In this document: positions 1-64,000 of the stretch, one piece after another
Layout: each line of letters starts with the position of its first letter
Numbering within the stretch: position 1 is the first letter of the stretch
Assembly: GCA_022539475.1 (NCBI GenBank)
Contig: VCMS01000407.1
Location: forward strand, 1 to 64,000
Reading direction: 5' to 3'
DNA length: 64,000 bases
Source of the DNA: Gracilaria domingensis
Taxonomy: Eukaryota; Rhodophyta; Florideophyceae; Gracilariales; Gracilariaceae
Position numbers and translations under genes: made by a program
The notes under the pieces: model-generated
What the model was told of the DNA's origin: nothing
Databases searched by the model: none
The model's input: the letters and a program-made list of their open reading frames with translations, nothing else

Positions 1-295
1 GTCGGGCAGTCAAGAAACCAATGTCACTGCAAATAAGCCTTACGATGGCCAACGGTGACAACTAAACATCAAGTGCAGTTAGTGTGTGTCCAAGCCCACG
101 GCTGTACCGTTCTAGCAGTATACCAAGATCATAGTTCTGTTCTGTATTATTCGGATGTTCTGGAAACACCCTCCTTTTGTCACACACTCTGAACTTCTTA
201 CTCATCCTTCGTATGGCAACGAAGACAACAGCTTCCGGTTCAAACAGATATCAACAACAGACAGTGAGAGCTTAAGTCTGAGGATGTTACTCTGA
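1..295 (-). repeat. Copia-family LTR, 5' part, running off the left edge
   Basis: Read on the minus strand, the sequence starts TGTCAGAGTAAC at 295 and continues to the window edge. The same sequence, with small differences, starts the LTR insertion at 18838. Immediately upstream on the minus strand (296-310) is a purine tract (GAGAGAGGGAGGG) of the kind that primes plus-strand synthesis, so this end is the start of a 3' LTR. The rest of the LTR lies outside the window. Confidence 0.6.
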
Positions 296-477
296 CACCC
301 TCCCTCTCTCACTGGCTTTGAACTTCTCTCGGAACGAAAATGCACCTCAGAGTCCTTCACAAAAGGGATCTAGACGTCCATAAGTGACCACATTCTAGAC
401 ACCGAAAACAAATGTTGCTCCGAGCATGTAACACATAACAACCTCTCGGAGCACCATTAATCACAGTACTTCAACCA

Positions 478-1335
478 GACATGCAAACACACGCAACCTT
501 CTGGTTCGAGACCGATTTTCTGAACACCGGACATGCAACAAGTAGCAACCTTCCAGTTCAACATCACCTTCGTAACAGCTGGACATGCAAAAGAGAGCAA
601 CCTTCCAGCTCAACAAATCTCTTCAAACAGCGGACATGCAAAATCACAGCAACCTTCCGCGAATAACACACAAAGAGAATTGCAACACAGGCATCCTGGA
701 CTTGCAAAATGACAACCTTCCAGGCCCCGTCCATACAAAATGATGTCCTACACACTCAGGCATGAAACAGTCAACCTCCTGAGTCAAACAGCTCTTTCAT
801 TCACACCGGACATGCAAACACATAGCAAACTTCCAGTGACAACAAACTGAAACAAAGAGCATAACAAACATCACAAGCAATGAAACAAACACTCAGGCAT
901 GAAACACTCAACCTCCTGAATCGAACAGCTCTTCCATAACCCAGACATGCATACATGTAACAACCTCCCGGTAACATGAAAACAACATGGAGAGCAAAAC
1001 ACACATCACAAGTGATCAATAATACACTCAGGCATGAAACACTCAACCTCCTGAGTCAAACAGCTCTTCCGTACACACCGGACATGCAGACAAATAGCAA
1101 CCTTCCGGTACAACATAAGTAAAGCGAAGAACACAGCACAACTCCCGGGCATACATAATGACAACCTTCTGAGCCTGCGTAAGGAAGTCACGATAACAAC
1201 GGACAAGTAACATCGCAACTTTCGAAAGTTGATACAAAGAAGAGCTCAGACATGTTCAACAACAAACACCCAGGAAGTGTCATAAACGAATCTCACACAC
1301 ACAGTCTCAGGCAGGAAACACTCCACCTCCTGAAC
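478..1335. repeat. Array of about 13 degenerate stem-loop repeats
   Basis: Units of about 30 bases recur every 40-140 bases. Each has a loop like CATGCAAA..AGCAACCT enclosed by a 5-7 bp stem. The stems differ between copies but stay paired: AACCAGA/TCTGGTT (478), AGCTGGA/TCCAGCT (577), GCGGA/TCCGC (635), CCTGGA/TCCAGG (693), ACTCAGG/CCTGAGT (757 and 1025), ACCGGA/TCCGGT (1077). Several other copies have one mismatch. This compensatory pattern suggests the fold matters, or did in the source element. Confidence 0.6.
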
Positions 1336-1369
1336 TGTAGCGAGAATAACAACAACAAACTGCAAGCGA

Positions 1370-1600
1370 TCGGGTGCATAAGGAACTAAGATTCCTGGTA
1401 CCCTAGGGAGTCGGACCCCTGACCCCCGGAGACCCTCCGGGTAGGAAACGACTTTCTTCTGTCTACCTCCTCCTGCGTTCCAGGAGAAGGCGCGTCGCTC
1501 TCTACGAGACGTCCAGAGGATGGTTAGTGACCAAAGATATGCCTTCACCAAGTTAAACCCTCTCTGGTCTCTTGCAAGAACTTGCGCGACCCTGATACTG
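1370..1600. repeat. Diverged direct repeat, copy 1 (copy 2 at 4020-4220)
   Basis: The two blocks share an ordered series of motifs: a TACCCTAG core, an imperfect short inverted repeat, CTACGAGACGTCC, then CAAAGATATG and CACCA(A)GTTAA. Each lies near an LTR-like segment, so they are probably equivalent parts of two copia LTRs or leaders. Confidence 0.5.
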
Positions 1601-2470
1601 CAGGTACTATGACAAACCGAGGTACGCTTCCAGCAAGCAAACAATCAAGTTCACAAGCGGCCTGATCCTGAAAAGGAGGTCAGCCTACGACACGTCGCCT
1701 CCCCGCACCACCGCAGCAGTACGGATCAAAAGCTCGTTTCAGTTTGTCTTCCCAACAGATCAAGAACCCAACACACAGTCAGGTCACACACAACAAAGGT
1801 GAACCACCCCTGTTCGATGCAGTACGTCACGGCACCCCGTCAACTTCAGCACTCGCGGTACTACCAGGTCTTTCGACCGACACCGTTATCCGCCCCGAAG
1901 GACCGGTGGGAGCCCGCTGGACAGCGCGTCCGAATTGGTTCAAGCCGCCAGACTAACGTCCCCGATTGCTCGGATCAACCGCTCGTCGCACCGAAACCCA
2001 AGTGATCACCACAAATGCCGAGCACACAGGCAGTGCCCGGACTTCAACGAAAAAACGAATGCTGAGCACAACACACAAGTGCACAGACTTCAACGACAAC
2101 GGTACTCAACCCCTCGGATCAGAACCCGCAAACACGACACGGGGATCACAACAACGAAAACATAGGCGAGAAACCAACAAAGCGGATAGCGATCGACGAA
2201 AACGAAAATGAACTAGAAACCAAACAGAATCACGAAAGTAGAACAGCGTCGAGCCACTACCACCACAACGCCCTCAGGGAGGAACGCAAACCAAAAGGGA
2301 AATACAACACCACCAAACCGGTCAACGACAAGAAACACGACGAAAAAAAAAACATCGAAAACATCAACAACGGCGTTCAACAACATGGACGGCGGTGAGG
2401 GAGAGCGGCGGAAAGGGAAACCTCATGACGAACGACAACGGCAGAGGTCAGCGGGGCTGGGCCCATAACC

Positions 2471-3462
2471 TGTTAGGGTTATAGCTGGGATCGGAAAGTT
2501 GACATGAGGAAGGATGGGGGGATGCAAGGGAAGTTCGCCAGCTCTGGCTCAGATTTTCTTGGAGGTGCTTGAGTCACAACCTATATAGCACTTCTTCGCT
2601 ACTCCATCATGGGACTCCAACTCTGACCAACATGCAACTCACTAACCAGAGACACTCAATACTACCAATCATCTACAGACATAACATGGTAACAGTGCCA
2701 AACTGCTTACAACAGCAGTGCACAACAACGCACAACAGTGTACAACAGTGCACAACAATTCCGTACACTACTGCACAGCAGTGCACAACAATGCACAACA
2801 ATGCACACCAATGTAGTAGCCATGCACGTCCCTGACAGTGTACCGACACATTTCTACACCACACCACGAGCACCACACATCAACGCAGTCAACAATATGA
2901 CAGCTCACCATAGTAACACGACCATGCATACACACAATGCAACACCTCACCATCATGACCAGCCATGCTTACGGAACATCACATCACACTTCACGTGTTG
3001 CTGGCACGCTGTAATCTGTACACCACACCGTAATGTGTACGTGCCAGATACCCAAGTCCCACATTATCAACAAGTACCTGTAAACCACATGACGTCAGTC
3101 ACTTAGCTGCAACATGTTCCATTCATCCATACACACACATTTGCATGTAGCACAACTCAAACATGGTGTAAACTTCACAACACTGACAGTGCTGCCACCT
3201 GTACCTTGTGTGCACATACATAGCCTTCAACCCTGTACTTCATGACCACTGTACAACCTGTCATCGTTGTACCTTGTGGTCATCCCAGCTGAACGATAGC
3301 GTTCCAGTGTAGCCATAAACGTTCAACCCATAATGAGTATACCACACAGCAACGTAGTATACCAAACAGAACAACATCAATCTCGGTTTCACGTATCAAG
3401 GTACCATTCTAGACTCCACACATCTCAACTGCTTGATGTCAGTGACAGCATGACTTCCAACA
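2471..3462 (-). repeat. Copia-family LTR copy (992 bp)
   Basis: The segment matches the 3' three-quarters of the LTR inserted at 18838-20190, in opposite orientation. On the minus strand it starts TGTTGGAAG at 3462 and ends CCTAACA at 2471, typical copia LTR termini. The flanks (TAACC left, CTGAC right) do not form a target duplication, so it is not a simple solo LTR; it abuts a gag start at 3463. An ACAACAGTGC-type low-complexity run lies at about 2700-2830. The Met-initiated ORFs here are not genes. Confidence 0.6.
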
Positions 3463-3657
3463 CTGACCATCAGTACCGGTCGTCTCAGTTGAGAAAGACT
3501 GCTCAGCATCAGTGTTAACCACATTCCAGACACCTTTGATGCGACAGGCGGCACGAAGTCGGTGCCTCCAGAGTGCGTAATCCTCACCACGCTTGCCATG
3601 GAAGCGAGAAATCTTCATACCAGAGTTGGTATCCGTTTCCTTTTCGGAGTCAGACAT
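3463..3657 (-). pseudogene. Copia gag, N-terminal fragment
   Basis: The minus-strand frame from 3657 carries the copia gag N-terminal motif: a ..RFHGKRGEDYALWRHRL.. segment followed by ..KGVWNVV. Copia gags typically open with a 'F.G..Y..W...M' helix that ends in G.W.vl. The frame runs into the LTR copy at 3462 and stops soon after, so only about 65 gag residues survive. Gag lies to the left of the RNase H end at 5326, which is the wrong order for a single minus-strand element; gag and RNase H therefore belong to two elements that share the LTR between them. Confidence 0.6.
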
Positions 3658-3889
3658 GACGAAAGACCTGGTGGAGGACAGCCAGAATCAGAAAAACAGG
3701 TAGCAACCAAGCCAAGAAAAGTAGAAAAACAGCTTGGAAGTGAATAACAAAGATCAAAGACACAAACAAAGAAGCGGAAAGAGAGAATCAACACTTCAGT
3801 TACACAAGAGGGTAAAGGCTGGAGTGGAGTATTCTCAACACTCAACAGCGAGGGCGCCAGCGGAGACCGTGTAACCAGGTCTACAACGC

Positions 3890-5302
3890 TCGTCGGGACG
3901 CGTCCCGTACGCGATCACAGGCGGAGTTCGGGTACTCGACGCCTGGAGTATACTCACGGGTGAGACAGAACTCAACCCGGAAACAAGAAGAAGAAGAAGA
4001 AGCAGCGGGTCCACTGGCAGGATCTGATATCCGGTTACCCTAGAGGTCTGAACCTCTGGTCCCTGGTTACTCTCTCCAGGTGAGGCACGAGTTCTTCTTG
4101 ACCTACCCTGCTCTGCGTACTTCAGAGCGAGGGGCTTTTACAATCCCTACGAGACGTCCCAGGGAGGTTAGTAGCCAAAGATATGCGTTCACCAGTTAAC
4201 CCCTGCTAGTCGCTTGCGGGAAATCAGCGCGGTCCTTCTGCTCGCTCGCTCGCTCGCTCGCAACGCGTACCTGTCGCAGATAGAAAAACTTCGTAGAATC
4301 CACAAGAAAGATCAGTAGAAGAGCGTGACGTCTGCGAAGAGTCGACGCTCTGGGCCCATAACCTAACGCAAGGCGCGCAGGTTAGACGAAGGGAAGTGAC
4401 AAGGACACAAACAAGAAGAGTAGAATAAGTAAAGGGGGTAGGCCACCTTCGACCGAGTTTAGTGATCGGGGACGATCGCAACCTACTAGTACTAACCGCG
4501 CACCGCCGCCGTCGCTGCATGCGACATAACAGCACACGCCGTCAAAGTGTACACCTCGAAAACGAAAGCGCGCGCAAATCATAATACGAATTCAAAACAT
4601 CTAAATCAAACCGCGCCAAATCCAATGCCAACTCCATGATCCAAAATCGCTCTAAAAAATCAACAATTTCCATCTGGCGCAACAAACCCCCTCGCACAGC
4701 TCAGAATCGCACATTCGCTCCAAAATCCTTCGTACTAGCCTAGAATCGCACATAAAGCAAAACCCGCCCAGAACAGCCTCTATTCGCACATTCTCAGCTA
4801 CTGCATAACTGGCCAGCACTAGCACACTTCAGCCAATCATAGCGCACCACTTGTAGCATCCGCCACTCCTGCCCCATACAGCCAGGCACACTTGTCCATA
4901 CTACGTTGCATACACGCATTTGCAGTAGCCAATCATATTGCAGTATCACGTTGGGTTTTCGGAGAGGCGCATATGCGCTCTTCGCGCGAGGGTGCCCAAA
5001 AGTGCCCATGCTCTCCTGCAACTTTGTGTTCCAGGTAATTGGAGACACATTGAAGGACTGCCAGGCACTCGAACCTTTCCAAACATCAACAGATACACAC
5101 GTGTAACCCGGAAACAACTCATTAGCGGCGCAACACTTGTACGAATCACAATGCATATGACCATTTGCAGTAGCCAATCAGAAGCCCGTTTCACGTTCAC
5201 TTTGCGTAGAGGCGCATATGCGCTTTTCCAACGGCACCCTCCAAAACAGCCCATGCTCCCCAGCACTTTTGGTTTTCAGTAACAGCACAGCGTCAACATC
5301 CA
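3890..5302 (-). repeat. Copia LTR shared between two elements
   Basis: Its right end is clear. On the minus strand the RNase H frame stops at 5326, a GACAGAGGGGGGG polypurine tract follows, and an LTR-like TGTTGGATG starts at about 5302. The left end is uncertain, somewhere between about 3890 and 4040. The segment sits 3' of one element (RNase H side) and 5' of another (gag side), as in tandem elements formed by LTR recombination. It contains a (GCTC)n run at 4240-4261, the repeat block at 4020-4220, and the CCAAT-type direct repeats. Confidence 0.4.
4826..5290. repeat. Direct repeats with CCAAT-like boxes
   Basis: Two blocks about 245 bp apart (about 4911-5040 and 5155-5285) share TTTGCAGTAGCCAATCA, then AGAGGCGCATATGCGCT, then a CCCATGCTC segment. 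A third AGCCAATCA lies at 4831. CCAAT elements are common promoter boxes, so this may be the duplicated promoter (U3) of the LTR. The function is inferred. Confidence 0.5.
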
Positions 5303-5325
5303 ACACCCCCCCTCTGTCACTGACT

Positions 5326-5553
5326 TCAAACTTCTATGTGGATCGCACCACCGGCTTCGCGGAACCTCTCGTGCTTCACACGGGCAAACGGCTTATTCAG
5401 CATGTCAGCAACCTTGGAATCAGTCGGGCAGTAGAACAGTACAATCGACTTGGCCTGCAGAGCTTCTCGAGAGAAGTGGAACCGAATCTCAATGTGTTTG
5501 GTCCTCCTGTTCACCACTCCATTTCGAGCAAGGTCACGTCTGTCTCTTGCAGA
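5326..5553 (-). pseudogene. Copia polyprotein C-terminal RNase H fragment
   Basis: Read from about 5553 on the minus strand, the frame shows the end of a Ty1/copia RNase H: a 'LARN..' helix, then RTKHIEIRFHF, then YCPTDSKVADMLNKPF and a basic tail, with a stop at 5326. The RTKHI.IR.HF and (D/V)ADMLTKP-like motifs are diagnostic of the copia family. All upstream domains (gag, protease, integrase, reverse transcriptase) are missing to the right. The stop is followed by a polypurine tract and an LTR start, so the 3' end of this element is in place. Confidence 0.75.
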
Positions 5554-6868
5554 TGCTAGTTTTTGGCGAGGGTCGTCCAGAAATTGGCAAGGGTCGTCCA
5601 GTAAATTTTTTGAAAAAATATCGAGATCAATTATTTCAAAATTTGCAGATAATTGCTTGGGTCGTCCAGAATCGCTGTGCAGTAAATACTGGTGGGTTTT
5701 CCACTCGTGCTACTTCTTTAGTCGAGGGCTACCTGAACTGTATTTCGCGAAGTCTAGGTTCAGTTTCCATTAAGGTGCACATTACACGATACCTTCTGCG
5801 GAATGATACCCTGCAACGCATGGAATACTAGTGCTAGTACAGATGATGCCCATTATGAAATCATACCGTTTTATTCGTATCTATTCTTCTATCGACCGCT
5901 TTTGCTAACCACTACTTCGCTATACTACATGTACCATATCCCCATGATGGAGCGGGTGTAGGCGCAATCTGCGGCAGATGCGGCAGACTGCACGTCCACC
6001 ATCGACTGTATCGGTAGAACAAATACGCACTCCGAGAGGATGAGGCGCGAAGCGCCTCATCCTCTCCGTTCCTCATGTAGGGAACCATGCCCAGATGCAT
6101 GGTTCCCTACTTGAGGAACCTGCACCTGCAACTCGTGAGCTACGTCCGCATCAGAAGTCATTTACCTGTATACGCAAGCAGAAAGTATCCATAAGTTAGT
6201 CAATGATCCGTTGGATACATTTGAAATGCGATCAAACGTACCACTGATGAAACAAAACAGAAACGTTGCGCTAGAAAAGTCGAGGGACCTAGTAACTCGC
6301 AAAAGTAACCCAAAGCCGTTTTCTTGCCGTGTACATGTCGCAGAGCGCGAAGAGACGTGGTGAGGATTGGTTAGTTTAGAACAAAGATACGTAGAAGAAA
6401 ATGGAAGCACGTACGAAAAGACTGCACGGAATACATCCGTGAGATACGGATGCTGTCCGCTTTATGGAGGCGTCCGACGAGGGCGGAGAAAGAGAATGAG
6501 GTACGCTTCATGTCCGCTTAATGGAATCCATTCTCAGCACGCTACTTCGTAATCCGTCGTACTTTTTTCCGCCCTCGCACTTCGTAGCGAGTGCGAGGGC
6601 CGAAAAACGGACGACGGAGCGGAGTAGAACGCGAGGATGGCACGGATCACGACGGTAACAAAAGGTCGGACGTCGGACGGGCGGGGGCGGCGGCGGAGGG
6701 AAGAGATTTATTTTTCTGTGCGAGATTGGACAAGTGTACAGCGTACAACGTTGGGAAACCACAGGTTTATAACCAGTGGTAGATAATACGAGACGTACAC
6801 CCTTGTGTTGAGGTCGACGTGTACCTACGTTCCTTTTTGAACGAAAGCACGTAATTTAAACTCAAAAT
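5554..6868. other. Intergenic stretch with three strong hairpins
   Basis: No coding region was recognised. There are three long inverted repeats: GAGGATGAGGCGC/GCGCCTCATCCTC (6034-6066), a 20-bp stem with one mismatch ending in AGGGAACCATGC (6071-6116), and GCCCTCGCACT/AGTGCGAGGGC with an imperfect outer extension (6554-6617). The last lies about 250 bp upstream of the transposase gene and may mark the edge of that element. Confidence 0.5.
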
Positions 6869-6982
6869 ATGTTCTCCGTTCTGAGCAAGACGTCGATATT
6901 GACTGTCGCTCGACCTCCTTCTCCCTTCGGACGCCCTTCCCTTGCAGTCTTTGTCGTCGTTTCTCGTTCATTTCTTCTTCCC

Positions 6983-9900
6983 ATGGTCTACTACTGTACA
7001 CATAAGAAGCGTGGGTGCCCCTTCGTTACTCGCCGAGGAGTCTTATCTCTTCAACAGCATGTCAACCATTGCCCGTTTCGTCTGAAAGCAGCGCTGGAAG
7101 ACGACAATAGCCGGCCCATTCGGAGAAGCAAGCGTCTCAAGCTTTCCGCGCCCGCGCCCGCATCTTCCGAAACGGTCACTGCCCCTTGTCGCCTTCCCGA
7201 GCCTCCAGTGTCCGAGGACATCGTCGACCCCACTCCGTGCGCCCCTCCCATTCCGGACACTTCGCATTGTGTTTCTCCTTCCCCGGGTCCCGCGTCATTA
7301 GAGCGAGAAAACGGAAGCAGTTCCCGCCCAGTGCCTTCTGAGGAGGCCCGTGGTGATTTGCATATGGATTATCTCACGGTTTGCCTGGCTTCAGTAGCTT
7401 CCAACCTTGGTCATCGTGAGGCGGACGAGCCAATTGGGCTACTTCGGGACCCGCGATTCTCGCAAAAGCGATTCAACGAGACCATAACAAGTTCCAAGCG
7501 CTGTACAGAACTGAAGAACGCCATTTTCGAACGATACGCCTCAAAGGACGGTTTCAATCGCAGAACTGTCTCGCCAGAAGGATGTAAGTTCAGCGCCGCC
7601 CTCTACACGAGAGACCCCGTTCAGACACTTGTGAAACAGCTCCAGTTGGCTAACAACGAAAACACATTCTTCCACCCTATACCTCAGACCCACTCCACAA
7701 AAATATTTCACCCCATGTCCGGCTCTCTCGCAAGAGACGCCACCTCAAAACTTAAGGAAATGGTCATGGGCTCTTTGGATAGTAGAATAGTGTGGTACTC
7801 CCAAGAAATAAGTTACAGTGAATCTTTCGTAGGTCTTCTGCAGGTATACACCGATAAGTCTTCAACAACTCTGAAGCAAACATCGGTTACCGCCTATCCT
7901 CTTCACCTCATATTTCTCAACTTCTCCGACGAACTTCGCCGTAAATGTATCCCTGATGACCTCACAGTAGTGGCATACTTCCCTACCACACTGATCGAGG
8001 TTTTCGCATCTGAAGCAGACGCAATGCCATTCGTTTCTAGCAAGTCTCTACGCGAGTCCAGGATGCAAATCCTTCAAGAATCTCTTCGTCAAGTCCTGGA
8101 GCCCATTCTAAATCTCCCGCAGAAAGGTTTTCAGTTCATCGGGGAAGACAAACTAAGTCGGGTGTGCCATCCTCTGCTTGCAAGTTATTGTGCGGATATT
8201 CCTGAGGCTAAGGACATTCTGTCTATTCTTCATGGGACCAAAACGGAAAGCCCGTGTCATAGATGCAAAGCCCCTCGCTCATCTTTATGCAGTCCTGTTC
8301 CCACCTCATTCAACGGACGTTCTCAAAAGCACACGAAAAGCATCCGAAAGACATACACAGCTATCTTGCAACATGCACAAAAAGACGAGGCGGAAAGACG
8401 TCCACGTCGTGCGAGGGAGAGGAGATCTCAAGCGGATACTCTGATGCGTTCAAATTCCATATCTCTCATTCCTTCGTTCCTCGAAACTTCCGTAAGCCTT
8501 GGAATGATCCCGGGATTGTCTCCATACAGTCTGTTCTCATTCGAACCATTACACAACTTGCATCTCGGCATCTCAAAGTTGATAAAAACGGCCACAATCG
8601 AGAGACTGCAGTCAGACACCCTGTGCACCACAATAGGAACATCTGCATCGCGTTCATTTCGAACGATACGCACCCAACTCCTCAACCATGCAAACGCAAT
8701 TCTAGCTGCCATAGAACGCGATTCTCTTGCCAAAGGTTTACATATCGATTTCTCCACGCAGGAGAAAGGCAAACCTTTGAATGGTATCTTCACGAAAGAC
8801 GGTCTCCGTGGAATGCTGGAGGCCAAAAACTACAAAGCACTTGACATGTTCTTTCCCTTCATAGGAGCATTCTTTGACATATGCTGTGGAGAACAGGACG
8901 TTGCCCCAATCACAACCGTTTTCTCTCAGTACTCGGACTTGCTTTCGACCTTATTCAGATACAATCGTGACCCGTATTGGACTGAAAGCTCTCTCCTGTG
9001 TCTTAGTTCGGAGATTGAAGCCTTCAAGCGTTCTGCAACAAAGACTCTGGCGGATTTTCATCCCTCCAGACTGGGAACTCTGAAGTTTCATCTTCTCGAT
9101 CATCTCGTGGACGATATTCGCCGTCTGGGAAGTATCAAGTACTACGACGCAGGCATATACGAACATGCACACCTGCTATTTAAAAGACACTACAAAAAGA
9201 CGTCCAGAAGAACAGCAACGGCTGTGGAGGAGACTATTCGCTCCATTGAGCACGGACATGTTAGAAAGCAATGGAATGGCAATACTCCTTACCAGCGTAA
9301 TCCAGGTTTACCAGGAACTTCCACACAGCTTCCTCGGTTTGCAATGAGAGGGCGTTCTTTCACTTTACGAGCTCTTCAACATTGTGTTTCAAGTATGTCC
9401 AGTTCAAAAACATGGACTGCTGTTAGAGAAATGTTCTCACGTACGGACACAAGGTCGATTCTTGATCAAATTGGTGAACAGGCCCTTCCTCCTTTCCTCA
9501 GTCTCGTGAAAGAAACACTGGATGAGCACTCTATTACATACTTCCCAGAAAAGACAAGGATAACTCTGGTGAATTCGGCCCTCGTGAAAGGCGGTTTCGT
9601 TCCGACTCTTGAACACTTCGATTCGTCTTCTAAGGCACTTAAGCTGGGACGACCCAAATACCCCATCATCCAACGTGTCTTCGCTTCTCCAGCATTTGGT
9701 CCCAGTAGAAAGCCAAAGTTTTCCACTCTATTGGTAAGCGGAGAAGATGCAGAGACTTGGGTTGCCCAGGTAGTCGCTCTGATTCGAATATCTCTCCTTG
9801 ATTCTGCACTTACCGCACCAGAGGTGGCATTCGTCCGGTATTTCGAAGTTTTACCCCCTGCAACAAACATCGACCACATATTGAAATGCATATCTTTACG

Positions 9901-10162
9901 GTGGGCTACAACCGATGAAAAGAACCACACTCTTCCGTTCCCTCGTCATTCCAAAGCGGAGACTATCGTAGAGTTAACTCCTTGGTACGGGATGGTTCCG
10001 GTTTCTGCACTACAGGGAACTGTCCATGTTGTTCGATCAAACTACCCTGCTCCACCTTTTTGTCCTCCACTTCAATGGTTTCAACACCGATTCTACATCA
10101 ATCGATTCTATCATGATTCAGATGAAGGACCAACTGAGCACGTTGATCTTGTACAGCCTTAA
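6983..10162 (+). CDS. Plavaka/Tnp2-like transposase
   Basis: This 1059-codon uninterrupted frame is counted from the ATG in CCCATGGTC; an in-frame ATG at 6869 would add 38 residues that look non-conserved. The N-terminus has a zinc-finger pattern C..(8)GCPF..(8)LQQHVNHC of the type found in Plavaka transposases. Further on come a YTDKSSTTL..TAYPLHLIFLN segment, like the SDKT..wPvyl..gN core of Tnp2-like enzymes, a CHRC pair (about residue 430), and FEPLHNLHLG, like the D.LHQ..kG motif. The protein would cut and join the ends of its own element. It ends tail-to-tail with the ORF on the other strand. It looks intact. Family placement rests on motif order only. Confidence 0.65.
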   Translation: MVYYCTHKKRGCPFVTRRGVLSLQQHVNHCPFRLKAALEDDNSRPIRRSKRLKLSAPAPASSETVTAPCRLPEPPVSEDIVDPTPCAPPIPDTSHCVSPSPGPASLERENGSSSRPVPSEEARGDLHMDYLTVCLASVASNLGHREADEPIGLLRDPRFSQKRFNETITSSKRCTELKNAIFERYASKDGFNRRTVSPEGCKFSAALYTRDPVQTLVKQLQLANNENTFFHPIPQTHSTKIFHPMSGSLARDATSKLKEMVMGSLDSRIVWYSQEISYSESFVGLLQVYTDKSSTTLKQTSVTAYPLHLIFLNFSDELRRKCIPDDLTVVAYFPTTLIEVFASEADAMPFVSSKSLRESRMQILQESLRQVLEPILNLPQKGFQFIGEDKLSRVCHPLLASYCADIPEAKDILSILHGTKTESPCHRCKAPRSSLCSPVPTSFNGRSQKHTKSIRKTYTAILQHAQKDEAERRPRRARERRSQADTLMRSNSISLIPSFLETSVSLGMIPGLSPYSLFSFEPLHNLHLGISKLIKTATIERLQSDTLCTTIGTSASRSFRTIRTQLLNHANAILAAIERDSLAKGLHIDFSTQEKGKPLNGIFTKDGLRGMLEAKNYKALDMFFPFIGAFFDICCGEQDVAPITTVFSQYSDLLSTLFRYNRDPYWTESSLLCLSSEIEAFKRSATKTLADFHPSRLGTLKFHLLDHLVDDIRRLGSIKYYDAGIYEHAHLLFKRHYKKTSRRTATAVEETIRSIEHGHVRKQWNGNTPYQRNPGLPGTSTQLPRFAMRGRSFTLRALQHCVSSMSSSKTWTAVREMFSRTDTRSILDQIGEQALPPFLSLVKETLDEHSITYFPEKTRITLVNSALVKGGFVPTLEHFDSSSKALKLGRPKYPIIQRVFASPAFGPSRKPKFSTLLVSGEDAETWVAQVVALIRISLLDSALTAPEVAFVRYFEVLPPATNIDHILKCISLRWATTDEKNHTLPFPRHSKAETIVELTPWYGMVPVSALQGTVHVVRSNYPAPPFCPPLQWFQHRFYINRFYHDSDEGPTEHVDLVQP

Positions 10163-11151
10163 ACATTAAGGGCTCCATCCTCTACATGTTCACCTTGTGG
10201 TGCCTTTTCTTGTGATCCTGTGTTACTCCCGAAATCGTTCATGTCCATTTCCTTGAACTCCATATCCCCTTCCTCGCATTCACCAACGAAGCAATCGCTA
10301 ATAGACCCCAATCTTCGGCTCACACTGTCAATAAAAAATTGTTCTTTCACAGTGAGGTAAAGTCTTCCGTTCGACGGCATTCGATATCCAAATGTAGCCT
10401 CTCTCATGTCATTACCAAGAACCTTAGTCCAATCTTCCGTTGTCGTTCCAAAATTATGAAATTCGCTGGAATTGGTCCTCAAGACATGTTGCCAAACATC
10501 CCCCAGAACATTCTTTAAACACAGAGGTAGCAGTTCAGCAAACTTCTTTGTAAACAGTTTCTGTCTCTGGCCACCCCTTGACACATCCGTACTTAGAAGG
10601 CTCACAACCGTCAATACCCAAGCGTCCAAACGTGCGAGCAACAGTATTGTGCCATCTAAAAAGGTGCCCGTATCCTTGTCTTCCACATCATACCCAATAA
10701 ACTCCTTCAGCACTTGTACCCCGACACGGTTTCGGAAGAACAAGTCTTGATCTTCCGTCGGCATATCCTCGACATTGTCCGCATTGGAGTACTTTAGACG
10801 AACAAATGGGGCTTTTCTCCACCATGAAGTGTTCGGTACACCATTTTCGTCAACAAGCAGTATGTTCTCCTGCGCTTCCTTCAACTGCATTGTGAGTTCG
10901 TCAGCATTCTCTTCTACCAGCTTTGTTCTTCTCCAAATCAGATCGTACCCCAGGAGCAGAAATAGTTTATCCCTCGTATTTCTCTTACGAACGCCCACGA
11001 CGTCACTCATGGTCTGCCGCATTCTCTGCCTAAGGCACATATCTGCACAAAGTTCCAGTATACACCTGTCGGTAAGGCATCGAATACGAAATATGACAAG
11101 CTTTTGAGCGTGCGTAAATTTTAGGCTTTGTGCCGTTACGAAGGCATACAA
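10159..11151 (-). CDS. Partner ORF of the Plavaka-like element, function unknown
   Basis: A 330-codon open frame whose stop overlaps the stop of the transposase by four bases, so the two genes converge. I do not recognise a known domain. Visible are a basic N-terminal half (..RIRCLTDRC.. and ..GVRKRNTRDK..), a helix-rich middle and an acidic C-terminal tail (GECEEGDMEFKEMDMNDF). Codon use and context match the transposase, which suggests that both belong to one element. It could be a second mobility protein or cargo. Confidence 0.5.
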   Translation of the reverse strand: MYAFVTAQSLKFTHAQKLVIFRIRCLTDRCILELCADMCLRQRMRQTMSDVVGVRKRNTRDKLFLLLGYDLIWRRTKLVEENADELTMQLKEAQENILLVDENGVPNTSWWRKAPFVRLKYSNADNVEDMPTEDQDLFFRNRVGVQVLKEFIGYDVEDKDTGTFLDGTILLLARLDAWVLTVVSLLSTDVSRGGQRQKLFTKKFAELLPLCLKNVLGDVWQHVLRTNSSEFHNFGTTTEDWTKVLGNDMREATFGYRMPSNGRLYLTVKEQFFIDSVSRRLGSISDCFVGECEEGDMEFKEMDMNDFGSNTGSQEKAPQGEHVEDGALNV

Positions 11152-11231
11152 CCCCTTTCAGTAACATCTCTACGGAGAGCGGTTGGGGCTACGATATGGT
11201 TACTATGAGCGCCTCCGAGGCTGAAATTCAA

Positions 11232-11283
11232 GGCCAAAGGCTACAGCGCCATACGCACTTTTCTGGCGCTGTAGCCTTTGGCC
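11232..11283. repeat. Perfect 20-bp stem hairpin
   Basis: GGCCAAAGGCTACAGCGCCA (11232-11251) is repeated as its exact reverse complement at 11264-11283 around a 12-base loop. It lies between the DNA transposon's partner ORF and the end of the methyltransferase gene. It could be a transcription end for the latter or a miniature palindromic insertion. Confidence 0.7.
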
Positions 11284-12372
11284 AGTATCCAGCGCTGCAG
11301 AACTGGCGCATGTGGAAAATATCTCGCACACCCATGCACGCGTGAAGGCAGCGGCGACGCCGTAAGGTTGGGAGCCACCAGCGCGCGCAGCCGCGCCACG
11401 TCCACGTGCTGCAGCAGCCGGCCGTGCACCAGCGCCACGCTCCACACCTTCGACAGCCGCACCACGTCGCCCACAAACACCAGCGCCGGGCTGCGCATCG
11501 CGTGGCGCTGCGTCTCGCGCCACAGCTCGCTCAACGGCGCCGTCAGGATGCGCTCCGCGCGCGTGGTGCCACCGCCACACTGGGCGTGGTCGCGCACAGC
11601 CCGCCGCTCATCATCTGCTCCGCGATGCTCGGCAGCTGCGACAGCCCCATGTACACCACGTACGTGGTGTGCGCGTCCACGTTTGTGAGCTGCACCTCGC
11701 GCCCCTCGCGCGCGTGCCCCGTCACGAACTGTACAGAGTGCGCCACGCCGCGCTTCGTGAGCGGCATGCCCAGCTCCGTCGCGATGCCCGCCGCGGTGGT
11801 GATGCCCGCCGACACGGACACGCACACGCCGCGCTGCTCCAGATAGTCCAGCTCCTCGCCCCCGCGCCCGAAGATGAACGGATCGCCGCCCTTGAGACGC
11901 ACCACCTTGTGCTTGCGCGCCGCGAAGAAGTTGAGCAGCAGATGGACGTCGTGTTGCTTGCGCGTAAGGAAGCCCCCTGTTTGCCCACGTAGATAAGCTG
12001 TGCGTCGCGGTTGCACAGCTGCAGAATGTCGTGCGACACCAGACGATCGTACAGAATCACGTCTGCCGTCTGCATGTGGTGTAATGAGCGCAGCGTGAGC
12101 ATTGACGGGTCGCCCGGTCCTGTGCCCACCAGGTGCATTTTTGCGGGCGCGCTGCCTTGGAAGTGCGCCTGCCGTGTGTGCTCTTGGTCGCGCAGCGTCG
12201 GCAGCAGCGCGTCGATGCACGTTGGGAAAGACGGCTGCGCGGAGGACGCGGCGTTGGCGTTGGATGGCAGTTGGGCGCGAACGGAGTGCGGCCGTCGGGG
12301 CGCACAAACGCGCGCTGTGCTGCGCGCGGCGCGCGACGACGACGGCAGCGATAGCGGCGTCACGAAGGCCAT
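11241..12372 (-). pseudogene. Uroporphyrinogen-III C-methyltransferase, plastid type, two frameshifts
   Basis: SUMT transfers two methyl groups from SAM to uroporphyrinogen III to make precorrin-2, the step towards siroheme. The ATG at 12372 opens an Arg/Ser-rich leader (MAFVTPLSLPSSSRAARS) typical of a plastid transit peptide. Then come the family signatures: VGTGPGDPSMLTLRS and ADVILYDRLVS in one frame; RLKGGDPFIFGRGGEELDYL, AGITTAAGIA, LPLTKRG-like and YMG in the second; TTRAERILTAPLSEL and SPALVFVGDVV in the third. The first shift is near 11970, at a G5 run. The second is near 11570, where the family's P.a....GT loop should be. All core blocks survive, so either it decayed recently or the assembly has indels here. 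Confidence 0.8.
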
Positions 12373-12519
12373 GTTTGAGGAAGGAGACGACGGCAGACGA
12401 CGGCGGCGGCGGCGGCGATAACGGCGCGGAAGCAAGCTTGCGCAACGGCGCGGCGCATGTATACGCGGCAGAGCCATTTCACAACAGCGCTGACGTGGAA
12501 GTTGGGAGTGGTGACCGTC

Positions 12520-12760
12520 AGCATGCCAGGCACGGTGCTGCCGCGCACCGCTTCCAGCGCCAGCAAAACCATCTGCCTGCCGTCCCGTCACCGCGCCGAG
12601 CACGGCGAGCCCGTGCACCGCCTCCAGTGCAACCAGCACCATCTGCCCGCCGTCCCGTCGTTGCGCCGAGCACGGCGCGCCCGTTCACCGCCTCCAGCGC
12701 AAGCAGCACAATCTGCCCGCGGTCCAGTGCTATCAGCAGCAGCGTGTTTATCAGCGCTAC
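12520..12760. repeat. 70-bp tandem repeat (about 3 copies)
   Basis: CACCGC(C/T)TCCAG starts at 12545, 12615 and 12685, an exact 70-bp spacing, each copy followed by CATCTGCC and GTCCCGTC-like blocks. Because 70 is not a multiple of three, the repeated peptides seen on the minus strand change frame at every unit, so the repeat is not coding. It lies 5' of the methyltransferase gene. Confidence 0.75.
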
Positions 12761-13540
12761 AGTCGTGCCCATCAGCGCCGAAAACGTTGGCGAAGCCGGC
12801 GCATTGTCGCATGCTAGCAACGCGACCATCTACAGTACACACCGGCCCAGCAGCTGCGCGCACATCTTCACCATGCTTTCCGGACAAGAAAGCTACGCGC
12901 ATGCCCCGCCACCGACGCTGCATCCGTCGCTGCTTCTGCAGCTGCTACAGAAGCCGAGCACGCCACGAGCCCTCGACAGCAGCCCGAAGGCCGTCTCCCA
13001 GTCGAACCGCGCAAACTCCACGCTGGGCGCGCCCGAACGGCAGCCGAGCAACGCGTTCGTGCCGCCTATAAGCGCATAGCGCGGGTTTAGCTACACGCCC
13101 AGAATTGCGACGCGGTCTGCTGCGCAGGGAAGCGTGCGGGGGCGCAGCGCGATTGGCTGCACGTCGCACTGCACGATGAACACCATCTCGTGCCCGCGCA
13201 ACGCGCGGATGTACTCGACGACTCGTACGTGCTCGATGCCCACGTTTGGACGGGCGCGACGTCTCCTGACTCAATTAAATCGCCCCTGCGCATCACGTCG
13301 CGCGCTCCGCCGCCGTGCCCGTCAATAACGTGCGGCACAGCCAGGCTCCACATCGCTGCGTGCTTGAACCTTCCCAGCGTCAGCTTTGACCCGAACAACG
13401 CGGATCACGCAAGCTCGAGGTGGGCCGGCAAGCTCGCGCCTATCAGAACCGTGCGCTGCGCCGGAACCGGTTCTGCAACAGGGTCTGCTTCTCTTCTGCA
13501 TTGTGGTTGTTGACATCGTCAACCCGCATGTTCGGGGAGG
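12761..13540 (-). other. GC-rich host sequence with decayed coding potential
   Basis: On the minus strand a protein-like frame runs from about 13490 (..RTVLIGASLPAHLELA) through an in-frame TGA into KLTLGRFKHAAMWSLAVPHV and on to about 13250. It then continues in another frame (NVGIEHVRVVEYIRALRG.., stop near 13090). I do not recognise the family. Codon use is strongly GC-rich, like the methyltransferase next door. The gypsy element split this locus; its other side resumes at 25904. Confidence 0.35.
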
Positions 13541-13545
13541 AGGAG
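13541..13545. other. Target-site duplication AGGAG (left)
   Basis: AGGAG directly precedes the left LTR and is repeated at 25899-25903 directly after the right LTR. A 5-bp duplication is usual for Ty3/gypsy integrases. Confidence 0.85.
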
Positions 13546-14086
13546 TGTGATATAGTACGTATCGGGAGAAAACCCGAAGCGGTCTTGAGGCGACGGAGTT
13601 GGCTGTGGCTCGAGAGGGCGACTGTAATGAATCCGTACGGGGAGTAAGGAGGAAGCACCGAGCGGTCAGCGGGGAGAGTGGGCGGTTGGTATCACCAAGC
13701 ACGTTCAGGAGCGCGCGAAAGGGTACGAACGGCCTAATAAACCCTATAGTACTTAGCTTAACGCCCTGTCGGTAGCGCTACTCGACGAACAAGACGTACG
13801 GCAAAGGGTGCTTGGTGTTTACAACGTGAGGTCATGGCGAGGTTGGGGTCTACCTAAATATCGGGTAAACCCGCCTCTGTGCGGCCTCTAGGTAGCAACT
13901 TACAGTACTATATTGCGTTTGTCACCGTCCGACCGGCACACGTGTCCTACGTACGTTTGGGACCGATATCCGATGCGGGGACAATCACGCGTACAACTAT
14001 CCGCTCGGGCCAGCCCGACACGTACGACACGGCACTCCTCTCAATCCACTCCGTCCGTGCGGTCAGCCAGATCGTGCTATACGACA
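13546..14086 (-). repeat. Gypsy element 3' LTR (541 bp)
   Basis: Starts TGTGATATAG and ends ATACGACA on the plus strand (TG...CA in both readings). It matches 25358-25898 over the full length, with differences seen near 13660 (A/G) and 13917-13919 (TT versus CC). Confidence 0.9.
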
Positions 14087-14100
14087 GATCCCCCTCCTTA
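14087..14100 (-). promoter_or_regulatory. Polypurine tract of the gypsy element
   Basis: Read on the minus strand, AAGGAGGGGGATC lies immediately upstream of the 3' LTR start TGTCGTAT. This is the expected primer site for plus-strand DNA synthesis and confirms that the element is minus-oriented. Confidence 0.7.
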
Positions 14101-14997
14101 GATTGCACTCCGTCCTCGGAGTGCAGCCCAGTGCTGCGCCCAAGTCCGTTCGGCTGAGAAGAAGCCACCGATCGTTTCTTTCACAGAAAGTGCCCGCCAC
14201 GGGCGGGGCGAAGCCATGTGAGAATTACACGCGTGGCGTGGGGGAGCGGCGGAGCTAGTAGAACTGAAACAGACCGCTGGCGACAAGGGCGCTATGGGTG
14301 GCGCGTGGCCCGTGTCCGTTCATGGAACCGCCAATGCGGCGACCGAGAGAAAAGCTCGCGTGAAGGCGGCTGCGCCCGACTATGAGGGACACCGACCACC
14401 ATGGTGGTAGGTACGCGGTCAGAACTGACACTTCCGCGTCCAATTCGCGAAGCGACGGAAGCGCCCGATGGTATGCAACCGAGCGGTCACGGGGGCGCAC
14501 GAATCCCCCTCCTTCGCACGCTACGGCGCGTTCGCGGCCGGTGAGACGCGCTCATGTCCGTTTCGGGTCGGTACCGTGTGGTACGCGCGGTGCGCGCGCC
14601 GCGGCGGACACTGTCCCGCCTTGCGACCTTCCGACGATAGTGGCGACGACAGCGAAGGCCGATAGCGAGGTTGTGCGCGTACTGGCTATGCGACTGCGCT
14701 CGCGGCGCGGCGACTACCACGTCGGATGCGTTCCGAGCGGGAATGGGCTTTAGCCGTCACGGAAAGGGGCGGATGTACAGTGATCATGCCCGCTCGGAAA
14801 TAAATTGAGGTGTATGAGGCCTCAAAGTGTACGTATCGGTACGAGCGATATCGCTTTTGGCGAGGTCCCGAACGCCGTCCGTCTTAGCCCGTGCATCTCT
14901 GTGTCGTACCTTGCGGCTATAAGAGCTCCCTTCCACCCGTCATCCGTTGCCCCCGATGGGTTCGTAATCAAGCCAGTCGTCCGCCTCGCCGTCTGCG
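14101..14997. other. Non-coding region between 3' LTR and antisense ORF
   Basis: No gene seen. A short hairpin TGCACTCCG/CGGAGTGCA lies at 14104-14125. A TATA-like CGGCTATAAGAG lies near 14915, about 80 bp before the antisense ORF on the same strand, and could be its promoter. Confidence 0.4.
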
Positions 14998-17295
14998 ATG
15001 GCGAGTAATCCGAATCAACCGAGTGCGTCCGGTGGCGGCGGTCCGTTTCGGTCTATGCCGCTTCCTGGTCGGCACTTCGACCATCGTAGTCGTCGTACGA
15101 GCCAGGCCCCGCGTCGGTCGAAGCAGGTTCCGATCACGGTCAACGAGTACATTCAGGACAATGCGGAGTACTTCGATGCGCGTCGCTTCGCAGCCATTCC
15201 GGTCTCGCTCCCATTACGTGAGGTGGCGAGCCGTAACCCAAAGCGTACGCGAATGGAAGCTTGGCAGGCACGTTGGAATCACCTTCCTGGAATCGTCGGT
15301 CGTGCGGACGAAAGGACGTTCGGGATAGCCGATATGCCGTACTTAAGGTGCCCCGAGGAGCGCGAGTATCAACGCCGACTTCAGAGCCTGATGCACCGGA
15401 TCAATTCCGACGCGAACTTTCCGCCCGAAAACGGTAACCCTCTCGCGTTGGGGATGTTCGAACCGCCGTACGACCAGCTGTACTGGTTAGACCGCGAGCA
15501 TTGGTGGAGCAACGCCGCGACGGAAGCCCGCATCCGGGGTTCACACCGTTTCTTCTACTCCTGGCACAACGTCGAGTACTTCGACGTCGCGAAGAACGAC
15601 TGTACGACGGTATACTACGGTATGACCGAGGCGTGGAAGTCTGTGGAGGTCGAACGCAACCTTTCCGTACCGACGCCGTCCGTGGTGGCATACCATTCGC
15701 GGGAACTGCTATCCCAAGGAGCGTTGAGCCGTGCGGTCTTGCAGATCCTGTACGCCGAGTGGGCAGTTTTCGCTTTCATGGCGTTCCTCCAGGCGGCCAG
15801 CGACGGTGTGGAAGTCTTCACCCGTGCGGGCGATCAGCGCCTGTACAACACGGACGATTCGCCGCAGTACGGACGGTTGTTCCCTCTCCCGTACAAATTG
15901 GTATGCATCTTGGCCGAAATGGGGTTGCAGAACATCCTGCGGGGGACCTCTTACCCCCCTGCGGTCGGTGAGAAGCTCCTTCAGTACTCTTTGGAGACGG
16001 ACTGGTCGCAGACGCCGGGGTTCCTCTGGTACGATTACTTTGAGGACTCGTTCCCTACTATGCCCGCATCCGGTACGGGCGCGTTGCCGATCGACCGAGT
16101 GCTATTGCCAACGGGACAGCTTCCGCCTTGGCCATTCGCGGATAGGCCGAACTACTTCCCGCATGGGTACATGGAAGAAGACTTCGAAGCCGCTCCTCCA
16201 GTGCCGAGGCGTGAGAGCGGGGTCCAAGCCGGTCTGCCTCAGTTATCCTCTGCGGCCGAGCCGGAGCCTGATCCGGAGATCGTGGAGGTACCTGTGCGTA
16301 CGGAGCGAGAGGTCCAGGTCCGGCTCCCAGGCCGCCAATTGGACGCAATGGGTGTCGAAGTCTCTGGCGAGCGCCTCCAGACGTTGCTCAACGCCTTGCG
16401 GGCTGTATGCGTTCCGCGTGGGATTCCGAAGCCGACTGACGTGCCGGGCGCCCTGACGGCTGCGCGTACTTGGGTGCGTCGCGCGGCGAACTCCGAAGCG
16501 TGCCTGCGTGAGCAGGCTCAGGGCATGTTGGACCTACTCGGTTACCTTCGTGAACACAGCCTGCGCGTTCTCGGTTCGTACGAGCAGGGTATGCTGGCCG
16601 GTTTCGGGGAGGGTACTGCGCCGGACGGACAGGTTATGGAGACGCAGGCTCTGACGTTGGACGAGTTGGTCGGTGAGTCCTATCAAGGGTTGCACGACCA
16701 GGCCACGGTGGAGAATCAGGTCAACCAGATCGTTCAGAACCTGAGACGGGCGCGTGCGTCCATGTTTGACGGGGTCACTCTGAACCCTCCAGCACCTCCG
16801 GTGAGTCCGGAAGGAGCTGGGGGAGACGGTGGTGAGGCTGTCGCCGGTACGGAAGGTGTCGCTGCGACGGGGGACGGGGGCGCTCAAGCGTCCGGTGGCG
16901 GTGCTGTAGCAGTTGGTGACGACGTGGAGCCCGGGGATACCCCAATGGCGGAAGTTGCGTCCGGTGTGGAAGCTCCTAGCGCTCCTGCTCCGGTGACGCC
17001 AGGTACCGGTGCGGGTGCGTCAGGCGTGGTTGCCAGTGACGTTCCGGCGGCGAGCGCGCCTAGTCAGCCGCAGTCATCCGTGAGGGTCGTGGTAGCCAAC
17101 GCTCCTTGGCCGGGTACTTCAAGTCCGTTCCAGCCGGCCAGTTCCCGAGGGGGCTCGGCGTCGACCTACCGTTCGGGCATTCCGACACCTCGTGGGGGGC
17201 GTGGTCGTGGTGGTACGCGTGGCCGTGGTCGTGGCGTATCCAAGACGTTGCCGGCAGTGAAGAGTATCCAGAAGAAGGGACCGGGTGGTGCGTAG
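14998..17295 (+). CDS. Large antisense ORF of the gypsy element
   Basis: A 765-codon uninterrupted frame (ATG in GCGATGGCGAGT) on the strand opposite to gag-pol, between the integrase end and the 3' LTR. I recognise no enzyme domain. The first 400 residues are rich in aromatic residues and look globular (..HNVEYFDVAKNDCTTVYYGM..). A middle region looks coiled-coil. The last 150 residues are Pro/Ala/Gly-rich and end in an Arg-Gly block (GGRGRGGTRGRGRG) and a basic tail, as in RNA-binding proteins. Antisense extra ORFs downstream of pol are known in some large plant gypsy elements (Grande), so a gag-like or regulatory role is possible. It is the only intact long frame of this element besides pol. 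Confidence 0.7.
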   Translation: MASNPNQPSASGGGGPFRSMPLPGRHFDHRSRRTSQAPRRSKQVPITVNEYIQDNAEYFDARRFAAIPVSLPLREVASRNPKRTRMEAWQARWNHLPGIVGRADERTFGIADMPYLRCPEEREYQRRLQSLMHRINSDANFPPENGNPLALGMFEPPYDQLYWLDREHWWSNAATEARIRGSHRFFYSWHNVEYFDVAKNDCTTVYYGMTEAWKSVEVERNLSVPTPSVVAYHSRELLSQGALSRAVLQILYAEWAVFAFMAFLQAASDGVEVFTRAGDQRLYNTDDSPQYGRLFPLPYKLVCILAEMGLQNILRGTSYPPAVGEKLLQYSLETDWSQTPGFLWYDYFEDSFPTMPASGTGALPIDRVLLPTGQLPPWPFADRPNYFPHGYMEEDFEAAPPVPRRESGVQAGLPQLSSAAEPEPDPEIVEVPVRTEREVQVRLPGRQLDAMGVEVSGERLQTLLNALRAVCVPRGIPKPTDVPGALTAARTWVRRAANSEACLREQAQGMLDLLGYLREHSLRVLGSYEQGMLAGFGEGTAPDGQVMETQALTLDELVGESYQGLHDQATVENQVNQIVQNLRRARASMFDGVTLNPPAPPVSPEGAGGDGGEAVAGTEGVAATGDGGAQASGGGAVAVGDDVEPGDTPMAEVASGVEAPSAPAPVTPGTGAGASGVVASDVPAASAPSQPQSSVRVVVANAPWPGTSSPFQPASSRGGSASTYRSGIPTPRGGRGRGGTRGRGRGVSKTLPAVKSIQKKGPGGA

Positions 17296-17520
17296 ACGGT
17301 TCCAATGTCGTGCGTGTCCTTGAGTAAACTTGTGTTGTTGTGTGCATTCTTCCTTTGCGTACGTCAGGTTGAATCCGTTGACGTAAAGTGCCGATATCGG
17401 AAAAGGCGGCGTTTCACTAGATCGAAAAATAAAGGGGGTGAGCCAATGAGCGTACGGTTAGGGCGAATATCCGGCCAACCGTCGCGCGTCAGTGGTCGTA
17501 TCCGTGTCGGTTGGAGCCCG

Positions 17521-18832
17521 TCACGTGCTTGGGGAGTAGGTGGCGTTTTGTCCGGCCGACGGACTTCCGTCTGCTTCTCTCCACCTCCTTAAGGGTGTTG
17601 CCGATGTCGTACGACTTCGGCGACGCCAGTATCGTGCGACAAAGTGCTGAGGGATGTTGGAAGGGGGTTCGTAGGTGTCGGATTCGGCGGTGTAGCCGTA
17701 CCAGCGTACGCGGTATTGGACTCCGTCCGGCCTATCGCGGTGCGCTACGACGCGTTCCACGACGCAAGGAACCGTATCGGGTGGCGGTAAATCGTCGCGG
17801 TCAACGACGTCGTCCGCGAATGGTCCCTCCGGGTCAGCGACGGGTTCCTCCCGTCTACGTTCGGTGGTAACGGGGCTACTCGTAGGCCGTGCGGACGGGG
17901 CGCGTGTGACGCGATCAATGGAGACGGTGTGTTCGATACCGTTTTCATCGATAGTAACGGTAGTGTCCGTTGTGGCTTTGACCTTGAACGGACGGTGGTC
18001 TTCGGCAGTAGTTTCCGAAGAGTTCGTTCCTGTTCCGTTAGGTCCTCTTCCGTGCTTTTGTAATTGGGTCGGTCAATGTACACTTCCTCGCCTTCCGCGA
18101 ACGTAGGGCGAAACCGGACGGTCCTATCGAAGTCGTCCTTGTAGCGCTGCTGTGCGCGTGTCAGCTTTGTCCGCGCGGTCTGAAGCGTCGCCTGTAGGAG
18201 TTTGAGTGTGTATCGCTTCAACTGGGCTGCGGACGGCTGAGTCGGTGTTGCAGGGTCCAAGGACGTACTGGGTTCGTCGATGAGGACGCTGGGGGGTGTC
18301 CTCGTTAGTGCGACCGCGAACGGGGTGGTTCCGATGGACCTATGGACCTGGAGGTTATATCCGTACGTAAGGGGTTGGACATATGCGTGCCACGTCCTTT
18401 GGTGGTCTGCTACGTAGTGGCGGAGGCGCTCCACCAGCGTCTTGTTGAACCGTTCGGCCTGCCCGTTTGTCTGGGGGTGATACGCAGTGGTCGAAACGTG
18501 CTTCGTGCCCAGTGCGGAGCAGACGGCCTCGAAAAACTTCGACGTGAACTGCGGTCCGTTGTCGGTTAGTAGGCAGTTCGGGATGCCGTACGGGTAAACC
18601 CAATATTCCAAGAACGTTTTGGCTACCACTGGGGCGGTGGTTGACCGCAGCGGTATGGCTCGCGAGAACTTGCTAAACCGATCGGTCATTACCAGGATAT
18701 ACTGGCATCCGTTAAGGGATCTGGTAAAGGGTCCCACTATGTCCATGGCAATAAACTCGAGCGGACCAGCTGCTGGGAAGAGCTTCAGCAGCTTCTGGGA
18801 CCGATAACGGGTTCCTTTGACGGCTGGGCATG
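17521..18832 (-). pseudogene. Integrase core to chromodomain of the gypsy pol
   Basis: After the copia insertion the pol frame resumes at 18832 with the second zinc-binding Cys (CPAVKGTRYRS). The DDE core follows: AMDIVGPF, then LLTDNGPQFTSKFFE and AYHPQTNGQAERFN (D, D and E positions visible). Near 18000-18040 the reading moves to another frame, which carries FKVKATTDTTVTIDENG and then a chromodomain (VQYRVRWYGYTAESDTYEPP, 17600-17690). Chromodomains steer chromovirus integration to marked chromatin. The first frame runs on alone to 17745 without homology, so the shift is a real lesion or a sequence error. Confidence 0.75.
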
Positions 18833-18837
18833 ACCGA
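18833..18837. other. Target-site duplication ACCGA (left)
   Basis: ACCGA flanks the LTR insertion on its left and recurs at 20191-20195 on its right. Removing the insertion and one copy restores the integrase frame across the zinc-binding Cys pair. Confidence 0.85.
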
Positions 18838-20190
18838 TGTCAGAGTAACATCCTCAGACTTAGGCTCTCACTGTCTGTTGTTGATATCTGTTTGAACCGG
18901 AAGCTGTTGCCTTCGTTGCCATACGAAGGATGAGTAAGAAGTTCAGAGCATGTGACAAAAGGAGGGTGTTTCCAGAACATCCGAATCGTATGGAACAGAA
19001 CCATGATCTTGGTATACTGGTAGAACGGTACACCCGTGGACTTGGACACACACTAACTGCACTTGATGTTCGGTTGTCGCCGTCTGACATTGTCAGGTTT
19101 CAGTGCGGTACCGTTGTGTTCCTCACCACCCAATGTGTTACTTTGCATGTACTTGGCCAGCAGCGCTGGTTGCTTGAAGTCAGTAACAGAGGGAGGGTGT
19201 TGGAAGCCATGCTGTTACTGACATCAAGCAGCTGAGATGTGTGGAGTCTAGAATGGTACCTTGCCATGTGAAAGCGAGATTGATGTTGTTCTGTTTGGTA
19301 TACTATGGTGGTCGTGTGGTATACGCAGTATGGGTTGAACGTTTATGGCTACACTGGAACGCTATCGTTCAGCTGGGATGACCACAAGGTACAACGATGA
19401 CAGGTTGTACAGTGGTCATGGAATACAGGTTGTAGGCTATGTATGTGCACACAAGGTACAGGTGGCAGCACTGTCAGTGTTGTGAAGTTTACACCATGTT
19501 TGAGTTGTGCTACATGCAAATGTGTGTGTATGGATGAATGGAACATGTTGCAGCTAAGTGACTGACGTCATGTGGTTTACAGGTACTTGTTGATGATGTG
19601 GGACTTGGGTATCTGGCACGTACACATTACGGTGTGGTGTACAGATTACAGCGTGCCAGCAACGCGTGAAGTGTGATGTGATGTTCCGTAAGCATGGCTG
19701 GTCATGATGGTGAGGTGTTGCATTGTGTGTATGCATGGTCGTGTTACTATGGTGAGCTGTCATATTGTTGACTGCGTTGATGTGTGGTGCTCGTGGTGTG
19801 CTGTAGAAATGTGTCGGTACACTGTCAGGGACGTGCATGGCTACTACATTGGTGTGCATTGTTGTGCATTGTTGTGCACTGCTGTGCAGTAGTGTACGGA
19901 ATTGTTGTGCACTGTTGTACACTGTTGTGCGTTGTTGTGCACTGCTGTTGTAAGCAGTTTGGCACTGTTACCATGTTATGTCTGTAGATGATTGGTAGTA
20001 TTGAGTGTCTCTGGTTAGTGAGTTGCATGTTGGTCAGAGTTGGAGTCGCATGATGGAGTAGCGAAGAAGTGCTATATAGGTTGTGACTCAAGCACCTCCA
20101 AATAAATCTGAGCCAGAGCTGGCGAACTTCCCTTGCATCCCCCCATCCTTCCTCATGTCAACTTTCCGATCCCAGCTATAACCTCTATCA
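18838..20190 (+). mobile_element. Solo copia-family LTR (1353 bp) inside the gypsy integrase
   Basis: The insertion starts TGTCAGAG and ends CTATCA, carries no internal coding region and has a perfect 5-bp duplication, all as expected for a solo LTR left by LTR-LTR recombination. Its start matches window positions 295-1 and its last 1 kb matches 3462-2471. At about 19185-19195 it contains an internal ACAGAGGGAGGG followed by TGTTGGAAGCC, i.e. a second tract-plus-LTR-start, so the LTR may itself be a fusion. ORFs inside it are low-complexity and not genes. Confidence 0.75.
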
Positions 20191-23065
20191 ACCGACAATC
20201 CCGTACGGTCTGGAAGACGTCGTTGGCCATGTGGGGCCAATAGAAGTCCCTCCGTAGTGTTTCGTACATTCTGGTGGCACCAGGGTGTCCGACCAAGCGG
20301 GGATAGTGCGCCAGGTAAAGAACGCGTGCCTGCAGGGACTCGGGGACCACCTTCTGTAGGGCGCCGTCCAAGCGTGAGCGTCGTATGAGTACTCCGTTTC
20401 GGTCGACATCGAACAAGGTAACCCCGTTGCCGACATCTCTCCGTACGGATTGGCAGAAAGGGTCCTGCGCCTGAGCTCGTACGAGTTCCTTGAGCGTGAT
20501 GGGTACGATTTCGGTTTCTTCCGTGGGCAGTGCCAGCACTTCCGGTATTCCTGGTGATTCCCGTTCGGGTCTTGGCCAATCTATGCAGACGTTCGTATAT
20601 TCTTGTCCGTCTACGGTGATGTTGGCTATAACGAGACCGTCGTCCGGACGGTCGTCGATGAGGAAACAGGGGACCTCGTCGTCTAGCGGTGAAGTGTCTT
20701 CTCCGTCCGTTTGGATTCGTGAGAGTGCATCTGCCGCTCGGTGTTTGATACCCGGTCGGTGAATGACGTCGAAGTCGTACTCCATCAGGCGTAGGCGCCA
20801 CCGTGCGAGTCGCCCTGAGGCGTCCGCTAGGTTCAGTATCCACCTCAACGAGTGGTGATCCGTGCGAACAGTGAACTTCTGTCCTTCCAAATACGGTCGG
20901 AGGTGCAGGATAGCCCATACTACAGCGAGGCATTCCCGTTCGGTCGTTGAATACTTTCGCTCGGTCTTGGTTAGCGAGCGGCTCCAGTATCCGATTGGGA
21001 GAAGGTCCCCATCGGGTTGCCTCTGGAGGAGGGCACAGCCAACCTGACGGTCACACGCGTCGGTGTCCAGTACGTATGGATATCCTTGTTTCGGGATAGC
21101 CAGTATCGGGGGCCGTACCAGGCGTTGGCGAAGTTCGTCGAATGCCTCGTATTCCGTATCGGTCAGGGTTTCGAAGCTAGTAGGCTGCCCCTTTTCCAGT
21201 TTCTGATTCAAGGGAGCCGCTATCCGTGCGAAGTTCTGTACGAACCGGCGGAAGACGTTGCAAAGACCCAGGAACGAGCGGAGTTCCGTTTGCGTAGTGG
21301 GCGGCTTCGCCTGCTTGATGGCCTCCTGCGTCTTCGTAGACACCTGTAGCTTGCCCGGACGGATGATATGGCCGAGGTAGTCGACCGTTCCACTAAAGAA
21401 ATGACATTTGTCCAGTCGTAGGGTAATTCCTGCGGAACGTAGCATGTCGAGGATTGTCCGTACGTGTTCGTAGTGTTCTTCTATCGTTCTGGAGTAGATG
21501 ATCACGTCATCCAGGTATACCAGTGCGTACTGCCACTTGACACGTGATAGGATGATGTCCAGAGCCCTCTGGAACGTAGCCGGGGCGTTCTTGAGTCCAA
21601 AAGGCATCCGTACGTAGCGGTAGAGGCCCATGTGGGACGTGAAGGCTGTCTTGTGCCGGTCGGCTTCGTCCACTTCGGTCTGCCAGTATCCGCTATTGGC
21701 GTCCAGTGTGGAGAATATCCGTGCGTCTCCTAACGAGTCTATGCACTCGTCCATTCTTGGCAGAGGGTATGTATCCCGTACGGTCACGGCATTTGAACGG
21801 CGGTAGTCGACGCAAAAACGTAGGCTTCCATCTTTCTTCTGTGCAAAGACGACCGGACTGGCCCATTCTGCGGACGATGGTTCTATCACCCCTGCTGCCA
21901 GCTGTTGGGTTATCTCCTTACGTTCAAGTTCCCGTCGGGCGGGTCCTGCACGGTAAGGCATCTGGAATATCGGCTTGGTGCCGGGTTCCAGCTGTATCCG
22001 ATGCTTTGCGGCGGAGATCTTGCCTAAATGGCCATCCCACATGTCCTTGAACGGTCGGAGGAGTTCAATGACTGTGTCGCGTTCTTTCTCATACTCGGGG
22101 CTGATTTGAACGCGTTGGGGCCAATCGGGCTGGTCAGAACGCCGTGGAGGTTGGTCCAAAGCGGTATCTTCTAAAGCGGTATCCTCCCCCTCCTGAAAGT
22201 CGTCGCTCCGCGGCCTAGCTGGGTGAAGGGGGGTGATTAGTGCTATAGGGGACGGGAGGGCGAGACCGATGACGGTACGTTTGTGGAGGTGCACCGGTCG
22301 GTCCGAGACGTTAGCAACTTGAACGAAGAAGGGAACGTCCGGACGTAGATCCATGACGCCGTTCGCGAGCAGTGTTAGCTCTAACGAACTGCCCGTGCGG
22401 TGGTGTGATTGTAGAAATACCAGACCGGACGCCTTGGTTGTTACTTGTACCCTGGTTTCGGACATGGGGGGTAACGTAACAGGTCTGGCGACGTGTATCT
22501 TGTTAGAGGGCACATTCCGCTCCGGTTGGACTGGGTATTTCCGTACGGACGCGGGCGTGTGGGGACCGTACGCGTGGGACAATATCGAGACAGGCCGTGA
22601 ATGGCGCAGAAGGATCGTCCGCTTTGGGGGTAAAATTCCCAGTAAGTATCGATCGATAAAAGACGTGCCGAGTAGAACGCTTGTGGCGAGGTTCGATACC
22701 ACCAGGAATTGTACTCGTACGTGAAGGTCTCCAATGCGGACAGCGAGCGGGAGAACACCCACGACCTCCATACGGTTGCGTGAGGCGTCCGTAATGCGTG
22801 GCTTTACGTCCGTGCGGAGACGAGATTGCCATCGCGGTGGAAGATGCCGCTCGTGGATGAGACAGGGACCGGCTCCGGTATCTAGAACACCCGTGAGCGG
22901 ATACATTATGGTAGATGTGAGGCCCACGGAAAGGTGAACTTTGTAATTTGCACTCGCAAATAAAACGGTGTCGTCCATACGTTCTGGGGTGTCGAGAGTC
23001 AGTTCTGTTCTGTCCGCGCTGGTTGGTTCGGGCTTATCGCCCGGTGTGGCGAGGCTATCCGTCAT
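20153..23065 (-). CDS. pol: Gypsy pol: protease, reverse transcriptase, RNase H, integrase zinc domain
   Basis: The ATG at 23065 lies 18 bases after the gag stop, in another frame. In order: an aspartic protease (LDTGAGPCLI, about residue 61); reverse transcriptase (FCVDYRRSNAVT about 417, FSTLDANSGYWQ about 451, YLDDVIIYS about 517); RNase H (VLDTDACDRQVGCALLQ, then TDHHSLRWIL); and the integrase HHCC domain (HYPRLVGHPG..VFQTVRDC). The frame is intact through the first zinc Cys, then reads into the inserted LTR and stops at 20153. The domain order RT-RNaseH-IN is that of Ty3/gypsy. It supplies cDNA synthesis and integration in the cytoplasmic particle and nucleus. Truncation by the insertion removes the integrase core. 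Confidence 0.9.
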   Translation of the reverse strand: MTDSLATPGDKPEPTSADRTELTLDTPERMDDTVLFASANYKVHLSVGLTSTIMYPLTGVLDTGAGPCLIHERHLPPRWQSRLRTDVKPRITDASRNRMEVVGVLPLAVRIGDLHVRVQFLVVSNLATSVLLGTSFIDRYLLGILPPKRTILLRHSRPVSILSHAYGPHTPASVRKYPVQPERNVPSNKIHVARPVTLPPMSETRVQVTTKASGLVFLQSHHRTGSSLELTLLANGVMDLRPDVPFFVQVANVSDRPVHLHKRTVIGLALPSPIALITPLHPARPRSDDFQEGEDTALEDTALDQPPRRSDQPDWPQRVQISPEYEKERDTVIELLRPFKDMWDGHLGKISAAKHRIQLEPGTKPIFQMPYRAGPARRELERKEITQQLAAGVIEPSSAEWASPVVFAQKKDGSLRFCVDYRRSNAVTVRDTYPLPRMDECIDSLGDARIFSTLDANSGYWQTEVDEADRHKTAFTSHMGLYRYVRMPFGLKNAPATFQRALDIILSRVKWQYALVYLDDVIIYSRTIEEHYEHVRTILDMLRSAGITLRLDKCHFFSGTVDYLGHIIRPGKLQVSTKTQEAIKQAKPPTTQTELRSFLGLCNVFRRFVQNFARIAAPLNQKLEKGQPTSFETLTDTEYEAFDELRQRLVRPPILAIPKQGYPYVLDTDACDRQVGCALLQRQPDGDLLPIGYWSRSLTKTERKYSTTERECLAVVWAILHLRPYLEGQKFTVRTDHHSLRWILNLADASGRLARWRLRLMEYDFDVIHRPGIKHRAADALSRIQTDGEDTSPLDDEVPCFLIDDRPDDGLVIANITVDGQEYTNVCIDWPRPERESPGIPEVLALPTEETEIVPITLKELVRAQAQDPFCQSVRRDVGNGVTLFDVDRNGVLIRRSRLDGALQKVVPESLQARVLYLAHYPRLVGHPGATRMYETLRRDFYWPHMANDVFQTVRDCRLIEVIAGIGKLT

Positions 23066-23082
23066 CGGAGGAGACGCCGCCC

Positions 23083-25092
23083 CTACGCATCCTCCGGCTC
23101 GTTTTCCTGTTCCGAAACGGTCTCTTCCACCAGCATGGCTGCCTGCCGAGGCTGGGCGTAAGAGGTACGAGTCGGGCCAATATTACGGAAACCGATATTG
23201 GATGGCGGTGGCGTGTTTCTCCGTGTGGATATGCCAGTGCCGTAGTACCCTTCGTCGCGCTGGCGTTGGTAGTTTTGCTCGCGGATTGCGAGGAGTTTAG
23301 CTTTAACGTCCGGTGGGAGAAGTTGACAGCAGTTCGGCTCTCGCGAGAGGCAAATCCTGCACGGACGGTCCCTTGACGCCGCGCCAGGGGGGTTGCTCGA
23401 TCTTTGGCCGGGCGTACTGGGGAATGACCGCGCGGAAGTCGCTGGGGTGGTTGCACTTGGTGTGGTGGGTGGTGACGGCATGGAAGACCCCTGGGAAACG
23501 ATGAGGACATCTTCGCCGTCGTCGTCCGACAGGGAATACGTCGAGGCCGAGGGGGACTCGACCTGGTGCACCTTCCTTATCGTTCGAGTGGCACGAGGCC
23601 GAGCAGACGTAGTCTGCGTGTCCACCCGAACGGACTGGCGGCGTGAGGCGCGGTGAGTATCGCCGTACGATTCCGCATAACGGGCGAGCGCGTCGTATCC
23701 GATACTGGGATGGGTGGTGAGGTGATTCCGCACCTTTGACCGTATGGCGGGCAAAAGTCCTTCGACAAATAAGCCCTTCAAGTCCCGATCGGTGTATACG
23801 TTACCACAGCGGAGGGCCTTCGTCCAGAGCTTCTAGGAGAATTCCGTTTCGGACATCCCTGACGACTGGGTGTAAAACGTCACCTCTGCGGACGCCGTGG
23901 CGATGACTTCATCCGTGACGTAGGTGGTCAGTAAGAAATTTACCACCTCTTCGTACGTATGGAGCGCTTCATCGCGAGGCCTGTCGACCGCTCCCGACTC
24001 ACCGATGAGGCGGGATTGGACTAGAGCGTGTGCGGGCCCGGTTAGGTAGAACTGGAAGCACCACAGTGCCGCTCCTTCTGTCAGTCCGTTATGGTTGCAA
24101 GCGGTTTTGAACCGCTGCAAGAAATTGAGAACGGAGATGGGATCCGTTCCGGAAAATGAATGTCCTTTCATCTGGACGTTCAATTTCTTTTGATAGCGCG
24201 CGATCTTGCGTGCTACCTTCGAGTCGTACTTATGGCTGCGCCGAATGAGCCGGTACGTACGGTAGTCCACAACCTTGGTGAACTTGACGTTCAGAGGTCG
24301 GAGGCGCTTAAGCGTCAACTTGTCCGATCGGGAACGTCGCCGTTCGGACTTGCGTTTTCTTCGGGGGCTTTGAGAGTCCCCAGAGTCATCCGAGTCGGTC
24401 TGCTCATCCTCTGATGATGAGCGCGAGGACGCGGAGTCAGTATCTGAATGTCGTCGCCCTCTGCGGCGGCGACGATTCTTCCGTCTACGTACAGAATTGT
24501 CCGAATCGGAATGCTTGCCCGGTTTACCGCCTCGTTTGCGGTGATTCCTCCCGTCGTCAGAGGAATCGCTCGAGCTTCCGTCCGGGTCACCCTGAGGGGG
24601 TACTGGTGGGAGATAGACACCGGTCGGATCCCTCTGCGGATCCTTCTCCATTTCCGGTCCCTGTCTCTCACCGCGACTAGGTGCGTTGTCCGTTTGGTCA
24701 GTGTCAAACTTTGGGGGTTGGGGTGGTAGCTTAGCTACCAAAGCGGCCAAGGTGTTACTCAGATTCTCTTGCATTCCGCTTTCGGTACGTCTGGATCCCA
24801 GCGCATCGTTCACGATGCGGTGTATGATCGGTGTGATGTCACGACGCATCAATTCCGGGATACGGTCCTTGAGATATAATTCGACCGCCATGGGTACATG
24901 AACCTCGATCTCCGTGCGAAGTCCCTCCAGGGCGTACAAGGCTATTTCGGCCCATAGTTCGTGGGGTGGTCTCCGTCCGGTCTGAGGTATAGGCGGGAGT
25001 GCCGCCGTCCCAGGTGGGACAATCTCAGTTCTCAAAGGGGGCCTGGAGTTCTTACTCCTCTCTTTCTTCCTTCGGTCCGATTTGGTTTGCAA
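23083..25092 (-). pseudogene. gag: Gypsy gag with one in-frame TAG
   Basis: A 670-codon frame interrupted once, by TAG at 23833-23835, after which the same frame continues (KLWTKALRCGNVYTDRDLK..) to a stop at 23083. The first part has a long charged low-complexity region (Arg/Ser/Asp-rich) followed by the retrotransposon gag helix region (..SVLNFLQRFKTACNHNG, WCFQFYLTGPAH). The second part has GLFVEGLLP and, near the end, a Cys cluster CRICLSREPNCC in place of a standard zinc knuckle. The ORF is open upstream of 25092 without an ATG. A 60-codon ATG ORF in another frame (25282-25100) ends just before it, so the true start may lie there with a shift. Confidence 0.8.
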
Positions 25093-25099
25093 GTTGCCT

Positions 25100-25282
25100 T
25101 CACGGATTAACCCATTCGGGCTCTTCTGAGGGGGTCACGTAGGCCGTCGCGGTACTTCGGGTGCTCCGGCGGCCTACTGAGGCATGGTCCGAAGCGGCGC
25201 GAGGGGCGGCCAAAGTGGACTCAGCATTGTCTTCTGCGACCTGCCGTTCTCCTTGATCTCCGTGTGGGACGTTCGAGCTCAT
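25100..25282 (-). CDS. Short leader ORF upstream of gag
   Basis: A 60-codon ATG ORF (MSSNVPHGDQGE..) lies between the 5' LTR and gag, in a different frame from gag and ending 8 bases before it. It may be the displaced gag N-terminus (indel in the CAGAAGAGCC region) or an upstream ORF. No domain was recognised. Confidence 0.35.
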   Translation of the reverse strand: MSSNVPHGDQGERQVAEDNAESTLAAPRAASDHASVGRRSTRSTATAYVTPSEEPEWVNP

Positions 25283-25339
25283 CTTCGAGTATCGTTTCCA
25301 ATTCGGTGCTGTAAACTCCGTGCGGTCTCGAATTCCACT

Positions 25340-25357
25340 TCTAGGTCGGGAGACCAG
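25340..25357 (-). promoter_or_regulatory. Candidate primer-binding site
   Basis: Directly inside the 5' LTR the minus strand reads (C)TGGTCTCCCGACCTAG. A TGG start next to the LTR is the normal form of a site complementary to a tRNA 3' CCA end; it would pair with a tRNA ending ..CGGGAGACCA. Which tRNA is unknown. Confidence 0.45.
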
Positions 25358-25898
25358 TGTGATATAGTACGTATCGGGAGAAAACCCGAAGCGGTCTTGA
25401 GGCGACGGAGTTGGCTGTGGCTCGAGAGGGCGACTGTAATGAATCCGTACGGGGAGTAAGGAGGAAGCACCGGGCGGTCAGCGGGGAGAGTGGGCGGTTG
25501 GTATCACCAAGCACGTTCAGGAGCGCGCGAAAGGGTACGAACGGCCTAATAAACCCTATAGTACTTAGCTTAACGCCCTGTCGGTAGCGCTACTCGACGA
25601 ACAAGACGTACGGCAAAGGGTGCTTGGTGTTTACAACGTGAGGTCATGGCGAGGTTGGGGTCTACCTAAATATCGGGTAAACCCGCCTCTGTGCGGCCTC
25701 TAGGTAGCAACTTACAGTACTATATTGCGCCTGTCACCGTCCGACCGGCACACGTGTCCTACGTACGTTTGGGACCGATATCCGATGCGGGGACAATCAC
25801 GCGTACAACTATCCGCTCGGGCCAGCCCGACACGTACGACACGGCACTCCTCTCAATCCACTCCGTCCGTGCGGTCAGCCAGATCGTGCTATACGACA
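25358..25898 (-). repeat. Gypsy element 5' LTR (541 bp)
   Basis: Full-length match to 13546-14086, ending at the AGGAG duplication (25899-25903). For the minus-strand element this LTR carries the promoter. Confidence 0.9.
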
Positions 25899-26304
25899 AG
25901 GAGACAAAGCTGAGGAGCAGCAGCAGCTGCAGGGCGAACTTTAGGATCGAAAAACGCAACTTGAGAGAGAGCAGCTCGAGTTCCAAGCCGATGGAGAAGC
26001 TAGGCATGCGGATGACCTGCCCACGCGCCCCCACAAAGCGATCTGACTTTGTTCAGGGTGTGGGATAATACTGTCAGACCCATGACAAACAGCTGCACCT
26101 GACGCCGCCGCACACGCGTGTAACGCAGCATCGCACGCGCTTTTGCCGAGCCCATCAATGGAAGCTCGCCTCATCCGTCACTCGCGCTACGCAGTGCCCG
26201 CGCCGGAAGGTTGGATATTGCGATCACAAACGGTCTGATCCGGAGTGGCGCATCATTGCGAGCTCAAGCTCGACACTCTTCGCTTTAAACAAGAGACTGC
26301 TGCG
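25899..26304. other. Host sequence beyond the gypsy element, no clear gene
   Basis: This continues the locus interrupted at 13545. The minus strand has a leucine-rich frame (..KFALQLLLLLSFVS) that would join the sequence left of 13541 once the element is removed, but no family was recognised. The Harbinger element probably begins somewhere in 26100-26250; its terminal repeat could not be found by eye. Confidence 0.3.
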
Positions 26305-27546
26305 ATGAATACGGAATGCTCAGACTCTTCAGAGTCCACTTTTTACGCCGAAAGAGATCGAAACATGGCCCAACTCTTCATGATCACCATGTATGCCTTC
26401 CTCATTGTCGTCCGCCACCTGGAAAAGAAAAAGAAAGCACGCACGGAGACACGCTTCCCTAAAAACAAAGAGAGGTTCGATGAGTTAACATCCGTGTACT
26501 CCGATCCAGACTTTCACGCCGCGTTTCGTATGAACCGGCAAACATTTAACCGCCTTTGTCACAAACTGCTGAAAAGCTCTTTCATCCGAGAGCGAGCTCC
26601 AACGAACACGCGAACTATTCCTGCGAGGACAAGAATCGCAATTGGTGTCCGAGTCATGGCCGGTGCAAGTGTTCACGACCTCATGCTCGCCTATAAGGTG
26701 AGCAAGTCAAGCGTTCACAAATGCTTTAAAGCATTTATTTCAGGCGTCGTAGAAACAATGGATCTCCCTGGAATCCCCGACACAGATGAAAAACTTGAAG
26801 AAGCAAGTCTCAAATTTAAGATGTCGAGAAGGTTTCCGAATCCATTGACTGGCTGTATTGGTGCCCTTGACGGTATTTGCGTACGAATTAAGAAGCCTAG
26901 ATCGTACGAAAACCCCAGTAGCTTCTTTCGTCGGAAGGGCTTTTTCTCTATTCCTGTCCAGGCTCTTGTAGACTCGTCATACAGGTTTATCGACTTTTCG
27001 GCGCTAGCAGTCGGTTCTACGAATGATGCGTTGGCTTTTGTTCTTTCGCCACTTGCAAAGTTCTTGGACGCCGGGAAGCTATTGCTTGGGTACTTTGTGG
27101 TTGGTGATAATGCGTACACACTTTCCAACTGGCTTGTTCCTCCCTTTCCTGGGAAGAATTTGGAAGCGTACGAGGACTGGACGAATTTGTTTTTATCGTC
27201 CATGCGCATTCATGTGGAACAAGCTTTTGGGATTTTGAAGCGAAGATGGCGAGTATTCTACAATGGCGAGTTAAACTATGATATAAATGACTGCGTGCCT
27301 ATCATCGCAGCAGGGATGCTACTGCATAATTTCTGTATCGACAACCAAGGAGTTAATGAATATGAGTACAGCAGCGAGGAGGTGGACGCTCTAAAGCAGG
27401 AGTCTGCGGAATGGCATGCACTCGTTAAGCACAAGCTCAGCGAACATGGGGGAGATGCGTCTTCGTTGGATCGGGGTTCGATACGCGATTTATTAAGAGA
27501 TGTTGTGAGGGAGAAGGGACTGCTTCGCCCCACTGTAGTGTGGTGA
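26305..27546 (+). CDS. PIF/Harbinger transposase (HARBI1-like)
   Basis: A 413-residue intact frame; ATG chosen at 26305 (GCGATGAAT), since the extra upstream codons begin only at a GTG. The N-terminal half has a helix-turn-helix (RIAIGVRVMAGASVHDLMLAYKVSKSSVHK, residues about 110-140). The DDE catalytic residues are visible: D in GCIGALDG (about 189), D in VVGDNAY (about 268) and E in HVEQAFG (about 305), with YENPSSFFRRKGFFSI between them. The family cuts the element at its terminal repeats and inserts at a 3-bp target. Harbinger transposases need a second DNA-binding protein, which is probably the convergent ORF at 29667-28087. Confidence 0.9.
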   Translation: MNTECSDSSESTFYAERDRNMAQLFMITMYAFLIVVRHLEKKKKARTETRFPKNKERFDELTSVYSDPDFHAAFRMNRQTFNRLCHKLLKSSFIRERAPTNTRTIPARTRIAIGVRVMAGASVHDLMLAYKVSKSSVHKCFKAFISGVVETMDLPGIPDTDEKLEEASLKFKMSRRFPNPLTGCIGALDGICVRIKKPRSYENPSSFFRRKGFFSIPVQALVDSSYRFIDFSALAVGSTNDALAFVLSPLAKFLDAGKLLLGYFVVGDNAYTLSNWLVPPFPGKNLEAYEDWTNLFLSSMRIHVEQAFGILKRRWRVFYNGELNYDINDCVPIIAAGMLLHNFCIDNQGVNEYEYSSEEVDALKQESAEWHALVKHKLSEHGGDASSLDRGSIRDLLRDVVREKGLLRPTVVW

Positions 27547-27623
27547 TGAAGTTGGGTTTAGGATCTGCAGATACCCAGCGGTGAAATGAGCGCTCCGCCT
27601 TTGAAATGACCTCAGTAGAGTGT

Positions 27624-28055
27624 TCATCTTCGAGGAGTTCGGCGATACGCCGTTTCTCCGAAAGAGCTGGAGATACTACGTCCACCGCAACATATTTGAC
27701 AACAATCCCATTCAGTAAACATAGCATCGAAAGCTGCCGTTTCCGTGTTTCCTCCTCGCTCTTCAGCTGTGTCTGCGAATACGAATTGCAAACGAGGCGC
27801 TCGCGCATTGGGCGAGAGAACAATCTCCGGTGTGATGGGTTGCAGAAATGATAGCGGTTCTTGTGAAGTTATGGTAGGACAATCGTCGCAATCTGATAAT
27901 CGTTGCGGGTCGGTGATGAGCACGGCGTTGCGGCGTGACGCATCGGCATCAACGACAAACACAGCGGGCGCATCCCGCGACGACTGCCCGAATCGAGACA
28001 GCACACTCTCGGCCACTGCGTAGTGCATGGACACAAACGGCAAAGGTGCATACAA
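27624..28055 (-). CDS. Small ORF between the Harbinger genes, unknown
   Basis: A 143-codon ORF with a protein-like N-terminal half (FVSMHYAVAESVLSRFGQSS, then APAVFVVDADASRRNAVLIT). No family was recognised. It lies between the convergent transposase and its partner and may be a fragment of an unrelated gene carried by the element. Confidence 0.3.
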   Translation of the reverse strand: MYAPLPFVSMHYAVAESVLSRFGQSSRDAPAVFVVDADASRRNAVLITDPQRLSDCDDCPTITSQEPLSFLQPITPEIVLSPNARAPRLQFVFADTAEERGGNTETAAFDAMFTEWDCCQICCGGRSISSSFGETAYRRTPRR

Positions 28056-28086
28056 TTAATCTATCTGTAACAATACTCTAGTTCTA

Positions 28087-29667
28087 TCACTCATTACCTT
28101 CCCTTCTGTCCCCCTCGTTCTCTCCAAGCATTGCTTCGAAAAGCTTGTTTATGGAGTTATACGCCTTTTTCAAGCGAGATATGTGCTCATCGTCCGCACC
28201 TCTCTTCTGGGCCTCTTGATACTTGATGTTGGCCTCTTCTAACATCCTCGTCACTTCCATTAGAGAGGTCGTTTGCTGTATTTGAGCCTGTAAAGAACTA
28301 CAGGCTGCCTGAGAGGTGGTCGATTCTTTCGCTTCCTTGCGATCCCTGTGCTTCTCCTTCTGTATATCCACGCTCTGCCTGAAGCTCCCCGCCACCAGGT
28401 CCATATGCGAACTTAAATTTGAAACCATATCATGAATAGCATTGTCACTGCTATCTCGTTGAGACTTGGGACGCTTGGATCCTTGAGATACATCACCTCC
28501 GCTAGAATGCCTACGCTTTCTACCGAGAATCACATCAATGTTCCTGGTAACACCCAGAGATCCACCCGCGTCGTTTGGTAGCTTCTTCGTCATAAACGGG
28601 CCGACTTGGCGATCGTAGTCAACATAGTCCAGCCCATACACACAATACGTTATGTACACGCGACGACCTAACGCAGACAGCTGGTTTTTTCGCTGGATTC
28701 GGTGGCAAAAGTCAATAAACGGCAACTCGCCATTGTTACCGGAAACTTCGTAATTTGCAACGGTACTCGTCCAGTTACTGGGTTTTTCTCGCCAAACCGT
28801 CGACAATTTCTGGCCCGTGCGCTGTGTCAACGGCACCAAACCCGGACAGAGGTCCTGGACAGGCTCTGGAAAAGATTCATTTGGGCAAAATGCGGGATTA
28901 TTGAACCTCGATGTAATCCGGTCCCACAAGTGTGACTTCTTGATGCCTATATCTTGTTTGTCTCGCGGGATTGTGATGCAGAGGTTGGAAATGTATCGCT
29001 TTGTCTGCTCGTCGTCTCTCATTAGGAGCAGCAGACGAGCAAATTCATCGTCACAGAACTCTGGGGTTTGTTTCTTGCCTCCTTCTTCGGTTTCCTTATT
29101 TGGTGGTTCTCTCATTGCGGACAACGAAACACCGCCGACGGGGGAAGATGTGGAATTCAGTAAATTGGGGGGGAGAATTCGCTCGAATGCCTTTCTCTCC
29201 TTGTCGTTGCCAAGCATAGCAAGGAGAACCACACTGGCAGGCATCCGTGCACACGTTGCGTGCTTTTTCACTTCAATATGCTGTGAAACAGCCTCTTTCG
29301 CTAACGACTCAAGCAAGGAGACTGGCATAATGGCACGTTCGACCTCGCTAAGGACGTGAAGAGCCAATCGTGCGCGCAACACGTCGCGCTTACCAGAGTT
29401 TGAGCGGCGAACGCGGTAGTTCTGTAGCAATTCTTTTAGTTGGGAAATACTTCTGGTAAGGATAAAGTCGTATGAAAAGTCGAGCTCTTCATTTACGGTG
29501 GTAAAGTGCATCTTTTGGTTCTTGCTCTTGGATGGTGAAGCTGTTGAGGAATTGGACGGTAAATGCGGTCTTGTTTGTTGTTGTGGCGTCGTCTTTGGGT
29601 CTTCATCGGAAGGTAAAAGGCCTTCTTCGGCGAGTTCCGCTTCTTCAATTTCTTCGTCCGAATTCAT
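28087..29667 (-). CDS. Harbinger partner, SANT/trihelix-like DNA-binding protein
   Basis: A 526-residue frame; the start was taken at ATG 29667 (MNSDEEIEEAEL), 30 codons inside the longer open frame, because the upstream part looks untranslated. Visible are an acidic N-terminus; a helical region SYDFILTRSISQLKELLQNYRVRRSNSGKR like a SAP-type repeat; a central segment CDDEFARLLLLMRDDEQ..HLWDRITSRFNNPAF resembling the Myb/SANT-like fold of Harbinger accessory proteins; a basic stretch GRKRRHSSGG, probably nuclear; and a C-terminal coiled coil. It would bind the terminal repeats and bring the transposase into the nucleus. It converges with the transposase gene. Confidence 0.6.
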   Translation of the reverse strand: MNSDEEIEEAELAEEGLLPSDEDPKTTPQQQTRPHLPSNSSTASPSKSKNQKMHFTTVNEELDFSYDFILTRSISQLKELLQNYRVRRSNSGKRDVLRARLALHVLSEVERAIMPVSLLESLAKEAVSQHIEVKKHATCARMPASVVLLAMLGNDKERKAFERILPPNLLNSTSSPVGGVSLSAMREPPNKETEEGGKKQTPEFCDDEFARLLLLMRDDEQTKRYISNLCITIPRDKQDIGIKKSHLWDRITSRFNNPAFCPNESFPEPVQDLCPGLVPLTQRTGQKLSTVWREKPSNWTSTVANYEVSGNNGELPFIDFCHRIQRKNQLSALGRRVYITYCVYGLDYVDYDRQVGPFMTKKLPNDAGGSLGVTRNIDVILGRKRRHSSGGDVSQGSKRPKSQRDSSDNAIHDMVSNLSSHMDLVAGSFRQSVDIQKEKHRDRKEAKESTTSQAACSSLQAQIQQTTSLMEVTRMLEEANIKYQEAQKRGADDEHISRLKKAYNSINKLFEAMLGENEGDRREGNE

Positions 29668-29919
29668 GTGGGCGACGTAGAGTAATATCACCCCAACGGG
29701 GTGACGAACGGAGTGCGCGTGGTAGGGGATCGTCGGGATTTCGATAGGGGTGCGCAACTTTTGGAAGCACCCCTCTGGTAGGGACGCTATAATCTGCTGG
29801 CTGCTCCTGCTTTGCAGTAACTGCGCAGCAAGGTTTGGGCTAAGTTGGTCTTGTTCGATGCTGGTATGGGTGGGGGGTCAGACGAAGTGGAGGAATCTCA
29901 AGAGTGGCTCACAGATCTA

Positions 29920-31556
29920 TTAAATACCCCAAACTGGCTCGCGGCTACCGTGAAGCAATCTACGTGGTAGCAGCGAGCCAGTTCGACGTAATACTAACCG
30001 CAAGGTTATTTGTAACGTCCAAAAGTACGTTTTGTTTGCGCCGCAGCTTTGCCGTAGTTTTGGTACCCAACCCCTAAGAGATGCTTTACTAATACCTTCC
30101 CAGCTCAACTCCTTCAACTCGCTTTCAACCATTTTCTTCAGCAAAGCATCTGGCCCCCCTCTACCGAAGGTGTGAACATGCCAAAACTGCCCAAGAGCTC
30201 CACGGGGTTTTTAGGAACCATGTATGGACCACCTTCCTCCGGCTCAATAAGCCCTTCCCCACTCTCAGTTGCGTCTTCCACCTTCTCGGCACGGTTACCC
30301 CAATTTCGGGTGAGCGACTCACCTTCGAGCCATAGCTCACTTGTTTCTCTCCTTGCCCACGTCAGCATGTTGTGATACACTGCTCGAGCAACCCCTCGAA
30401 ACTCGTCGCACACCTCAATTTTATGCTTCTTTCGACCTGTCTGCCCAGGTTCACCAGCACGTGTACTCCTATCTCCCTCCTGTTTCAGTGCCCCTCTTAG
30501 CCCTTCAATGACTAGATCCTTCTCTTCAAGCCTCTTTTTCAAAGCCGTACTCTGCTCTTGGGCGACCTTCACTAGAATTCCCCGAACCATCAAGTCCTCT
30601 TGTAGCGTCTTAACCTTTTCTTTCAAGCAATTCAGTTCATTTAAAAGATCAGGTCTGTTCATAGAGCTTGAATTCACACCAGTTTGGATATCTTCCGTTA
30701 TTTCCCTAGCTTCTTCGGCGACAGGCCCCGGTAATGCCGCAGGATTCGGTGTTATTTCGTTATCGGAACTATCCTCATGTGCCATAGCCTTAGCCACGAG
30801 AGGCTGCAGGCGTTCTGTGTCCACCCTTGGCACGGCTCCGAGCTCCAACTCCCGTGTCTGTCCTCCTCCATGGCATGGTATATCAGATGAAATGGGCCTC
30901 GTACGAGCTGCAACGGCCCCCGCTCTGAAAAGAGGGGAAGGTCGAAAAGTAACTCGTCTATCAGTTGTCTCTAGATTTCTTATTGTGTTTCTCCCTTGTC
31001 CGGACCCATTGCGAGGCATGATACGATTCATAGCGGCCCCAGTTCTAGAAGACAGGGATGGACGTGACGATCTTAATATACTAGGGCTCTCACGACTTAT
31101 CGTCATTGTCCCTTGTTGTCCAGATCCACTGGGCGGCGTAACCCGCGCCCCAGTAGCTCCGGTCTTCGATATCGGCCGGGGACATGAAGGTTTTGGTGTC
31201 ATACGAACCTCTTCGGTTCCAGTTGTCATGCCCTCCTGTCCTGACCCGCTGGGCCGAGTTACCTCATCTTCTTGAGGAGCAGAGACAGATGCACGATTTG
31301 CATTATCGGCAGTTGACGGCACGACATCGTTCGCTGATCCACGAATTCTTGACGCAATCCCGGAAGACGCTCCGCTGCGAGATGGGCGAGAGAGTCCTGT
31401 AGAAGGACGCCCACTGACTCTCTCCTTCGTCGAGGACGACTTCCGTTTAGGAAGTGCGGTGCTTGTAGCCTGATTCGTATCATCCGATGCTCTTCTCTTC
31501 TTCTGTCCACTCTTGTTCCGCTGCGTACTATTTCGCTTTCTCGGCGTTATACCCAT
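29920..31556 (-). pseudogene. Basic, coiled-coil protein with frameshift at a G6 run
   Basis: ATG at 31556 (MGITPRKRNSTQRNKSGQKK) opens a 472-codon frame ending at 30138. Just before its stop, after a GAGGGGGGCC run, the next frame reads PDALLKKMVESELKEL.. and stays open to 29920, so one base in the G-run separates two halves of what looks like one protein. The N-terminus is basic and Ser/Arg-rich with a repeated (S)GSGQ.. motif (about five times). Residues about 300-350 form a coiled coil (LNCLKEKVKTLQEDL..). The C-terminal region is unlike anything I recognise. Same strand as, and 180 bp downstream of, the methyltransferase-SET gene, so it is probably part of the same element. Confidence 0.5.
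29932..29983. repeat. Hairpin, 18-bp stem
   Basis: AACTGGCTCGCGGCTACC is repeated inverted at 29966-29983 with one mismatch around a 16-base loop. It lies between the Harbinger partner gene and the next ORF and could mark an element boundary. Confidence 0.65.
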
Positions 31557-31806
31557 GCTGTGGAGATAAACAGGGTAATGAAACGAAATTGTTGGGGAGG
31601 GGGGGAGGGGGTGGGGGGGGGGGTGCATGGTTCAGATATTCCGGGAGACTCCGCAGTTCCTGCTTTTTAGGAATTTGAGGTGCTCAATGGGTCGCAAATA
31701 TCGCCGTTACAGATGAAGAGCTCCAGTATACATGTACAACAACGCGTATTGCAGGCAGCTGCAACACTCACAAGCATATTTACTTTCTATTCGGTACTGA
31801 ACTCAT
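31557..31806. other. Short gap with G-rich tract
   Basis: A run of G8-G12 blocks (31588-31625, plus strand) precedes the coiled-coil gene; on its own strand this is a C-rich leader. No gene was seen. Confidence 0.5.
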
Positions 31807-34263
31807 CTATTGCTCCAATGTCAGAGCCCAGTCCCAGGCGTACTGCTCTCCGTAGTCGAAATACAACTCTTCGCCCCTCTCAATATCTCTTACTGCTCTA
31901 CAACGAAGTAGAGCATAGTTAGAAAGGTCTGACTTGAACTGTATCACGGACTTCGCTTCCACCACCTGCAAATTGGCACTTCGAGTCCTGTTTGACCGGG
32001 GCTCCGATAAATCGGGATCCCCGGCATGATATCCGGCGTCGTTAATGTAGCCCCCGATACAAAAAGGCGCCGGGACAATGTAGACTTCGCTCTCCTTTCT
32101 ATCCTGAGCCTGTCCTGGTCTGTTCCTCAGGTGCAGAAACTCCGTACCAGTCACAATGACCATCATAGAAAACAACTTGTACCGCACTGGAGTTGCTCCG
32201 AGACAGCCACTTCCATACGTTAAGTGTCTTTCCTTCCGGTTCGTCAGATCCGTGTATACCAAAGTTCCATAGAAATGACAGATAGTTTCCCCAGCCAATA
32301 TCTTATGTTCCGTGAACACCCCCATACCAGCACGGGGATGTCCAATCTTAGAAGATGCTATATGTAAGCGATAGCGATTGGCTTCAACAGTCAACAGCAT
32401 ATGCATATCCATAAGATTCAGAGCTCCTCGGTACTTCCCCTCCCAAAGATCTACAGTACGCTGTCCACACTTCTCGACAAAGTCCCAGTCCTTCCAGTAT
32501 CTTCCAAGGAACTGAGTAATATGTCCAGGCATCACTTGGTACTGGGGGTAACGAAATGGAGCCTCCCATTCAAGCCGACCTCGGTCCCGATGTGGAACCC
32601 GTTCATAGGTCGTTGAAGCCGCATCCACCACCTCCTGTTCAACCAGGATGTCATTCTTCCCCCCGCGAATAACTTCGGCCATAAGAGTCGTTAGATGGTG
32701 CTTCGCATGGCTGAAACATGGCCTATTCTTCTCGCACCCCAAGAACTTCCTATGCTTTGTCAGCGATAGGCACGCCATACCCGTAGAAAAAGTTCCCGCG
32801 AACATGTCCATGACAAGATCACCCGGTCTTGTGAAGCGACATATCAACTCCTTCATCAACTCCCTCGACTTCTGCTCCGGTCTTATGTACTGCCCACCTG
32901 GTACTGAGCTACCTGGCTCATGTACCTTCCATGTCAACCACTCCCCCGCCCTCGGTTTGGGCACCCGGTCAATTACATTCCTGTTAGCCGGGAAAGTGGA
33001 AGGAATGAAATTGTTCTCCTCCTCAAATGGAGTAAGACTGGCTTCCTCCGATGGTCGCAATCCACGCTTCACCCCATGAACGGCGTACTCCGTTACGGGC
33101 TGTATCCCAAACTTCCGTGGATTCCCTCCAACATTACTGCGATCCCGGATGAACACCAGTGGATTCGCATCCACTTTAAACGAAGGCATGAGTTCTGGTT
33201 TACCTTCGCTTCCAGCTTCATCTTTCGTACTCGCCGTTTCCGAAAGTATCCTGTGCCACACATGAAACTGTGCCATGGCACAGAATATAATGAAGTGCCC
33301 ACCTGACCGAAGCGCGGAACTTATTAAGTCAGCCGTACGGATCATGTCTTTCTCACTGAAGACATCGTGACCACTATTCCGTTTGTTCCTCTTCCTTCGA
33401 GTGTTAAAGGGAGGGTCTGTTAGGACAAGCTGTGTCTCACCCCATAAAATCTCACTCTGATTCACAAACGTTTCGTGTGTGTGCCTCAGGTCCTTCATGT
33501 CACAGTTGTACGCTACAAAGTGTGACTTTCTCATCCCCTTCCACACCTTGTCCATATTCATTCGAAGGAGACTGGATATCCCCTTCATGGGCGACTCAAT
33601 ACCAGTCTTTTGGATGTTGTAACCAGCAACCCGAGATTCATGCTCCGCAAGATTCACCGGCTTCTCGAACTCGTCGCTATCGGAGCTCACGAGGTTCATA
33701 TACTCTCGACGAGGTGGGGGTGGGGCAGACTTGGTCGAAGAAGGTTCGGCATTACCGGAAGTTTTAGGGGTTTTCGTGAGTTCAATATCAAGTTTCGCGT
33801 GAATGCCGACATGGAACCCTGCCGCATGACGCATATCCTGTATCGGTTTCCATAGCAACTCCGAAAACTTCTGAAATCGAGCAGGCAACTCACCGGAGTC
33901 AGAGCTAGATACCGTATCCATCCGTATCTCCGAAAACTCTATCCAGTTCCTCATCTGATCAACCCGTAAGCTATAGAGGCTATCGTGGGTGCATATGGTC
34001 TCGAGGTCTGTCAAAAACTCCTTAGCCAGTATTCGCAGGTTTGTATCGCATTCATCACTCAAGGTCTCCACCGATCCACTAGTACTGCTCTGTGGCACAT
34101 CCTTTGTGTTGAATCGAGTACTCTGGCTCGGGGGGCATAACCAGACTCCCGTGTCTCTAGCGCTGTATACTTCAACGTCTGCATATTCATGTAAATGTAT
34201 GGTTTCACCATGTGCTGAACGTTCGTGTATCCAAGATGAGCCGCAAAACAACTCCATGCCCAT
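31807..34263 (-). CDS. Beta-class DNA methyltransferase fused to a SET domain
   Basis: An 818-codon frame. Residues about 278-300 hold the amino-methyltransferase motif IV, LVLTDPPFNTRRK. Residues 480-512 hold motif I, GDLVMDMFAGTFSTGMACL, followed by LGCEKN. Motif IV before motif I is the beta-class order (CcrM and type III Mod proteins), which methylate adenine N6 or cytosine N4 in DNA. Residues 632-810 are a SET domain: RAGMGVFTEHKILAGETI, an FYGTLVYTD turn, GGYINDAG in place of the NH motif, and a C-terminal RGEELYFDYGEQY. SET domains methylate lysines, usually on histones. The ATG at 34263 overlaps the upstream ORF in another frame, and the real N-terminus is probably that ORF. A DNA- plus protein-methylating fusion inside a mobile element is striking. 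Confidence 0.8.
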   Translation of the reverse strand: MGMELFCGSSWIHERSAHGETIHLHEYADVEVYSARDTGVWLCPPSQSTRFNTKDVPQSSTSGSVETLSDECDTNLRILAKEFLTDLETICTHDSLYSLRVDQMRNWIEFSEIRMDTVSSSDSGELPARFQKFSELLWKPIQDMRHAAGFHVGIHAKLDIELTKTPKTSGNAEPSSTKSAPPPPRREYMNLVSSDSDEFEKPVNLAEHESRVAGYNIQKTGIESPMKGISSLLRMNMDKVWKGMRKSHFVAYNCDMKDLRHTHETFVNQSEILWGETQLVLTDPPFNTRRKRNKRNSGHDVFSEKDMIRTADLISSALRSGGHFIIFCAMAQFHVWHRILSETASTKDEAGSEGKPELMPSFKVDANPLVFIRDRSNVGGNPRKFGIQPVTEYAVHGVKRGLRPSEEASLTPFEEENNFIPSTFPANRNVIDRVPKPRAGEWLTWKVHEPGSSVPGGQYIRPEQKSRELMKELICRFTRPGDLVMDMFAGTFSTGMACLSLTKHRKFLGCEKNRPCFSHAKHHLTTLMAEVIRGGKNDILVEQEVVDAASTTYERVPHRDRGRLEWEAPFRYPQYQVMPGHITQFLGRYWKDWDFVEKCGQRTVDLWEGKYRGALNLMDMHMLLTVEANRYRLHIASSKIGHPRAGMGVFTEHKILAGETICHFYGTLVYTDLTNRKERHLTYGSGCLGATPVRYKLFSMMVIVTGTEFLHLRNRPGQAQDRKESEVYIVPAPFCIGGYINDAGYHAGDPDLSEPRSNRTRSANLQVVEAKSVIQFKSDLSNYALLRCRAVRDIERGEELYFDYGEQYAWDWALTLEQ

Positions 34264-34946
34264 ACGACCTCACTGATAGCGAATCCCAGTCGATCACAGT
34301 TGTCTTTGGAGAACGACGTAAAAGTGGGTATGTACACAGATGGTGCATGGTTCACTTTTCGTTTCTTTTTCGTTTGTTTCTTCTTCATCATTCGGATGTT
34401 GTCGTTCTCTCCCACTATGTGGCCGAGGTATGATAAGTATATAACGACCTCAAATGCGTTCACAGCTGTTGGTGGGATGAACACTGTCGTCTTCAGAACC
34501 TGCTTTCTCCTGGTCATGAAATAACCAACCAGGCATCGCACCGGTAGGTATATACCCATATCCATAGAGAGAAGGAAAAAATCGCGCAGTCTCTGGTCCT
34601 CATCCCCGTCCTTCTTGTCAAGAAGCTTCGTTACAAGATATCGCTGTTCCACAGGTTTGTTATTCACAACACTCTTTCGCAGCTGTTGCAGTGTCAAGCT
34701 CTGCAGGTTCTTGGAGTTAGTGGCCTCCTCAAACATCTTCCTTGCCTCCGGAATATCCTTATAGTTCTCGGCGCAGAACTCTATTAACCCTCTAAACCCC
34801 ACGTCCCGTGGCCGATCAGGGCCTCCATCGCTGTTTGCCAAAGCATCGCGAAGAACCAAGAAAAGTCTGACATATGCATGGAACGCCGGAGGCGGAGCAC
34901 TCATGTCGATAGGATGTATCTCCTCTCCAACATCGGTGGAATCCAT
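34059..34946 (-). CDS. N-terminal part of the methyltransferase-SET protein, separate frame
   Basis: A 295-codon ORF from ATG 34946, which lies 13 bases outside the inverted-repeat arm. It is helix-rich, with a basic KKKQTKKKRKVNH stretch like a nuclear signal. It overlaps the 818-codon ORF by 205 bases. Good protein-like sequence lasts to about TALETRESGYAPRA; in the other frame good sequence starts near SQSTRFNTKDV. The switch falls on a C6 run (ATGCCCCCCGAG, near 34135). A single missing base there, or a short intron, would join the two into one protein of about 1040 residues. On its own I recognise no domain. Confidence 0.6.
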   Translation of the reverse strand: MDSTDVGEEIHPIDMSAPPPAFHAYVRLFLVLRDALANSDGGPDRPRDVGFRGLIEFCAENYKDIPEARKMFEEATNSKNLQSLTLQQLRKSVVNNKPVEQRYLVTKLLDKKDGDEDQRLRDFFLLSMDMGIYLPVRCLVGYFMTRRKQVLKTTVFIPPTAVNAFEVVIYLSYLGHIVGENDNIRMMKKKQTKKKRKVNHAPSVYIPTFTSFSKDNCDRLGFAISEVVWAWSCFAAHLGYTNVQHMVKPYIYMNMQTLKYTALETRESGYAPRARVLDSTQRMCHRAVLVDRWRP

Positions 34947-35294
34947 CGCTTCAGCGCAAACAACGGAGGCGAGCCTTTAAATGGCGACTTACGCTGGGCA
35001 CCCCCGCTTTCGGCAGCTCCTCCCAGCGCACTGCCAGTCTCGTCCGTGTCCGTGTCCGCTCGGAGCGATAGCGTCGCGTGTCGGAGCGATAGCGTCGCGT
35101 GTCGGCCACGTCGCGATTCGGAGCTATTGCAACGGTCCCGTATTGTGCTAAAAGTCGCGGATCAAGTGGGTGTGAAGTGCTAGTTTTCTCTAGTTTGATA
35201 TATGTGTACGGCGTGTGCAGCGAAATCACTGCCGGAAGTGCCGGGAGGAGTGTTTTGGGAGGTCTCCGGAAGGCGCCGGAATGTGACCAGAACG

Positions 35295-35368
35295 TGCCCG
35301 CGGGCGGGGGGGTCCGGTCGTGTTAGGGTAGGTACCCTAACACGACCGGACCCCCCCGCCCGCGGGCA
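35295..35368. repeat. Perfect palindrome P1 (36-bp arms)
   Basis: Arms begin TGCCCGCGGGCGGGGGGGTC and end in GTTAGGGTA, with a 2-base centre (GG). I found no mismatch. Each half carries one TTAGGG next to the centre. Confidence 0.9.
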
Positions 35369-35403
35369 TAAAATCGCACATTTTTCAAAAAATCGTCCAA
35401 AAT

Positions 35404-35479
35404 GTGCCCGCGGGCGGGGGGGTCCAGTCGTGTTAGGGTATCTACCCTAGCACGACCGGACCCCCCCGCCCGCGGGCAC
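35404..35479. repeat. Palindrome P2 (two mismatches)
   Basis: Same sequence family as P1, centre TC, arms about 37 bp with two mismatched pairs (CCAGTCG against CGACCGG, and GTTAG against CTAGC). Confidence 0.85.
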
Positions 35480-35760
35480 GTTTTCGACGATTTTTTGGCA
35501 CCCTCCGGAGACCTCCCAAAACACTCCTCCCGGCACTTCTTGTACCCACTGCGTCACCTCAGTGAACCATCCCGGAAATTAGGGAGTGTCTGGAGGGTGG
35601 AGAAGACGGGATGGTCACCTCAGTGCACCATCACGGAAATTAGGGAGTGTCTGGAGGGTTAAGATGACGGGATGGTGCACTAAGGTGACGCAGTGGGTAC
35701 AGGAAGTGCCGGGAGGAGTGTTTTGGGAGGTCTCCGGAGGGTGCCAGAATGTGGCCAGAA

Positions 35761-35838
35761 CGTGCCCGCGGGCGGGGGGGGTCGGTCGTGTTAGGGTAGG
35801 TACCCTAACACGACCGACCCCCCCCGCCCGCGGGCACG
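35761..35838. repeat. Perfect palindrome P3 (38-bp arms)
   Basis: Starts CGTGCCCGCGGGC with a G8 run; the centre is GG and the arms match exactly by eye. Confidence 0.9.
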
Positions 35839-35859
35839 TTTTGGGCGATTTTTTGAAAA

Positions 35860-35957
35860 ATGTGCGATTTTATGCCCGCGGGCGGGGGGGTCCGGTCGTG
35901 TTAGGGTACCTACCCTAACACGACCGACCCCCCCCGCCCGCGGGCATAAAATCGCAA
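35860..35957. repeat. Palindrome P4 with extended arms
   Basis: Same core as P1 with centre CC. The inverted match extends outward through TGCGATTTTATGCCC and GGGCATAAAATCGCA. The arms differ slightly at the G7/C8 runs. Confidence 0.85.
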
Positions 35958-36371
35958 CATTCCGGTGCCTTCCCGGGACCTCCCAAAACACGCCGCCGCG
36001 CAGTGATTTCGCTACACCCGGCCGCCGGTACGTTGGCGCCGCTGTCCACGTGTATTGGCGGGAGTAGGCTGTACATGGAAGTGAATGAGTGTACTCTTGA
36101 CTACTATGCAAAGCATTTGAAGAGCATGATTAGAGAACGCGACCATTGCTCGCGTGAGTCATCATTGCGCGAACTCCACGACTCTAAAGCGTACAATCAG
36201 TGTGCGAGCGGCCACGGACAGGACACGGACGAGACTGGCAGTGCGCTGGGAGGAGCTGCCGAAAGCGGGGGTGCCCAGCGTAAGTCGCCTTTTAAAGGCT
36301 CGCCTCCGTTGTTGTATCGTCCGAGCGAGCGTATTGTTGATATACACCTTTCACTGCAATAGCTGTTCAAC

Positions 36372-37300
36372 ATGAAGCCAACTCGTGTTCGAAAGCGTAC
36401 GCAAAGCGTGACTCCTCGCACTCGGCGGAGCCTCGATTATTGCAAGGTGGAATGCGGGTTTCTCTGCAGATGGATATTGAGGATGAAGGAAAGGTGATAG
36501 TCGGGGAAGCGTTGTTGCATGGAATTGGAAGTGTTCTACGCCGCGAGTTGCACGGGAAGCAATTGGACCCAGGTCTTGTGGTGGTTCATAATATTCTCAT
36601 CAGTCGAAGCGGTCAGACGTTCTACCCTTACCGGGCGGAGGGCCTGGATCTTCCACAATATATCCAGGATCTCCGGACGGCCGCTCCTTGGGATGAGAAA
36701 ATGATGGAACCGGTGGCAGCCAGCATTCCGGCGTCGAAGCGAGGAACGGTGAGCGCTATGAGTGAGGTGATGACGCCGACAAGCCGCACGGAGCCAATTC
36801 GAAGTTCATCAACACCGAGAGGTAGCGCATCAGTAGCACCTCCGCGGGCAGGTCCGTCGTCTTTACGAAGCGGTCTATGGAGACGAGAGCATCCCCAGCT
36901 ACGAAGCGGACAGGTCAAACAAAGTCTACCTCCGCTACGAAGCCCACTGCGTCGAAAAGGGCTTCTCCTGCGATGAATCAGACCGTCGACACAAGGGGAT
37001 CTTCTGCGTCGAAACAGACGGTTCAGCAGGGGACGGCTGTGCAAGAGGAGGAAGATGAGATCATGAAAGGTCCCCTTCCAGACGCGGATGCGCAATCCGC
37101 GCAAGGAGCTGGTCCATCTGTACCCCAAACTGCACCAGAAACTGCGGAGCAGCAGGACGATGACGTTGTGCTTCTGTCCGCAAGAATGGCACGTTCAAGT
37201 GTTTCTGGCGAGCGGTCTGGAACACAAGGGACACCTACTCGGAGCAAGACGTACAGACGAATTCGTCAGAAGGTACCAAAGGTGAACCTCAATCAGTACG
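36372..37300 (+). pseudogene. N-terminal segments of the ParB-like protein, frames shift
   Basis: ATG 36372 starts a basic peptide (MKPTRVRKRTQSVTPRTRRS). From about 36455 the neighbouring frame carries MDIEDEGKVIVGEALLHGIG and continues to about 36870. From about 36877 a third frame carries a repetitive Ser/Thr/Lys stretch (ATKRTGQTKSTSATKPTASK) and acidic residues to about 37290. All three shifts on the way into the ParB-like frame go in the same direction. Removing GT..AG segments of 23 nt (36447-36469) and 47 nt (36854-36900) would restore the frame at the first two, so very short introns are possible; indels are as likely. No domain was recognised; it looks like a charged linker or tail. 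Confidence 0.45.
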
Positions 37301-37301
37301 G

Positions 37302-38393
37302 ATGGTTGTTGTTACTGTTGACATCACTCTGGTGGACACTCCGCCCAATTTACTCCGTGGAGTAAGTAAACGCCACGTTGAAGCCCTTGTGAAGAGTATG
37401 GAGGAGCGGGGGATATTGCAGTCGATGGGTTCTCCAGTGGTGGCCTTACAAGATGCTACTACGGGAGAGAGGGATACTGACAAGGGACGCCTAACGAAGA
37501 AGTGCTTCATTGTAGATGGTTTGCATCGTCTGAAAGCTATACAATATTTGGCAGGGACTGGTGCACCGAAGTGGAAGCGATTAGCCAAGTTTTGGCGTTG
37601 CAATCTGCTGATACGAAGAGATGGGAGGCCCATTGGGATGAAGGAATTGTTATGTGTTGCTTCGTACCTCAATGAGTCGACGAGTACCATGCGAAGGATG
37701 ATGTTTGCAGACAAGATACACTCTATAGTTAGTGTGGTCGCCATTCTAATTGAAGATGTTGAGGGGGTGACGCCGGCAGACGTGGATCCTGCAGAAGTGA
37801 CAGAAGTGTTGAAGGAGAGCCAACTGATTGGGACTGTGCAAGAGCGTCAGTACCTGAGATATGCCAATGTCGCCCTGCAACTCATGTCTCGTGAGGGAAT
37901 GCTGGCCCATTTCGAGGATATATGTGAGACTGTGAGTGACATAGGTCTCACACATCTGTCCCATACTCCGCTATATGTTTTGGATGCCGAGGAGTTTTCC
38001 TTCATTCTTGATTGTCTTCAGATGTTTCTATTGAAGGGCAAGTCGACGAAGACAAAGCAATGGAAAAGCTTTGAGGAGGTTCGAGGTTTCTTTTATGATA
38101 GAGCAGTGTCTCTGTTCCGCGCGGCTAGAGCAGTGAGGAATGAACTGAACGAGGAAGAGTCCATGGAAGTGTTCCTGAAACGCGAAGTCAGTCTTTCTGC
38201 TCCATCGAATGAAGATGACGTTGAAGACCCAGACAACAACGCAGCTGTGTATCAGTTCCTTTTGGGACAAGTTGTGAACTTCAACACTTTGCCGCGTGTT
38301 CGGAGCAGGACGAACTCAATTAGAACTGCCACGACTTCCGTTCAGAATCGATTGCGGACGATGCTCAAGGTAATTCCGCCCCCGCACCAGTGA
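37302..38393 (+). CDS. ParB/Srx-like domain protein
   Basis: A 363-codon frame. The N-terminal 90 residues fit the ParB N-terminal/Srx fold: a strand VVVTVDITLVD, then RGVSKRHVEALVKSMEERGIL (like R....v..L..Si...G.l), then FIVDGLHRLKAIQYL, the GxHR motif that forms the nucleotide/DNA-binding loop. The rest is helical and unfamiliar. In bacteria such domains act in plasmid partition, as nucleases, or next to DNA methyltransferases on mobile elements. Here it diverges from a methyltransferase-SET gene across a palindrome array. The ORF stop follows a C5 run, after which another frame continues (38410-38769). Role inferred: binding the element's own DNA. Confidence 0.65.
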   Translation: MVVVTVDITLVDTPPNLLRGVSKRHVEALVKSMEERGILQSMGSPVVALQDATTGERDTDKGRLTKKCFIVDGLHRLKAIQYLAGTGAPKWKRLAKFWRCNLLIRRDGRPIGMKELLCVASYLNESTSTMRRMMFADKIHSIVSVVAILIEDVEGVTPADVDPAEVTEVLKESQLIGTVQERQYLRYANVALQLMSREGMLAHFEDICETVSDIGLTHLSHTPLYVLDAEEFSFILDCLQMFLLKGKSTKTKQWKSFEEVRGFFYDRAVSLFRAARAVRNELNEEESMEVFLKREVSLSAPSNEDDVEDPDNNAAVYQFLLGQVVNFNTLPRVRSRTNSIRTATTSVQNRLRTMLKVIPPPHQ

Positions 38394-38409
38394 AGCAGTC
38401 CGTGACAAG

Positions 38410-38769
38410 AGGAGGACTCCCGCTGCTGCTGCTGCAACATCTGCCAGTGAAGAAGGGGAGCCGCGAAGAAGTGCACGAGAACGGGCGCAGGTGAGTTATA
38501 GGGAAATTGAACACGGCCGAAATCGAGGTGCCATAGAAGTTCTGGATAGCTCTGAAGAAGAACAGCGGGCTCCGCCGAGGAAGAAACGGAGAAAGACTTT
38601 CACACAACAGATGAGATCTACTCTGAACAGCATGACACCGGATGACCTGATGTCTCAACTAAATGAACATGTGCTGAGAGGAAGGTCGATGAAGGTTCAG
38701 TTCGTGGCATTGGGAGAGGGAGCGAATGCAGAGAACGCAGGCAGTTCTGCATTTGTGGATGACGAATGA
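38410..38769 (+). pseudogene. C-terminal segment of the ParB-like protein, shifted frame
   Basis: Beginning near the CCGCCCCCGC run where the ParB frame ends, this frame reads TSEAVRDKRRTPAAAATSAS.., an Arg-rich stretch, an acidic LDSSEEEQ, a likely nuclear signal PPRKKRRK and a helical end, with a stop at 38769. It looks like the natural tail of the preceding protein. A CAGGTGAGT at 38488 matches a 5' splice site exactly, so an intron here cannot be excluded. Confidence 0.45.
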
Positions 38770-38774
38770 GCTTC

Positions 38775-38889
38775 NNNNNNNNNNNNNNNNNNNNNNNNNN
38801 NNNNNNNNNNNNNNNNNNNNNNNNNNNNNNNNNNNNNNNNNNNNNNNNNNNNNNNNNNNNNNNNNNNNNNNNNNNNNNNNNNNNNNNNN
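38775..38889. other. Assembly gap (N run)
   Basis: 115 unknown bases just after the ParB-like gene. The true distance to the next ORF is unknown. Confidence 1.
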
Positions 38890-39159
38890 CTGAGGAAGCA
38901 CGGACTTGTCGAGGTTGTACCCATATGATGCCCACTGAACCCATCATGGTGCGGTATGCCAGGCTGAGACCGCAGGGATGGCAAGGAAGAACGTAATTTG
39001 AGCACAAGGACCCCTGGTCAGAGTCATTCACTTGCCGAGGAAAGGTGCGGAGCTGCTAAGTGTCTCGAATCTCAGAGATGTACACCATCTTGTTTCTTTT
39101 GGCACGCCTGCAAGGGCTAACTCGCCTACGGGCGGAACATTTGTATGCAGTATCCCGTA

Positions 39160-40117
39160 CTCGACCGACAGGTATGATGATGAAGAGGTGCTGTGGTGGC
39201 GGCAGGAGCATGCGAATTTGGGCAAATTTCTTCGCCCGTAATGCAAGCTTGAGCTAAGCAGAATGGATATTGCGTGCTTGATGGCTTTGCGACGGATAAT
39301 GGTGTCCCTAAATGGGAGGAGTTGGAAGAAGTTCGGGAGTTCGAGATGTGTCGGGGAAGTTGGTGGACTTCTTCGAGAATGAGTATGAAGCGATGCCGAT
39401 ATACGGAAAGGAGAGGAACAGAAGTCGTTTGTTCAAATAATCAACGATGATGAAGGATGGAAGACGGTAGCGATGGACCATTTGGGGAGAGTGATGTCGA
39501 CACGTTGGGGTACGGTGGAGAAGCCGGAGGATAATGAGGAGCTCAGGTGGGTTGTAAGGTCGCGTGCTTTACTTGATGTTCGAATGGTACAATTGCTGCG
39601 GCTTTGGGACTATGGACAATGAAAGGGAACTGTGAAGATGTACACTCCGAAAACTGGTGGTCGATTTCTGGGACGACGAGAAAGTGCAAGCGCCAGACGC
39701 TGCACACCGACTTCAGTGGTCTGGTTACGAAGGAAACAATGAATACTGGCAACCCCGGATACTTTGTAATGGCCTCTGGGAAAGAGGGCTTTCCTCTTGG
39801 GTGAGCGCTGGAAGCCATCAACTGGTGGGGATGAACAACCAACAGTTGCGAGTGATGTCGGAGGTGTATCCAGCGAAGAGATAATCATCCCACCGTACTC
39901 TGTATTCGTGGGCCGTGGTGATGTGACACATGCTGGAGCAAGTGGGAAGGACAAGGTGGATAGGCCCGAGTCTATGGATTTGCTGGTTAGATACCACATG
40001 TACATGGTACAGAGGGCTACGCACTACCTGATGCTGTTCATCGGGTGCGGGATTTCCGACCCACGTTTGTCAATGGTGACGAGGAGGAGGAGGCGGAGGA
40101 TGAACTGTTGTCCATAA
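39160..40117 (+). pseudogene. 2OG-Fe(II) oxygenase-like ORF, several frameshifts
   Basis: Pieces in three frames read in order: STDRYDDEEVLWWRQEHANL (39159); GYCVLDGFATDNGVPKWEEL (39270); SGKLVDFFENEYEAMP (39355); GWKTVAMDHLGRVMSTRW (39460); LHTDFSGLVTKETMNTGNPG (39700); and IIIPPYSVFVGRGDVTHAGA with RYHMYM (39885-40005). H.D in LHTDF and H in DVTHAGA, followed by an Arg, fit the iron- and 2-oxoglutarate-binding residues of the double-stranded beta-helix fold. The family hydroxylates proteins, nucleic acids or small molecules; the substrate cannot be told. At least four interruptions make it non-functional as sequenced. It lies downstream of the ParB-like gene on the same strand. Confidence 0.5.
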
Positions 40118-40559
40118 GGAGGTGGGCCGGTTGACATGGACGAAGACAAGTGGTCGTGGAGATTGGTGTGGAAGCGGACGCCGGTAGAACGAAGTGCTCG
40201 AGAGTAGTAGTGATGACGATTTGCCAATAATGAGGCTGCGAGCGCCTCCGAGTGGATGAGAATGAGATGATTAGTAAATTATGTGTGTCTTGCGAGTATT
40301 AAGAGTAGTATACTATTACAAGGCTATACATATGAACATAGAAAAGGTCGGCAGGCTGGTAATTGAACAAATGTCAAACGTCTTTGGTCCAGTTGCGTCT
40401 AATTGCAACATGCAATGCTCGGTATCGTTAACATCATTGGTGGCACCATTCAATTCGCAATTGAACATGTAGCGTCCTAACACTTCTGAAACTGCCACTT
40501 AAGGTTGCTTTTAAGAGAAGTATAATGCAGTTCCTTCTATGCGGTACTTGTGGCAGTAA

Positions 40560-41450
40560 TGGTGACTGTATCAGGAAAAATGGCAGAGGAACAGAGAGAC
40601 TTGGCGGAAATTTCACCAATACCTTGTCTAAGTTCATATATGCCAAGGGTTACGGTATATTAAGTTCCGTTGATGGAACGTTGAGAAGAGAAGGAGAGTC
40701 AATTCCAGAAGAAGTTGTGAAGTGTATGAAGTTCATTGACGAACGTGTTGGTTTCGGACTTGTCACAGGGGTGATGTGGGCGACGTGGAGGGAAAATGGA
40801 AGGACTCGGAGACTATAAGTTTGGTGTCTCGGCGAATCATGGAGCTTTCATGCGTTTCTCTGACGAGAGGGAATTAAGGGTGCATTCAATGATCACACCC
40901 TTGACCACACTGTTGACGGACTACTGTTCCTGGCAAGGGATTTGAATAGAGGCATGTATTGTGAATGATGATGACAAGGGGTTCGTGGAGACCAGAAGTG
41001 ATAGTGGCCTTCCCAATTTCGTGTACAACAAACTGTGGCAGTGGAAAGAAGAAGTGGATTCTGCTATTGGGACCTGTGCAGAAGATGGATGCGTTTGTTA
41101 TCTATCCGGCGATAAAAGTGCGAAATTGTGAACAAGCGATACACAAAAGGAAGCGGAGGAGAAAATCTTGTGGATAATGAACCGAGATTTATTGATACGG
41201 ATGACGTCGTGACGTTCGGAAGTGCTTTGAGCGACGGCCTTTGCACGAGGTAGGCGTGTACGGCGTTCACGTCAAAGAAGATTGTATCCCGCGTGGAGTA
41301 CACAACCTGTTCGAAAGCGTGGAGGATGTACATTCGACAATTATGTTGGTGGCTCTGTTGTACGGCTACGAGGAAAAGCAGCACGATAAAAACCACCATG
41401 ATCATAAAAGGGTATTGAGATATATACGACACTTTATTACTGAGATCTCA
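40560..41450 (+). pseudogene. HAD-type phosphatase, plus-strand decayed copy
   Basis: The frame at 40640 reads YGILSSVDGTLRREGESIPE and RVGFGLVTG, a Cof/HAD motif I region (DxDGT) in which the first catalytic Asp is lost (SVDGT). After a frameshift near 40770, DYKFGVSANHGAFMRF follows. Further pieces continue to about 41440 (GLPNFVYNKLWQWKEEVDSA; EDVHSTIMLVALLYGYEE), with several stops. The same order of segments is found inverted at 42441-41480. Confidence 0.65.
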
Positions 41451-41479
41451 TATCATAGCTAAGTATTAAAGGCATCGTA

Positions 41480-42441
41480 GCACTTGAAACAAATTCCAAG
41501 AGCATTTCTAAACCATTGACACTTGCATTTTCTGTACCCGTACAGTTCTGCCACCCTTCTGATGGTCTCATGCACGTCCTCCACCCATCAACAAGATATG
41601 TTACCGCTGCTGGATGTCTTCTCCCTTCACATGAACTGCCAGGGTTGCCATTTCATATAGAGGCCATCATTGGAAGCATTCCCGAAAGCAACGATTAAAT
41701 GTGTGTCGAACTGGGGTCGTTTTCAACCAAGGCTAGCGCCCCACTATTTTTCGTGAAACGAATGTCCCCTATGTCACAGTTTCATCTTGAGGGTACGCAA
41801 CCAGGTTCGGAAAGGATGTCAACACTTTTGAAATACCGGAGTTAACTTCTGTTTTCCACTTCGACAGTCCATTGTACGTGAAGTTAGGAGTCCACTGTCT
41901 TTCTAGTGCTCACCACTGCTTGTTGACGCTCTTCGTGAAGTCCGTGCGATTCATTTAAGGAGAGTGCAAGTCTCTCAAGTTCGGCTGCACATCTTTCGTA
42001 ACCTTCCCTGTCAAGGTCCTGATCAATTTCGGTACCATTGGATAATCTCACCCGTGCGCCTTGGTTTCCAGAGATGCCAAAAGTGTAGCCACCCAGGTGC
42101 TCCATGAAACTCTCGGCATCCTCTATATCTCGCCCAGTAGCAATTCCGAAACCAACGCGTGCGTTGATGTACTTCATGCATTTGACTGTTTCGGCAGGAA
42201 TGTTGTCCCCAGCTCTTTTCAGAGTACCGTCAACATCACAAATCACGGCGTAGCCATTTTCGAATATTTCGTTAGCCAGCTGCTGAGGAGTTACTTCTTG
42301 GGCTCTAACTTCCGAGTTATACATGTTTTGAAAGCTTTCGAAAGGGTTCGTTTTGCAAATGGGTGTGGTATACGAATGAGAAGGATGTGATTGATGTTCA
42401 CAAGGTGTTTCGTAGTATACAAAGAGTCTAAGAACGACCAT
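41480..42441 (-). pseudogene. HAD-type phosphatase, minus-strand copy
   Basis: The first 185 codons are intact: a variable N-terminus, then NGYAVICDVDGTLKRAGDNI (motif I with both Asp), GFGIATGRDIEDAESF (motif II) and GGYTFGISGNQGARV. The frame ends at 41884 (TRKTVDS). Sequence matching the plus-strand copy then continues in another frame (PNFTYNGLSKWKTEVNSGIS), and further on EDVHETIRRVAELYGYR near 41560. HAD phosphatases of this type remove phosphate from sugar phosphates. The Lys and final Asp motifs are not visible in one frame, so it is probably inactive. The two copies are tail-to-tail and clearly diverged. Confidence 0.65.
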
Positions 42442-42950
42442 ATACGGGTATTGTAGTACTGTTTTAAAACGTTACTAGGAGGAGAAGTTTTTGCATCGAT
42501 TTGAAGTAAAGAAAGGATGATTTAGTCATAAATTATATGTACGGGTTCAAGTGGGTAAAGAAAACTGTAAATATCTTTAACATGAGCTTAGAAATCAAGA
42601 AGAGTAAAACAACCTCCATTATGGGTTGAAACCCATAAAAGGTTTACCTTACTTTATACGGGTGCCCCAAGTAATGCAAACGCTTAGTTCTTCAGAAATA
42701 TCACAATTTTTGTACTTGTTTCGTTACTAGTATCGTGCACTTTAATGATATGGAATGACCATTTTCTATCTAGCAAAATCTTAGCGAATTATTAGTGATA
42801 AGGGATGTAGGATTTAAAGGGGCATATTTGAACCACAGAAGGACGAACAATATAAGTAATGTAATAGGAACAGGTCATTTCGATAAAGTAACTTTTATGT
42901 TTAACTATCTCTAAAAGGTTTACAACACCGAAAAGTCATGTTTTCTAACC
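42442..42950. other. AT-rich spacer, nothing recognised
   Basis: No open frame of note, no repeat and no RNA fold seen between the phosphatase copy and the oxidoreductase gene. Confidence 0.5.
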
Positions 42951-43853
42951 TCAAAGCTGGGGGAATGGGGAGGGGGATAACTTTTCCTTAACAACGTTGA
43001 CGTAGTTTGTATGAAAAGGAGCGGGGTCACCGCCTACAATGTTTCTTTCTTGGCGGGAAAAGTCGTAGAAGTACGCGTTCCTAAACTGAAAGTCGGAGAA
43101 AGAAGTAGGGAAGCCAACGAGAGTTTTCCCATATGCAAGAAGTCGCCCAACGGTCTCTTCCAGGTGGAAAGTAGTACCTGTCTTAAGCGAAACTATCTTC
43201 AACAGCTCTTTCATTATTGTGAGCACAACCGTACTGCACTCCGTAGCGACTACGTCCATAGGAATGAAACCTCTTGAGGCCCCGACGATGTTGAACGCTG
43301 ATAGCTACACGAGCTTCTCATAATAGCTTACGAGAAATGTGTCTTCGTCGACAACCCCGCAAGTGAGACCCATAGACCTAAACCTGTCTGCAACGTTGGA
43401 GGCCCACTTTCCTGTTGCGACAGTGAGACCATCCGGACTTTGAGGAGTGACACCATCCTGCGGAGCTGCGTTTCTTGAGGGGACACCAACGTATAGGACA
43501 ACTTTTGAACATTTGTCCACACCGAGCTTCGAAAGCAATGGTATGATGTCTCCATTCTGGAAGAAAACGAGATTCTCTCTGAGCGAATAAGGGCAAGCCT
43601 GAATTACGGTCTCCAGGGTGTTCGTTCTTCCACAAACTAGTATCGGTACATCAGAAAGATGAGAGGTAGCAGCCATGCTGCAGAATTCGTGTGCGGAAAT
43701 GACCGTATCTTCTTCGTTCGCCAGCATGGTACCTATACGCCCCCTTCCAACAATAACGGCCCGAGTCCTTCGGGCGGGAGATGAGGCCTGAGGGACGTCA
43801 GAGTATCTGGGACTCGGAGGCGGAGTCGGAGGCATGTCGGACTGGGAGTTCAT
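42951..43853 (-). pseudogene. NAD(P)-dependent oxidoreductase-like protein with one in-frame TAG
   Basis: ATG 43853 (MNSQSDMPPTPPPSP) opens a frame of 300 codons whose only interruption is TAG at 43305-43307. A Rossmann start RAVIVGRGRIGTML follows a short Pro-rich leader. Then come VPILVCGRTNTLETVI, KVVLYVGVPS, a CGVVDEDTF segment and, around the stop, YYEKLV(stop)LSAFNIVGASRG. A Trp is usual at such a position, and TGG to TAG is a single change. The overall plan, a nucleotide-binding half and a helical half, resembles ketopantoate reductase or 6-phosphogluconate-dehydrogenase-like enzymes. The exact reaction is unknown. The sequence is otherwise well kept, so loss would be recent. Confidence 0.6.
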
Positions 43854-44244
43854 TGCAAGTGTTCGATTGTTTTTGTGTGACGATAAAAAGGGAAGATGGG
43901 GCGGAGAACTGCTGGGATAAAGAGTGATACGTAAGTACAAACGGTTGGTAAGCGCAGAACGGGAACATGGTTCACTTTGTGAAAGTGAGCGAAATGTATG
44001 ATATGTGATTGTACTGAATGAATGATAGGCCTTGTATGAGACGACAAGCCACAAAGTGTGATGATGTTTTATGAAAGGTAGGTGGAAGAGTAGAAAGTGT
44101 GCAATGAATGAAACTGATTTCGAACCTGAGTTGTAAAGTAGTTGTAAAGTACGAGTTACGGGGAGCTTGAATACAGGATGAAAGGAGCCATTTTGGCTTC
44201 ATAAATGAGGTGAACGGGTTTTATAGCTTCAATCGGATTGCCAT

Positions 44245-44571
44245 AATTAAAAGGATGGAGTTGGATTGCGCCCGAATACGTCTATAAAGGTCGTAGAAGC
44301 ACTTATGAAGGAAGGAGTTGTAGACATGTTATTGTTGATGACGGTGGAGCCAGGGTTTGGAGGACAGGCGTTTATGGAGGGTGTTCTTGATAAGGTGCGA
44401 CATGCAAGGGAGTTGTACCCAAGAATAGGGATACAGGTGGATGGAGGTATTGGACTGAGTACTGTAAAAGCAGTAGTGAAGGCCGGTGCAAACATTTCAG
44501 TTGCAGGATCTGCCATCTTTGGCTCGAGTAACCCAGCTCATGTCATAGCTGGTTTTCGAAAGGTTGGTTAG
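44245..44571 (+). pseudogene. Ribulose-phosphate 3-epimerase, C-terminal half only
   Basis: The frame from 44251 reads KDGVGLRPNTSIKVVEALMK, then LLLMTVEPGFGGQAFMEGVL, then IGIQVDGGIGLSTVKAVVKA, AGANISVAGSAIFGS and a stop at 44571. These are the hallmark loops of the Calvin-cycle/pentose-phosphate epimerase: the MTVEPGFGGQ phosphate/catalytic loop, VDGGI with the catalytic Asp, and GSAIF. About 105 of 220 residues are present. A TAA directly precedes the homology at 44248, and I see no coding match upstream. It is a 5'-truncated copy, or the last exon of a gene with an intron ending in AAAAG at 44253. Confidence 0.8.
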
Positions 44572-44619
44572 AGATAGTAGCATAAATTTATTGTTTATTA
44601 CATTGTTACCTTTACGTGT

Positions 44620-45000
44620 TATCACAACTAAATTCTCCGTCTCCATTGGAGATGTATTTCTCTTGTATGACAACCGGGAAAGGATGTGGGAGAACATAAA
44701 TATATCCCCAGTGGACGCTGAGAGGGAGGATGAACTACTCTACGTGCTATCATTGTTACCCATCCGGTGTCGAGTGGTGACATATTCTTTTTTTGTCACA
44801 ACCCACAAAGGATGTGACGGAAGAAGAACATGCCCCCAGTCGAGACAGAGGGTGAGCAACTCTAAGTACAATCACTAGTCCCTAGCTTGCCTCCACTGGC
44901 AATATCTTCCTGTTTTGCTATAACCATCGAGTGGGGTTATGGTGGAAGAGAAAAATATCGCCGGTCGAGGCGAGGTGGGTGGGGACTATGTGAAGAGGGG
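44620..45000. repeat. Three degenerate tandem repeats of about 125 bp
   Basis: Three consecutive blocks (about 44625, 44755 and 44885) share the order CT/TCCATTGG-like, ATTT/CTTCT, ACAACC..AAAGGATGTG.., CCCCAGT..GA..GAG. Divergence is high. No coding function was seen. Confidence 0.5.
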
Positions 45001-45203
45001 ACAGAGAGATGGCGCTTAAATAGTGCAAGGTGCGGAGGTGTACAGTGGATGTTTTGGCGGGAAATGGGATGAGGGAAACAGGGACAATCATGGTGCTGGA
45101 TATAGCCCGTGTGGTTGGACAGTGGGGGTGGACAGCACAGTTTAGCTCGATTGCACTGTATCGCAGCGGAACTTCGATCCAACTACTACTTCTTTTTCTG
45201 AAG

Positions 45204-46133
45204 ATGTCGAACGGATACGTGAAGGATGAGGAGCTGTGGGTGCTGTTGGAGGGGAAGGAGGTACCGCAGACGCCGTCACCAAAGCGGGAAGAGGACGTGA
45301 TTACGGCGGCTGGTCGGATGTCGCAGAAGAAGGAAGTGGCTGAGGAAGGAAAGAAGTGTGAGGCGAGGAGAGGGGATGGTGATGAGGTGGAGAAGGGGGT
45401 AGAATTGGAGGTGGAGGGGGTCGCAATGGAGAGAAGGGGTGCGGTGCATCTGAGTCAGTTAGAGGTTGGAGACCAGATAGAGAGTGGGGGCGGAGAGGGT
45501 GACAGGGAGATGCGGTTTGTGGGGGAGATGAAGGCAAGGGTGGGGATGTTGGGGTTGGTGATGAAGGAGCAACTGGACGATGGAATTGTGGAGATTGTAA
45601 CGGAAATGGGCGGTGTGGTGCTGAGTTGGGGTGGTAGTGGTGTTTCGGTTGAGGCGATTTCGAGCCTGCGGAATTCGTTGTCGGTATTGGGAGTGGAGAT
45701 GAGAAATCATGTGTATGGGATAGTGGAGTGTGCGGGAAGGGAGGTTGGAGAGTTGCGGGAGGAGAATAGGGTTCTGAACGAGAGGTTGGACGTGCTGGAG
45801 AAGGAGGTGAAGGAGCTGTGCAAGAGGCAAAGATTGGTGGAAGAGGAGAGGGTGAAAGGAGGTGTGGAGGGAAAGACGGAGAAGGGAAGTGTGGGAAGGG
45901 TGGCGGTGCAGAAGGGGTCCCCTGTGACACCGAAGACAAAGAGTGGTGGGGTTGGGGATGGGAAGAGCCGTCTGAAGAAGAGGCGTAAGGAGATGAAGAA
46001 GGTGGTTGAGGAGGTGCCGCGGGAGGGAGTCGGAGCTCCGGTGGTGACTGGGTTTAGAAGTGCGGTGGAGGTAGCGCGGACTGCGAAGGGGATTCTGAGG
46101 GGACAGGAGGAGAGAAGGATGGGAGGGATTTGA
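45204..46133 (+). CDS. Charged coiled-coil ORF, possibly non-LTR ORF1-like
   Basis: A 309-residue frame from ATG 45204 (MSNGYVKDEELW); an in-frame ATG at 45030 would extend it by 58 residues. It is Glu/Lys/Gly-rich with a coiled coil at about residues 175-225 (GREVGELREENRVLNERLDVL) and a basic tail (KSRLKKRRKEMKKVV). No catalytic domain. After the stop a second frame carries a few similar residues (FWGEAGIREGGG). The strong purine bias of the coding strand could also produce a long ORF by chance. It resembles ORF1 proteins of some LINE elements in composition only. Confidence 0.35.
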   Translation: MSNGYVKDEELWVLLEGKEVPQTPSPKREEDVITAAGRMSQKKEVAEEGKKCEARRGDGDEVEKGVELEVEGVAMERRGAVHLSQLEVGDQIESGGGEGDREMRFVGEMKARVGMLGLVMKEQLDDGIVEIVTEMGGVVLSWGGSGVSVEAISSLRNSLSVLGVEMRNHVYGIVECAGREVGELREENRVLNERLDVLEKEVKELCKRQRLVEEERVKGGVEGKTEKGSVGRVAVQKGSPVTPKTKSGGVGDGKSRLKKRRKEMKKVVEEVPREGVGAPVVTGFRSAVEVARTAKGILRGQEERRMGGI

Positions 46134-46601
46134 AGCCGTTTTGGGGGGAGGCGGGTATACGAGAAGGGGGAGGGTCGTCCACCTGACTTCTACAAAATGA
46201 CGTTTGCGGAGACGGAGAGAGAGGATGCGAACGCGTGATGGGCGAGAAATGGGTAAATAGCGGGAGTGGTGTGGACTGGGAAGAAGTGATGGGATGATTG
46301 AGGTGGGATGAGTTGCGATTGGCATTGCAACATGGGAGAAAATGGAAAGGCAAACTAGCACGAGTGCAGTTTTGAGAGAGGGTCGCGAAAAAGAGTGAAT
46401 GGGATGGTGCGGCGAAGTAGAACCTCTACAAAAACTAGGGGACCCAAGAACTAAACTGCGCGAGATGGAATTTAATATTCCAAAATTTCTTAATTTTTTG
46501 AGTGCCAGCCTCTGCTACCCCCTCGCGCGCCCGAAATAGCCCCAAAACTAGCTTAGGTTCCAAAGCGAACAGACTATATTCCACTTTGCAGAACACAGAC
46601 G
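46134..46601. other. Spacer, nothing recognised
   Basis: No gene or repeat was seen; there is some G-rich bias carried over from the preceding ORF. Confidence 0.4.
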
Positions 46602-47082
46602 ATGAGCAGACTAGGTCTCTTCCGTGCAGCGGTGGTCACTAACTTTCAGAACATTGTTTCTGTATCACAGAAAAGCGCAGAAGCCGTTGTCGCGGAGGCC
46701 ACGGAGTCGTTCAGCGTAGAACCGATGGACGCAGGTTTCCTCCTTGGGCGCCTTCACCGCATCCGGGATGCGCTAGTAGCAGAAGATCAGGCCACAATTC
46801 AAAGTGCAGAAACGGGTGCGAAACCGAGTCCGGATGAAGATAGAGCGAACGATCCTGCAGCTCGCGAAGAGGATAAAATAGCAGCTAGGAAAGAGGCTCA
46901 ATAGTTCCGGTGACGAGCCTAAATCGAAACGTACGTCTGTAGAACTGGGAGGATGGCTTGCGGAGAGCAACGGTATGTCCAGTGACCAGCAATGTTATTC
47001 AAATAAACAGTTTGATTTTTCGGAAAGCTCGAGAGCTGCCATGCATGTGCGCGCGCTTAGTAACCGATTCGGTAATCAGTAA
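46602..47082 (+). pseudogene. Short unknown gene with a frameshift
   Basis: ATG 46602 (MSRLGLFRAAVVTNFQNIVS) opens 100 codons with a helical start and an acidic tail. Just before its stop at 46904 the neighbouring frame continues (SSGDEPKSKRTSVELGGWLA) to a stop at 47082. The composition is protein-like (amphipathic helix, then a charged linker). No family was recognised. Confidence 0.35.
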
Positions 47083-47600
47083 TGCACATAGATCGTGGGC
47101 GCCGGCTCTCAAAAAGTCCTAAGTACTTTGAGCACGCCGGGAGCGCAAATCGCGTGTTTTCAGCCTCTGAAAGAGCTTCGTTTCCGAGATATCGGGCAAA
47201 CAAGTAATCGCCGTTTCTGACCGTTTGCGGAGGGGTAATTTCCGCCGCAAATATTTTGATTATCCTTGCAAGTAGCCTTTGGCGGTTCAAGGCGCAACCT
47301 GCCGTATACGGGCCAAGAGAGCCTGCACGAATGGTGTTGCCGCTCTCCATGGCATGGCGCGTCCTTGCTGGGCGCCGCCGCGTGCACTGCGTCCTTGCTG
47401 GGCGCCACCGCGTGTGCTGCGTCTTTGCTGGGCGCTCCCGTGCGTGCCGCGCATTGCAGAAAGTGTTGGAAAGCCTTCCAGGTAGCTTCTCCTTCAATGT
47501 CCTCCCGAATTCGGGTCAATTTGTTGTAAATCAGTTTTGTTTGATGCTGTGCGTAGTGTCCCCAAGAGCTGACGCGAAAAGTGGCTCTCTGAGCATCAAT
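47057..47600 (-). other. Minus-strand ORF with 10-residue repeats
   Basis: Between 47355 and 47450 a 30-bp unit (TGCGTCCTTGCTGGGCGCC) occurs three times and translates on the minus strand as three copies of APSKDA.HA. It sits in a 162-codon frame (stop at 47160) with a helix-rich start (TKLIYNKLTRIREDIEGEAT). A second frame gives LFARYLGNEALSEAENTRFA to 47057. Neither was recognised. Confidence 0.35.
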
Positions 47601-47604
47601 TGAA

Positions 47605-49972
47605 TCAGACAAAGAGCGCAGTTGGTATCCCGTCCGGTTGGGGTGCACTACCGTTTTTGAGTTTGTGGGTTCCGAGATGTTCGGCGTCTGTTGCCCCCTT
47701 CTTAGGTGGCGATGCGCCCTCGCGGGCGGTCCGCTCGAAATACCTCTTCACAAAGTTGTGTGGCAAGTTCCGTCTCGGTTCCCATGTGGGTTTCTTGAAA
47801 CCAAACCACTTCACGCGTACGAGTTCCTCACCGTCCTCGGTTTCACCGTGATCGATAACCTTTTATACCATCCATTCCTTTTCCGTTTGGGGGCCAGGTT
47901 GGGCCGCGTTTGACCCAGCATGTACAGGTTCTTTGGTGGTAACGGGTACACGCGAGGTTGTTTGTGCCGATTGCGGTAATTCTGAACAGACTGCTGATGC
48001 TGGTGCTGTTCTATCTTGAATGGTTGTGTCGGCGGCATTACCCGGGTCCTCGGAAATAGGAAGGGCATCCGATCCGGAGTTAGAGTCTGTATTATTGGCG
48101 GCGGCTTCGCTCTCCTGGGAAACTAAAGAGGGCACCGCAGTCACTCTGTCAATATTAACGACGTCGTGTAACCCATCGATGTCGAGTGTGACCGTAGTTT
48201 CGGTAACCCGGACGACCTTGTACGGTCCTTCCGAAGCCGGTAGCAGTTTCTTGACGATATCCTCGTACTCAGTAGAGTTTTTCTTCCCAGGTGGAGCGTC
48301 CAAGTGAACCATATACCCTTCCTTAAAGGTTGGAGTGTACCGTATCCGCGAATCAAAGGATGCTTTGTAGCGCTCCTGCGCTTTGCATAATTTGGTGTGG
48401 GCTAGCTTGATTAGTTCCAATACGCAGGGTCGTGTTACGCGACGGATCTCTGCCGTTGTAGGGCGGAGAGATGTCGTTTGCGGGAGGGCTGACGTGGGTT
48501 CATCGAGCACAACTCCGGGCGGGTGCCGCGTGAGGGTGAGTTTGAAAGCTGTGAATCCGGTTGAACGGTGAACGTGCAGGTTGTATCCGTACACCAAAGG
48601 TTGGACCAGCTTGTCCCAGTCCTTCCGGTGTTCAGATACATAATGCCGCAAGAGCGGGTAGCAAAAACCTTATTAAACCTTTCGGCTTGTCCGTTCGTCT
48701 GGGGGTGGTAGGCAGTCGTCAGGGCGTGCGTGATACCGAGATCGGCGACAAGGGATTCAAAATACTTGGAAACGAACTGTGGGCCGTTGTCGGTGAGAAG
48801 ATAGGTAGGAATCCCGTAAGGTTACACCCAGTTTTTGAGAAAGGCGATTGCGATATCAGTCGCCTTTGTGTCCGGCAGCGGTATGGCCCTAGTGAGTTTT
48901 GTGAGGCGGTCTGTTATCACCAATATGTATTTATTTCTGCGTCCTGTTTTCGGCGAAGAACTTAATATGTCCATAGCCACGAACTCGAAAGGGGCCGTTG
49001 CCGGGAACAACTTCAAGTACTTATGGTTCTTGAAGTGGGTTCCGCGGACTGCCCGGCAGAGGTTACACCGAGAAACGGTCTCAAACACATGCTGTGACAT
49101 GAAGGACCAGTAAAAATCCCGACGCAAGGTGTAGTACATCTTGATCGCGCCTGGGTGTCCCGCCAAACATTGGAAATGAGCCAGTTCGAGAAATCTTTTC
49201 CGTAGGGACTCCGGTACCACTCTCTGTAGGGCTCCGTCAATCGGCGAGATTCTGCACAGTATCCCGGAACGGTTGTAGTCAAACTGGGACTTAGGATCTT
49301 CGATGGATTCGGCTTTTGCATTGCAGAAGGGATCTTTCGCCTGAGCGGCAAGGAAGTCCTCAACCGTTATCAGGATGACGTCCGGTTGTTCTGCGATGGT
49401 TATGAATACATGTAGCGGCTCCCCGTCGTCAGTGATTGTAGGCCAGTTGATCAAGGCGTCCTCTATGATTTCTTCGTTCACAAGTGCATCCGCGACGGCG
49501 TATTCCGTGTCGGTATCTGTCTCATTCACAAGTAGGCACGGAACCTCATCCTCCAAAGGCGTTTCGTCTTCTCCGTCCGTTGGCATCCGCGAAACTGCAT
49601 CGGCAGGGAGATGCTTAATACCGGGTCGGTATTGCACCTCGAAGTCGAATTCGGCAAGGCGTAGGCGCCATCTTGCGAGCTTTCCCGTAGCATCGGTTAT
49701 ATTGAGGAGCCAACGAAAGCGTTGTGATCTGTTCGAATTCGAACAATAAACCTTTGCCCTTCTAGGTATGGCCTCAGGAGCAGCATGCTCCATACTATGG
49801 CAACACATTCCCGTTCAGAGGTACTGTAGTTCCTTTCTGGGACGGTCAGCGAACAGCTCCAATACCCGATCGGGCGGTAATCTTTCTCATTTTCTTGCTG
49901 CTGAAGCAGAGTACATCCGATCTGACGGTGGCAAGCATCCGTCTCCAAGAGGCAAACGAAAAAGTGCATCAC
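47605..49972 (-). pseudogene. Second Ty3/gypsy element remnant (RNase H to chromodomain)
   Basis: Starting at 49972 inside RNase H (LETDACHRQIGCTLLQQQ), the remnant runs through a short frameshift near 49740, RNase H end, the integrase zinc domain (HFQCLAGHPGA..CNLCRAV), the DDE core (AMDILSSSPKTGRRNKYI; LLTDNGPQFVSKYFE) and the integrase tail to a chromodomain (WFGFKKPTWEPRRNLP, about 47750). Lesions include a TAA in NWV(stop)PYGIP near 48820 and a shift near 48660. Gag, protease and reverse transcriptase are missing, as are recognisable LTRs. It is related to, but distinct from, the element at 13.5-25.9 kb. Confidence 0.85.
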
Positions 49973-49984
49973 GAGTCTGAAGAG

Positions 49985-51180
49985 CTCATGTGTTGTACCG
50001 GAATCTTCAGATAGACAGTTTCGTGATGCGTTGCGGCAGAAGAACGAGAGAGCAATTCAAGACTTGATTGAACTAGAGTGCCCCTCGATTCGAGACCATG
50101 AATCTGTGTAAAGTTTGTGGAAGATACTATCTCAGCGAGATTCAACCGTCACATCTCGAAACAGTATCATCAAGAAAATCGGTATCAAACGACGGCCAAA
50201 TCTATCGCTGTTGGAGATTGACTTCGTTTTCTCATTTCCGTATGACGTTATGCACCTTGTTCTCCTGGGTTGGGTAAAACAGCTGCTTCGAATCATTTCT
50301 CGATCACATTCAAGGCTGGAGTGTACCTCGGATAACAGAACCTATTGCATTTCACCACACATTCTGGAGAAGATTAATCGTGCAATGTCGTCCTCGTCAA
50401 AAGGCATACAAAGCAGCTGGGGAAGACCACCCCTTACATTGGAACATCTCTGCAAATATACGGCGGAAGATTACAAGAAACACGCAGAAATATATCCAAA
50501 ACCGTTTTTGCATTGCTTCAATGTATCGAAGAGGATTATCAAAGTTTGGGTTCTCACCTCTCGACTGGTGTCGCTTAGCTTTGATTAGGATTGCTCAACA
50601 ATTCGGGTGAGACACATGCGAAGGACAATCGAAAAACTCTATGCGCTGTTCATAGCGTTGGTGTACCACGGTGAAAATGATTCTTGCTTTCCCAGGCAAA
50701 ACTCGTTAAGGGAATGCTAAAAGGGTTTTCAGGGGACTTGGAGACAAGATCACTGATGTAGTAAGGTAATATGACCAACGTCATTGAAAAATAAGTAAGT
50801 GTTTGGTTCACTGACATTTCCATGAGTGTGATTTTTTGAAAAAATTAAATTCCTCGAAAGTGCCCTTACAATCTATTGGAAGGCATCAAATTCATTTACC
50901 TCCGCATGATGATTCAATTAAAATGGGTTTTGCTAGGGTTTCTTACTCCAAGTACGCATGCAATTCTTCACATTCATGAAATACTTCGAGAGTGCGGACC
51001 GTTACCTCTCTCTTCACAGTTTGTCATTGAGAGACTGCTCGGAGAAATCGGGAAAAGAATTCAGAGTAGCCCTCATCTCTCTGCTCATAAATTTCACAAA
51101 AATTTTCGTCTTCCGGCCTTGAGACTGGCGAACGGTGGAAGACTATCAGACTTGGTCACCGAAAGCAAATAATATGAGTG
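49985..51180 (+). pseudogene. Tnp2-like DNA transposase remnant
   Basis: Broken frames read FRDALRQKNERAIQDLIELE, then FSFPYDVMHLVLLGWVKQLL (the D.MHL motif of Tnp2-like transposases), then LTLEHLCKYTAEDYKKHAEI, and after a gap HAILHIHEILRECGPLPLSS with FVIERLLGEIGK, like the C-terminal lHl..dI..fGPl...w.FERy.G motif. Stops and shifts occur at about 50108, 50588, 50720 and 51170. It differs from the intact 6983-10162 protein and may be another family. Confidence 0.65.
50722..50945 (+). repeat. Inverted duplicate, left copy (right copy 60960-61187)
   Basis: About 225 bp match in reverse orientation at 60960-61187, including an identical run around CATTTCCATGAGTGTGATTT and its continuation TTTTGAAAAAATTAAATTCC, and a diverged part with TT(A/T)CC(T/G)CCGCATGATGAT. 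It lies inside the Tnp2-like remnant. Confidence 0.8.
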
Positions 51181-51519
51181 ATTATCTCAAAGCACATCAG
51201 CAAGAATATCCAATGTATCTGATACATATGGATTTGGCGTGCGTTGTCATGGCTCTCGCCGCGACGTACAGAGCTATTGGCTTTCCAGAGATCGTGAAAG
51301 ATGTCTCGGGAATTTCTTGCGGCAGTACTTTCCATCACAAATGTCATTCAGGGTTGATTCTGTGCACGAGTTTGGAAATGCAACAATTGCAAGGCAAATG
51401 AATACCGTAAGTATAGAGACTGCTGATGAGCATCGAAACTAAGCCCGAAGGCAAGAAAAGTGCCGCCAAAAACATTTCATAGCGGCTCACTTCATGCAAG
51501 AAGACAGTGGTTTGTAAAC
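51181..51519 (+). other. Tail of the transposase region, no clear gene
   Basis: Short frames such as LKAHQQEYPMYLIHMDLACV look like fragments of coding sequence continuing the remnant, but no motif was recognised. Confidence 0.3.
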
Positions 51520-51806
51520 ATTCTAAAAATAAAGTTTACAAAGTAAAAAATTTTCATTTACCGGTCAACGAAATTTTAAAAAACTAAAATCTTTATTGTT
51601 TTTTGGGAAACTTCGGAAAGATGCGATTTTTATATTTTTCGAAATTTTATTACATAGTACGTTTTTAAAGCATAAATCTATTGTAAATTATCATAAAGTT
51701 AAAATTAGTTATTTAGATCTCTTTTGACCTAATATAGTCTTAGATAAATTAATGATAAATACTATGAAACAAAATAAGTTTATGATTTGTGTTAAATAAG
51801 ATTTCA

Positions 51807-51880
51807 AGGAGAATAGCTTAATTAGGTAGAGCTTTGGTTTTCAAAACCAATGTTTGTAGGTTGAAGTCCTTCTTCTCCTG
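51807..51880 (+). tRNA. trnW: tRNA-Trp (anticodon UCA), mitochondrial origin
   Basis: 74 bases fold as a cloverleaf: acceptor AGGAGAA/TTCTCCT with discriminator G; D arm GCTT..GAGC; anticodon stem TTGGT/ACCAA around TTTCAAA; T arm GTAGG/CCTTC with one mismatch. The anticodon is UCA (for codon UGA), which is Trp in red algal and many other mitochondria. No CCA is encoded. In the nucleus it would be a fossil; if transcribed it could act as a UGA suppressor. Confidence 0.8.
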
Positions 51881-51916
51881 TTTTATAATTTATGTTTAAT
51901 TAATATATTTAAAATT

Positions 51917-51987
51917 ATGTTGACATCTATTTTAATTGCAAGTCCTTTAGAACAATTTGAAATTGTTAATATTTTAACATTGGTTCC
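51917..51987 (+). pseudogene. atp6: atp6 start fragment (mitochondrial)
   Basis: ATG 51917 begins MLTSILIASPLEQFEIVNIL. The SPLEQFEI motif near the N-terminus is characteristic of ATP synthase subunit a in red algae and other protists. About 23 codons are present before the sequence turns nuclear-like at 51987. Confidence 0.75.
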
Positions 51988-52805
51988 ATGTCCGGATCAG
52001 AATCAGACTCAAAGAAGGAAACTAATAGTTTGAGGAATCTGTGCCACGGAAGTGTGCTGAGAATGTTCCAAATAGAGCTTCAGTAGGAGGTTCAAGGTGG
52101 CGTAGAGAACCGACTTACGGTTGCCTTGGTGGATATAAAACGGCAGTATGAATTGATACAAAATCCTGAATACTCACTAGTATACAGCGATGGGAGACCA
52201 GTCACTTCGGAATCGACAGAGATAGCCTATGTTATTCAAAGAAGTATCAAAGTGATCGAAATATCAGGGTGCAGATATTTCTTAGACAGAGACCGTTGTG
52301 GTAAGAATAATGACCAATATTGCGTCGAGGAAGTCCTCTGCGGCCTGAAATGTTCATGAGCGCTCATTTTTCTCCACATCAAACACCGGTTCCATCTCGT
52401 ATCCTAAAAGTGGCACATCCGTTCATGTTGCTCTTAACCGGCGCGATTCGAAGCAGGCTCGATCTCCAAACATTATGAACGAGAGGAAGCACAAACGTAT
52501 GCCATGGAGTACAGCTCAAGTCTTCACACTCAAAACCGCTACAGAACAGATTTCAGCAGTTTTGCCCTTGCATGGAAAGTATCGCACTAAAGCACATGCG
52601 TCTTTTCAAGCAGGGTAGTGTGTCTTGCAAGATTATGTACTTCTCAAAGTATCCCATGGTGAATGAAATGCGCCATGCTTTGAGGAGAAACGATATCAGA
52701 AAACCGGCGAAGCGGTGCAGTTATGTTTTCAGGGTGGAAGCTCAGGCAGCAGGCTCCTGAGCCACACATTACAAATAGTTTCCTTTTATACAGTGTACTG
52801 TATAC
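51988..52805. other. Region with two short unknown ORFs
   Basis: Plus-strand ORFs at 52126-52359 and 52572-52760 have protein-like stretches (VYSDGRPVTSESTEIAYVIQ; MYFSKYPMVNEMRHALRRND) but no family was recognised. They could be exons or fragments of the same source as the next ORF. Confidence 0.25.
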
Positions 52806-53783
52806 GTGCAATGGATTGTGCTGTGGAAATGTAATGCGTGGCACTATCGAAATCTTTCCTCTAGACTGAATCGATGTTTTGGACTGCACATCTTCGAAGT
52901 CAAATGCATCGAAGGGTACTTGAAACATTCATGGATGCCACTGGAGACTTCTGATCTCAACACCTTTGGGACTTTTGAAAAACGTTTGGGCACGTCCTTG
53001 GAAGAACCGCAACATCGATTAATGAGCGAGAAATATGAAGAAGTTGGCGTTCCTGAAAATGTTACATTTCCTGTACGAAAACTACTGGTCCCAGAGAGCA
53101 CCAATGTTATCATCATACGAGATTCTTCTTCAACAGGTAATCCTGCGCAGAGAAGTGGTCGGCCCGAGCAGGTACACGTTCTTTCCGATGAAGCCCATAA
53201 CGTGACTCAAATTCACCTGCATGATTTAGATGGGTCATTGCGCAAGAGAATATGGAGGTCAATACCTGAGAATAGGAGAAGAGAGAATGCTCAAAAACGA
53301 AAAATGTACACAGTTTCTTGCCGTATAGAAACATTTGAAGAGAGGAATTCTCCACTTCTGAAGAGAAGAGCATATTATGCTGCTCGTAAGTTGCGTAGAA
53401 ATGAAACCAACTCGGAGGATTTTAGCGCATCTTCTTCGGAAATCTCAACCTTATGTGACGACTACAGTTCGTATTCTCCTCCACCACCAAACTCAAATGC
53501 TTCTGAGCAAAGCACCTCAGACAGCCACGAATCTGAATCAACTCCCGTACAGAGCAGATCTAATTCTTCCAGCTTTTCCAACAGCTCGAGGTGTCTATCA
53601 TCCGATGATGTACACAAAATTGCTTCATCAAAGGCACAGGACACGTTTATCTACGAGGTCCATGTTGAAACCAAGGTAGTCAAGATATATAATCACCTTC
53701 TCGCTCCGGTTGACGATTTTCCAAAAAACGGGATTGTTTTGGACATTAATCGAAGCGGAGGTGCTCCGACAGCTTGTGTATGA
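52806..53783 (+). CDS. Unknown 325-codon ORF, Ser-rich tail
   Basis: An open frame with a plausible folded first half (..EVGVPENVTFPVRKLLVPES) and a Ser/Asn-rich second half (SSYSPPPPNSNASEQSTSDS), ending TFIYEVHVETKVVKIYNHLL. No family was recognised. The opening codons before about 52900 look untranslated. It may be a domesticated or transposon-derived protein; it lies between the two inverted transposase fragments. Confidence 0.4.
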   Translation: MQWIVLWKCNAWHYRNLSSRLNRCFGLHIFEVKCIEGYLKHSWMPLETSDLNTFGTFEKRLGTSLEEPQHRLMSEKYEEVGVPENVTFPVRKLLVPESTNVIIIRDSSSTGNPAQRSGRPEQVHVLSDEAHNVTQIHLHDLDGSLRKRIWRSIPENRRRENAQKRKMYTVSCRIETFEERNSPLLKRRAYYAARKLRRNETNSEDFSASSSEISTLCDDYSSYSPPPPNSNASEQSTSDSHESESTPVQSRSNSSSFSNSSRCLSSDDVHKIASSKAQDTFIYEVHVETKVVKIYNHLLAPVDDFPKNGIVLDINRSGGAPTACV

Positions 53784-54116
53784 CAAGTCCCGGAACCTAT
53801 TGCTGCAGACAGTTTCTCCTTAGCGCAGCATGATAAGAACGTGGATGATGTGGGAGAGTCGCAAGTTGTGTCTGGATAGATTGATAGATTACTGGATGCG
53901 TCGGACCGCGTAACAAAAATTTGGCTTCTGGACAAATTCCGCTCATATGTGCAAACGAATTTCCCTTCGCCGTGTATGTAGCGGAACAAATTGAGGTCAA
54001 ACAGGATCGCGGCATTTGCGCACGGTGAGCAAGATTAGAACTCCGTTTCCGAGCTCAGCCGCAAGCTTTTGAGCCGCAAACGTGTTTCTTAGAATGGATA
54101 ATCTGTTCTCTAAAAT

Positions 54117-54680
54117 TCAGAGAGACGATCCGTCCTTCAGTTCGCAACATCGCTCTGGGCTTTGAATTTGATGAGCGGTCACCCGTCGCTCCCAACCCAT
54201 ATCACCCAGTTGACCTTCTAAAGTGAAGTAATGAAACTGAATACCCATATTAAAAGATTGACGGCCAAGGTTCAGTGACGATAACGTTGAGTATATGTGA
54301 GAACATCGACTCAAGCTTAGGCCGTTCAAATCAAAAGAGACACAGACAGCCAAATGTGCTATTCTTGCTGCCCCATCGGAAACAAACACACCAGAACACA
54401 TTGTTACTGCCCCAGATACTTTCATAACGGAAGCCGTAAGTCTCTGCGTCACAAGAACGGCCAGCGAAAAGCCTCTTTGTAAAACAGCACAAGCACCAAT
54501 CAAGATGTCGTCGGATAAATTGACATCAAGGGGAACTGCAGCGACACCATTGGAACGGGCAGAAATATTGGTCTCAAGGACTACGAGAGCGACTATCTCA
54601 TTCATCATATCTTTCAGCTTTGAATAGGGAGCGAGCCCGGAGTGTTTCATCAGATGTTCGCGCCCCTTCTTTCCTTCCAT
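54117..54680 (-). CDS. Unknown 187-codon ORF
   Basis: ATG 54680 (MEGKKGREHLMKHSGLAPYS). The middle is hydrophobic and alternating (ACAVLQRGFSLAVLVTQRLT; GAVTMCSGVFVSDGAARIAH) and looks like a small folded or membrane-associated domain. No family was recognised and no neighbour helps. Confidence 0.35.
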   Translation of the reverse strand: MEGKKGREHLMKHSGLAPYSKLKDMMNEIVALVVLETNISARSNGVAAVPLDVNLSDDILIGACAVLQRGFSLAVLVTQRLTASVMKVSGAVTMCSGVFVSDGAARIAHLAVCVSFDLNGLSLSRCSHIYSTLSSLNLGRQSFNMGIQFHYFTLEGQLGDMGWERRVTAHQIQSPERCCELKDGSSL

Positions 54681-55580
54681 GACTCTAACGCGAATGAGTG
54701 TCCCAGCGGGCGCCAGCCCAGCTGCTGGGTTACACCAGCTAATGAGGGCTCGTAGAAAATTTTCTCTCGCTGTCGTCTCTTAATTGAACCGAAAGCCCAG
54801 GGGAGAGGCGGTACATGGGTAGGAATAAGAAGATTTGTACATCAAACGCAAACGCACTAGTATCTTCTTGTCCTACGTCTTATGTTCTGGATACTTGCTC
54901 CAAGATACAAGGTCATCTTGCGGGTATTGAAGGCATATAATTTCTGGTCTTGGGACGTACATGAGATAATCGTAAAACTCTATCACCATGGGCTGTTTGT
55001 CCCCTCCGGAATTCACACGAAGGGCTTCGAAGAAATACCATACCATAGAGGGCAGGCTGTCGCTCGAATATCGGTCTATTTCGTCCATATAGCCTTTCCA
55101 GGCATATCTTCATGGTGGAAGATTTAAGCAACGGGCACGGCGGGCTGCACTGAGGGCGGGAATGTGGGGCAGCTAGAGGGAAAGGTAGGCAAGCCGCCGC
55201 GCGCGCGTGAAGTTGACACTGTGTAGTTCAGAGTGTGAAGCGAACTGCCTGCAGCGCCCCGTTGGCACGCGGGGCGCGTCTGTCAGGCGTTTGTCTGGAA
55301 CTCAGCTGCACGCGTCACGAGTGGGCATAAGGCGCGCGCAGGCACGTCCATGAGCCGCACGTGGCAGCCAGGTGGTGCGCTGGCCCTCGTTGCAGCGCGT
55401 TGACTGGCCGCATCCAAAAAATGGGCGTTCCTCCATTTTGCGCCTTGAAGGCGACGGTAGGAGCACTCCGACGGCTTCAGTTCGCCCTCCGAGGATCCAA
55501 CCCCGTCAGGGTTCCCTCTCTCTGCAGTGATAGTAACGCCCGCGCTCACGCTCGCACACGCCCAACGCCGTATAGACGGC
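54681..55580. other. No clear gene
   Basis: A short minus-strand ORF (55088-54873) has protein-like residues (SMVWYFFEALRVNSGGDKQP) but no recognised family. The rest is GC-rich spacer leading into the phosphatase pseudogene. Confidence 0.3.
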
Positions 55581-56200
55581 GCTTCTGCAGTCATATTCGA
55601 TAACGATGGCACGCTGGTCGATTTTATTCCGGTGAAAATGATTGCCTGGTAAAAGGCCCTGGCGCAGCTCTGGCTGTCATTCATCATTCTCCGAGCACAA
55701 GTTCTACGCCATGGCAGGTATTCGAGCGTCGGAAACCATTCCGCAACTGGCGGCCGAGCAAAATGTACCTCATGTAAGCATTGGAAGCGTTCTCAAAGCG
55801 GGCATGCAAAAGTTGCCACAACTCTTGCAGACAGTCAAGGCAGTTTCTGTTGTCATGAAATTACTACAATACCGCAGACAAAACGTTTTGTCAATTGGCG
55901 TGGCCAGCGGTGGAGAGAGGGAAGATGTATTAACATCTTTGAGATACTTGGATATTAATGTATCACACTTTGGTGCCGTTGTGACCGCTGAGAAGGTGCA
56001 TCAAGGCAAACCACATCCAGAAACCCTTCATAATGCGGCAGAGAAGCACGGTTTGAAACCTTCTGATTGTATTGGCTTGAAGATGCTGATAAAGGTATGC
56101 AAGCATTGCACAGCGCACGCATGGAAGCTCCCTCATTGTATTCGAGCCCCACAGCACCTCAGCGCTACTGGCTGGCACACTCCGTGGTGAGGCACGGCAT
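55550..56200 (+). pseudogene. HAD phosphatase (beta-phosphoglucomutase-like)
   Basis: The frame at 55585 gives ASAVIFDNDGTLVDF, motif I (D.DGTLvD), followed soon by a TAA (IAW stop). Downstream frames give SIGVASGGEREDVLTSLRYL (motif II), VVTAEKVHQGKPHPETL (the GKP.Pe motif III) and, after a shift near 56075, LEDADKGMQALHSARMEA (motif IV, EDa..G...a..AgM). The order and spacing are those of haloacid-dehalogenase sugar phosphatases. One nonsense and at least one frameshift inactivate it as sequenced. It is not the same family as the copies at 40.5-42.4 kb. Confidence 0.75.
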
Positions 56201-56595
56201 ACTCTCCATCCCCATTCCTGATCCGCCGCCGCGCCTCATCATGATCACCTGTCGATCACAATGTGATGATCACCCTCCGCGCATCGAGCAGCCATTGGCT
56301 CATCACACTCGTCTCTCTTTCCAATGCGACTTTCATATCCGGCGCCGCGAATACCACGCGCTTCGCCGGAAAGCACCACCAAAAAGATGCGAACCAATGT
56401 CACTACCCGTCATGCGCCAACTACGAACTTCACGACAATCAACCACGCTTCCCAAGGCAGCATAGCTGCGCTCTGAGTGTGCGAGCTCGCGTTCGAACGC
56501 ACCATAAAACTCCCCCGTGGCCCCACGCAACCTGATCAGCCATTGTCTTGTTCCATCTCGCTCGGCATTCTGCCTGCCGGTAAATCTCTGTCAAA

Positions 56596-57684
56596 ATGTC
56601 GACCAGAGAGAAAACCTCCAAACGTTTAGCGTTAGGCGTCAATGTCAGACAGCAAGCCGTTCACAAAACGGCCAACTTGGTAGAAAAGCTCAACATTGAT
56701 CTCTCGACCTCATCGAGTGCGCATCAGAATCACTCCTACCCAGCTGGGTAGGAGTGATTCGGAGTCGCACTCGCACGACCTGCGGGTCATCCTGCGCCGT
56801 ATTCCTACCCGCAGGGTGGGCCGCCGCCTCCGCCTTTCTATCTGTCTGACGCAGCTCCTCCACCCCCGCCGCCGCCTCCGTCGTATCCATCTGGTGCTCC
56901 ACCTCCCCCGCTTCCTCCTCCGCCGGAACATCAGTTCACTCCTCGACCAAACTACTCATTCTCTACCCCTCGCCCTTACCATGCGCCACATTTGTCTCAC
57001 CAAACCCCGCTACCAACTCTCCCGAGGCCACCTTTCATTCTACCTACCGCGACATCAGCTCACTATGAGCCCCATCCTCCCTATGCTTCGCCGCCGTCAG
57101 ATTATCTGTCTTCCTCGAGTCCGCCAAACCATCCGCCGCCAGTAGTTCCATATCCCTTACCACCACACCCTGCTCAGGCACCCAATTACACTCATGAGAC
57201 GATCCCGTCAGCAACATCTCTACGTCCGCTGGGAACCAATCCGCGTCCCACGTCGTCACACCGGTCCTCACAAATTCAAGGCGCCAATAATTCAGCACCG
57301 AACTTGTACCCGCCTCCAACCACTCCTCTCTCCATGTCGTACACGGAAACCAAACATTCGTTTTCGCCATCTGCGCCACCACAAGCACCTCCACCAGGCT
57401 ATCCGGAAGTGCCTCAACCGTCGCATCAGCAGCCGCTCAAGTATTACAGCCAACTTGCCTACAATTCTTCGTCGGCAACCTGTTCAGAGCGGCCAAACTA
57501 TCCTCAGGGAGCATCATATTCGCAACGCCCGTATGAGCCCACCCCAGACTTGCCGTCTCCTGAGTATGATACATATCCACCTGCGAGTCAGATTCCTCAT
57601 TCTCGGAGTTCGCCAGCTGTATCTATTCACCATCGACCTCCTCCTCATCATGCTTTTTCCTGCCCCATGCCAGGGCATGATTAA
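56596..57684 (+). pseudogene. Proline-rich protein gene cut by a palindrome
   Basis: ATG 56596 (CAAAATGTCG) starts MSTREKTSKRLALGVNVRQQ.., a lysine-rich helical segment of about 50 codons ending in NHSYPAG and a TAG. That TAG lies inside a perfect 34-bp palindrome (56727-56760). After it, a frame open from 56762 to 57684 reads ARPAGHPAPYSYPQGGPPPP and continues as about 300 residues of Pro/Tyr/Ser repeats ending FSCPMPGHD. The two halves probably form one protein: a short conserved head and a long disordered Pro-rich tail, as in actin- or membrane-associated scaffold proteins. The family is unknown. Confidence 0.5.
56727..56760. repeat. Perfect 34-bp palindrome
   Basis: GAATCACTCCTACCCAG is followed directly by its exact reverse complement, with no loop. 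Imperfect pairing extends outwards to about 56715 and 56773 (GAGTGCG/CGCACTC). Confidence 0.95.
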
Positions 57685-57821
57685 GCGGAAGGCAGGCCGA
57701 ACTACTCATCTTCCTCCTTTCAAGTACTGTACTTCGCAAATTAGCGATATCCACAGCGAAGTATAATACGTTTTGTCGTCTTCTCCTGAGTCAAGTGTTC
57801 GCACTCTTGCCTCTATGCAAT

Positions 57822-58860
57822 TCACGAGTTTCTGGGTGACGTTGCAGAATTTTCGACAATTAACATCTTCGTGACTGATTCATCATCAATGGCCATGAGC
57901 CATACTGGGCCTTTACCCATACAGGCAGCGGGCAGCCCATGGCAATGGTTTGTCGTCCCTACGCAGTGTCGGGTAGTCGAAAGCGAGAAATTGTGCTCCC
58001 ATGAAGGATGCCAACCATAGGTCGTCTCCGTATCGACGAGCCGCTGCAACCAATCCATGAGTCTTGGATGGGTCACCATACTGTACGCTCACTTTTCCCG
58101 TTTCCTCATCAATAGCTGCCACCATGCTGGCAGGCTTGCTGGGAATTAGAAGCTTCGGAGGAAGATTTGTGGCACGTTGGCGGGTATAAACTGGCACTCG
58201 CGGGACCAGTCGTGATGTGAACACTGCCGGGTCGTAGAGGGTTACCCGAAACTGCTTTCCAACAGAGTCATATGAAATTCCATCAGGAAAACCTGGCAGT
58301 TCTACCAGCACTTGTCTCTCGCCACACTTGTCACCTCGAAACCATAGCTTTCAAATTTTCATGGTGGTAGTTTCTGCAAAGAGGGCGTAGTCGCTGCTTG
58401 GATGTACCGCAATTCTGTTGGCAAAGGCTATAACGTCTGCAAGCTGTGTGTTGTCCATTGTTTCTGGACCACACAGACGTACGCGCCCAGATAGAGAGCC
58501 GTACAAGACGTCTGTGACATATGTTCCGTACGTGTTAGAATGACGGCTATGCATGTCGCGTTTTGGGAATAGATTGGTGGCAGATGTGAAGTACACCTTT
58601 CCATCAGAAGTGACATGTAAGTCATTGCAATAGGTGACTTCATCTAATGGATCGGACGAAAATGCAGGAGCCACAATCTCTGTATGAGCTTTGCTCAGAT
58701 CGGACGGCACACGAACAAGGTCGTGCGTAGAGTTTCATACATAGAGGGCCCCAGTGGAAGGATCGAAAGTACCGCCAAGCATTGCAACACCAGTAACTTT
58801 GTCTGATTTATATGCTGATTTGTCTTGAGCTACGGTCAGACGATACCTCGCCCGTCAGTG
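57822..58860 (-). pseudogene. Strictosidine-synthase-like beta-propeller, several in-frame stops
   Basis: On the minus strand: KVTGVAMLGGTFDPSTGALY, a TGA, then NSTHDLVRVPSDLSKAH, then YCNDLHVTSDGKVYFTSATN (the vDVd.dG.vYFTd motif), IAVHPSSDYALFAETTTMKI, a second in-frame TGA at 58351, then KLWFRGDKCGERQVLVELPG and PDGISYD (the LPGfPDNi motif). The frame ends near 57913, with matching sequence continuing in another frame. These blocks are those of strictosidine synthase-like/APMAP six-bladed propellers, which act as lactonase-like hydrolases or alkaloid enzymes in plants. The N-terminal blades are unrecognisable. Both internal stops could come from CGA to TGA changes. Confidence 0.7.
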
Positions 58861-60287
58861 ATATCTTGCACTCAGAATGGAGAGCAATTGCAATTTCAAG
58901 CGATAGAAGCGTCGGGTTTTGTGGTACCTCGACCGCAAATTTCAGTGGATCTTTCGGAGTTCAGATTGCTTTTGTGCAATCGACTGGCGATAAGGAGAAG
59001 AGATGCTCGCCAAAAAGATGGATCGGTGCAGTGGCTTTCTAACAAGCCAGAGCCAGTTGGCAGCAGCGAAAGCGTAAAAACGAGAATCATCATGCTGATG
59101 TGGGGCTCTTGTGGGCGATGAAACGTTAGTGCGAATAGACGAAATGACGAGAATGGGCAGTGGGATAGGCTAGAATCTTTGGTCCCCGAAGTGGAAATAT
59201 CCTGCTCTTGGTATGCGCCAGAATACGGCACATTTCTGCTGCTGGTTTAATCTGATAAGCCTGGCACGTTATTTAGATTCTAAATATGCTCATCAACAGC
59301 ATATTAAGTACAGTATATTGGCCAAATACAGCTTAAGCTGTCCAACGATAGACTCGTTGATATCTAGAACACATGCCGTCCTATTACTTAATTTTGAAAA
59401 TATCGGTTTGATTCATATGGCAACCTATAGACGACGTTTCGCCCATGTATGTAATTTTTTGAACACTTTTTGATCCTCAATCGCTGCATTTTGGTCAAAA
59501 CCAAGGTTTATAGGGGATAACATTGCTCTGAGCTAGTGGCAGTGGGGGTTGAAAGGCTCTCTGTTGTAGTTGAAGTATTAAAGTCTTCCAGTCTACTATA
59601 TTAGACGGTTTGTACCGTCTTTTAGAATCCCACAACGAGTCAAGGCTACAAATCAAAGTCTGTAACGCTTTACTGCATTCGAAGCGTTCGAGAACATGAC
59701 AAAGAATTATAGAGCCCAAAGAGAAACATGAGAGACACACACTAAACCCAACACAATATAGTTTAAAGCATAAACATACACACACAATGAGATTCAAAGT
59801 ATATGTCAAAAAGTAGAGTTTGAACTTATCCGTCAAGAATTAGACAGGGCGCAAACGCTTCGTTGAACGGATTCCATTGCGTCTATTTCATAATGATCTC
59901 TTTCTCTTACTTGAATTCAAAATTTTAGTCATTGTCGCAGAAGAGCTTTCATCAACCTCATCCTGAAAAACAAATCGTAGTTTGGTTCCTCCCTCCTTCA
60001 GAGGCGTTTCGCCTGTTACCAGCAGCACAAGAATTACCATTGACATTGTTCTCGTCATTTTCAAGAACATTGCATCATGAGAATCAATTAATGGATTAGT
60101 ATCAATGACAGATTTTGCACATACACCGGGATCTAGATTGGGAGCAGTATCGTTCCTTCCAGGCTCGACCATTTCCCGCGCTATAACAGCTTCAGTACAC
60201 TCTGGAACAGTATCACTTCCTTGATTTATAGAGCTGTTGAGCTCTTGTACTTTCCGTCAGGCCTGAACGCTTCTCGAATGAGAAGAT
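58861..60287. other. Decayed sequence with one short ORF
   Basis: A minus-strand ORF at 60172-59888 (MVEPGRNDTAPNLDPGVCAK) has a hydrophobic stretch MSMVILVLLVTGE; no family was recognised. Nothing else is supported. Confidence 0.25.
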
Positions 60288-60548
60288 TCATGGCCCATTT
60301 TTCTTCGGAAAGCTTGAGATAACATAATACTTCTCTATCTTGGCGCGATGCTCCATAACAACGGTTGGATGGTTCTTCGGATGCGAGCAATAGGTAACGC
60401 TGACATCATCTTTGACTTCGCGAAAATCGTAGACGTAATCTATAACACGTCGTAGAACGAAGAAGACAAACTCTGCAGTTGTTGGGTTCTTGTTGTGACA
60501 ACTACGGTTCTCAAAAGCAGCTATCTTGTAATTAAGAATGAGACGCAT
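60288..60548 (-). CDS. Unknown 86-codon ORF
   Basis: Starts MRLILNYKIAAFENRSCHNK and contains AEFVFFVLRRVIDYVYDFRE, which looks like folded protein. It could be part of a longer decayed gene together with 60172-59888 on the same strand. Not recognised. Confidence 0.3.
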   Translation of the reverse strand: MRLILNYKIAAFENRSCHNKNPTTAEFVFFVLRRVIDYVYDFREVKDDVSVTYCSHPKNHPTVVMEHRAKIEKYYVISSFPKKNGP

Positions 60549-60819
60549 GCCTGATACTTTGACCCTTTGACTTTCGCTCCATTCCTATCCTCACGCCTCG
60601 ACTCGCGCATGGTGGGTATGCTTAGGATACGTTCCGTAACCACCTAAGTCGCCGACTGCGGCTTAGCAGGGGGTTCAGGCTCAGACATGATCGTTTAAAG
60701 ACGTTATAGAATAGAGGCAGGTTTTGTCTCTACTTTATGAATTGGAAAACGAAAACGAGGCGTTGTACGGCAATAACAGAAGAGAGTGAAGATAAAAGAA
60801 CGGAAAACCCCCATAACAT

Positions 60820-61187
60820 TATTCATGGCTCTCTTAACTTGGTTCTGCGGCCTTTAAAGAAACCTTGTCGCCGTAATGATGGACTTTCCCTAGCATAACC
60901 AGCTTCTTCCTCCTGTCGGAGCAGGTCAGATTCATTCAGCGCATTATCCCATTTCAGAGATTCTCTAAGACCCTAGCAGAACCCATTGTCATTACATCAT
61001 CATGCGGCGGTAAATTGAATTGATGTCTTTCAGTAGAATATGAGGGCACTTTCGAGGAATTTAATTTTTTCAAAAAATCACACTCATGGAAATGTCCGTG
61101 AAACTAAAACTTACGTATTTTCAATAACGTTAGTCATAATGTTTTACTACACCAGTCATATCGTCTGCAGGTCTACTGAAAACCCTC
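60820..61187 (-). repeat. Inverted duplicate, right copy, with transposase-like tail
   Basis: The first 225 bases (61187-60960 on the minus strand) match 50722-50945. The frame continues SLKWDNALNESDLLRQEEEA and RRQGFFKGRRTKLREP to a stop near 60824. It is probably a fragment of the same transposon family as 49985-51180. Confidence 0.6.
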
Positions 61188-62083
61188 TAAATTTTTCGAT
61201 AACGAGTTTTGCGTGGGACATCTGAGCAACTATTTCGCCGCAACATTTAAGAACATAGGTAAGGTCTTTTTCATGCGTCGAAGAAAAACGGATTTTGAAG
61301 AGAGCATTAGCGCTTGTTTTGCAATGAAATGAAAGTCAAGACGCAGTATGCTGCGCACCAAAATAACCACTGCCTTTAGCATATATGCTCGTTACATTGC
61401 AGATCTTTTTGAATCTATTCAGAACGGATGCAGCACCTCCATGGATGTAAACGACCAACCTTTGACGATATGATGACGTCGCTGTCCCCCTCTCCTATTC
61501 TTCGTCACATTCAGAGAGAAAAACTTCAGCTAGACAAAGTCGAGTATCCTCTTGCGGTTTTAAATCGTCTCATACATGCGGCTCACTACTGTGTTGCGAA
61601 GACACCTGCATCATATCGATCCCTTACGAAGAGAAACATAACAGTCAGACCAAATGGATACCATCCCAAGTGCAGATGACGACCATATGTCAACATCACC
61701 AGAGGTACATCAGAACGTAGCTAGCGACGAATTAATAATGTACCGGGGTTTAGCCAAAGACAAAGAACTGTAAGCATCTTTGAATTTGCAAGGTTGTACT
61801 TGTTCTTCCGAAGCAGCCAATCAAGAAGTACCAAACGCGAAGAAGATTGAAGCTTGGCGAGTTCTAGAGATACTGCTAGTTTGTGATTCAGGGGGTTTAT
61901 CACAGAAAAAGATCACCTTTCCGCTCCGAACGGATGTAGTTCGGTCAGGGTACAGTTCTGAAATCCTTTTGCCTTGTTTATGGAAGCGGTCTTCAACTAC
62001 GAAGCGATATGGACTGATGTGTCCCTTTGGTAATGATTGAGTGCATAGAACCACGGAGAGAAGGTCAACAGTTTACTCTGAAC
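61188..62083. other. No clear gene
   Basis: A plus-strand ORF at 61428-61679 (PFDDMMTSLS-like start, LAVLNRLIHAAHYCVAKTPA) may be a coding fragment. The rest shows nothing. Confidence 0.25.
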
Positions 62084-62345
62084 GTTGAATATGGTCCGAT
62101 TATGGCCGAAAAGAGATGGAAATGAGGGTGGATAGCTCGAAACGTTTTGGTAACTAGTATCTTTCCAAGACAAATAATTTCATTTTGGGACCATATAACC
62201 AGAATATGGCCCAATTATAACCAAAATATGGCCACGTACGAAAACATAAAATATCCGCTGCACGAGTTAAACTTTATCACAAAACGTCGATCCAGACGTT
62301 CTCATTTGGCCACTTTTCGGCCATATTCGGGCCATATTCGATGTT
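62084..62345. mobile_element. MITE-like element (260 bp) with inverted ends
   Basis: GAATATGGTCCGATTATGGC followed by CGAAAAG at the left (62084-62115) matches the reverse complement of the right end (62312-62342: CTTTTCGGCC, then ATATTCGGGCC and ATATTCGAT) with few mismatches. Internal ATATGGCC motifs repeat (62190-62235). It has no coding capacity. Target duplications were not identified. Confidence 0.65.
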
Positions 62346-63179
62346 CGTAAGGAACTGTCATGCACGACAATCGTTTCTAGTAGAGTTATGTCTCTGAGGA
62401 GCTCAAGGCTCTATGCGGAGGGTCTGAAAGCTTCAGTGATTGCATGAACGGGTTTTGCGCTGCCCAGAAGAGTACTATGGGCCCACCACCGCACAAATTT
62501 TGTGGTTGTTACGAGGGCTTGTACTTGTGTCGCACTTATGGAGACAAGATGAAATTCTGGCTTCCTGCATCATACATAGTAGTGTTTCTTAACTTCTCGT
62601 CCAACGAAATTGAGCTCTCCAGAAGTGATTTAAGAATCAGACAAGCGTGACCATTAATTTTTATCATTCTCAACCTACGACAGTACAAAGATTTGAAGCC
62701 TGTAATGCGCTATTGGCGGCATTAGTTCCCGTCTCTCACGACAGTGAAGTATCTGATTCCTTTTCAAAGCCCATTATTGGCTTTTTGCTATTTTTTGAGA
62801 GAGTAGTACGCGTGCAGTGCGTGGATGTGGCAAAGAAGATGTCTTATGCATTCGTTGTAAAGATAAATTGGGTAGTCTGGAGAACCAAGCTCTGCCAGGG
62901 TGTCCATAAATTGCTCAACTTCTTCGCACGATACTATGTCATATCCAGAAAAGAGAAATTCTTCCCCTGCCACCTGGCATTGTATCTATGAAGAGGACGA
63001 GAACATACTTCATATTGATTGTAAACTCTCCATTTCAGAGATCGGTACGTACCCAATGTCATAACAGTCTTCGAATAACACCCTTACTTTGGAATCTAAT
63101 TTCATCTCTTACGAGCATAAGCATCATATATGTAAAGCAATCATCGCTGGATGTCAATAGAAACCAAAACGCTCTTTCT
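62346..63179. other. No clear gene
   Basis: Overlapping ORFs on both strands at 62647-62991; the minus-strand one (62973-62788, EEFLFSGYDIVSCEEVEQFM) looks more protein-like but is short and unrecognised. Confidence 0.25.
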
Positions 63180-64000
63180 TCAGATATTTTTAATGGGGTT
63201 CTCAGCGTCCACCTCCCCTTTTATTTGTTCAAAGTCAAATCGCCATTGCCGGTCATATGCAATATATTTGCGTCGTTGTGCATTCACTAGCCGCTCACTC
63301 CGCGAACCCTGCGCCACAGTTACCCCAGTCTTGATGGGAATAAAACGAGCGTAGTTTGGATAAAAATTTCCGTTCGAACATGAGGATGCCCTTTGCGAAT
63401 AGACCCGACGAGAAAACCACTGAACGAGTACTTCAAAAATCTTTGCATGAGATTGGACCTTTTCTCGATAGGAATTCTTGCAGCGGCAGTACCAAAGGAA
63501 TAGGCCTCGCCCTACTTTGGTATAAATCTGGCCACAAATAGCATAAGCCAAACTCCTGTACCCGGTATATACTTCAAAAATGCCAAAAGTGAGAGTGGTG
63601 AGGCCACTGCCAAATGGTGCCAAAACGCACACGCGTAGGGCTATAGTCAAGACGTTGACCACGATAATCCCTAACGACTGGTATTATTTGGCTGCATACC
63701 ATATGGCCATCATGTAGATAACTCTAAAACACTTGCTAAACTTTATGCGTGGTTTCAGTTCGGAGATGGTGGCAGAAGCGGAAAAAAACGGCTCCGTAAC
63801 TACATTCGCAACCATGAGAGCAAGGTAGACGAAGTCTAGGTCCTTCGAAAAGGGGACACCATTACCAACTTTGTACTTTTGGCCGTACAAAAAGTGAAGT
63901 AAAGGATATGGATAAGCAGCCCCCACAATCCCAAAGAAAGCGGAAACAATCAGACTGGATTTTTGCGCAATGAGGAGAGTATGTAGACGTGCTTCTCGAG
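63180..64000 (-). pseudogene. Multi-span membrane protein, partial, one in-frame TAA
   Basis: The frame is open at the right edge and reads leftwards: hydrophobic SSLIVSAFFGIVGAAYPYPL, FVYLALMVANVVTEPFFSAS, VIYMMAIWYAAK, a TAA at 63684, then in the same frame SLGIIVVNVLTIALRVCVLA, FGSGLTTLTFGIFEVY and a charged tail to a stop at 63180. At least four membrane segments are visible. The single stop lies in otherwise coherent sequence. The N-terminus lies outside the window, and I do not recognise the family. Confidence 0.5.

Follow-up and report, generated by a model that had tools for sequence, protein, structure and literature searches.

A probable Plavaka-type DNA transposon with putative epigenetic cargo in the red alga Gracilaria domingensis

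The window analysed here is a stretch of 64,000 nucleotides from the red alga Gracilaria domingensis (contig VCMS01000407.1, positions 1 to 64,000, forward strand). Near its middle, ORFs resembling a DNA methyltransferase, a SET domain, a ParB-like protein and a 2OG-Fe oxygenase had been predicted to form a mobile-element-like island at 29920-40117. The locus raises the question of whether such an island is a mobile unit, where that unit ends, and whether its enzymes would act for the element or only travel with it. As regards the host, methylated DNA is on record for a red alga in the available text of PMC8566409, and 14 phycobilisome-linker matches in the genome, four of them on contig C680, which is probably plastid, mark the host as a red alga.

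Boundaries, copy number and transposase

A genome-wide search for co-occurring ORFs with common boundaries found both: the ORFs lie together in many copies that have common ends, in agreement with the predicted mobility. The predicted boundaries, however, were too narrow. Copies align well past both sides of 29920-40117, and the island forms only the central part of a longer one. On the left, 39 other scored copies start aligning at 5530-5540, most of them at 5536-5537; on the right, the alignments of 36 other scored copies stop within 46601-46610, and 28 of these stop at 46601-46602. The ends and the left part of the unit are composed as follows:

5537-46601, no strand: whole element, delimited by break points common to its copies; about 22 kb without the insertion at 11077-30074
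5537-5553, plus strand: left terminal inverted repeat, beginning CGTCTGT; 13 of its 17 first bases match the right end
46585-46601, minus strand: right terminal inverted repeat, pairing imperfectly (17 bp) with the left end
5563-5607, plus strand: subterminal 21-bp tandem repeat, starting GGCAAGGGTCGTCCAG
6860-10162, plus strand: Plavaka-type transposase, open frame of about 1100 aa
10159-11076, minus strand: C-terminal part of gene X, a second gene that converges with the transposase gene
11077-30074, no strand: insertion in the window copy, foreign to the element; 18,998 bp (about 19 kb), with a 4-bp TAAG repeat at its edges
30138-31628, minus strand: N-terminal part of gene X, split from the C-terminal part by the insertion

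The insertion contains a tetrapyrrole methylase gene, an LTR retrotransposon and a DDE_Tnp_4 transposase, and copy C465 runs uninterrupted across its insertion point. Gene X has open frames of about 820-870 aa in many other copies.

The terminal 23-mers occur 563 (left) and 576 (right) times in the 77.9-Mb genome, with no occurrence of the reversed controls; at 9-22 kb per copy, these ends put the family at roughly 7-16% of the genome. Of 31 selected end pairs, 18 have a 2-bp target-site duplication; the set leaves out C108, C164, C218 and C49, whose predicted mate ends were not at the expected positions. Thirty of these pairs were compared with shuffled pairings, and exactly 2 bp were shared in 18 of them against a shuffle mean of 3.1, a count that none of 5,000 shuffles reached; the 31st pair, added to this set, has no such duplication. 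The duplication accompanies 16 of the 21 shorter pairs but only two of the ten longer than 16 kb, and the window copy has none at its ends (flanks CA/AT). The picture of both ends, the duplication and the full gene set is pieced together from several copies rather than read base by base in any single one.

The long pairs lacking a duplication, together with N gaps and frameshifts in several copies, suggest that the assembler made some joins at palindromes, as would be expected if the locus were a segmental duplication or an assembly artefact. The sharp ends at hundreds of places on many contigs, where the flanks differ, refute this for the family as a whole, as do the 2-bp duplications, and we regard such an origin as extremely improbable.

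The transposase matches Pfam PF18759 (1.5e-17, scoring 64.3 bits where the cut-off is 26.3), and 37 of the 41 other copies scored have no inner stop. Within 1099 aa, a single C(2)C motif (465) precedes a single H(3)H motif (743). KDZ had been the first guess for this protein and was dropped when Pfam gave Plavaka, a group that the available text of PMC12730594 keeps apart from KDZ. The element is very probably a Plavaka-type DNA transposon. Its transposase would cut and paste it by way of the short inverted ends and the subterminal repeats, and gene X might assist in a TNPA-like role.

Methyltransferase-SET and ParB-like/2OG-like genes

To the right of gene X lies the first of two long cargo genes:

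31807-34946, minus strand: DNA methyltransferase-SET gene, frameshifted in the window into ORFs at 34059-34946 and about 31807-34263
32716-33432, minus strand: beta-class N6/N4 DNA methyltransferase domain; Pfam PF01555 (N6_N4_Mtase) 1.2e-15, above cut-off
31849-32328, minus strand: SET domain; Pfam PF00856 2e-7, 31.8 bits against a cut-off of 22.4, model positions 1-105 of 105

Copy L003 has this gene as an intact frame of 1055 aa, with about 240 aa more at the N terminus than the window ORF. The predicted beta-class methyltransferase motifs are both there: motif IV, DPPF (33406-33417), precedes motif I, FAGTFSTG (32779-32802), in the frame, which is the order of the beta class. The domain also matches phrog_67 (1.9e-23), the solved relatives aligned over motif I are DpnA, CcrM and MboIIA, and the matches to adenine-methyltransferase models of NCBIfam score far under those models' cut-offs. 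The full-length SET match bears out the complete SET C-terminus that had been read in the same ORF. Usual SET catalytic letters are NHSC and GEEL.xDY; across 30 loci the element has INDAGYH at the NHSC place, with ELYFDYG in four loci and ELYFNYG in most others. DPPF is intact in 28 of the 30 loci, and DPPF and FAGTFSTG are mostly conserved. With a dN/dS of about 0.33-0.37 over the methyltransferase and SET domains, both look to be under constraint in the 30 copies compared. The methyltransferase motif has 198 copies in the genome, and the whole protein matches at least 54 other places; the latter count, like that for the ParB ORF (at least 111 other places), is a lower bound, as only the best candidates were scored. 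The protein is likely to have DNA methyltransferase activity.

The second long gene runs in the opposite direction:

36363-40056, plus strand: fusion gene of ParB-like and 2OG-like parts; copy C69 has it as a frame of 1240 aa, the window as a broken one
37296-37574, plus strand: ParB-like domain, with GLHR at 37518-37529
39703-39931, plus strand: 2OG-Fe oxygenase-like core, with HTD (HxD) at 39703-39711, VTHAGA at 39923 and the distal His at 39929-39931

In the window, N letters at 38775-38889 interrupt this gene, and its frame is also lost through a length difference of one base and additional frameshifts. The ParB-like and oxygenase-like ORFs had been described as separate, yet copies L054 and L056 read through both in a single open frame of at least 1175 aa, and so does C69. 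The predicted GLHR motif is present in the ParB-like part, whose family assignment is weakly supported: the region matches phrog_3264 (0.0017) and, overlapping it, phrog_4715 (0.083), with GmrSD_N under cut-off (0.13) and no match of the ORF to Pfam ParBc.

In the oxygenase-like part, HTD and VTHAGA are likewise where they had been predicted, and HTD is kept in all 25 readable loci of 30. The 2OG motif occurs at 245 places in the genome, and among the 100 zero-mismatch places listed the distal His is present in 99; copy C69 has Lys at that position. Profile support did not follow. Six profile, sequence or profile-profile comparisons were made for the 2OG assignment, none of them supportive: the region had no match in Pfam or NCBIfam, its best PDB match (a nucleocapsid, 0.36) was at chance level, seven cyanophage 2OG proteins ranked no better than 42 controls in hhalign, and no Pfam family, TET/JBP included, was matched at E up to 10. 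A search of prokaryotic genomes, sensitive to close relatives only, gave no relative of this part, and a plasmid search with the 2OG and ParB parts gave none either. The profile searches proposed with the original prediction thus upheld N6_N4_Mtase and SET and failed for ParBc and 2OG. A 2OG fold at the C terminus is nevertheless fairly likely, judged from the conserved HxD...H residues alone. By sums over the ParB-2OG loci, dN/dS was 0.94 for the ParB core, 0.29 for the middle, 0.63 for the linker and 0.76 for the 2OG part, values that are unreliable because the loci used are the 30 nearest to the query and because the linker and 2OG parts are obscured by frameshifts.

The closeness of the methyltransferase to phage families, the long intronless frames, and the presence of SET and methyltransferase genes of kinds that occur in large viruses might also point to an endogenised virus or a virus-derived element. 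Against such an origin, contigs of IMG/VR gave no relative for three queries in a search able to detect close relatives only, the ParB-2OG part had no relative in phage records, and neither a capsid nor a viral polymerase family scored above cut-off in the element ORFs scanned, where one match to Herpes_UL32 (0.72) was at chance level. A DNA transposon accounts for the transposase, the short inverted ends and the 2-bp duplications, and a viral origin is very improbable.

Arrangement and role of the cargo

The two genes diverge from a common centre, as had been predicted:

35234-36002, no strand: central GC-rich palindrome array, inverted repeats between the two divergent genes
34959-35051, minus strand: 93-bp upstream sequence on the methyltransferase side; 30 of 30 methyltransferase loci have it
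36221-36313, plus strand: its inverted copy on the ParB side, likewise upstream of the gene; 24 of 30 ParB loci have it

A divergent ParB match, among those listed, lies within 8 kb of 29 of the 55 methyltransferase places. The methyltransferase motif is 9.2-9.7 kb from the left end in 15 of 21 copies, the spacing of gene X and the methyltransferase is 1.59-1.61 kb in 15 of 17, and the 2OG motif is 6.5-7.0 kb from the right end in 23 of 25. The constancy of the last two spacings implies that the cargo block sits at one place in the element. This bears on whether the block around the array could be a separate mobile unit nested inside a Plavaka transposon that has just two genes of its own. Among the checked pairs, it is common to find a shorter copy that has these ends and the 2-bp duplication, and the inverted 93-bp repeats flank the array, as nesting would predict; the repeats, however, lie inside the block beside the gene starts, with the genes outside them, and together with the constant spacings this makes nesting improbable.

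Beyond the fusion gene, the right part of the element holds further ORFs:

40465-40815, plus strand: ORF resembling its HAD-hydrolase-like neighbour by eye; no Pfam match
41887-42471, minus strand: HAD-hydrolase-like ORF; Hydrolase_3 6.2e-10
42954-44198, minus strand: ORFs of one protein, a 396-aa frame in C69; NAD-binding look by eye only, no Pfam match above cut-off
44251-44568, plus strand: ribulose-phosphate 3-epimerase gene fragment; Pfam PF00834 1e-25, positions 108-198 of 198; present in C69 too
45024-46133, plus strand: ORF of 369 aa close to the right end, assigned to no family

Both ORFs of the HAD region (40465-42471) have longer frames in copy C69. The epimerase fragment and the HAD-hydrolase-like ORFs have no obvious role aboard, which is what one would expect if the Plavaka transposon gathered host and foreign genes by chance and the marking enzymes were useless to it. 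Such passive carriage would also suit the 21 of 31 end pairs below 16 kb, likely too short for the full gene set, the 198-245 copies of the cargo motifs against about 570 ends, and the raw dN/dS of the ParB core and 2OG part, which is not low. The low dN/dS of the methyltransferase and SET domains argues against it, as do the intact DPPF, HTD and distal His motifs and the divergent genes with their common upstream sequence, and we consider passive carriage rather unlikely. A large Plavaka-type transposon with an epigenetic module as cargo is the explanation that we favour, as a reasonably probable one.

How the cargo would act can be proposed from its domains. The beta-class methyltransferase would mark the element's DNA, more likely at N6-adenine than at N4-cytosine, and the SET domain would mark nearby histones at lysine residues. 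The ParB-like protein would bind a nucleotide or the central palindrome array and would recruit its 2OG-like domain, which would act at that place on methylated bases or proteins by oxidising them. The combined effect would be continued expression of the element, or its licensing for transposition, in a DNA-methylating host. Such an anti-silencing or self-marking role is a tentative proposal, somewhat short of probable. More specific, and doubtful, is an analogy with phage self-modification, in which the transposon would carry its own writer (adenine methyltransferase-SET) and eraser (ParB-2OG) of DNA marks under one palindromic divergent promoter and would label its DNA and chromatin so that it is handled differently by host silencing or by the transposase that it encodes.

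In one red-algal Plavaka-type element, then, a prokaryote-type DNA methyltransferase is joined to SET and a ParB-like to an oxygenase-like domain. If these enzymes act on the element, it would allow 6mA or 4mC to be tested directly in eukaryotic silencing, and existing copies could reveal such marks by long-read methylation calls.

Comparison with known systems

The combination of methyltransferase-SET and ParB-2OG-like enzymes was not found in the literature searched, in keeping with the predicted novelty as a eukaryotic element; transposons with epigenetic enzymes as such, however, are already known in eukaryotes. The comparisons with fungal transposons below follow the available text of PMC12730594. 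The closest are fungal Plavaka elements (PlavakaA/PlavakaB, CMCT clade), which share the transposase family and the 2-bp duplication (2 bp in PlavakaA, 2 or 3 bp in PlavakaB). In those elements a C(2)C motif and then an H(3-4)H motif are placed, relative to the catalytic residues, after the second D and before the last E; the red-algal transposase has one motif of each form in this order. Some of them carry a dioxygenase gene, whereas the red-algal element, without a TET/JBP match, bears the methyltransferase-SET and ParB-2OG-like genes. Its termini, CGTCT..AGACG, differ from the TGT..ACA and CATCA..TGATG of the Plavaka sub-lineages, and because they match neither, we have not filed it under PlavakaA or PlavakaB.

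Other fungal transposons bearing TET/JBP genes (Kyakuja, Zisupton, Dileera, Harbinger and others) likewise carry a presumed mark-removing enzyme, and CcTET, a relative of these enzymes, is stated to act on 5mC and 6mA (PMC12730594). They have other transposases, and the available text gives no methyltransferase writer, SET fusion or ParB with them; ParB is absent from the main text of that paper. HarbingerS and MuDR in Phytophthora, as cited there, are DNA transposons that also have SET histone methyltransferase genes; they belong to other superfamilies, and no DNA methyltransferase fusion is mentioned in that text. The Plavaka giant repeats of Amoebidium, in the available text of PMC11244446, resemble the element in having intron-poor genes, in repeats that reach 50 kb and mostly adjoin a Plavaka transposase, and red algal matches are noted for them; they differ in that many of their genes are tyrosine recombinases, and they are reported as highly methylated.

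Outside eukaryotic transposons, phage beta-class methyltransferases (phrog_67) and DpnA, CcrM and MboIIA have the same domain and motif order, and include relatives that are adenine-specific by name, but are without the SET fusion. Fusions of ParB to a methyltransferase do exist in phages.

Extent and ends of the transposon

A mobile island had originally been predicted at 29920-40117. Its mobility was borne out by many copies with common ends, but its extent was not, as the ends lie at 5537 and 46601. The features of this element are as follows.

6860-10162: Plavaka transposase ORF (match to Plavaka, 1.5e-17)
11077-30074: 18,998-bp insertion in the window copy, bordered by a 4-bp TAAG repeat
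13544-14086 and 25356-25898: direct repeats (543 bp each) flanking a retrotransposon within the insertion
31807-34260, minus strand: methyltransferase-SET ORF (Pfam: methyltransferase 1.2e-15, SET 2e-7)
34959-35051 and 36221-36313: 93-nt inverted pair
35234-36002: central palindrome array
37518-37529: GLHR motif
39703-39711: HTD motif
39923: VTHAGA motif

DNA searches with the two margins found 39 other scored copies starting at 5530-5540, mostly 5536-5537, and 36 ending at 46601-46610 (at 46601-46602 in 28 cases). The terminal 23-mers occur 563 (left) and 576 (right) times at up to two mismatches, against zero for reversed controls. The ends read CGTCT..AGACG and, with identity at 13 of their first 17 positions, are inverted repeats of an imperfect kind. 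A further right end of the element, inverted, lies shortly past the window (65911-69491 of the same contig, C407), and about 147 bp of the left part (6157-6303) have a second, separate match in several other copies, as if repeated.

To look for target-site duplications, some of the listed ends were paired according to strand and distance, and 30 pairs were fetched. Identical 2-bp flanks were present in 18 of these and longer identity in none; shuffling gave a mean of 3.1 pairs with 2-bp identity, and none of 5000 shuffles reached 18. A 31st pair, on contig C38, carries no 2-bp duplication, nor does the window copy (CA versus AT). By size, the duplication is seen in 16 of the 21 pairs no longer than 16 kb versus 2 of the 10 longer ones. 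Wrong assembler joins are a likely cause, since the longer pairs would span the central palindromes.

The transposase ORF contains a single CxxC at residue 465 and a single H(3)H at residue 743. According to PMC12730594, Plavaka transposases carry the motifs C(2)C and H(3-4)H, PlavakaA has TGT..ACA ends with 2-bp duplications, and PlavakaB has CATCA..TGATG ends with 2- or 3-bp duplications; the termini found here agree with neither group as described there. That the element is moved by a Plavaka-type transposase is well supported.

Copy number, cargo layout and the insertion

The genome searched comprises 77.9 Mb in 680 contigs. As lower bounds, protein matches were found at no fewer than 55 places for methyltransferase-SET (at least 56 matches, window counted; 55 of 1029 candidates scored), at least 112 for the ParB ORF (112 of 605), at least 116 for a segment of gene X, the second gene of the element (116 of 704), and at least 42 for the transposase (42 of 1782). 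Motif patterns at up to three mismatches gave 198 methyltransferase and 245 oxygenase-like copies genome-wide. Phycobilisome-linker proteins had 14 matches, four on contig C680, taken to be the plastid, and ten on other contigs; among 14 control genomes only a cyanobacterium gave a match. By these matches the host is a red alga.

The search for shared ends and joint ORFs envisaged in the original prediction returned common ends with the cargo at nearly fixed places. A divergent ParB is listed within 8 kb at 29 of the 55 methyltransferase places and the end of gene X directly downstream at 17; gene X is listed tail to tail within 100 bp of 24 of 41 transposase copies (window left out). Distances were measured with those of the listed motifs (39 of 100 oxygenase and 29 of 100 methyltransferase) that lie on contigs numbered no higher than C63, and with ends listed up to C64. 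The right end lies 6.5-7.0 kb from the oxygenase motif in 23 of 25 cases (6.4 kb in one of the others and 9.4 kb in the last), no end being listed inside 15 kb for 14 of the 39, and the left end 9.2-9.7 kb from the methyltransferase motif in 15 of 21 (others 6.6-11.1 kb), 8 of the 29 having none inside 20 kb. These near-constant distances place the cargo at nearly fixed positions inside the element. For 13 of the 29 methyltransferase motifs, a divergent oxygenase motif is listed no more than 15 kb away. The predicted palindrome array was recovered, together with the 93-nt inverted pair, and a 93-bp upstream sequence is common to both divergent genes (30 of 30 methyltransferase loci, 24 of 30 ParB loci).

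The copy on contig C465 runs unbroken across the point that corresponds to 11076/30075 in the window, the two sides overlapping by 4 bp (TAAG); 18,998 bp were therefore inserted in the window copy. Inside the insertion are a tetrapyrrole methylase gene, a retrotransposon (reverse transcriptase, RNase H and integrase domains) that we take to be Gypsy-like, and a DDE_Tnp_4 transposase, presumably Harbinger-type. For the methylase gene amid nested mobile elements, an assembly join and a composite insertion are candidate origins. A 775-aa open frame without Pfam match (14968-17295) runs antisense to the retrotransposon polyprotein, between its 543-bp repeats.

Elsewhere in the element, a ribulose-phosphate 3-epimerase gene is represented by a C-terminal fragment (44251-44568), which is also kept in the copy on contig C69 and looks like gene capture. 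A HAD-hydrolase ORF (41884-42441) faces an ORF similar by eye (40465-40815), both longer in C69. Beyond the right end of the element, at 51807-51880, is a tRNA gene with anticodon TCA, a selenocysteine tRNA by ARAGORN and a plain tRNA by Rfam.

The cargo proteins

The predicted methyltransferase-SET fusion was confirmed by both Pfam matches falling within one ORF (1.2e-15 and 2e-7), and one copy (L003) has a single 1055-aa frame. By sequence, relatives of the methyltransferase are phage families (phrog_67 at 1.9e-23; 75 phage records). Its solved relatives are DpnA, CcrM and MboIIA; there are matches to the CcrM and PRK11524 models too, although these scores fall far under the cut-offs. Because we take these solved enzymes and both models to be adenine-specific, in part from their names, N6-adenine appears the likelier product. 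Of 30 loci, 28 have DPPF unchanged and 25 have DMFAGTFSTG unchanged, the other five showing one substitution each in the latter. Pairwise dN/dS was estimated among these best-scoring copies, the pairs being non-independent: the methyltransferase domain gives about 0.33-0.36, SET 0.36-0.37 and the N-terminal part 0.54.

The GLHR, HTD and VTHAGA motifs of the divergent gene were all present. Its ParB-like and oxygenase-like parts share one frame in copies L054 and L056 and form a 1240-aa frame in C69, while at the window, as at 22 of the 29 other fetched loci (those closest to the window), a one-base difference in length puts the two parts in separate frames. A match running through to the end of the split form is seen at only 28 of the 112 listed ParB places, suggesting a fused frame in the majority of the 112. 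For the putative ParB-like assignment, the profile matches are phrog_3264 at 0.0017 and, on overlapping residues, phrog_4715 at 0.083; GmrSD_N (0.13) falls under the cut-off.

In the putative 2OG-Fe oxygenase-like part, the C-terminal letters presumably resemble 2OG enzymes; HTD is unchanged in all 25 readable loci of the 30, and the distal His is kept in 99 of the 100 listed zero-mismatch places (of 245), the exception being C69. However, no match was found among Pfam or NCBIfam models, the best PDB match (0.36) was at chance level, and in hhalign seven cyanophage 2OG proteins scored no better than 42 other phage proteins.

Possible role and relation to known transposons

The cargo enzymes may mark or unmark the DNA of the element, judging from their domains, from the constraint seen on methyltransferase and SET, and from the divergent control region that the two genes share. 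No description of this combination was found in the open-licence literature searched. TET/JBP or SET genes carried by DNA transposons (PMC12730594) and giant Plavaka repeats with red algal matches in Amoebidium (PMC11244446) are already described.
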